In this document: one piece after another, positions 1 through 32,082 of the stretch
How positions within the stretch are numbered: the stretch's first letter is position 1
Layout of the letters: the number at the start of each line of letters is the position of its first letter
IMG/VR virus record: IMGVR_UViG_3300045110_000185
Span: 1 to 32,082 of that record
Reading direction: 5' to 3' (one strand)
DNA length: 32,082 nt
Source: a virus
Notes under the pieces: generated by a model
What the model was told of the DNA's origin: nothing
The model's database searches: none
Seen by the model: only the letters and a program-made list of their open reading frames with translations
Translations under genes and position numbers: made by a program

Positions 1-463
1 TATCGGTGGCGAGTCCGAAAATTCCAGCGTCATCGTGGCCTTTACGATACTGGATGCAATTTCTGGACTGAACCATGTGGCCAAACAGTGGTCTAAGACG
101 GTGGAAATGGGAGATTTCCTTCCAGACCCTTCTACGGAGTCCGTCAAGGGTGGTTGAAGTGACGATGACAACGGTGTCTCTTGGGCTTGCATAGTATTTG
201 GAAAGGGCGTAAATGCCCGCCGAGGTGGTTTTCCAGCTTGCGGCAGGCCCGGTGACCGTGCACCATGGATTTTCAGCGAACGTGCGCTGCATCCACTCAG
301 TCCAGTCGTTCCAGATGTAGGTGTTGGGAACGTGCTTGTTCCAAACCAGGTCAATCGAGTTCTTGAGGTGTTGGTATTTGCCAAGTCCAAGAGGCGGATC
401 ATTGGCAAAACTGTAAAGCTCAATCGCCGCCTGGTCGGTTGTCCTGAAGTTCAGCCCGTACAT
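1..463 (-). CDS. Phage terminase large subunit, N-terminal part (cut by window edge)
   Basis: ATPase motor that drives DNA into the capsid; only the first 154 residues lie in the window. I translated the minus strand by hand from the ATG at 461-463. An in-frame TAG directly precedes this ATG, so translation cannot start earlier, and the gene overlaps the upstream one by 44 bases. Residues 71-80 read TGPAASWKTT, a Walker A-like loop with Trp where Gly is usual. It is followed by a helix and by VVIVTSTTLDGLRRRVWKEI (about 98-117), a segment typical of terminase ATPase domains. The place directly after a small HTH protein fits the usual TerS-TerL order. Walker B and the nuclease domain lie outside the window. 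Recognition rests on motif layout and context. Confidence 0.8.
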   Translation of the reverse strand, partial: MYGLNFRTTDQAAIELYSFANDPPLGLGKYQHLKNSIDLVWNKHVPNTYIWNDWTEWMQRTFAENPWCTVTGPAASWKTTSAGIYALSKYYASPRDTVVIVTSTTLDGLRRRVWKEISHFHRLRPLFGHMVQSRNCIQYRKGHDDAGIFGLATD

Positions 464-941
464 CTATGGTTTCCACGGTAGTCGCCTTTGCCGCCTCGAT
501 CTCAGCATGGTTAATGGTAGGCTTTTCAGTGCCTATGAGGAGCGCACCTTCAATAAGACCGCCATCCTCCTCCTGGGGAAAGATAATCTGATGAACCCCA
601 GCCACATCGCGCACTTTGCGGGCCACTTCCAAAGGATCACCATGCTCCGCAGCCTTTCTGGCCGCCTTGTCAACATACCGAGCCAGGTTTAAGGTGGAAT
701 CCGACCTGTGCCTCTCAAGAGCCTCAGCCATGACGTCCCCAGCGTCCTTCCCGGTAACAGCATCCTCATGAATGCTCTTAGGCTGCTTAAAAGCATGCTT
801 CTTCCAGGAATACTTGAAAGCATAAGACGCCATCGTCCCATAAGGTATCCCAGCCAGACGAGCTGCTTCCCTGGGGCCGTAAACAGTCACAAGTGCTTTC
901 AAAGCATCAAGTTCCTTGCCTACCCGTGCCTTTCCAGCCAT
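420..941 (-). CDS. Candidate terminase small subunit (HTH protein)
   Basis: A 173-residue acidic protein. Residues about 22-48 (REAARLAGIPYGTMASYAFKYSWKK) look like a helix-turn-helix, as in small terminases that bind the packaging site. A helical middle part (about 70-115) and a disordered C-terminal tail follow. It lies directly upstream of the terminase large subunit on the same strand and overlaps it by 44 bases, so the two are probably translationally coupled. Only about 5 bases separate the predicted transcription start of the promoter at 953-979 from its ATG, so the mRNA is almost leaderless. Context and HTH support the call; an ordinary DNA-binding regulator is the alternative. Confidence 0.65.
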   Translation of the reverse strand: MAGKARVGKELDALKALVTVYGPREAARLAGIPYGTMASYAFKYSWKKHAFKQPKSIHEDAVTGKDAGDVMAEALERHRSDSTLNLARYVDKAARKAAEHGDPLEVARKVRDVAGVHQIIFPQEEDGGLIEGALLIGTEKPTINHAEIEAAKATTVETIDVRAELQDNRPGGD

Positions 942-952
942 GAGTTTCAGTA

Positions 953-979
953 CTTATACCTTAACCCCTGGGGTTTCAA
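953..979 (-). promoter_or_regulatory. Promoter with central palindrome, upstream of candidate TerS
   Basis: On the minus strand TTGAAA (974-979) and TATAAG (953-958) are separated by 15 bases. A perfect 13-bp palindrome AACCCC-A-GGGGTT (963-975) fills the spacer and sits inside a wider imperfect repeat (ACCTT...AAGGT, 958-982). The predicted start is near 946, leaving a leader of about 5 bases before the ATG at 941. The palindrome looks like an operator for control of packaging genes. Confidence 0.5.
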
Positions 980-1263
980 GGTATTTTTAATTTTACGAGG
1001 CGTAGCCCTTGGTTTTGCACCCATTAAAATTTGTCTGGGAAACGTTCCCCCCCTACCCCCCCAGCCCAGAATGCCCAAAAAGCATGCTAGGTGGTCTCCG
1101 GCGGCGACGGTAAGCCTATTCAGGTCTAAAATTAAGCATGCTCAAACAAAGCCCGGACAGCGCAGCCTTAGACGTCGGAACCCGTATCGACGCATGCGTA
1201 TTTTGGTTACGATTGCGGGTTGGTTGTGCTCTGAACAGATTGCCAAGCTGTGACCAGTACAGC

Positions 1264-1297
1264 AGAAAGCCCCGTGCTCAGTTACGAACACGGGGCT
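1264..1297 (-). terminator. Rho-independent-type terminator of the MoxR/vWA operon
   Basis: A perfect 9-bp stem AGCCCCGTG / CACGGGGCT (1268-1276, 1289-1297) with a 12-base loop lies 27 bases past the stop of the vWA gene. On the minus strand the stem is followed only by TTCT, so the T-tract is short. Location supports the minus-strand reading. Confidence 0.65.
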
Positions 1298-1323
1298 AAT
1301 CTGGTTTACTGTTTAGTCCGGGC

Positions 1324-2685
1324 TTATTCCGGGAGATTGCCCTTTCCGCCGAATGCTTCAAAGGCAGCATCGAGCGAACGATGGACGGTCAAGTCGCCGC
1401 GATTGGTCGCCCGTTCGACAATCGCATGCGCCACTATCTCAGACCCCAGCACGCCACCGCAAAATTCCAAATCCGAGACAAGCGTCCACGGTTTAGAATG
1501 CGACATCAGCCACTTGACCGCCGGGAGATCAACGGCATTCCCGCCGAGCAGCGTGTCACAGGGCAACTCACCTGCGAACCGCTTCCCGTTGCTGGCATAA
1601 ATCGCCAGCACCCCGCGCCCGTTGGAATGCCCGGAATAATACCCAACCGTCGCAGTCGGCACCAAAGCGCAAAGCGCGCTGAGGTTTGCACGACTCGCAC
1701 CCATCGAACCGGACGCATCTATCACCACGCAGCCGCCCGGTTTATTGCGAATGCGTTGACGGAATAAACCGTTGCTGTCGCCATTGATTACCGCAGCCAA
1801 GAAGCGAAGCGGGTTAATGATTGAGCCGTTGGGCGCGAACCGCCGATTGATTGACTTTTGCTTGTCGCAGGAAACGGTCTTTGGTCGCAAGTCGCGCAAT
1901 TCCATTTTCCCATCGAGCGCATCCCCAGCCTCGACCGGGGGCAGAATGTCGCCGGGCTTGCGTCCGGTCGGTTCTTCGTCTTGCCATTCCTGCTCCGGAC
2001 TTTCCAATAGCGCAACGAGCACCGAAATTGCCCTCGCGCGCCTTGACCGGACTTTGGCCAGATTGACCACGGTTGCAATCGCCCGGCTTAGCTTGTCACC
2101 CATCAGATGACGAACGTGGCGACGACCCCGGCGCGCCGTAAACTCGCTTTTAATATCAGCCCCGGTGCCGTAATGTTTGAGCATCGCCACCGTGCGAACC
2201 GCGTTGAGCAATTGCCCGTTCCGCAATTCGGGCGAATCTTTCGCCTTCCCTGTTCGGACTGCACGAACGTTTTTCTTCAACGTCCTCACTCCGTCCATCG
2301 CGGTTGCAAGGTGCGCCCGTTGATAAATCCGCATCATGCCGGGCGTTGCCGTGCTCGGAAGCATGGTGCTTTCAATGTTCACGTCATCCACGATTTGAGC
2401 GGCAATAGCCTCGTTTTCTGTCAGAGGCTTTTTTCGGCGCGGCGTGTGCCGGGTTGCGTGCCGGGTTTCATGTCCACGGATGGTGACGCCTTTGGCATTG
2501 TCGCCAATCGGCGCGCCTAGCTTGACTACATCTCGACGGTTCTTCTCGTCGTACTGCGTGAACCCGCCAATCTGCCCGGTTTGCTCGGGACGATCAGCTA
2601 GGACGATCTTTGCGCCTTTCAGCTTGCCATCAGGGACGGAGGCGCGGATTGCATCGCGCACGGTTTTGCGGTTGGGTTTTCTCAT
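1324..2685 (-). CDS. Metallopeptidase-like plus vWA (MIDAS) protein, MoxR partner
   Basis: A 453-residue protein with two recognisable parts. Residues 72-76 are HETRH, an HExxH zinc-peptidase signature, with a further His80 and then D100, D101 and N103. This spacing resembles the putative metallopeptidase domain often fused to vWA domains (DUF2201 type). A basic linker (about 110-250) follows. The C-terminal vWA domain begins with VVIDASGSMG, a complete MIDAS DxSxS (D323, S325, S327). The gene lies 5 bases downstream of a MoxR AAA+ ATPase. This is the classical MoxR/vWA pairing, known from RavA-ViaA and CobS-CobT-like systems, where the ATPase remodels a target bound by the metal-ion-dependent vWA domain. 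The target in this phage is unknown. Domain calls are firm from motifs; the biological role is inference. Confidence 0.8.
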   Translation of the reverse strand: MRKPNRKTVRDAIRASVPDGKLKGAKIVLADRPEQTGQIGGFTQYDEKNRRDVVKLGAPIGDNAKGVTIRGHETRHATRHTPRRKKPLTENEAIAAQIVDDVNIESTMLPSTATPGMMRIYQRAHLATAMDGVRTLKKNVRAVRTGKAKDSPELRNGQLLNAVRTVAMLKHYGTGADIKSEFTARRGRRHVRHLMGDKLSRAIATVVNLAKVRSRRARAISVLVALLESPEQEWQDEEPTGRKPGDILPPVEAGDALDGKMELRDLRPKTVSCDKQKSINRRFAPNGSIINPLRFLAAVINGDSNGLFRQRIRNKPGGCVVIDASGSMGASRANLSALCALVPTATVGYYSGHSNGRGVLAIYASNGKRFAGELPCDTLLGGNAVDLPAVKWLMSHSKPWTLVSDLEFCGGVLGSEIVAHAIVERATNRGDLTVHRSLDAAFEAFGGKGNLPE

Positions 2686-2690
2686 ATTGC

Positions 2691-3431
2691 TTAAGCCTTT
2701 AGACCGTTCCGCGCGGCGTCGATTAACGCCATTAGAATTGTCTTGCCTTGCCCCTCGCCGAATACCAATTCAGCCGCCAATTGATCGTCCACACCCTCAG
2801 CCCGGAGGTGCTCGAAACTAATCATCCGGCGCGGAGTGATCGACGGTGCCCAATCGTCCGTGTTCGGCTCATTCGCCATTTTGTTCAGAATGAAAGCCGC
2901 GCACTCAGGCGACAAGCGGCGCAGAATGCCGGAGTGGGGAGTGTCGCAACGCAGCACAATGTCAAAGCGATCAAGAACAGCCTCGGCCAATTGGTCGGGG
3001 CTTCCGTTCATTGTCGCAATCACCCGGTAGCCGGGCGCAGGTTCGACCGTCTCACCGTTGTCCAGATTGAGACGGCAGATGGCCGCATCATCGAGCACGG
3101 ACTGAAGCGGGGCATCTAATTCGCCGCCTGCCTTGTGAATCTCATCCAGCACCAACGGGCAACCTTTGAGAGCAGCACGGGTGGCGCAAGCATTCGACCA
3201 GTGGGTTGAGCCATCCCGGAGCAGGAATTTCCCGAATAGCGCATCTGCGAATTGAGACTGGTTAAGAGTCACCCGCTCGTATTCCGGAGAAAAGGAACAC
3301 GCAGCGGTTGTTTTTCCCGTGCCTGGCTTGCCGTGGAGCAGCCATCGGCGCGGAGGATTAACTAGAGCGTTGAGCATGGCCAGAATGCCCGGCCAGTCGG
3401 TAATTTTTAACGTTGTTTGATTTGGGTTCAT
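2691..3431 (-). CDS. MoxR-type AAA+ ATPase
   Basis: A 246-residue AAA+ ATPase. Visible motifs: Walker A GKPGTGKT (34-41), Walker B PLVLDEIHKA (D96, E97), sensor-1 ATMNGS (N142) and the arginine-finger motif LDRFD (R155). A lid region follows (PSITPRRM, about 196-203). The motif set and small size fit the MoxR/CobS branch, which works with a vWA partner; that partner is the next gene downstream. The start at 3431 has no Shine-Dalgarno sequence but a leader made of repeated AACCAAACCC-like units (3432-3462). Likely role: ATP-driven remodelling together with the vWA protein; the substrate is unknown. Confidence 0.85.
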   Translation of the reverse strand: MNPNQTTLKITDWPGILAMLNALVNPPRRWLLHGKPGTGKTTAACSFSPEYERVTLNQSQFADALFGKFLLRDGSTHWSNACATRAALKGCPLVLDEIHKAGGELDAPLQSVLDDAAICRLNLDNGETVEPAPGYRVIATMNGSPDQLAEAVLDRFDIVLRCDTPHSGILRRLSPECAAFILNKMANEPNTDDWAPSITPRRMISFEHLRAEGVDDQLAAELVFGEGQGKTILMALIDAARNGLKA

Positions 3432-3462
3432 ATTAGGTTTGGTTTGGGTTTGGTTGGGTTTG

Positions 3463-3726
3463 TTAGTCTAAGTCAGATGGCATCCATCCCGGCGCGGCAG
3501 CGTCGAGTAGCGTGTAGCCTGTAACAGTCTGAGCAATCACGTATCGGTGACCGCCGATGTTAATTGAATCGCCATCATAATAAACGTTCTTGCTTGGCAA
3601 TTGCTTAGCGTAATGCTCAAGCGGCAAATCCAACGGAAGGTCGGACGCGTAGCAATGTTTGAAGCCGTTGTATTGCTGCATTTCTGGCATGCAACTGCCC
3701 TCAGTATTGTTCGGTGTATTTAACAT
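3463..3726 (-). CDS. Small protein of unknown function, first gene of the MoxR/vWA operon
   Basis: About 87 residues, ending YTLLDAAAPGWMPSDLD. No family recognised; the C-terminal half (NVYYDGDSINIGGHRYVIAQTV) looks like a short beta-rich unit. Two starts are credible. The ATG at 3726 lies 6 bases after the -10 box of the promoter, so it would be translated from a leaderless mRNA. The ATG at 3690 has a good GAGGG Shine-Dalgarno (3698-3702) 7 bases upstream and would give 75 residues. A farther upstream ATG overlaps the -10 box and is unlikely. As the lead gene of the operon it may be a regulator or adaptor of the ATPase pair, but that is inference. Confidence 0.6.
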   Translation of the reverse strand: MLNTPNNTEGSCMPEMQQYNGFKHCYASDLPLDLPLEHYAKQLPSKNVYYDGDSINIGGHRYVIAQTVTGYTLLDAAAPGWMPSDLD

Positions 3727-3732
3727 TGATTG

Positions 3733-3760
3733 ACTATACAAAGCTGCTTGGAAAGGTCAA
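3733..3760 (-). promoter_or_regulatory. Promoter with AAGCnGCTT operator for the MoxR/vWA operon
   Basis: On the minus strand TTGACC (3755-3760) and TATAGT (3733-3738) are 16 bases apart, and the palindrome AAGCAGCTT (3741-3749) fills the spacer. An ATG follows 6 bases after the -10 box, the same spacing as in the promoter at 4299-4326. A degenerate copy of the palindrome (GAGCAGCTT on the plus strand) lies at 3790-3798. Confidence 0.7.
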
Positions 3761-3904
3761 GCGGCGGGTTTCATTTTCTCCGAAGAAATGAGCAGCTTTT
3801 GTAAAATAAACTTGCGCCACGGTGACCCTATGCGATGCTGGTTGGCATGCGACCTGCTTTATATGGGCATATGAACGTATTGAGACACATTGCCCCGGTG
3901 CTGT

Positions 3905-3973
3905 GGCAGCCGGTTGCACGACCGGGCAGCCGGTGCTCCGGGCAGCCGGGCAGCCCAGCCCGCCGCAGCCCGG
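3905..3973. repeat. GC-rich iteron-like repeats (GGCAGCCGG)
   Basis: GGCAGCCGG occurs at 3905-3913, 3925-3933 and 3941-3949, a variant GGCAGCCCA at 3949-3957, and a further CGCAGCCCGG at about 3964-3973. The block is far more GC-rich than its flanks and can fold on itself. Same-direction short repeats between divergent promoters resemble initiator-binding iterons or stacked operators. Confidence 0.65.
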
Positions 3974-4000
3974 TGCGCGTCCCAGGGATCGCCCCCGGCA

Positions 4001-4068
4001 CACAACCCCACTAGCACAAAACATGACCACTCATCCCGTGTTACACAACACCACTAGCACAAAACATG
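4001..4068. repeat. 25-bp direct repeat, two copies
   Basis: Copies at 4001-4025 and 4044-4068 begin CACAAC and end AGCACAAAACATG, and differ at a single base. The start-to-start distance is 43 bases, about four helical turns. The second copy abuts TTGACA (4069-4074), so the pair may bind an activator or repressor of early rightward transcription. Confidence 0.75.
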
Positions 4069-4101
4069 TTGACAATGATTGCATATCTCCGAAGCTGCTT
4101 C
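4069..4101 (+). promoter_or_regulatory. Candidate early promoter region with AAGCnGCTT palindrome
   Basis: A consensus -35 box TTGACA (4069-4074) follows the 25-bp repeat, and GAAGCTGCTTC (4091-4101), a perfect 11-bp palindrome containing the AAGCnGCTT core, ends 5 bases before the ATG at 4107. I do not see a good -10 box at normal spacing; CATATC (4082-4087) is too close. The operator is supported by its other copies; the promoter itself is uncertain. Confidence 0.4.
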
Positions 4102-4106
4102 ACAAC

Positions 4107-4274
4107 ATGAGTAAATCACCCGTACCAGACAACGTAAAGGATTTTCTTCGCAAGATCGGAAGCATAGGCGGAAAGAAAAGCGCACAGCATCCAGACCGTC
4201 CACGCCTCAACAGAGAGGCAGCACTAGCACGATGGAGAAAGCATTTCCCAATCCCGAAACCCCTTGAAAAATAA
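4107..4274 (+). CDS. Small basic protein with GGKK...NREAALARWRK motif
   Basis: 55 residues, first gene of the rightward early operon. The core GSIGGKKSAQHPDRPRL followed by NREAALARWRKH resembles the short, widespread bacterial and phage sequences of the form GGKxxxxxxxxERxxxARKAAxARW, whose function is not established. The open frame extends upstream, but the extension is a translation of the GC-rich repeats and I reject it. The ATG at 4107 follows the AAGCTGCTT palindrome closely and has no Shine-Dalgarno. The high positive charge suggests nucleic-acid binding, for example as an early regulator; this is inference. Confidence 0.6.
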   Translation: MSKSPVPDNVKDFLRKIGSIGGKKSAQHPDRPRLNREAALARWRKHFPIPKPLEK

Positions 4275-4287
4275 TTTACAAAAAGAT

Positions 4288-4326
4288 GAAAATAATTCTT
4301 GCGTCCTATTCCAAGCAGCTTAGAAT
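4288..4326 (+). promoter_or_regulatory. Early promoter with AAGCnGCTT operator, leaderless start
   Basis: TTGCGT (4299-4304) and TAGAAT (4321-4326) are 16 bases apart, and the palindrome AAGCAGCTT (4313-4321) overlaps the -10 box. An A/T-rich element GAAAATAATTCT (4288-4299) lies directly upstream; AAAATAATTCT recurs at about 12417-12427 before the second transcription unit. The ATG at 4333 is 6 bases after the -10 box, so the transcript probably begins at the start codon. Confidence 0.7.
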
Positions 4327-4332
4327 CCTAAC

Positions 4333-4551
4333 ATGACAAAGAAACATTTCATAGCATTAGCCGACGCAATGCGCCGGGCAGAACCACAGCTTACCGATAC
4401 GGAATTTCGCTCCGGGGAACACAAACAGTGGGAACGAGACATTATCGAAATCGCGGGTGCTTGCCATGAGAGCAACCCTGCTTTTAACACCGAGCGTTGG
4501 ATTGACTACATCAAAGGCAAATGCGGAGTCAACGGTGGAAAGGTCAAATGA
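4333..4551 (+). CDS. Phage hypothetical protein (MTKKHFIALADAMRRA type)
   Basis: 72 residues. The N-terminus MTKKHFIALADAMRRAEP and the later ESNPAFNTERWIDY match the pattern of a small protein found in many phages and mobile elements, of the type (K/R)xxxxIAxAL...NPxFDxxRFxxAC. I know no function for it. The likely fold is a short helical bundle. Its ATG coincides with the predicted transcription start of the promoter at 4299-4326. It overlaps the next gene by 4 bases (ATGA). Confidence 0.75.
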   Translation: MTKKHFIALADAMRRAEPQLTDTEFRSGEHKQWERDIIEIAGACHESNPAFNTERWIDYIKGKCGVNGGKVK

Positions 4552-4739
4552 AAACCGTTTTCTTTACCAGAGCAAAGCTCAATGAGCTACAGGCAAAATA
4601 CGACAAGGCGCGCATGGAGAACCATGAGGAGTTTCAGTTTGAGGGGCAAACCGTCCTTGTCTGTTATGCCAAATACCTGATCGAATTTCTGAACACCCAA
4701 CTCCAACCAAAACCAAAACACAATGAACATACTAACTAA
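4548..4739 (+). CDS. Small hypothetical phage protein
   Basis: 63 residues beginning MKTVFFTRAKLNELQAKYDKA. The start at 4548 is chosen because its ATG overlaps the preceding stop (ATGA), the coupling used throughout this operon; an upstream start would run far into the previous gene. Helix-rich and charged, no family recognised. Its 3' end carries the A/C-rich leader of the next gene. Confidence 0.6.
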   Translation: MKTVFFTRAKLNELQAKYDKARMENHEEFQFEGQTVLVCYAKYLIEFLNTQLQPKPKHNEHTN

Positions 4740-5655
4740 AAACCGCATCCTTCAAAAAGGCGACGAATACAAAAACAACGGAACATGGAAACCAGTACCC
4801 GAGAACGATTACGGGCTGCAAATCATGTTCACCAAATATGCCGAAGTCAGGCGACCTTCGGAAAAACCTTTCCCTGTGAGTCCATCAGTGGCTCCGAGCA
4901 ATGATTCTCACCCTGCACCGACCGCGCGGAACGTGCAGACCAGTGAGGGAGTGAAGCGTTCTCCAAGTCCGGACAAACCGGAGAGCGGCAGGGTCACTTT
5001 ACCACCAGCAACCCCGCATGGTGTTCCATATACACCTGACGTTGCTGAATACTTGCACAAATCCAAACCAACGTGGAACCAAACCAGTTACGAGGAAGTA
5101 CATGGCAAGGGCAGTTACAAGGCATTGCTTAAGGCCACAGGCAAATGGGTTGAGACACCAGAAATCGCCTTACCTAAACCGCTCCCAATCAAGATACCCG
5201 ATTGCATCCCGCCGACACCTAAACCGTTACCGCTACGCAATTGCGCGGTATGTAATTACGACATTACCCAATACCCCGCAGACGTTACCACCTGTAATGA
5301 CTGCATGCCCCAACGGGCAAAAACAATCTCGCCGGACAGTGGCGTTAGTTCCGCTGCAAAGGCAGAGAGGGAGAAATCCCCTGCACCTACTCCTTCGGGT
5401 GCAGGGGTTCTCAAAATTCCATTTCCAAAGCCAGACCCGACAAACCTTACCGCCATGTCCAAACAACCAATCTGGACGGGCCGCAATGGGACATTCACGG
5501 GCTACGCATTGGAAGCAATGCGCGCAAACGACAACATAATGCTCTCGCCAATAGGAAAGCGCGGTGTGGGCAACTGCTGCATTCAATTCCCAATTTCAGT
5601 CATTCCCGCATTAGTGGATTGGCTGGAAGAACAAAGCAAAGGAACAACGAAGTGA
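4723..5655 (+). CDS. Proline-rich protein with a C4 zinc-ribbon-like motif
   Basis: 310 residues. The N-terminal part (about 1-45, NGTWKPVPENDYGLQI) may be a small beta domain. Residues 45-165 are Pro/Ser-rich and probably disordered. A cysteine cluster CAVCNYDITQ...TTCNDC (about 173-194) has two CxxC knuckles, as in zinc ribbons. A second disordered stretch leads to a C-terminal segment (about 245-305, WTGRNGTFTGYALEAMRANDNIMLSPIGKRG). No family recognised. It overlaps the previous gene by 17 bases and starts without a Shine-Dalgarno, after repeated ACCAAAACC units. The GTG of the next gene overlaps its stop. Confidence 0.6.
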   Translation: MNILTKNRILQKGDEYKNNGTWKPVPENDYGLQIMFTKYAEVRRPSEKPFPVSPSVAPSNDSHPAPTARNVQTSEGVKRSPSPDKPESGRVTLPPATPHGVPYTPDVAEYLHKSKPTWNQTSYEEVHGKGSYKALLKATGKWVETPEIALPKPLPIKIPDCIPPTPKPLPLRNCAVCNYDITQYPADVTTCNDCMPQRAKTISPDSGVSSAAKAEREKSPAPTPSGAGVLKIPFPKPDPTNLTAMSKQPIWTGRNGTFTGYALEAMRANDNIMLSPIGKRGVGNCCIQFPISVIPALVDWLEEQSKGTTK

Positions 5656-5900
5656 GTGCGGCCAGTAAGTATCTCAAACTCAAGCCAAGAGAGAGAAAAA
5701 TTTCTCCCACAACCCGAAAACCATTACCAACCCCGGACTTGAGCATCGAAGTGTTCGATGTCCGGGTCTTTGAAGGTGGACGCAACAAAGGCACAATCGT
5801 CTGCAAGCAAATGAAGTGCGAGTTTCCGTCCGGTGACCTAGCCACAGACGTTGGCAAACTGGCACAGGAGTGGCTCGACTTAAAAGAAATCAACCTATAA
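5652..5900 (+). CDS. Small hypothetical protein, GTG start coupled to upstream stop
   Basis: 82 residues. The GTG at 5652 overlaps the previous TGA (GTGA), which suggests termination-reinitiation; an in-frame ATG at 5619 would give a long overlap and is less likely. After a basic N-terminus (LKLKPRERKISPTTRKP), the part SIEVFDVRVFEGGRNKGTIV looks like beta strands, followed by a helix. No function recognised. Confidence 0.6.
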   Translation: MSAASKYLKLKPRERKISPTTRKPLPTPDLSIEVFDVRVFEGGRNKGTIVCKQMKCEFPSGDLATDVGKLAQEWLDLKEINL

Positions 5901-5908
5901 CCAAACAT

Positions 5909-6124
5909 ATGACAACCATAAACACCGATACTGAAAACGAATTGAAAGACTTAAGGGCATTCATTCAGGATGCCCATGCTTACCTGCGGCACTCGTTCCG
6001 GGAAGGAACAAAGCCTGAGATTATTCTCACGACATTGACGCACGACATTGCCGGTCTGGCCAACCATGACCGTTGTTTCTGCCCTCGCGTGAGTGGCTAT
6101 TGCAGAAAGGAAGATGCCAAGTGA
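5909..6124 (+). CDS. Phage hypothetical protein (LTHDIAGL...FCPRVSGY type)
   Basis: 71 residues. An N-terminal helix (NELKDLRAFIQDAHAYLRHS) is followed by IILTTLTHDIAGLANHDRCFCPRVSGYCRKED. The combination L-x-HD-x-x-x-L and F-x-PR-x-x-GY recurs in small proteins of many phages; I know no assigned function. The start at 5909 follows the short leader ACCAAACAT without a Shine-Dalgarno. The next gene starts on an overlapping GTG. Confidence 0.65.
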   Translation: MTTINTDTENELKDLRAFIQDAHAYLRHSFREGTKPEIILTTLTHDIAGLANHDRCFCPRVSGYCRKEDAK

Positions 6125-12476: not shown

Positions 12477-12590
12477 TGCACGTAGTTCACATCAGCAACC
12501 AACCTTCCGGCGGGTGCTCTGTGTGTATTTCTGGCGATAAACCGCTTGAGCTACGTGCAAAGCACGGAGTACCCACCGGAGGGCTGGCCA
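12477..12590 (+). promoter_or_regulatory. Structured 5' leader upstream of the zinc-ribbon gene
   Basis: A 13-bp stem with one G-U pair joins 12477-12489 (TGCACGTAGTTCA) to 12547-12559 (TGAGCTACGTGCA), enclosing 57 bases that can fold further. GTGCT in the loop (at about 12515) is complementary to AGCAC just past the stem (12561-12565), which could make a pseudoknot. A strong Shine-Dalgarno GGAGGG follows before the ATG at 12591. The layout fits translational control by an RNA element; no known riboswitch class is recognised. Confidence 0.5.
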
Positions 12591-12896
12591 ATGGCTGAGA
12601 CGCAGGGCGCATTCTTCGGCGACTGTCCTCACCCGCGCGCGGAAGTGGTCATGGAAAAGCGCGGGACTCACTATGCCCGCCGCGTCTGCTCTGATTGCCG
12701 CAAGTTCCTGGGCTGGATACCGCACCCGGACAACGTTCGCAAGGCTCTGGAAAACGCCATTATCCTGACCTCACTTTCAAAGCTGGACAATCTCCCCGCA
12801 TGGGAGAGGCAGTTCGTCCGGTCACTCACTACCGCGAAGAAAATCAGCCCCAAGCAGCAGGAAAAGCTGCTTCTCATTCGGGACATGTATTTATGA
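12591..12896 (+). CDS. Zinc-ribbon phage replication-associated protein
   Basis: 101 residues. Cys/His ligands CPHPRAEVV...HYARRVCSDCRKFLGWIP (about 12-44) form a zinc ribbon. The C-terminal part (NLPAWERQFVRSL...KISPKQQEKLLLI) is the WExxFxxS...LSPKQxxxL pattern of phage zinc-ribbon proteins found next to primase-helicases. ATG at 12591 is preferred over an upstream TTG because GGAGGG lies 8 bases before it. It overlaps the primase-helicase by 4 bases (ATGA), so the two are probably co-translated and may work together at the fork. Confidence 0.7.
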   Translation: MAETQGAFFGDCPHPRAEVVMEKRGTHYARRVCSDCRKFLGWIPHPDNVRKALENAIILTSLSKLDNLPAWERQFVRSLTTAKKISPKQQEKLLLIRDMYL

Positions 12897-14833
12897 CAGT
12901 CTCAATGGTGAAACGCTGTCAGCAGACAGACACCCATCCAATCACGTTTGAGGAAATCTGGTCGGTCACCCGGTCAGGCGAGCACGGCCTCAAGGAGAAA
13001 ATCACCCGCATCCGGAACAAGTATGAGGCCGAGCGCGACATTACCGGGGACACGGTCAAGGCCAAGGAATCCATAGCAGAGCTGAAATCGGAGCTGCCGG
13101 GGTTTATGCCTTCAGGGAGTTTCTCAACCCGCTCAAACGCCGCCCTGGTGGAGTACTCCGGCCTTCTGTGCGCCGATATGGACAGCCTGGGGGACAAGCT
13201 GCACTCGATCCGGGAAACGCTCAAATACCTGCCCTACGTGCGCGCCATTGCCCTTTCCCCGTCCGGGGACGGACTCAAAGTGTTCTTCAACGTGGTCAAC
13301 GACCCTGCCCGGCATGAGGATTCGTTCCGCGCCATAAGGGACAACGTGCGCGACCTTGGCGTCGAAATAGACGAGAAATGCAAAGACCTTGCCCGGATAT
13401 GCTTTTTCACATACGACCCTGACCTCTGGTTGAACAACGCCCTTGGCGCGATCCTTCCACCTGCCGATCCGTTGCCCCGGGGTAAGACAACCACGGTCAT
13501 AACCCCGGACATGACGGCGAGAGAGTTAATCGCAATCAAGCTGTTGGGTGAATGCACCTACAGTCCTGAGAAGGGCGGATACTTTGTTAAACATTGCCCC
13601 GGGGAATCTTTTCACACCGCCAAGGACGGGGCGAAGCACACCATCCTTTATTTGAACGGCGCGCCCACGCTGGACTGCAAGCACACATCTTGTTCACATG
13701 TTGTTCAAGCCTTCAATGATGTGCTCCGGTCGAAGATCGGGAAGGTGGAAAGCGAACATTCCACCTTCCACTATCCCCATAAGGATGCTGGAAGCTGGAA
13801 CATTTTAGATAAACCCAACGGAGCAACGACTTTAACCCCGGAAAAGCAGTTTGTCAGTTTTTGCGACCCAAACTTCCTAGAATCATACGATCCACCGGAA
13901 GGAATGCAGCTCGTTGGCAACCACCATATTTGCAAAGATGGGACATTCATTTTCGTCCTCGGCGGGCCAAATGGGGTGGGCAAATCACTTGCCCTGACAT
14001 CACTGGCCGTGGCTGGCGCGAAAGGGAAAGGTAAATGGTTTGGGCTAGATGTTCACAGACAGTTCAAAACCATGATAATCCAGCAGGAGAACGGGTTGTG
14101 GCGTCTGTCACTCAATTTCAAAGAGCTGAATTGCAAGGAATTACAGGATTACGTTCGTATCAGCGAACCACCACCATATGGAATGCTGTTCCGAAACGAT
14201 GATTTCAGGAAACAGCTCGGTGACTGCATTACGGAATTTTCTCCGGACATAGTCGCTCTCGATCCATGGAACGCCGCCGCGCGAGATCAGGAGCAAAGGA
14301 CTTACCTGGAAACCTTTGAGCAGATCAAGTCGGTCTTACCTGTCAATACCGCACTCTGCATCGTGGCGCATACCCGGAAGCCACAGAAGGACGAACGCTC
14401 CACCGGGCGCGGCCTGATGAACATCCTGGCTGGAAGCCATGTCCTGACCAGCGTCCCAAGATGCGTTTTTGTGCTGCAATACGCCTCGGACGACACCGAA
14501 GACGACCAGGTAGTGTTCACATGCTGCAAGAACAACGATGGCGACCTGGGGAAGCGTAGCGCATGGAAACGCAAGGTCGGACTATTTGAACCAGTTCCAT
14601 CATTCGACTGGGTGACGTTCGACTCAACAAGCAAGGATAAGCGCGTCGTGATTACCGAAGAAATGGTAAAAGAGGTTTTTGAGGGCGGTGAATTACTCCG
14701 GGTGATGGCGCGGGATAAATTGCTGGAAATTAGCGGAGCCGAGAAGTCAGCTTGCTACAATGCACTGTCCCCAAAAGGCAGATTTTCCAGCAATCTGTTA
14801 TTCAGTGGAAATTTAGTAAATTGGATTCGTTGA
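12893..14833 (+). CDS. Primase-helicase: VirE/BT4734-like N-terminus plus RecA-like helicase
   Basis: 646 residues from the ATG that overlaps the preceding stop. The N-terminal domain (about 1-200) contains LPGFMPSGSF, GLLCADMDSLGDKL, YVRAIALSPSGDGLKVFFNV and a conserved late segment ICFFTYDPDLW; this fits the VirE N-terminal/BT4734-like family, related to primase-polymerases. A middle region has possible metal ligands (HCPGESFH, CKHTSCSH, about 235-270). The C-terminal ATPase has Walker A GGPNGVGKS (357-365), Walker B DIVALDPWNA (D457), and the RepA/DnaB-like region VNTALCIVAHTRKP. Expected role: priming and unwinding at the phage fork. It is the main replication gene in the window; no DNA polymerase is visible. 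Confidence 0.8.
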   Translation: MTVSMVKRCQQTDTHPITFEEIWSVTRSGEHGLKEKITRIRNKYEAERDITGDTVKAKESIAELKSELPGFMPSGSFSTRSNAALVEYSGLLCADMDSLGDKLHSIRETLKYLPYVRAIALSPSGDGLKVFFNVVNDPARHEDSFRAIRDNVRDLGVEIDEKCKDLARICFFTYDPDLWLNNALGAILPPADPLPRGKTTTVITPDMTARELIAIKLLGECTYSPEKGGYFVKHCPGESFHTAKDGAKHTILYLNGAPTLDCKHTSCSHVVQAFNDVLRSKIGKVESEHSTFHYPHKDAGSWNILDKPNGATTLTPEKQFVSFCDPNFLESYDPPEGMQLVGNHHICKDGTFIFVLGGPNGVGKSLALTSLAVAGAKGKGKWFGLDVHRQFKTMIIQQENGLWRLSLNFKELNCKELQDYVRISEPPPYGMLFRNDDFRKQLGDCITEFSPDIVALDPWNAAARDQEQRTYLETFEQIKSVLPVNTALCIVAHTRKPQKDERSTGRGLMNILAGSHVLTSVPRCVFVLQYASDDTEDDQVVFTCCKNNDGDLGKRSAWKRKVGLFEPVPSFDWVTFDSTSKDKRVVITEEMVKEVFEGGELLRVMARDKLLEISGAEKSACYNALSPKGRFSSNLLFSGNLVNWIR

Positions 14834-14868
14834 GGTATTTATAGAAAATCTTCCAGTATTTTTCCAGC

Positions 14869-15057
14869 ATGGAAACAACTACTCATATTTGTCAGTTCTC
14901 TAACGGAATAGTCAACACAATCATTCTAAACCAGGAAGGGGAATTGATGACCTACCGCTGGTTTCCTGCTCACTGTGGCATTCTGGATGTGGATATTGAA
15001 GAACATCGAGCATGGTTACACGCCACCCTTGGATTCAGAAATCCATCTACTTCCTGA
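14869..15057 (+). CDS. Small hypothetical protein
   Basis: 62 residues, METTTHICQFSNGIVNTIIL at the start, then a part with WFPAHCGILDVDIEEHRAWL. Starts 35 bases after the helicase gene, following an A/T-rich stretch with no clear Shine-Dalgarno. No family recognised. Confidence 0.5.
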   Translation: METTTHICQFSNGIVNTIILNQEGELMTYRWFPAHCGILDVDIEEHRAWLHATLGFRNPSTS

Positions 15058-15120
15058 GTTTACGTAAAATGGTGTTAGACCAAATTCCTACCGAAACACC
15101 CCCCTACCCCTTTTTCTAAT

Positions 15121-15357
15121 ATGGGCCGCAAACTGCCTGACCTTTACCACGCCGCCAAGAAGAAAAAGTCTTTTGAAAAATTGGTGCAGAAGTACTACGG
15201 CAAGGCCGACCTTCTGGCAGCATGGGAATCGCGGGACGATGTTGACCCGGACTACATTCGGGACTTGAAGGCGCGGCTGCGAGGGCATAAAAACGACCTG
15301 GTTTACCGAGGCTATGACGGACACATTGAAGATACGCGAATGGGTGGCGCAGTTTAA
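15121..15357 (+). CDS. Small basic hypothetical protein
   Basis: 78 residues beginning MGRKLPDLYHAAKKKKSFEK, helical and basic with an acidic end. It is preceded by an unusual leader C6-TA-C4-T5 (15099-15115) rather than a Shine-Dalgarno, and by the palindrome TTTACGTAAA (15059-15068). It overlaps the next gene by 44 bases. Function unknown. Confidence 0.55.
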   Translation: MGRKLPDLYHAAKKKKSFEKLVQKYYGKADLLAAWESRDDVDPDYIRDLKARLRGHKNDLVYRGYDGHIEDTRMGGAV

Positions 15358-15595
15358 TGAGGACGCCCTGATGGCCGATGGATTTGAGGACGCCATCATG
15401 GGCATAGTGGAGCGATGTGGGATGTCAGCCCTGGTCGTCTACGACACCCGGAAATGTATCGACATCCTCATAAACCGGGACAAGATGAGCGAACCCGAAG
15501 CGTGGGAACACTTTAACTTCAATGTGGCAGGAGCTTACATGGGCGTGAACACCCCGTTATTCTTTACACCTTATGCTAGTGATATACCCCTTTAG
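15314..15595 (+). CDS. Conserved phage protein (FEDAIMGIVERCG...FNVAGAYMGVNTP type)
   Basis: 93 residues. The motifs ADGFEDAIMGIVERCGM, LVVYDTRKCIDIL, MSEPEAWEHFNFNVAGAYMG and NTPLFF, in this order, mark a small protein found in very many phages, usually annotated hypothetical. All-helical, no established function. Overlaps both neighbours (44 bases upstream, 23 downstream), typical of compressed phage coding. Confidence 0.75.
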   Translation: MTDTLKIREWVAQFNEDALMADGFEDAIMGIVERCGMSALVVYDTRKCIDILINRDKMSEPEAWEHFNFNVAGAYMGVNTPLFFTPYASDIPL

Positions 15596-17372
15596 CGTTG
15601 TCGATGAACAGCTTGCGCTCAAAAACGCGCAATGGATTGCAGAGCTGGGAGAATATAAATCCCATGACGTTTTTATTTTGAGCGACCGACGCTGCAACCA
15701 GCAGATCATGGAGGATGTGGTAAAGACCCTGGGGAAAGTCTTCCGCCTCGCCAAGCACCGTCTGACGTCGTCTGACGTCGATGGCTGGCCGGAGGGAGCC
15801 AACCAGATGTTCAGCCTGGCCGCCACCCTCATCCAGCACACCAGGGAATGGCCCTGCTTCTTCTGGCTTGAGCCGGACGCCATACCGATAAGCCCGGGCT
15901 GGCTGGACGCCCTGGAGGCTGAGTATAAGCGCGGCGGCAAGCCCTTCATGGGCGAGCGCGTTGACCTTGGGGCCAAGCGACCCGATGTGCCCATCCATAT
16001 GTCCGGGGTAGGAATCTACCAGAACCCGATCTACCTGCTGGCCGGTGAATGCTACCGCGCACACGAAGTTGCCTGGGACATTGCCGCCAAAGACCAGATC
16101 ATCCCCAACGCACACTGGACGAAGCTGATTCAGCACTACTGGAAGCACGGCACGTTCACCCACCTGAATGAAATCCGGGAAGAAACCGTGGTGTTCCATT
16201 CCTCCAAGGACGGTTCACTGATTGACGTCCTGCGAAAAAACTTGAGCGGCAGTAGCAATACCGAATCGGGAGCAAGCAGCTTGGATGCAAGCCCCCGGCC
16301 ACAGGAAATCCTCGCACTCCAAGAGCAGCTACATCCTGTTAGTGGGAGTGGTGACCCACCCGCTCAGATTCATAAAGTACGTGACGGAACCTGGGTTCTG
16401 GAGAATGATGCCATCAGTGGCCGGGTAATGGAGGCCGGACGCCTTGATTTTGATCCCCTCATTCCTTACGTCCTCAAACACATCAGACCCGGTGATACCG
16501 TTGTTGATGTTGGTGCTTTTATTGGGGATCATACTGTTGCGTATTCTCACGCGGTAGGCAAAGCCGGGAAGGTGTTTGCCTACGAACCCAACCCCGATGC
16601 CTTCAAGTGCCTGGTTCACAACACCAACGGCATGTCGAACGTCTTCGGGTTCTGCCATGCGCTCGGAGCGCATGACGGTGTGGCTGGTTTGATAGGAGAC
16701 AACCCCGATAACTTCGCCTCACACTTCGTAGACCATAGCAACCGAAACGGAGGCCCGATCATCCAGGTGCAGCGAATGGATACTCAGATGTGTCTCTTTG
16801 GTCAGCTCGATCTCATTAAGATGGACGTTGAGGGATATGAATTGAACGCTCTTAAAGGCATGGAGCAGCTCATCGAAAAATTTCACCCGAAGATGGTGAT
16901 TGAGATTAACGAGATCGCCCTTAAAAGGCAGAACGCCACTCCCGAAGATGTCATCAGTTGGGTGGTGCGCCATGGATACGAAGTGAGCATCCTCCATCGC
17001 CATGGAGAGAACGTTCCTTTCTATGACATCCTCGCTTTGCCAGCGGCAAAACCACCGGAGACTATCAGCAGCGCACCTGCCCACGTTACCGAATCAGAGT
17101 GCGTTGCTACTCCGGTGGCTGCCCCGGTGGCTCCCCGCAACGTCTCCGTCCCTGATGCCGTTCAGCTCCTGGTGAATGAGTTGCAGGAGATCGCCGAAGT
17201 TTCCCCGGGCAACAAAGCCATAGTCACATCAAGACTGGTGTATGCCGGGCTGCGTCCAGTCGCACCAAAGAAACCCAAGATCATATATGCGACTGATCCA
17301 TTCGCTCCGGAGGCCAAGGGGAGTAAACGAGTCAGAAAGCGTAAGCCTCCCACTGTGGAACACCCGGCCTGA
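15573..17372 (+). CDS. Glycosyltransferase-like / FkbM methyltransferase fusion
   Basis: 599 residues. The N-terminal part (about 1-215) resembles GT-A-type glycosyltransferase-like phage proteins: it opens with a beta strand MLVIYPFSV, has ALKNAQWIAELGEYKSHDVFIL, the acidic site FFWLEPDAIPISPGWLDALE, and PIHMSGVGIYQNPIY. After a Ser-rich linker, residues about 270-490 form an FkbM-family SAM methyltransferase: VVDVGAFIGDHTVAYS (about 309-324, SAM loop), AYEPNPDAF, and LIKMDVEGYE (about 413-422). The tail (490-599) is Pro/Ala-rich and basic. It may transfer and methylate sugars on virion protein, DNA or host surface; the acceptor is not evident. The upstream gene overlaps by 23 bases. Last gene of the rightward unit. 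Confidence 0.75.
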   Translation: MLVIYPFSVVDEQLALKNAQWIAELGEYKSHDVFILSDRRCNQQIMEDVVKTLGKVFRLAKHRLTSSDVDGWPEGANQMFSLAATLIQHTREWPCFFWLEPDAIPISPGWLDALEAEYKRGGKPFMGERVDLGAKRPDVPIHMSGVGIYQNPIYLLAGECYRAHEVAWDIAAKDQIIPNAHWTKLIQHYWKHGTFTHLNEIREETVVFHSSKDGSLIDVLRKNLSGSSNTESGASSLDASPRPQEILALQEQLHPVSGSGDPPAQIHKVRDGTWVLENDAISGRVMEAGRLDFDPLIPYVLKHIRPGDTVVDVGAFIGDHTVAYSHAVGKAGKVFAYEPNPDAFKCLVHNTNGMSNVFGFCHALGAHDGVAGLIGDNPDNFASHFVDHSNRNGGPIIQVQRMDTQMCLFGQLDLIKMDVEGYELNALKGMEQLIEKFHPKMVIEINEIALKRQNATPEDVISWVVRHGYEVSILHRHGENVPFYDILALPAAKPPETISSAPAHVTESECVATPVAAPVAPRNVSVPDAVQLLVNELQEIAEVSPGNKAIVTSRLVYAGLRPVAPKKPKIIYATDPFAPEAKGSKRVRKRKPPTVEHPA

Positions 17373-17383
17373 TGGCCAGTGGG
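17349..17383. terminator. Hairpin at convergent gene ends, possible bidirectional terminator
   Basis: CCCACTG (17349-17355) pairs with CAGTGGG (17377-17383), and GGCC-TGAT-GGCC can form an inner stem. It spans the stop of the rightward unit, 15 bases from the end of the leftward unit. There is no T-tract on either strand, so termination is uncertain. Confidence 0.3.
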
Positions 17384-17397
17384 ACTACAAGCCGATC

Positions 17398-17964
17398 CTA
17401 CGCAGGTTGAAGTTTATACGTAAAGTCCCCGTCAGTACCGGGAACGTCAGGCCATAGCTCGTAGAGATAGTCTTTGTTACTATCCCCGGAGTTGTGCTCA
17501 ATGTTCGGGTTGATCTTCTTGGCCAACACATAAGCTGTCTCTCCGGTCTTATCGTCAGGGCCGATGTCTCCCACCACACCATGCTCCTCCACCTGCGTTC
17601 TCAGGTTGGTCACCCTGCCACGGCAACCCATTACCACCCCGGGTAACTTGGCGCGAATCTGAGGAGGCACGACAATATACCTGTCCACATCAGCGTTCAT
17701 GTATTTGCTGCCAGTCTTGCCGCCGGAGCAGTAGGCGGTCATGGCCTGATGGTGCTTGTCACCATGAGCAGGGCCGCTTCCGTCGTTGCAGATGTCCAGG
17801 TTTGACACAAAGCTGCAATAGGTTTTGTCCCTGTTGGTCAGGATGTCCACCGACCCGATGGTCATCAGCACTTCAAGGTCTTCAATGGTAGTAGGAGGAG
17901 GTGCCGCCTTCTCTACGGTGATAACAAGGACGTCTCCGGGGTTAAGTTTTATGTTCTTTGTCAT
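17398..17964 (-). CDS. GH75 chitosanase-like glycoside hydrolase
   Basis: 188 residues. After a short N-terminal beta segment (NPGDVLVITVEKA), the rest matches the GH75 endo-chitosanase pattern: AHGDKHHQAMTAYCSG, a strand DVDRYIVVPPQ, then VVGDIGPDDKTGETAYVLAKKI. D133 and E142 are 9 residues apart in GDxGPxxxxGE, the same spacing as the catalytic Asp/Glu of GH75 enzymes. It is the last gene of the late operon, where lysis or virion glycan-degrading enzymes often lie. No signal peptide is seen. It may cleave a glucosamine-rich cell-surface polymer or peptidoglycan glycan. Family call good, substrate inferred. Confidence 0.65.
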   Translation of the reverse strand: MTKNIKLNPGDVLVITVEKAAPPPTTIEDLEVLMTIGSVDILTNRDKTYCSFVSNLDICNDGSGPAHGDKHHQAMTAYCSGGKTGSKYMNADVDRYIVVPPQIRAKLPGVVMGCRGRVTNLRTQVEEHGVVGDIGPDDKTGETAYVLAKKINPNIEHNSGDSNKDYLYELWPDVPGTDGDFTYKLQPA

Positions 17965-17965
17965 A

Positions 17966-19618
17966 TTAGTTACCTGTTACTGTTCCGTGGAACTGGGTCT
18001 TGCCGCGCTTTGCTGGTGCAATGTGTGCTGGCCGCTCGTAGTGCGACCCGAACCCTGCGAACTCAGCTGCCGTAAGGATTGCGGCATGAAGGATCATGTC
18101 TGCCTTGGGCTGGCTTAGACCCTGCGCGCGCATGCGATCATAAATATCACGCGCTGGCCCGGACAAAAAGATTGGAATGTGCGTAGCGGTATATTCCCAG
18201 CCGCTGTAATAGGGTTTCCCTGTCCTGGGACTGGCCTGGTGTAAACCTGTGAGGCTTGCCGCATGACGTAGCTCCTGGATGCCTTTTGGGAGCGGCCTGC
18301 CGAAGATGTCAGTTCCGTAACCAAGCTCCACTGCCGTGGTAACCCCGGGGGACAGCTTGTATTCAATGAACTGCTGAATTGAATCCATGGCTTCATCCAG
18401 GGCGGAGTGCCCGTGCAGCTGACGCTTGTTTGCGTGCGCGATGGCAGCCAGTTGGCCATACAAACGAAGGACTTCCTCCGGGCCACGGGTCGAAATGATG
18501 TCGCCCTTCCCGGTCTTGAACCGCAGCCAGTCGCTCTTGCGCGGGTCGTCCCAGTTGATCTTCTGGCTGGAGCCGAAGGCGCGCATCACAATGTCGTTCA
18601 GGATCAGCCCGGCAGCCCAGGTTCCCAGCATGGCTGAAGCATGCCCCAGCCGAACCATCATGGCAGCGCGCTCGCCTGCGCTCACCTTGCCGCCGCTCAT
18701 CATTTTCACTGCTGTCCCCACGGTAATGAGCGGGTCACGCGATGCCCGGAGTATCTTGGACGCGGTAAGTTGAGGCGCAAAGAACAGCTTGCTCTGTCCC
18801 AGCCACCTGCCCAGACCCACATTGGTCACCCCGGTGGCGTGATTGGCCACTTCAGCCAGGTGCTTCATGATGTCCTGGCGTTCGGCGTCCGTCTTCCACT
18901 TGAAGTTTTTCAGGCTTTGCTCCGCAAACTCGTAGCGCATCCTGGAAAGCCCCAGCCAGGAACGGCTGCTCCAGTTGGGACTCTTGGTGATCCACTCGTT
19001 CAGGATGCCTGAAGGTCTTTCCTCTACCCCAATGCGAAGACCGGCACTTCGCCATTCGGCATAGTTGTGCGCGTTCTGGAGGTCGAGCCTGGCCTGCTCG
19101 TAATACGCCTTACCCCGTGTTCCCCCAGGCAGATCAAATGTCGCCCACGATACCTTTGCGCCTCTCCAGAACGTGCGCCATTCCCATGGGTTAAGAAGCA
19201 GCGCGCCACCGTGGGTGACCGGGAACACACCTCCATGGAGCGCGACCAGTGAGGCCCGGGGTATCTCACCTACTGCGCGAATGAAACGCCACACAGGGCT
19301 TTTATCGGCGCGGTCAATCATCTGCTGGGTCTTAAGGATGGCCATGCGACGGGCATCTTCCTTGGCAAAGATTTCCTTGGTCTTGATTCTCGGGCCTGAT
19401 TTCCGGCCAACGATGACCTCCTGGAACAACCGGGGAGGAGCACCTGTCTCCCTGGCCAGGGCATTGATGGTGTCCTCAAGGGAAACACCATTCTCAAGGT
19501 AGCGTTTCTTGGCGTACTCCCAGATGGGCCGGATTTTCTTGGCATCCAGGTCAAAGTCCTTGTCCTTCCCGGCAGTCAGGGCTTTGTAATCAATGCAGGG
19601 TAGTTTTGGGGCAGGCAT
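17966..19618 (-). CDS. Polyvalent-associated / internal virion protein
   Basis: 550 residues, mostly helical, separated by 1 base from the giant gene upstream and 1 base from the chitosanase gene. The N-terminus has a helical part (about 25-110). Residues 120-320 are rich in aromatic and basic residues (LLLNPWEWRTFWRGAKVSW, WSSRSWLGLSRMRYEFAEQ). Hydrophobic helices at about 325-350 (AMLGTWAAGLILNDIVMRAF) may enter a membrane. Its layout resembles the C-terminal large-polyvalent-protein-associated regions of phage ejection proteins, here in a separate gene. No enzymatic motif seen. Likely packaged and ejected with the giant protein; inference from order and type. Confidence 0.5.
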   Translation of the reverse strand: MPAPKLPCIDYKALTAGKDKDFDLDAKKIRPIWEYAKKRYLENGVSLEDTINALARETGAPPRLFQEVIVGRKSGPRIKTKEIFAKEDARRMAILKTQQMIDRADKSPVWRFIRAVGEIPRASLVALHGGVFPVTHGGALLLNPWEWRTFWRGAKVSWATFDLPGGTRGKAYYEQARLDLQNAHNYAEWRSAGLRIGVEERPSGILNEWITKSPNWSSRSWLGLSRMRYEFAEQSLKNFKWKTDAERQDIMKHLAEVANHATGVTNVGLGRWLGQSKLFFAPQLTASKILRASRDPLITVGTAVKMMSGGKVSAGERAAMMVRLGHASAMLGTWAAGLILNDIVMRAFGSSQKINWDDPRKSDWLRFKTGKGDIISTRGPEEVLRLYGQLAAIAHANKRQLHGHSALDEAMDSIQQFIEYKLSPGVTTAVELGYGTDIFGRPLPKGIQELRHAASLTGLHQASPRTGKPYYSGWEYTATHIPIFLSGPARDIYDRMRAQGLSQPKADMILHAAILTAAEFAGFGSHYERPAHIAPAKRGKTQFHGTVTGN

Positions 19619-19619
19619 A

Positions 19620-22600
19620 TCAGGGGCAGATTACCATTTCGGCAATGTATTTGAACAAGTCGTCACCATTTTTTATCTCCTTGACCAGCTCCGGGGATTC
19701 CTTTGCCAGCTGGGCGTCACGTTTCATCAGCTCTTTGTTGCGCGCTTCCACGGTCTTATGGATTTGCTTCAGGAGTTGTTCCGCATCCTTTCGTTGCGCC
19801 GTGGTAAAGTCATGCCCGTTCTGCCGGATCATCTGCTGCCGCAGATCGGTCATGCTGCGCGGGTTGTATTCTTCAGGCGGCATGCCCGGGTGCTCGGCGT
19901 CAACAGCATCCCTGATTGGCTTCACGGTCTTGGTGTCCCAGTTGGAGTAATCAGCAAAGGCTTTGTCGGCTGCGTCCTTGTTCGCCTGGGTGGGATGGGT
20001 CTTGGCCAGGTTCTCTGCGTGCTCTGAAACCTCCCGCAAATCCTCGGCGTGCGCTTTTACCACGGTGTATTTCTGCTCGCTGGGGATTGCGCGAGAAGCA
20101 GCCACGGCCTCTGGGTCAACGCCATGCCTGATGGCTTCCCGGCCAGCGTCGATGATGTCGTTATGCGACATGCCACCGGAGGAATCAACGGACTCTGTTA
20201 TCCCTTCGTCATGGAATTTCTGGAGCGAGTTGGAGATGACCTGGGACATCTGCTGGTCGGACAGGTCGCGCAACCCCGGGCCAGCAGCCTCATTGGCGGT
20301 AGGCGGCCTTGGTTCATAATCGCCCGTCTCTACCGGTCGCGGTGCGAACTCGCGCTGCTCTGGGGTTTCCGGAGGCTGCGCTGCCGCTTCCTTGATCCCT
20401 GCCAGGGTGTCCTTGATGCCACTGACTCCAGCGGTGTCACCCCTGACCGCTTTAACTCCCTGGTCAAACTCCTTGTCGGACAACGCTGAGATTTCGTTCT
20501 TTGTCCAACCCGATTCCTTGACCAGATTTTCGTAATCCGTCCTGTGTCTTTCCTGGTCGTATTTTGGTGACCCGCGATGGTATTGGAACTGCCTCTCCAG
20601 TTCTGCCGACACCTGTTGCTCGCTCCATTTGTTCCTTCGGATTGCACCCTGGTCAAAGACAGCAGCTTCATAAATCTTTCCGTCTGGCAGCTTTGAAATA
20701 ACACCGTCGTATCCCTGCTTCTGATACTGACGCATCCTGGCTTGATTGATGTAGCTGCTTTCCGAGGCTCCCATTTCATGGGCACCTGAACGCACTTGCT
20801 CCTCGGTTATCTGGATGACCTTGGGATTCTTGAGGTGCAAGCTGTGCTCGCTGGGTTCCCTGAAGATGCCGTTCTGCTCCTCGTAGCCCCTGGCGAACTC
20901 TTTGTCCGGGGTAAAATAAACAGGAGGTTTAAGGTCACCAGTGCCCAGCCCGCGCTGTCCCTGCCCGTGATAAAATGTGATCGGCTCCCCTGAGGGATGA
21001 GAAAGAGGCTCGGCTAAGCCACCTCGTCCACCGACCCCTTCAGAAACGGGGGCGGCGGCAGACCTTCCTTGAGGCTCGGGTGGGGTAGCAGCGACTTCGG
21101 GGTGGGCGGGTTCAGCTCCGGACTTCTCTCCGGATTTCGCAGCCTCGAGGATTGTTCCGAGCTGCCCAGATTTTGGATTTGTTTCTCCAGCTCGTCCAGG
21201 GCCGGTTTGTCCGGGGTCTTTATCGCTGACAGCTTCCTGTGCATGCTCTGAAGGAACACCTTTGTCAGTTCCTTTACCTCCTTTGGATTCTGGCTCAAGT
21301 TGCGAGCCAGTTTTGAAACCTTCGGAACGGTTTGCTGTACTTTTAGCGAAGTACTTATCTCTGATTTCATGTAATGTGTCCCAATGTTGACTTAACACCT
21401 GCTCCATCGTCTGTAAAAACTTTTGTTGCTCCGGAAAATCAGCCATCCTTCCGATGTTGTTGATTTCTTCCCTGGTAAATCCACCCCCTTCGTTACGTTC
21501 CGGAACATGGGTAATCTCATGGAGGAATATATGCAGCATTTCAAACGCTGCCCTTCTGGGACTACTCATCCCACCGTCAGAAATTCCGGCAGGATTAGCC
21601 CAGAGCGACCTGAATGGGTTGGTTATATTGTATCCGGCATACTTCGCATCGTATGAAATACCACCAAGCCATGCTTTGCCAGGTGTGGTATTGGTGAGTT
21701 GAGCATACTCAGGCCGTGCTGTTGGGTCTGCCCCGAATTTGGCACCGAATGCGCGCATGAACTGGATAAGCATGCTGCCAAGTTTGGCGTGCAGTTCGGG
21801 AGCACCCTTTATCTTCTCGAAATCAACGTTGGTATTGTTGTGATATAGAGGATTCTTCGGGTCTAGGTGACTGGTATCCAGCTTTGTCTTTTCAAAATCA
21901 ATTTCTCTTTCGGCACTGAACGATGGTTTGTTAAACTGCTCATGTGATTGAACCTCTTTCTTGCCACCGGCATAAGTGGTAACCACCTTGTCACGCTTAA
22001 CATCTACACTTTGAATCTTTGGCAGCGTAACCCTTCCTGCTGCTCCCTGGGTGGCATCGCCCTGATAAAGCTGGTCAGCGGTAAAGGTTTTACCCATGTC
22101 CTCAATCGGGATATGGGTCATTACCTGTAGTTCCTTGAACTGTTCCTGGGACTTCTTCAGGTCTTGCTCCAGCCCCTGCCTTTTCAGGTAGGAATACATG
22201 GCAGTGGCGTCAGCCTTTACCGAGCCGCGCCATCCTTCCCTCTGGTTATCGAAAGGATACTGAGGGTCTTTGGTGTCAACATGCGGCCTGACATCAATCA
22301 CCATGTTGTGGGGTATCCGCTGTTCCGCCTTGTCGAAGATGTGCTGCCAGGGAACTTCAAACTGATGCAATCCAGCCGACATTACCCTGTACACGGGAGG
22401 ATATGTGCCCTCTGTATACGTGTATTTCTTTAGCGGGCTGGGATCGACGTAGACATTGGCATGGCCCCAGTCGAAATTGAATACGTTATCCTTCACCCAG
22501 CCCGTGCTGTGAATCCCCATGTGGTTTGGAACCCCGTTCACTTTTACTTCCACATCACCAAAAAGAGGGTTCTTCAGGAACTCGGGATCGGTATCGAAAT

Positions 22601-25600
22601 GAACGGGAATGGTTTCACCCTTGCTGTTGATGTAGTCTTTGGGGATTTCCACGGTGACCGTGCTTCCATTAGGCTCATTGGTGTAGGTCTTAACCAATGG
22701 AATCTGGTTGGCCTTTACCTGCTCCCGGCTTACGTCCATCACGGTTTTCAGGCCATCCTTGACTGTTACCAGCTTGATTCGTTTTGAACCCTTGATGAAT
22801 GCCAGCTTCGCCACGCCCAACCCACCGGATGTATTCTGGTGGTCACCGCTTTTCTTTGTGCCACCGGTTCGCAGGAAGGCAGTCACAATAGTTTCAGGAG
22901 ACATGCCCACTCCATCATCTCTGACGGTGATGGTGCGAGTATCGTAATCGTAATCAATGCTTATCTGGCCGGGCTTTGCCTTGCTTACACCACCTTCGCG
23001 CACCGCATCAAAACCGTTCTGAAGCAGCTCCTTGATGATGACGTTTACGATTGAATTACTGTAAGCCTTCTCGCCTATCAAACGATCTACCTGCTCCGCG
23101 TCCTGGCTGGTTCCTACAATGTCCGTTCCGGGTTCAGACTTGGGAAGCGAGAGGTCTTCCTCCTTCTTTGCGGCAATGGCAATGTCCTTGTCCAGCTGGT
23201 CAGGACTTTTCTTGCGCCCGGGCAGCCAGGACTTTTGCGGCGACCATTTTTCATCATCGGATTGTTTAACAAAATCTCCTTCAATGACGCCTTCCTGCTT
23301 GTCTTTGAGCCGATACAGTTCGGACAATTCATCCTTTCCTATATCCCCAATGCCCATTATTTTTTTACTGAGCTTGGTCTGCAACTGAACCATTCGGCTA
23401 AATTCATCCTGGGTAAGACCGCCCTTTGCTTCACCTCCTCCTGGAGCTGCTCGCATTGGCTCCTGGTAATCCCCGAACGATTGGCGTTCCAGCTCATGCG
23501 CGCGCCCTTCGTCCCCGTAAACTTTATTTCCGCTCCGCAGCCGCTCATCAATCAGGTTGATAGCGTCATCCGGGGTTTCGACATCGAAACCTCTGTTCTT
23601 CAGGAGCTGGGTCAGGCTGTCCATGTTGCCCTGCGCCTTGGCCTTGAACACTTCTCCGAAATAGAGCTTCTCCCCGCTACCGCTGGCCAGGGGCCGGTGC
23701 TTCTCCTGGCCGTATTTGTTCTTCGGCGCGAAGTGCTCCTTGAGGTTCCTAAGTTCCCCGGAGTAATTAGGATCATTCAGGGGAACGCCATGCTCGGACA
23801 CGACATCAAGCAGCTCATCTCCGCCCTTGGCCTGGTGGCCCTGGGCTTCCTCCAGTAAGGACGCCTCATACTCCCGCTGCATCTTGAGCAGCTCCTTGGC
23901 TGTTTCGTCTGACCCCTTCTCGGCTGTGGCTTTGGCAACCTGCGCCAGAAACGTCTTGTCCAGGGCTGCCTTACGCTTCTGGGCTGCTTCCTCGGTGCTG
24001 AACGGAATGGTCAGGGCGTCAGGCTTACGACTGTCTACCACCTTGTATACGCCGTGATCCTCCTTAATAGAGAATGGGGTTTCCGGGGTTGTCGGTTCCT
24101 TTACCGGATCACGCACATACCTGGTTCCGAACTGGTCTTTGCCATCCACCCTGAATCCCAGCTTTTCATAAAAGCCAGGAAGATCGGTTCTCTGTTCCCC
24201 GACATGCAGGGTGAGTGGTATCCCGGACTTGTCAGCGTCGGCAAACACCTGCTCCATCAGGGCTGTTCCTTCGCCCTGCCTGCGCGCCTCTGGCTTAACG
24301 AACAAGTCCCTGATGTATCCGTTCTTGGACACTTTGACTGAGGCATTCTCGGTGCTGTATTCGGACTTCAGCCCCGAGTCGTGCTCTATCACCGGTTCAG
24401 CTGGCTGCCGTGCAGCTTCCAGCTCGGCCATCTTGGCCCTGGCTTCTTCCTCAGTGGCTTTGACCGAGACAATCTTGTTCGCTTCCCGGTCGATGACTCC
24501 GAACCCCAGGGCATCTTCCTTGATGTAGTACGGACTTTCCGCTACCGGCTCTGTCGCCGCTTCGCCAGCGCGACCGCGATTGCCTGCTGGTTCGCTACCG
24601 ACCGGCCCTTTGTCTGTAACGTTTTCTGGTACGTTTTGCCCAGATGAAACTCCCGGATGTTGCTCGACACTACTTTCTGCGACTGGCCCTTCTTGAGTGG
24701 CATTTGTGATTCCTCCTTCTGTTCCTGGTTTTGGTATTGGTGCTTCTGGTAAAGGTGCTGCTGGCGCGCGCGCAATTTCGGACGCGGGATGAATCGGTGG
24801 ATTAGTCTCAAAAGGAAGTAACCCCGGGATTACTGGTGTGGGCGGAGGAACCATCCCTGGAGCGACTGGAGGACTGGGTGGTGCAGGCCCGGCAGGAGCT
24901 GCTGGCCCAGCCGCAGGAGGCGCGCCACCGCTGGCCAATGTCTTGGCCGCCGCAGCTGCCGCCGGGTTCGGCTTATGAAACCATGGCTCACTGAAAATTA
25001 ACCCCGTGGCTGCGGCCACGGCCAGCTGAGTTGGATCAAACTTACCGGACTCAATCTGGTCTTTGACGTTGAAAGCCGAGTTCAAACCTCCAGCCATGGA
25101 CACATTGATGACGTTCCCTATTTCATCCACGGCTTGAGGAGCCATCCCCTTGCCGCCTGTCTTGGTGAACGCGACCAGGGCTGCCCGGCCTTCCGCGCTG
25201 GCCAGGGTCTTACCTGCCCTGACAACATTCATTGGGTTTGGCTTCCCGAAGGAAAGCCCGCCACCCACGATTGATGCGTAAGGATGTGCCTCCGTCTGGG
25301 CCTGCTCTGTCTTGGAGGAAAATGCTCCCCCGGGGGAAATCACATCAGCCGCTGCGGTTTGAAGTTTTGACACTCCCCATGCGGCAGCCGCACCAGCAAT
25401 CAATCCACCAAAGACTCCACCGATTGCTTCACTGATGCCGGTTTCTCCAGCTACTGGCACAGCTGCTCCAACCAATGCACCACGGGCTGCTCCTACTGCT
25501 GCTGCCCCTGCAATGCTACCCCAGGGATAAGCTGCCAGCATTGCCCTTCCTGGCAGGAAACCTCTGACCGCAGCACCGCCAATGGCTGCAATCGCTCCTG

Positions 25601-25844
25601 GCTTTCCCTGCTGGGAAAGAGTAGTGGATTGATCTTGAACCGCCTTGTCAGTGTAAGGAGTCCCGGAATGAGAAGGAGAAGCGGTAGCGGTAGGCGTAGG
25701 GCTGTGGCTCTTGTTGTAAAAATCAAGGATGTCCTGATCCGGGTCAGGGGTCATCGTGGCCGCAGGCGACCCACCAGGAGACGGTGATCCCTTACGCTGA
25801 TTATAAAAATCAAGAATGTCCTGATCTGGATCGGGATCAGCCAT
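19620..25844 (-). CDS. Giant polyvalent protein (GNAT, GHKL ATPase, HEITH peptidase, ART-like)
   Basis: 2074 residues, the largest gene in the window. In order: the 12-mer PDPDQDILDFYN twice (4-15, 33-44) in a Pro/Ser linker; a Gly/Ala-rich hydrophobic part (about 84-160); a Pro-rich region (about 290-440); two related short units beginning IKED (about 440-480, 590-635) flanking a GNAT-like domain with RRQGEGTAL (about 520) and YEKLGF (about 560). Then a GHKL ATPase: N-box E939-LLQ-N943, DDGVGM (976-981), GGLG (1007-1010). Later H1442-EIT-H1446, a zinc-peptidase signature, and an ART-like region from YHGQG (H1626) through VYFTPDKEFARGY to IYEAAVFDQGAIRR (about 1740). The tail is charged and helical. 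Multidomain effectors of this build are known as phage polyvalent proteins, thought to enter the host with the DNA. Domain calls vary: GHKL and GNAT firm, ART and peptidase moderate. Confidence 0.75.
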   Translation of the reverse strand: MADPDPDQDILDFYNQRKGSPSPGGSPAATMTPDPDQDILDFYNKSHSPTPTATASPSHSGTPYTDKAVQDQSTTLSQQGKPGAIAAIGGAAVRGFLPGRAMLAAYPWGSIAGAAAVGAARGALVGAAVPVAGETGISEAIGGVFGGLIAGAAAAWGVSKLQTAAADVISPGGAFSSKTEQAQTEAHPYASIVGGGLSFGKPNPMNVVRAGKTLASAEGRAALVAFTKTGGKGMAPQAVDEIGNVINVSMAGGLNSAFNVKDQIESGKFDPTQLAVAAATGLIFSEPWFHKPNPAAAAAAKTLASGGAPPAAGPAAPAGPAPPSPPVAPGMVPPPTPVIPGLLPFETNPPIHPASEIARAPAAPLPEAPIPKPGTEGGITNATQEGPVAESSVEQHPGVSSGQNVPENVTDKGPVGSEPAGNRGRAGEAATEPVAESPYYIKEDALGFGVIDREANKIVSVKATEEEARAKMAELEAARQPAEPVIEHDSGLKSEYSTENASVKVSKNGYIRDLFVKPEARRQGEGTALMEQVFADADKSGIPLTLHVGEQRTDLPGFYEKLGFRVDGKDQFGTRYVRDPVKEPTTPETPFSIKEDHGVYKVVDSRKPDALTIPFSTEEAAQKRKAALDKTFLAQVAKATAEKGSDETAKELLKMQREYEASLLEEAQGHQAKGGDELLDVVSEHGVPLNDPNYSGELRNLKEHFAPKNKYGQEKHRPLASGSGEKLYFGEVFKAKAQGNMDSLTQLLKNRGFDVETPDDAINLIDERLRSGNKVYGDEGRAHELERQSFGDYQEPMRAAPGGGEAKGGLTQDEFSRMVQLQTKLSKKIMGIGDIGKDELSELYRLKDKQEGVIEGDFVKQSDDEKWSPQKSWLPGRKKSPDQLDKDIAIAAKKEEDLSLPKSEPGTDIVGTSQDAEQVDRLIGEKAYSNSIVNVIIKELLQNGFDAVREGGVSKAKPGQISIDYDYDTRTITVRDDGVGMSPETIVTAFLRTGGTKKSGDHQNTSGGLGVAKLAFIKGSKRIKLVTVKDGLKTVMDVSREQVKANQIPLVKTYTNEPNGSTVTVEIPKDYINSKGETIPVHFDTDPEFLKNPLFGDVEVKVNGVPNHMGIHSTGWVKDNVFNFDWGHANVYVDPSPLKKYTYTEGTYPPVYRVMSAGLHQFEVPWQHIFDKAEQRIPHNMVIDVRPHVDTKDPQYPFDNQREGWRGSVKADATAMYSYLKRQGLEQDLKKSQEQFKELQVMTHIPIEDMGKTFTADQLYQGDATQGAAGRVTLPKIQSVDVKRDKVVTTYAGGKKEVQSHEQFNKPSFSAEREIDFEKTKLDTSHLDPKNPLYHNNTNVDFEKIKGAPELHAKLGSMLIQFMRAFGAKFGADPTARPEYAQLTNTTPGKAWLGGISYDAKYAGYNITNPFRSLWANPAGISDGGMSSPRRAAFEMLHIFLHEITHVPERNEGGGFTREEINNIGRMADFPEQQKFLQTMEQVLSQHWDTLHEIRDKYFAKSTANRSEGFKTGSQLEPESKGGKGTDKGVPSEHAQEAVSDKDPGQTGPGRAGETNPKSGQLGTILEAAKSGEKSGAEPAHPEVAATPPEPQGRSAAAPVSEGVGGRGGLAEPLSHPSGEPITFYHGQGQRGLGTGDLKPPVYFTPDKEFARGYEEQNGIFREPSEHSLHLKNPKVIQITEEQVRSGAHEMGASESSYINQARMRQYQKQGYDGVISKLPDGKIYEAAVFDQGAIRRNKWSEQQVSAELERQFQYHRGSPKYDQERHRTDYENLVKESGWTKNEISALSDKEFDQGVKAVRGDTAGVSGIKDTLAGIKEAAAQPPETPEQREFAPRPVETGDYEPRPPTANEAAGPGLRDLSDQQMSQVISNSLQKFHDEGITESVDSSGGMSHNDIIDAGREAIRHGVDPEAVAASRAIPSEQKYTVVKAHAEDLREVSEHAENLAKTHPTQANKDAADKAFADYSNWDTKTVKPIRDAVDAEHPGMPPEEYNPRSMTDLRQQMIRQNGHDFTTAQRKDAEQLLKQIHKTVEARNKELMKRDAQLAKESPELVKEIKNGDDLFKYIAEMVICP

Positions 25845-25845
25845 G

Positions 25846-26853
25846 TCAGGGATTCTGTTCTAGCCAGAATTGGGCAGCTGTACGTTTATCCGGGGGTGAA
25901 TCAGGATCGTCTAAAATCCTCTGTGCCCGTTCCCTGGCAGTATTAGCTGGCTTTGCGTAAACACCGTATTGGGGAATGTCGGTAGTTGGAAGTCTATCGG
26001 CCTCGGCCTTCTGTGCCGCTTTCCAGCGTTTTGCCAGATCAGTTAAATCTGTGGCCTTGAATCTAATCGGTTTTTGCTCACCCGTGGGAAGCGTAACTGA
26101 CCCAGTCCTATAACCGGTTGGTTTCGGTTTCTCGCCACCCTCGCCGTATGGTTGTCCGGTAGCCCATTTTTTAATGTTGCCAAACATGGTTTCTCCCCCG
26201 GTTGTTTCTTCCGGATACAACTCAGGATGTTCAAGTGGATCAGTCAAATGCCCCAGTGTTGTGTCGCCATATATTTTTGAGCCAATTTCCTCCTTGAGTG
26301 TTTTTACCTGGTGGTCAATCGCCGTATTTTGCCGGTTGGCGTTGATGTTGTAATCGTTGACGTTAGTCTGTATCAACATGCGGGCCTTGGAAGGGTCAGC
26401 ATCCCGGGAGTTATTTGTCACAGCCTGGACAAATGCGTTTGGAAATTCCTTACTGTCCTTGGGAACTGTTGCCAATACATTACTAGCAGCATCGAACATT
26501 GCTTTATCGCCCGCAGCCTTCCTATCGAACGTGTCAAAGGCAAGCTGAACCCGGGCATCACGCGCATCAGCCGTTTGCCGCTGAATATCGAGCAGCTGAT
26601 CCTTGTGCTCATTATTGGACTGCAACCGGTCAACAGCCAGTTGATACTTCTTTTCATTCAGGGCGGAGTCCTGCTCCATGGCCTGCATCTTAAGAGCATA
26701 CTGGGCCATCTTGCCTATTAGTTCCTGCTTCTTGGCAGCGATATTCCCCCAGATGTAAGCACCACTGAGTAACTTTGCGCCCATGTCCGGGCCTTTAAGG
26801 TCTGGCCAACCGGGTTCAACGATTGGCCCAAATGCTGATTGTACTGCTGGCAT
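25846..26853 (-). CDS. Coiled-coil internal virion protein candidate
   Basis: 335 residues. Residues about 35-125 form a long helical coiled coil (AKKQELIGKMAQYALKMQAM and on). The middle (about 130-190) is helical, and the C-terminal third has a small Gly/Pro-containing part with KPTGYRTGSVTLPTGEQKPI and a Lys/Ala-rich helix. No enzymatic motif. Position between neck-type proteins and the giant polyvalent protein is where podoviruses keep their ejection (internal core) proteins. No family recognised. Confidence 0.5.
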   Translation of the reverse strand: MPAVQSAFGPIVEPGWPDLKGPDMGAKLLSGAYIWGNIAAKKQELIGKMAQYALKMQAMEQDSALNEKKYQLAVDRLQSNNEHKDQLLDIQRQTADARDARVQLAFDTFDRKAAGDKAMFDAASNVLATVPKDSKEFPNAFVQAVTNNSRDADPSKARMLIQTNVNDYNINANRQNTAIDHQVKTLKEEIGSKIYGDTTLGHLTDPLEHPELYPEETTGGETMFGNIKKWATGQPYGEGGEKPKPTGYRTGSVTLPTGEQKPIRFKATDLTDLAKRWKAAQKAEADRLPTTDIPQYGVYAKPANTARERAQRILDDPDSPPDKRTAAQFWLEQNP

Positions 26854-26855
26854 AA

Positions 26856-27854
26856 TTATGCTTCCCCCCAGAATTGTTGTGACGGCGTTGAATTAAAGAC
26901 ACTTGGCGGTGGTGCCACAGGCGTTGACCCCTGCCCGTAACTCGCTCCGGAAGGAGTGCTCACGTTTCCTCCTATGTACGGAATATCGGTTCCACCCACA
27001 TTGGTTCCCCAGGGCGTGTTCCAACCACCCGTGGTTGCGTTATAGATGCTGGTGCCTCCGTAGTTTCCACCCGGGCCATCAGTTCCTCCTACTACGCCGC
27101 CCATGACGTCAGCATTACTGCCCTGGTTCACGGCTGTTCCTGCGTAGCCACCTGCTCCCAGTTTAGTATAATCAGTCGTTCCAAGCATATTGCCTCCGCC
27201 TCCCCTGCCAGCTCCAAGGTATGCGCCCACCAGGTTCATTACCGTTCCCGCAATTCCGGAAACCACGGGGTCGGGAGCTGCGTTCACATTGTTCTGGAAC
27301 TGCTTGGTGGCCTGCTTTGCTGCGCGCTGCTGCGCCATGAACTGGCTGAACCATTCAGGGCTGTAGAGCTGGGAAGACGCTGGCAGCATTGTCCCCTGTG
27401 AAATCCCCATCCATCTCTGCACGGCGTTACCTGCTTCAGACGCCATGCCTACTCCCTGTTTCATTGCCTCATACGCGCCGAGGCCGACGTTGCGAAGGCT
27501 GTTAGCTGTCCCCGCCATGCTGCCCAGCAGCCCGCTGCTAAGGTTTTGAAACGCGCTGCCCCGGAGATTAGCCTTCAAATCCAGGTCGGGCATGATCCCC
27601 TTCTGGAGCGACAGAGCGTTCTTCAGGGTCTGGGCGGCATTCTCTCCACCGGCACTGATGAGACTTTTGAGGTCAAGCCCAGCCTGGGACATCTTCTGGA
27701 AGACGTCACTCTGGAACATGTCACCCAGTTTCTGAATCTGGGGCCAGTCCTTGATTTCCCCGGTCAGGAGTTTCATCAACTCCTCAATGGGGTTAGTGGC
27801 TTCAAATGGCGCGACCTCAGGCTTCGCGCCGTGAATCATTTCGGGGAATGTCAT
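26856..27854 (-). CDS. Gly-rich internal virion protein candidate
   Basis: 332 residues. The N-terminal two thirds are helical with small residues (SAFQNLSSGLLGSMAGTANS, NVGLGAYEAMKQGVGMASE) and a Gln/Ala-rich stretch. A short Gly/Ala hydrophobic helix (PVVSGIAGTVMNLVGAYLGAG, about 197-217) resembles membrane-active segments of ejection proteins. From about 218 the protein is Gly/Asn/Ser/Thr-rich. A Shine-Dalgarno GGAG stands 9 bases before the ATG at 27854. Role inferred from composition and place. Confidence 0.5.
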   Translation of the reverse strand: MTFPEMIHGAKPEVAPFEATNPIEELMKLLTGEIKDWPQIQKLGDMFQSDVFQKMSQAGLDLKSLISAGGENAAQTLKNALSLQKGIMPDLDLKANLRGSAFQNLSSGLLGSMAGTANSLRNVGLGAYEAMKQGVGMASEAGNAVQRWMGISQGTMLPASSQLYSPEWFSQFMAQQRAAKQATKQFQNNVNAAPDPVVSGIAGTVMNLVGAYLGAGRGGGGNMLGTTDYTKLGAGGYAGTAVNQGSNADVMGGVVGGTDGPGGNYGGTSIYNATTGGWNTPWGTNVGGTDIPYIGGNVSTPSGASYGQGSTPVAPPPSVFNSTPSQQFWGEA

Positions 27855-27856
27855 AA

Positions 27857-29290
27857 TTATCGACTCCAGTAATTACCAACGTCCTGCATGCCAAAACCGT
27901 AAGTCTGGATGTGAACGGTGTGCCTGATTCCAGACAGGTAGTTTTTGAGTTCCTTGTCCAAAATGTCCAGGGCCACCTGCTGCTTCATCATGGACTCCTG
28001 CGCGGCCTGAGGGTTGGGCGGGGTCTGAGGTTCCTCAAGTATTTTGGCCTGCACCATTAACCTGATGGCCTCGTAGTTCTTGATGCTCATCATGTCCCCG
28101 GGGTCTTTCAAAACCCACTTCAGTTTGCATACGGCGGTAAAGCTCGATCCTGTGTCGCAGTTGGCGACCAGCTTGTAGGCCCGGCGTGGCGCGGCAAACC
28201 CAGGCTGCTGCTTGTTGCCCTGGTCAATAAGCATGTTGCTGCATGAAGCACCCCCTGGCCCGTTCTCCAGGAACTGGAAGAACTGGCTCCTGATAGGAAT
28301 TGGCCTGCCGCAAAGATCAACCGCCAGAACCGATTCAACGCTGGTGGGCATATAAAGGAGGCCGCCAAGCACCGTCCCATGGATGGTGACCACGGTGTCT
28401 TTCCAGATTCCGCGCTCCATGAGCCTGCGCTCGGCCTGCTGGATTGTCCAGGTGAGGTCGCGCTTGGACATCCGGAGGGCTTCCGGGAGGTCGAGCGCGA
28501 TTTGCGCGCGCACCCAGCCCAGGGTGTTTTCCCTGAAGTCCACGATGTCCTCCAGATACCCGGACTTCCGATGCATGTAGTTGCGGGGATCAAAGAGGTG
28601 CTTCTTGATCTCGGCCTGAAGGATGTCTATCCCGCTCTGGCGGTATTTCTGGGCCTCGTCCGGGGCGTTGTTCTCGTAACGCTCAATGGAAAGGATGATG
28701 CACTTAATGGCTTCGATGTTCTGGATGATGAGGTAGTCCTCGTCACCTTTGAGCGGGAGGTAACGCTTCGCTCCGGTCACCTGGATCACCGCATTGGCTG
28801 GGTTAAGTCCGGGGTAGAAGTAAATCCTCCTCACATCCTCCGGGTCGGTTGGGTTGCCGTTCAGGCCGAAATCCAGCAGCGGATTGTCCATGGCCTGTGA
28901 CGGATCGAGATACGCCGACTGGCTCACCATCTCATACCAGACCTGAGTAGTGTCCTTGTTCCCGTAGGCAGCAGTGGAATCGACTGGAGTCAGCGGGTGC
29001 GCCTCGATGATGTTCTCCATATTGGGAGGCAGCACCAGGAACCGGCTTATGGCGGTGATATTGCAGACCATCATGCCGCCCACGGGGATCATGTAATCCA
29101 GGATAATTTTCGTGGCCTCGTTCAAGCGAACTAGGACACGCGGGTCATCAAAGCCCACGCCATTGTCCACGACTCCTGCAATCATGGGAGCAACGTCCTT
29201 GAACTGCATTCCCCCGGGGATTGGAAGAAAATCCTGCGGTGGCGGAAACACAATATCCGCCGCGTCTACTGAATCTGGTGATGTAATCAT
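27857..29290 (-). CDS. Candidate neck / tail-tube adaptor protein
   Basis: 477 residues from the ATG at 29290, chosen because it overlaps the preceding stop (ATGA), as elsewhere in this phage; an upstream ATG at 29317 would add 9 residues. Near the N-terminus FDDPRVLVRLNEATKIILDYM resembles the early helix of tail-tubular or adaptor proteins (DPRVxxRxNEA). Most of the rest is mixed alpha/beta, with a long helix (ALRMSKRDLTWTIQQAERRL) and a C-terminal helix pair. No enzymatic motifs. Assigned from the NEA-type motif, size and position before ejection-type proteins; moderate support. Confidence 0.5.
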   Translation of the reverse strand: MITSPDSVDAADIVFPPPQDFLPIPGGMQFKDVAPMIAGVVDNGVGFDDPRVLVRLNEATKIILDYMIPVGGMMVCNITAISRFLVLPPNMENIIEAHPLTPVDSTAAYGNKDTTQVWYEMVSQSAYLDPSQAMDNPLLDFGLNGNPTDPEDVRRIYFYPGLNPANAVIQVTGAKRYLPLKGDEDYLIIQNIEAIKCIILSIERYENNAPDEAQKYRQSGIDILQAEIKKHLFDPRNYMHRKSGYLEDIVDFRENTLGWVRAQIALDLPEALRMSKRDLTWTIQQAERRLMERGIWKDTVVTIHGTVLGGLLYMPTSVESVLAVDLCGRPIPIRSQFFQFLENGPGGASCSNMLIDQGNKQQPGFAAPRRAYKLVANCDTGSSFTAVCKLKWVLKDPGDMMSIKNYEAIRLMVQAKILEEPQTPPNPQAAQESMMKQQVALDILDKELKNYLSGIRHTVHIQTYGFGMQDVGNYWSR

Positions 29291-30042
29291 GTTCGGTATC
29301 CCAGGAAGATTATCCAAGCTAGTGCCACAAAGGGAGGGATGATTGAAATTGGCGACGGCTCAAGGTTTCCATTAACTGCATCGACAAGTATTACAGTATC
29401 GGCAGTAGGCGTTGCGTCCGAATGTTTACCCCATAGCTGCCCAGCTGGATCGCGTGCATTGCCATCAGCTTTCCATTTATCTACAACGATAGCTCCACTA
29501 GAAGGCTGCCACGCAGTATCACTGGTCATGGTGATTTCATGCCCTCCGCCAACATGCATTCCGGTCTTGGTTCCGACCCAGCTCACCCACTCGTTGTCCA
29601 CGTAACCTGAGTGGCCTTCATTGTTCATGTGCGCGCCTATCGGAAACTGGTCGCTGTAATCCGGTGCGCCATCGTTGCCGTTGCACAGATGCCAGCCGTC
29701 GTATTCACCGCCTATTTTGCCCCAGCCGGTGGCGTCAAAGTCGGTGCCGGGGTTGCCGCTGTAACCCCGGATTTCATTCATCATGCCGTTGTAGATACGA
29801 CGCCATGTGCCATTCCAATGCACTTTGATGGCCAATGGGCGGCCCTGTGAGTCGAGCTGGAACCACACCTTGTCCTGGTCTGACACATCCGGTTCGCCAT
29901 TCTGAAGGACGTAAGGAGTGTAGTTGCTGGTGATCTCCGAATGGAGATGCAGGTTCATCAACTGAAAGAGCTGTATGAGGTTTAACGGTGCCGCGTTGGG
30001 GTCGGGCATCGTGATTTGAGTTGAAACGGTTGGATTAGGCAT
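29287..30042 (-). CDS. Tail fibre / collar-domain protein
   Basis: 251 residues. The N-terminus (PNLIQLFQLMNLHLHSEI-like, about 20-38) is helical. Residues about 100-155 contain GKIGGEYDGWHLCNGNDGAPDYSDQFPIGA, close to the phage tail-collar pattern GW-x-xCxG...Y-x-xLF. The C-terminus ends PPFVALAWIIFLGYRT, matching the PPYxALxxIIkxG ending of collar-domain fibres. Probably a trimeric receptor-binding or fibre-tip protein. Overlaps the next gene by 4 bases. Confidence 0.65.
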   Translation of the reverse strand: MPNPTVSTQITMPDPNAAPLNLIQLFQLMNLHLHSEITSNYTPYVLQNGEPDVSDQDKVWFQLDSQGRPLAIKVHWNGTWRRIYNGMMNEIRGYSGNPGTDFDATGWGKIGGEYDGWHLCNGNDGAPDYSDQFPIGAHMNNEGHSGYVDNEWVSWVGTKTGMHVGGGHEITMTSDTAWQPSSGAIVVDKWKADGNARDPAGQLWGKHSDATPTADTVILVDAVNGNLEPSPISIIPPFVALAWIIFLGYRT

Positions 30043-30045
30043 AGG

Positions 30046-30351
30046 TCAGGTTTTCGCTAGGCTTCTTTCGACCAGTCTCTGGGCGTGGAGCCTGAATCGG
30101 TCGATGACGACATGGCCGGTGCCGACAAATTTAACTTGGAAATCGTAACCCCGGCGTAACCTCCGGCCTGTCGTTAGGTCAACGTCGTTCTGGGGCTTGC
30201 CCAGAGGAACTCGGGGCGCAAACCCGGCTTTCACCGTGGGCACTCCACCTGCGTCAATAGCCCCGGCCTTGCCGATCATGGTGAACTCCCTCCAGAGAGT
30301 CCAGTATGGGTAATTATCCGGACGGTAATAAATGCGTAAATCGTGGCTCAT
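30046..30351 (-). CDS. Small virion-associated hypothetical protein
   Basis: 101 residues starting MSHDLRIYYRPDNYPYWTLW. The ATG at 30351 overlaps the upstream stop (ATGA), which is preferred over an ATG 7 codons earlier. Beta-rich with RPDNYPYWTLWREFTMIGK and RGYDFQVKFVGTGHVVIDRFRLHAQRL, which looks like a small beta-sandwich next to a tail protein. It may be a tail completion or fibre-linking protein; inference. Confidence 0.55.
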   Translation of the reverse strand: MSHDLRIYYRPDNYPYWTLWREFTMIGKAGAIDAGGVPTVKAGFAPRVPLGKPQNDVDLTTGRRLRRGYDFQVKFVGTGHVVIDRFRLHAQRLVERSLAKT

Positions 30352-32082
30352 TCGACAATGTCCTTCAGCCACAGGTCGCCATCATAGAGTTCATTCTCAG
30401 TGAACACGGTGGAGTCCTGCGGGTTAAGTTTATTGAAATCGAAGGAACGGGTGGTCATGTCCCAGTTGATGCGCGTATCATCAAAATCGTCCTTGTCATC
30501 TTTCGACAGCTCGTAAAGCTGGTTCTCTCCTTCGTTGTTTATTCCAAAGATAAATGCACGCGTAACCCCTTGGAACGTCCCCGTCAGCATGGTGGTGGGA
30601 TTAAACTGGTCACTGTACCATTGGCCTTCCCACGCTGGCTTGGTGATTTGCTGTGGCTGTCCACCGCTGAAGGAACTGATGACATCAAAATCCACCACCG
30701 CCATCCCTGCGTGCATGGGCCTGCCGTTGTTCCACATGGGTGAAGTGGTCACCAGCACGCGGTTATCGAAGTAGATGGCGGAAGCGTATTTAAGCAGGAA
30801 GTCGCTGTCGTTCCCCAGGTATTGTTTCATGTTTGTGGACAGCGGGATGTGCGCCCAGCCGCTCTGCTCGCTGCGCGCCTGGCGGTAGGAACGCATGCCG
30901 TCATCCGACCTGAACCAGAGGTCTTCGTTCACCACAGAGATGGAGCGATGTCCCCGAAGCCCGGTGGTAAGAAGTGCCAGGATTTGAAAAGATGAAGTCT
31001 TCCAAAGCTCACGCGGCAGCGACAAGAAAAAGCTGGTGGCTCCACGCTCGGCAAACACCATGAGCTGGCCGTTACCAGTAGAGGTGTCCAGCTGCGGGAA
31101 GAAGATCATCCCGGTGGCTATACCCTGGGTAAACGGAATAGCGGCATCAAAACCTTCGGCCAGAAAGTTGCGCTCGGTGAACAGGATCAATGAATCGGCA
31201 GCATCAGGAAGATCGTGGCTTCCATGGAGATCACCAAAAGCCACCTCGCGCTTGTTCACGATCACGCAGAGTCGTCCCATCCCGTAGGCCATGATGGTTC
31301 CGGTAGGAATCTCAGTGTTGTCAACGTCAACGCTGACCTTGGCCCTGCGCGCCTTGACTGAATCGTAGATGATGGCGTTGGCTTTTCCATCCTGCGCGAT
31401 TAGCCATTTGTCGGCCTGCACCATGTAAGCGATGGGGGAATCAGACATGTTGCGTAGGTCGCGCCCTTCGTCCTGGATGATGACTTCAGTGACTTTGGCT
31501 TCGGTGACACGCGGGACAATCCTGAACATGCGACCACCGATCATGGCGATGATGCAGTCGTCCCCATTGTGCGGGGAATAGGCGACTGCGCTTTGCAGGA
31601 TGCCGTGCTTGTAGATGTACTCCGAGTTCTGATTAGTGAACCAGGGATCAATGGTGGAGTGCTTCAGGATCGTATGGACGCCTGTGCCGGAGTGGTTGAA
31701 CCCAATCGCCGGGCCTCCTTCGGTAAGGGAAATCCGCAGCTTGGTTGCGGTCAGCCCTTCTACCAGGACATGATACACCGTGGTCGTGTTGACGTTCGGA
31801 GGAAGCGACCCTGTCGTGGTAAACTTTACCAGGTCATTGGCCACCAGGTTATGGGCAACGCTGACGAGGATGTTTTCAGGATGCGAGGGTTCAGCATGGA
31901 ACCGGCAGGTTCCGATAGGAACAAGCGATCCCAGCGGGATATTGCCCGGCCTGTATTCTCCCTCAATGAAGTCCCGAGCGGGTGCTGGAGTGGGATATGT
32001 GTGCGCTTCATTGAAGCACCATTTCTGAATGTTGAGCTGGGCAAAGGTTTCATCCAGTTTTCTGAACCCCGGGCGAGTCTTC
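30348..32082 (-). CDS. Tail nozzle / tubular-B-like beta-propeller protein (5' end outside window)
   Basis: At least 577 residues; the frame stays open to the right edge, and reading minus-strand codons from 32081 gives KTRPGFRKLDETFAQLNIQK and onward without a stop. An internal GTG at 31844 is therefore not the true start. Repeated beta-rich units such as GKANAIIYDSVKA, MAYGMGRLCVIVNKREVAFGD, DLWFRSDDGMRSYR and RAFIFGINNEGENQLYEL fit a beta-propeller like podovirus tail-tubular B or stabilisation proteins. No catalytic motif. It is the first gene of the visible part of the late operon. Family call is from pattern, not firm. Confidence 0.6.
   Translation of the reverse strand, partial: KTRPGFRKLDETFAQLNIQKWCFNEAHTYPTPAPARDFIEGEYRPGNIPLGSLVPIGTCRFHAEPSHPENILVSVAHNLVANDLVKFTTTGSLPPNVNTTTVYHVLVEGLTATKLRISLTEGGPAIGFNHSGTGVHTILKHSTIDPWFTNQNSEYIYKHGILQSAVAYSPHNGDDCIIAMIGGRMFRIVPRVTEAKVTEVIIQDEGRDLRNMSDSPIAYMVQADKWLIAQDGKANAIIYDSVKARRAKVSVDVDNTEIPTGTIMAYGMGRLCVIVNKREVAFGDLHGSHDLPDAADSLILFTERNFLAEGFDAAIPFTQGIATGMIFFPQLDTSTGNGQLMVFAERGATSFFLSLPRELWKTSSFQILALLTTGLRGHRSISVVNEDLWFRSDDGMRSYRQARSEQSGWAHIPLSTNMKQYLGNDSDFLLKYASAIYFDNRVLVTTSPMWNNGRPMHAGMAVVDFDVISSFSGGQPQQITKPAWEGQWYSDQFNPTTMLTGTFQGVTRAFIFGINNEGENQLYELSKDDKDDFDDTRINWDMTTRSFDFNKLNPQDSTVFTENELYDGDLWLKDIVE

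Follow-up and report, generated by a model that had tools for sequence, protein, structure and literature searches.

Pairs of a MoxR-type ATPase and a vWA protein have been described in several groups of viruses. In group 2.2 jumbo phages the partner is a metallopeptidase-vWA protein, and the available part of the paper describing the pair proposes virion assembly with proteolysis as its role and cites an archaeal virus in which a MoxR-vWA pair serves tail assembly (Iyer et al. 2021, PMC7824862). Genes named 'cobST' are found in many tailed viruses and, in the accessible portion of the source, are proposed to act for cobalamin (Liu et al. 2021, PMC8651126). An experimental test of a phage pair appears in none of the phage papers cited here as far as their text is available. 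Archaeal viruses (HVTV-1, Hardycor1; ATV p618/p892) carry an AAA ATPase gene near a vWA-MIDAS gene, and HExxH is not mentioned in the excerpt of the report at hand (PMC7911831). For NorQ/NorD, which serve iron insertion into nitric oxide reductase, a model has the ring pore occupied by an extension of the vWA domain, with target binding proposed for the MIDAS; in the text available, 'HExxH' and 'peptidase' occur in neither PMC13036017 nor PMC9976466, and 'zinc' does not occur in PMC13036017.

Here we analyze a stretch of 32,082 bases from a virus record (the window), in which an earlier note had seen a possibly distinct system made up of a MoxR ATPase, a metallopeptidase-vWA protein and a small lead protein. 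A wholly distinct system is not supported, as the jumbo-phage pair and 'cobST' already represent the kind (PMC7824862 and PMC8651126, in the parts available). The machine is of a known kind, and what is new is this variant of it, with a partner invisible to Pfam. A literature search by title and start of abstract, with most subscription journals outside its reach, returned nothing devoted to this compact family.

Organization of the locus

The minus strand carries, in order, a small ORF, the ATPase gene, the vWA gene, a hairpin, a TerS-like gene and TerL (Table 1). The ORFs were confirmed with the extents listed for the pair and as 3463-3741 for the small ORF, and the identification of a MoxR ATPase beside a HETRH-bearing vWA protein was borne out by the AAA_5 match, by HETRH at residue 72 and by DASGS at residue 323. 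A longer copy of the same phage (53,810 bases) shows 100% identity in the 4,300 bases that were compared.

Table 1. Features of the locus, with window coordinates.
Feature	Coordinates	Strand	Basis or remark
453-aa partner: N-terminal zincin-like domain (predicted), helical middle, C-terminal vWA domain	1324..2685	-	motifs, AlphaFold
MIDAS DASGS, residues 323-327	1705..1719	-	D323, S325, S327 in 59/59 rows
N383 at MIDAS Thr position (GGNxVDxPA)	1537..1539	-	59/59 rows
D405, last MIDAS residue	1471..1473	-	59/59 rows
HETRH, residues 72-76; predicted zinc ligands H72/H76, catalytic E73	2458..2472	-	conservation
D100 D101 (VDDVNIE), predicted third ligand and neighbour	2383..2388	-	aligned with E[ED]xR[IV] of relatives
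MoxR-type AAA+ ATPase, 246 aa	2691..3431	-	Pfam, PHROG, motifs
Small ORF, outside any conserved module	3463..3690	-	75 aa from ATG 3690; 92 aa from TTG 3741
Sigma-70-like promoter match TTGACC-16-TATAGT	3733..3760	-	site scan vs shuffles
12-bp hairpin 3' of vWA gene, weak T tract, possible terminator before TerS	1268..1297	-	folding
TerS-like gene, downstream neighbour, outside machine	420..941	-	neighbour in 13/14 relatives
TerL start, neighbour	2..463	-	full 554-aa copy on longer contig

The pair had been placed beside packaging genes and credited with an early-type promoter and a terminator of its own. The TerL side of this is supported by terminase matches, as the 554-aa TerL of the longer copy weakly matches annotated terminases in nine records (best 2e-7, 23.7% identity), whereas TerS presumably deserves its name from its position and helix-turn-helix look. 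The promoter match is well placed, but the number of such sites in the scanned region is not above chance (two, against a shuffle mean of 2.4). The hairpin is likewise present, a 76-base stretch there folding at -34 kcal/mol, but the tail after it is only TTTCTGCT. Its position between the pair and TerS counts against the explanation that we favour below.

An IMG/VR search with the ATPase returned 13 further contigs, and in all 13 the HETRH-vWA gene lies downstream of the ATPase on the same strand, either adjacent or after one to three small ORFs, so the pairing is kept in other phages. Eleven aligned relatives share 55-70% identity with the window protein, and HETRHATRH, VDDVN, DASGSM and GGN are invariant in the 12-row alignment that they form with it. 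A later-found contig, L150, raises the related contigs to 14; TerS lies next to the pair in 13 of them and TerL then follows in 12, the exceptions (L010 and L016) being contigs that run out too early.

The small lead protein fared differently. Its likeliest start is ATG 3690, with GAGGG upstream, it has no family match at E<=0.1, and it was found in none of the 14 related contigs, so the trio of the earlier note is not a module and the small protein is not part of the machine. A Cys-rich small protein was considered as a third partner and rejected: it lies near the pair in 8/14 relatives, but its place varies, and a search found none in the window's own contig stretch (L006).

The ATPase and its partner

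The ATPase matches Pfam AAA_5 (MoxR-like) over the cut-off (3.8e-15) and PHROG 16448 (4e-25), and 477 phage records match it in turn. It contains Walker A (GKPGTGKT, residues 34-41), Walker B (LVLDEI, residues 93-98), sensor 1 (ATMN) and arginine-finger (LDRFD) motifs. Assignment to bpMoxR, of the MoxR-vWA ternary conflict systems that PMC7159879 covers in its available part, was rejected on a score of 14.7 bits against a cut-off of 27.

For the 453-aa partner, Pfam and NCBIfam hold no matching family, and even the Pfam vWA models do not match. Its 11 aligned relatives gave scattered single-member matches to these libraries (best 0.006), and the partner matches one PHROG of unknown function (7e-8). 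Standard annotation therefore detects the motor yet misses its partner. Searches of the phage collection by tblastn found no match for the vWA protein or for the L062, L163-type and L176-type proteins.

In a classical MIDAS motif, the position held here by N383 is occupied by Thr. The MIDAS had been called complete, which is correct for DxSxS and for D405 but not for the Thr, replaced by Asn in 59/59 rows, a count that is partly biased because GGNxVDxPA was among the search patterns.

An initial AlphaFold model, built from 12 close rows (pLDDT 58.9), gave uninformative fold searches and was replaced by a model from 59 diverse rows (pLDDT 83.4, pTM 0.78). In this second model a helix and three strands are followed by the HExxH helix (residues 64-79), the acidic-pair helix (90-105), a helical part to residue 226 and the vWA domain (319-444), and the predicted order of the N-terminal elements is zincin-like. 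Within the PDB the vWA part is most similar to NorD in its complex with NorQ (Z 8.4, 148 residues, 4.3 Å; next match 7.8), where a Z near 8 is at the edge of chance level, and many other vWA chains match the model at Z 5.7-7. Foldseek also ranks a NorQD chain first in the PDB, but with an E of 0.08. Among viral models A0A1B0XTW8 is the best match (7e-10), and the vWFA-annotated ones matched come from a podovirus (6e-8), Gordonia phage GMA3 (1.9e-4) and the haloarchaeal virus HHTV-2 (1.6e-3). No solved structure gives a significant match to the N-terminal domain. Of PDB sequences the family profile ranks MJ1213 first, its HExxH being in register, at a non-significant E of 0.29; this archaeal mini-metallopeptidase (proabylysin) is an HExxH protein like the N-terminal part of the partner, but a 110-residue stand-alone chain.

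Comparison with described pairs

The jumbo-phage pair (DUF2201_N/DUF2201) is like that of the window in that a MoxR gene adjoins a vWA protein with an N-terminal HExxH domain (PMC7824862, available part). DUF2201_N was found in four of six phage records examined, three of which have an ATPase-like ORF directly upstream, as judged by eye. Membership in DUF2201 was nonetheless rejected for the window protein, which matches neither DUF2201 model, PF13203 included (E<=10). Profile-profile comparison gives 35% probability over the vWA part only, the window MIDAS has Asn where GGGT has Thr, and the contigs of the window lineage measure ~54 kb and are not jumbo.

Phage CobS/CobT also place a related ATPase, of PHROG 249, beside a vWA partner. 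In cyanophage P-SSM3, whose CobS belongs to this PHROG, the partner contains HEVGH, EDARI and DWSGSM, so the label 'peptidase' for the cyanophage partner is not baseless; 463 phage records match it. At 745 aa the phage CobS/CobT partner is longer than that of the window, which has no sequence match to PHROG 459 ('peptidase', phage CobT), and the window family reaches only 30% against P-SSM3-type proteins in profile-profile comparison. We read 79 of 80 cyanophage-type loci, L127 being without a long ORF, and HExxH was present in 79/79, a biased count that is not evidence because the motif served as search pattern. Ochrobactrum phage CobT had no match among plasmids, and an A3Wally partner guessed from its position was dropped, as it has neither motif.

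NorQ/NorD resembles the window pair in the MoxR partner, the MIDAS and the closest vWA structure, NorD being the larger protein; with HHTV-2, a VWFA protein of an archaeal virus is likewise among the structural matches.

A putative zinc site

An HExxH motif is expected by chance 0.012 times in a protein of the partner's composition. HETRH is invariant in the 12 aligned rows of the close lineage, and HExxH is present in 53/59 rows of the wide alignment A8. When the N-termini are aligned, D100-D101 of the window falls on the E[ED] of the relatives' E[ED]xR[IV], the acidic residue being Asp in the window protein and Glu in most relatives. Over 75 rows with an alignable N-terminus, the acidic pair is present in all 67 with HExxH and broken, with one residue replaced, in all 8 without it (KQLGY with ES; VELAH and TELAH with EN; HQLGR, twice, with ER; KQIAH with ES; LQLGH, twice, with SD); this count omits X-containing N-termini, L201, L230, L237 and rows with another N-terminus. 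Judged from these alignments, such joint loss is what a real metal site would lead one to expect, and the partner likely has one. The correlation is not statistically proven: the tree requires four losses of the site, few of them surely independent, and the sign test is without power since only one independent pair lies on strongly supported branches. Peptidase activity of the partner is a plausible prediction.

A wider family in viruses and bacteria

Through distant ATPase matches we reached compact partners that carry HEAMH..VEDCRV and HELAH..CEDSRI. An HMM of close relatives (15-sequence set) matches three distant partners over the vWA part (4e-23 to 1e-18), one of which, L061, is without HExxH. 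A vWA-only alignment, which as a query cannot favour HExxH, yielded at least 172 viral contigs. We kept the best 80; in 10 of them the vWA gene is truncated at its 5' end, leaving 70 with a visible gene start. Within this set a same-strand MoxR ATPase ORF lies near the vWA gene in 68/70, mostly directly upstream, the exceptions being L191 and L226. Sorted by hand, the 70 N-termini comprise 39 with HExxH, 8 that are degenerate but alignable, 22 with another region, including L201, whose HExxH is unrelated in position, and one fragment (L226); an automatic tally of 41/76 with HExxH takes in some 5'-cut rows and L201. Conservation of HExxH in homologues, on which the earlier note had staked its proposal, thus holds in the close lineage but in the wider family only for 39/70 among the best 80 of at least 172. 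Because 30 of the 70 wider viral relatives are without the zinc site and keep the vWA protein and the ATPase, the machine as such can do without peptidase activity.

In the four wider-family loci whose surroundings were examined, the pair sits among small accessory ORFs. Terminase adjacency was not found in these four, save for an opposite-strand candidate seen by eye in L153, and is synteny within one lineage. A Gordonia-type profile had no match among viral contigs.

An earlier scan of bacterial genome contigs with the close relatives gave no match, and alignment A6, used to scan bacterial genomes, gave 25 loci. The vWA gene has the ATPase nearby on its own strand in 23/25, and HExxH is present in 23/25, the exceptions being L230, which is 5'-cut, and L237. 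Some of the 25, such as L229, resemble phage contigs in metagenome bins. The surroundings of four others (L236, L241, L244, L247) look chromosomal, with transporter genes upstream and NrdR, PIG-L deacetylase and DinB-type polymerase downstream, named by Pfam for L236 and by eye for the other three; the pair thus also occurs in actinobacterial chromosomes. It is sporadic there: counting the genome that carries L236, it is present in 4/148 genomes sampled in the order and in 8/61 genomes of the family to which that genome belongs. A ribonucleotide-reductase link, suggested by NrdR near the cellular pair, was set aside, as a large-chain gene was absent from all 6 contigs of the phage lineage searched and the cellular pair is sporadic. 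In sum, the pair belongs to a large family, most of it unannotated, with members in uncultivated phages and in some bacteria.

Discussion

The gene anatomy and the ATPase/vWA pairing are secure. We consider it fairly probable that the two genes encode a two-subunit, ATP-driven MoxR/vWA remodelling machine with a zincin-like N-terminus, whose action would couple the opening of a target to its cleavage or trimming. On the model of NorQD, the ATPase would form a ring with the vWA protein docked on it; the MIDAS would hold the target by an acidic residue, and ATP hydrolysis would shift the vWA domain relative to the N-terminal part. In the zinc site, H72, H76 and one of the acidic residues D100/D101 would be the ligands, and E73 would act as the base. 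Since the zincin-like domain has an apparently intact zinc site, the likeliest output would be opening of the target complex coupled to its cleavage or trimming. Ring formation, zinc, peptidase activity and target are thus what we infer around the observed pair; as to the target, a protein of phage morphogenesis or packaging seems to us, tentatively, a better candidate than any single host complex.

The zinc site can vanish while the pair stays, as would be expected of a pure chaperone whose N-terminal domain recognises the target and whose metal site is structural or a metallochaperone's rather than a peptidase's. A structural zinc does not need the HExxH glutamate, and this residue is kept in A8 wherever both histidines are, with Gln in five of the six losses, which makes the chaperone reading somewhat unlikely. 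More remote is a cobaltochelatase-like function, in which CobS and CobT subunits would hijack host CobN and raise cobalamin synthesis, the HExxH being incidental. The ATPase is within the range of PHROG 249 (1.2e-20), the phage CobS family that contains the P-SSM3 protein, but the vWA protein is without a serious Pfam/NCBIfam match and is not PHROG 459, and the zinc-site motif is strictly kept in the lineage, its parts co-varying in the wider family. A ribonucleotide reductase large chain, which could need B12, is moreover absent from 6/6 lineage contigs searched. Although this is the role proposed for viral cobST in the available part of PMC8651126, we judge it very improbable for the window pair.

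The constancy of the terminase neighbours, interrupted only where contigs end, would fit an aid in packaging or virion assembly dedicated to the adjacent terminase, and virion assembly with proteolysis is proposed for the jumbo-phage pair (PMC7824862, available part). We found no S78 prohead protease in 6/6 lineage contigs searched, but its absence says little because six of eight large packaging-side proteins of the phage, TerL among them, are without a PHROG match. Outside the lineage, in the four wider-family loci, the terminase adjacency was not seen, and a function tied to it is unlikely. The accessory surroundings in those loci would suit a machine for counter-defence or host takeover, one that takes a host complex apart early in infection, and the promoter-like site and the hairpin are suggestive of a transcription unit of its own; with the promoter match not above chance, we regard this as quite unlikely. 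The coupled remodelling machine remains the reading that we prefer.

A broader and doubtful extension is that the pair is a split ATP-dependent zinc protease, in which the MoxR ring would feed or twist substrate for the vWA-zincin subunit, and which would be distributed over uncultivated phages, hundreds of cyanophages (as CobS and 'peptidase') and some actinobacterial chromosomes. Phage MoxR/CobS genes are reported, in the available parts of two papers, as auxiliary B12 genes (PMC11288001, PMC11705849). If the extension were true, phage 'CobST' would mostly have been misread as vitamin B12 genes. A large, Pfam-invisible partner family with a zinc-peptidase-like site in any case raises the choice between chelatase, chaperone and protease.

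Gene neighbourhood and distribution of the ATPase/vWA pair

Eight of the 14 close viral relatives (L007, L011, L012, L014, L015, L018, L019 and L150) carry a Cys-rich small protein (CDFCGFVWEHEDSC..) in the vicinity of the MoxR-type ATPase/vWA pair, and its position relative to the pair differs between them. Of the 70 loci with a visible gene start among the best 80 of at least 172 wider relatives, 22 (L158, L162, L166, L167 and L176, plus others) retain the vWA protein and the ATPase and have another N-terminal region, without HExxH. The jumbo-phage DUF2201 metallopeptidase-vWA proteins of loci L038 and L040 match PHROG 1314, whose name, 'HNH endonuclease', looks like a misnomer.

The same ATPase/HExxH-vWA pair was also seen on bacterial chromosomes, mostly of Acidimicrobiaceae (L236, L241, L244 and L247), where NrdR, PIG-L and DinB genes lie close to it; its occurrence within the family is sporadic.

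Other large ORFs

At its N-terminus the 712-aa ORF has a BT4734-like domain (1.4e-23); it also matches AAA_25 weakly and looks primase/helicase-like. By eye, a segment of the 599-aa ORF resembles an FkbM-type methyltransferase, and the 2074-aa ORF contains acetyltransferase-like and GHKL-type ATPase-like stretches and an HEITH motif; the latter ORF possibly encodes a polyvalent phage protein.

Positions of other large ORFs in the window
ORF	Position
712 aa	12695-14833
599 aa	15573-17372
2074 aa	19620-25844

Follow-up and report, generated by a model that had tools for sequence, protein, structure and literature searches.

Hsp90, gyrase and MutL are among the machines that GHKL ATPases power, and we know of no GHKL ATPase that serves as the motor of a protease. 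In Hsp90, HtpG and TRAP1, as in GyrB and TopoVI-B, a Bergerat ATPase domain is followed by a transducer or middle domain, while T4-type rIIA, a separate phage gene located beside rIIB and lacking an HExxH motif, combines a GHKL domain with a second domain carrying an RE loop; rIIA systems have been called poorly understood. Wss1-type WLM proteins present an HExxH motif, a third ligand and then xxxF. Linkage of a phage ATPase with a metallopeptidase is described, in the text consulted, for the jumbo-phage MoxR-vWA-metallopeptidase pair, which is of the AAA+ type and encoded by two genes (PMC7824862). HExxH peptidases, GNAT and ART domains are themes of the giant, multi-domain phage polyvalent proteins, in which a phage-type GNAT typically neighbours ART in the same polypeptide (Iyer et al. 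2017, PMC5512222); the words GHKL, Hsp90, HATPase, histidine kinase, chaperone and rIIA are absent from that paper's main text.

The protein considered here, P0001, is encoded within a viral stretch of 32,082 nucleotides (IMG/VR record IMGVR_UViG_3300045110_000185, hereafter the window). It shares with the polyvalent proteins its giant size, its multi-domain build and the zincin, GNAT and ART themes, but differs from those in the consulted parts of PMC5512222 by a GHKL domain fixed to the zincin, a pair for which no description was found in the literature searched.

Domain architecture of P0001

A first-pass annotation had listed for this gene a duplicated short motif, a GNAT-like domain, a GHKL ATPase with three nucleotide-binding motifs, an HExxH site and an ART-like region, and had considered the set rare. 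The 2074-residue reading frame indeed exists, on the minus strand, and an identical protein is encoded by a second viral contig. The gene, its neighbours and the features outside the GHKL and HExxH regions are as follows.

19620..25844, minus strand: P0001 gene, polyvalent-type protein, 2074 aa, ATG start (ORF call)
25846..26853, minus strand: 335-aa gene directly upstream, same direction, no family match
17966..19618, minus strand: 550-aa gene directly downstream, no match
25800..25832, minus strand: N-terminal motif DPDQDILDFYN, copy 1, residues 5–15
25713..25745, minus strand: the same motif, copy 2, residues 34–44
25350..25595, minus strand: Gly/Ala-rich hydrophobic stretch, residues 84–165 (hydropathy)
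24132..24338, minus strand: GNAT acetyltransferase domain, residues 503–571 (Pfam Acetyltransf_10)
20640..20993, minus strand: ART-PolyVal-like region, residues 1618–1735 (Pfam, below cutoff)

The duplication was borne out, the repeat outscoring 300 of 300 background windows in a test from which near-duplicates had been removed by hand. The Gly/Ala-rich stretch is a possible candidate for a membrane-active segment; a Pfam MccV match in P0001 is weak and not significant (E 0.46). The GNAT domain exceeds the curated Pfam cutoff (E 5.6e-10) and is matched by GNAT structures in the PDB from E 0.0016. The ART-like region was recovered at E 9.1e-5, but its 23.7 bits fall short of the Pfam cutoff of 31.2. 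The residue ranges proposed for GNAT and ART were about right, whereas the GHKL part proved larger than annotated.

P0001 joins several unrelated effector domains (GNAT, GHKL and zincin) in one large chain, and its description as a polyvalent-type protein fits. Some ORFs with the same core carry LPD1/5/22/38/39, InPase, RadC, ddrB-ParB, Kinase-PolyVal or ART-PolyVal domains, several relatives thus displaying clear polyvalent-protein domains compared with the sub-cutoff ART-PolyVal match of P0001 itself. The rarity ascribed to the set did not hold for GNAT with ART, since these are called typical neighbours in one polypeptide in the consulted text of PMC5512222; it is the GHKL domain that is unusual.

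The GHKL ATPase and its transducer domain

The ATPase region comprises the following elements.

22620..23132, minus strand: GHKL (Bergerat) ATPase N-domain, residues 905–1075 (Pfam, HtpG profile match, model)
23004..23033, minus strand: N-box KELLQNGFDA, residues 938–947, with E939, N943 and D946
22902..22919, minus strand: G1 box DDGVGM, residues 976–981, D976xG978xG980
22806..22829, minus strand: G2 box SGGLGVAK, residues 1006–1013, with G1007, G1008 and G1010
21861..22619, minus strand: transducer/middle domain of the ATPase, residues 1076–1328 (fold comparison, rIIA profile match)
22236..22259, minus strand: YPFDNQRE loop with R1202, residues 1196–1203, aligning with the FTPSRE loop of rIIA

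Pfam HATPase_c_3 matches residues 934–1058 above cutoff (E 5.9e-11), a profile of the carrier alignment A5 (see below) matches HtpG at E 2.7e-12, and in the AlphaFold model the GHKL part forms two folded domains spanning about residues 913–1321. Structure prediction, one of the checks proposed by the first-pass annotation, thus returned a GHKL fold: compared with Hsp90, GyrB and TopoVI-B, the model gives Z scores of 16.9–19.1, covering 279–306 residues in 49 of the best 50 rows, at 11–17% identity among the matches listed. All three boxes and the Bergerat fold that define the GHKL superfamily are present in P0001. A histidine kinase was considered and rejected, the fold and the presence of a transducer domain favouring Hsp90, GyrB or rIIA instead. 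No Hsp90 C-terminal domain was identified in the unit, most alignments ending by model residue 422, and the zincin stands where this domain would follow.

Among named families rIIA is nearest, with an hhalign match (98.8%, E 1e-16) over 294 columns that include the RE loop. RIIA PHROGs also match, and many named BFVD rows are RIIA. BFVD also gives the match A0A516L4L2 at E 9.3e-44. Alignment of the YPFDNQRE loop to PLN.SRE of HtpG was not significant (−1.9 bits). Judging by these profiles and the predicted fold, the GHKL part is a predicted Hsp90/GyrB-type ATPase with transducer, homologous to phage rIIA. It is not a plain rIIA gene, a candidate rejected because the five rIIA-type proteins checked contain no HExxH and rIIB does not accompany the unit: P0001 embeds its ATPase in a giant protein rather than encoding a separate partner of rIIB, and the rIIB profile matches only at L064 and L065, right after a small GHKL ORF.

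A predicted Wss1-like zincin domain

The annotated HExxH site was confirmed, and lies within a folded domain directly following the transducer.

21417..21860, minus strand: zincin domain, Wss1/WLM-like, residues 1329–1476 (model comparison, WLM matches in carriers)
21489..21521, minus strand: HEITH (residues 1442–1446) and third ligand E1452, residues 1442–1452

Four Wss1 entries rank first against the zincin model with Z scores of 8.0–8.5, the next reaching 6.3, suggesting that Wss1/WLM is the closest solved fold, though a Z of about 8 is modest. Foldseek returned nothing for this model at E ≤0.001 (the Wss1/WLM comparison gave E 1.1), and Pfam WLM does not match P0001 at E ≤1. Among 30 carrier records, 15 match the WLM family where the HExxH of the unit lies (per-record E ≤0.01); one of these matches exceeds the cutoff and 14 lie under it, in a search loose enough that 5 of 14 control genomes also match. 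As in Wss1, HExxH and a third ligand are followed by xxxF. Unlike Wss1, the zincin is fused to an ATPase, and its third ligand in P0001 is Glu; the corresponding column of A5 holds His in 23 of 29 rows and Glu in the other 6.

Recurrence and conservation of the GHKL-zincin unit

Relatives of the unit were found in uncultivated viral contigs at 56 further IMG/VR loci, picked earlier by G1 or YPF.NQ patterns. The HExxH of P0001 lies 466 residues past the G1 box; at 44 of the 56 other loci it lies 380–760 residues past it, and at 33 of these 44 within 461–513. It occurs in this range in 29 of 30 ORFs of ≥1100 aa, hand-thinned of near-duplicates, against a chance expectation of 0.056 per 380-residue window (calculated from the HExxH frequency in the rest of these ORFs), so that a chance HExxH was rejected. 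The length limit excludes 11 short ORFs, all of which lack an HExxH in range (0/11); three touch a contig end and the rest are small GHKL proteins, including rIIA-type ones and a single HtpG-like protein. Both counts (44/56 and 29/30) include L058 and L068, which were not matched by the zincin profile and whose HExxH may thus belong to another domain. The profile also missed the cut contigs L046 and L052; it recovered the control L045, absent from its construction, at E 5.4e-34.

The HExxH is present in all 6 rows of alignment A2, built before the motif served for any selection, and in all 17 of A3. A5 (29 rows; A9 has 31) covers 28 of 35 distinct carriers, keeps some close pairs, and includes L008, whose contig edge falls just past HExxH. 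Its carriers were required to have the G1 pattern with HExxH 380–760 residues on, so the invariance of these two motifs is partly built in. N943, G1007, G1010, K1013 and R1202 are invariant in A5, and N943, K1013, R1202 and the third-ligand column had no part in choosing its rows. In L019 and L020, KELLQNSFDA occurs upstream of the aligned N-box, which an insertion has put out of register. Seven carriers too divergent for A5 (L044, L050, L055, L058, L060, L068 and L069) have the N-box in 7/7, the G2 pattern in 5/7 and the Arg-loop pattern in 0/7.

The pairwise match of P0001 residues 922–1449 to a giant ORF from a different phage contig has E 4e-57, and in an alignment of 17 full-length proteins all 13 invariant columns lie inside the unit; together these argue that the unit is real beyond chance. 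The first-pass listing of GHKL and HExxH as independent items therefore gave way, the near-fixed spacing and the 13 of 13 columns speaking against independent domains, and the two belong to a single conserved unit some 600 residues long. D1713, a near-invariant column of A3, falls outside it.

Conservation of the zincin bears on two alternatives that assign it a minor role. The unit might act like rIIA, as a GHKL switch protecting infection against exclusion systems, the zincin being a C-terminal addition; the hhalign, PHROG and BFVD matches favour this kinship, yet we consider the reading improbable, given the rIIA-type proteins lacking HExxH, the absence of rIIB beside the unit, and a zincin that in carriers is conserved rather than variable. 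Alternatively, the GHKL part, with its Hsp90-type N and middle domains, could be a chaperone that helps the giant protein unfold or refold as it is ejected, with a structural zincin, which is very improbable: the third-ligand column, not used for row choice, is Glu or His in 29 of 29 rows, and a structural remnant would not need this.

Distribution and genomic context

Searches with the zincin profile were negative in six genomes that had been reached by locus and in 398 genomes from the phylum of one of the six. When 50,697 phage records were searched at the protein level, none was found to contain most of the unit, so at this sensitivity the majority of deposited phages seem to lack it. A genome-contig scan with a generic G1 pattern gave at least 80 loci, and says little since the matches lie within query residues 1–367; a search of plasmids with the unit of L018 gave four records, covering query residues 1–84 only. 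In these data the unit has so far appeared only in viral contigs.

A single base separates the TGA of the 335-aa gene from the ATG of P0001. None of eight neighbouring window proteins matched a PHROG, and blastp of the eight against ORFs of related loci gave nothing at 1e-3 (best 0.022); tblastn in phages with the 550-aa downstream gene found nothing. On the sister contig G001 the P0001 gene points the same way as genes with matches to fibre and head-decoration PHROGs, its close neighbours matching none, and the terminase, portal and capsid candidates match neither a PHROG nor, above cutoff, a Pfam family. PHROG and Pfam searches of the close neighbours and these candidates gave one GH75 match, below cutoff. 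A neighbouring gene at five of nine related loci is of head, tail or packaging type, one carrier sitting between terminase and portal genes; at the other four no head or tail family was found among the one or two neighbours scanned.

Possible function

The unit, its conserved site residues, the predicted folds and the recurrence in giant ORFs are seen in the data. Our tentative reading, held with slightly less than even confidence, is that the core of P0001 is an ATP-gated protease delivered with the phage DNA, for which we infer packaging, ejection, catalysis, gating and a host target. The GHKL ATPase and transducer, in the Hsp90/GyrB/rIIA layout, precede a zinc-protease domain of Wss1/WLM-like type that bears the HExxH; on ATP binding the GHKL clamp would shut around a protein, or a complex of protein with DNA, and offer it to the zincin for cutting. 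The whole protein would probably be packaged and ejected with DNA, and its GNAT and ART domains could then modify further host proteins. The first-pass interpretation is supported in part: the polyvalent label fits, while injection and action on host defence or transcription stay inferences.

A different possibility, on the unlikely side, is that the zincin acts in assembly by processing its own giant protein or other proteins of the virion, with the GHKL part as its folding or packaging chaperone and no host target. The consulted parts of Iyer et al. (PMC5512222) discuss polyvalent MPTases largely as self-processing. P1 DdrB is cut before packaging, with autoprocessing by its MPTase proposed, and in N4 vRNAP the MPTase region is required for encapsidation. 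Some carriers also lie among packaging genes, and the same phage has a MoxR-like AAA by an HExxH-vWA protein, a pair linked to assembly in the consulted text of PMC7824862. Self-cleavage, however, does not obviously need an ATPase, the MPTases in the consulted text of PMC5512222 are described without any GHKL, and the carriers' sequence outside the unit is unmatched to P0001 by blastp or phmmer, so that no shared cleavage site can be discerned.

If the ATP-gated protease reading holds, the unit could represent an undescribed class, an rIIA/Hsp90-type clamp covalently linked to a Wss1-like protease, which enters with the DNA, strips or cuts proteins on the incoming genome and provides a lead on the role of the rIIA ATPase; this fuller version is speculative and rather unlikely. 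That many phages carry the conserved unit within giant proteins suggests a need common to them in early infection or assembly. At about 600 residues the unit is a target for biochemistry, and, rIIA being its nearest named relative, it opens a route to studying the function of the rIIA ATPase. The MoxR-like AAA gene and the adjoining HExxH-vWA gene of this phage occupy positions 1324–3431 of the window.

Organization of the polyvalent protein

The window spans all 32,082 bases of an IMG/VR virus record, and a protein identical to its 2074-residue product (P0001) is encoded by a longer contig, IMGVR_UViG_3300045284_000262 (G001, 53,810 bases), which matches the window along its entire length at 99.9% or better. 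The duplicated motif, the GNAT and GHKL domains and the HExxH site proposed in the first-pass annotation were all borne out, both domains scoring above the Pfam cutoff, while the ART-like region matches Pfam ART-PolyVal with a score under the cutoff.

19620-25844, minus strand: P0001 ORF, 2074 aa
P0001 residues 5 and 34 (starts): DPDQDILDFYN, two copies
P0001 residues 503-571: GNAT, Pfam, above cutoff
P0001 residues 934-1058: HATPase_c_3 (GHKL), Pfam, above cutoff
P0001 residue 1442 (start): HEITH, an HExxH motif
P0001 residues 1618-1735: ART-PolyVal, Pfam, below cutoff

Short self-repeats like the duplicated motif (window 25713-25832) recur with differing sequences in related giant ORFs, e.g., ENPEKAKRL in L018, YDL..ARAA in L047, SPFE..L.EDL in L049, SGW.INPL in L060 and EWDG in L031. 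A self-repeat within the first 120 residues, at the top 5% of background, was found in 9 of 25 giant ORFs, two of these (L028, L045) being low-complexity or diffuse. It is possible that such motifs serve as packaging or docking tags.

Recurrence of the GHKL-zincin unit

The GHKL ATPase, its transducer domain and a zincin bearing the HExxH form a unit that is real and conserved, within a known kind of protein. Searched whole against viral contigs, P0001 matched only its twin G001; the GHKL slice added one contig, G002, where an ORF running to 4131 aa or more aligns with P0001 residues 922-1449 (pairwise E 4e-57) and contains Pfam SLT, InPase, helicase and GHKL domains, a polyvalent-type set. 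Searching with the alignment of these two (A1) gave five more contigs, of which L017 and L018 are near-identical, and the resulting six-row alignment (A2) identified 57 loci, the twin counted. In 44 of 56 loci (twin excluded) an HExxH lies 380-760 residues past the nucleotide-binding motif G1, and in 33 of those 44 at 461-513 residues (466 in P0001). The 12 loci lacking HExxH at that spacing comprise L045, three contig-end ORFs and eight small GHKL ORFs. In a hand-thinned set of 30 ORFs, each 1100 aa or longer, the motif stands at that distance past G1 in 29, where the frequency of HExxH in the remainder of these ORFs predicts 0.056 per 380-residue window; the exception is again L045, whose zincin is still matched at E 5.4e-34 by a profile built without it. 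In this ORF (L045:5939-13696) insertions split the unit, placing HExxH 807 residues past G1.

HExxH occurs in 6/6 rows of A2 and in 17/17 of A3, an alignment of full-length proteins in which all 13 invariant columns fall inside the unit, with D1713 a near-invariant column outside it; five other pieces of P0001 found no match among ORFs of related loci (phmmer, E 0.01). The rows of the larger alignment A5 (29 rows) were chosen partly by G1 and HExxH, so that these columns offer no independent evidence. Columns unused in row choice include N943, G1007, G1010, K1013, G1060 and R1202 (29/29), G1008 and E939 (28/29), D946 (27/29) and the third zinc ligand (H in 23/29, E in 6/29). Seven divergent carriers kept out of A5 retain the N-box (7/7) and the G2 pattern (5/7), while the pattern of the arginine loop bearing R1202 was found in 0/7, and the transducer loop is therefore either not universal or not recognisable there.

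Structural kinship and possible mechanism

The A5 profile matched the N-domains of HtpG, TRAP1 and Hsp90 in the PDB (best E 2.7e-12). An AlphaFold2 model of P0001 residues 900-1530, built on A5 (mean pLDDT 80.4, pTM 0.70), aligned by VIA-align with Hsp90, GyrB and TopoVI-B (Z 16.9-19.1), over 279-306 residues in 49 of the 50 rows listed, so that the ATPase includes the transducer domain too. In Hsp90 and GyrB, ATP shuts the GHKL clamp and a transducer arginine completes the active site. By analogy, ATP would shut the clamp of the unit, its transducer arginine would complete the site, and the zincin, 240 residues further on, would act on clamped material. A chaperone role is a rival reading.

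An rIIA-like role is another. Five rIIA-type proteins align with the unit (hhalign 98.8%, E 1e-16, 294 columns), YPFDNQRE pairing with FTPSRE, and the GHKL slice matched 868 phage records (tblastn, E ≤10); among 60 of those matches listed, 41 are named rIIA, 2 otherwise and 17 uninformatively. NiceHouse gp134, the sole phage record matched by whole P0001, adjoins an rIIB-like gene, and an rIIB profile matched loci L064 and L065 only. PMC7824862 counts rIIA, as a GHKL domain joined to a C-terminal domain that varies, with those counter-defence systems that are poorly understood. In contrast to the unit, however, none of the five rIIA-type proteins contains HExxH.

The zincin modelled alone (alignment A9; pLDDT 86.6, pTM 0.81) is, with moderate confidence, Wss1/WLM-like. 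Four Wss1 entries lead its VIA-align results (Z 8.0-8.5, next 6.3), Foldseek ranks Wss1 first without significance (E 1.1), and the A9 profile matches Wss1p at E 0.018. With a per-record limit of E 0.01, matches to the WLM family occurred in 15 of the 30 carrier records, all spanning the unit's HExxH after coordinate conversion and one (L028) over cutoff, as against 5 of 14 control genomes at the same setting, none over cutoff.

Polyvalent context

The zincin MPTase is described as the hub domain of polyvalent proteins by Iyer et al. 2017 (PMC5512222), who also treat P1 DdrB, N4 vRNAP and GNAT next to ART; the main text of that paper does not mention GHKL, Hsp90, HATPase, histidine kinase, chaperone, rIIA or WLM. 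No description of the GHKL-zincin pair was found in the literature searched, mostly at search-summary level and with subscription literature largely outside scope, and the unit is apparently undescribed so far. A Pfam scan (E 0.01) of 31 proteins (17, P0001 included, plus 14) found ART-PolyVal in 7, shared at family level and P0001 among them, LPD38 in 6, ddrB-ParB in 3, and InPase, RadC, Kinase-PolyVal and LPD22 in 2 each. Unusual partners are Sigma70_r1_1 (3/31), FtsK_gamma (1) and MORN (1).

A head, tail or packaging neighbour was present in 5 of 9 loci examined, a setting that bears on the alternative that the unit acts in maturing the virion or the giant protein itself. In L018, where InPase, LPD5, LPD1, MutS_I and RadC precede the unit, a portal gene is second downstream; in L022 a terminase gene lies two genes upstream and a portal gene immediately downstream; virion structural phrog_3287 is near the L026 and L055 genes, and a tail protein near that of L060. 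No head or tail neighbour appeared among genes scanned in L030 and L027, which have primase/helicase on the opposite strand, or at L019 and L021, with one neighbour scanned at each. Immediately 5' of the latter two giant ORFs stand further long ORFs, reaching 3154 and 3242 aa or more, without a PHROG match (E 0.001). In G001 the P0001 gene shares its orientation with genes farther off that match PHROGs for tail fibre and head decoration, one of them being collagen-like; no terminase, portal or capsid gene could be named there.

Other genes of the window

A MoxR-like AAA ATPase (2691-3431, minus strand, Walker A GKPGTGKT) adjoins a protein of 453 aa in which HETRH stands at residue 72 and a vWA-like DASGS at 323. 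The pair (1324-3431, minus strand) resembles the MoxR and metallopeptidase-vWA pair reported from jumbo phages in PMC7824862, the longer contig of the present phage being 53.8 kb. A plus-strand gene (15573-17372) encodes an FkbM methyltransferase domain (312-470) behind an N-terminal part without Pfam match, and the second gene past the polyvalent gene (17398-17964, minus strand) has a weak GH75 chitosanase match (E 2.3e-4, under cutoff). The gene at 30046-30372 (minus strand) has a 108-aa product in the window, against 112 aa for its counterpart in G001, the DNA being otherwise near-identical.
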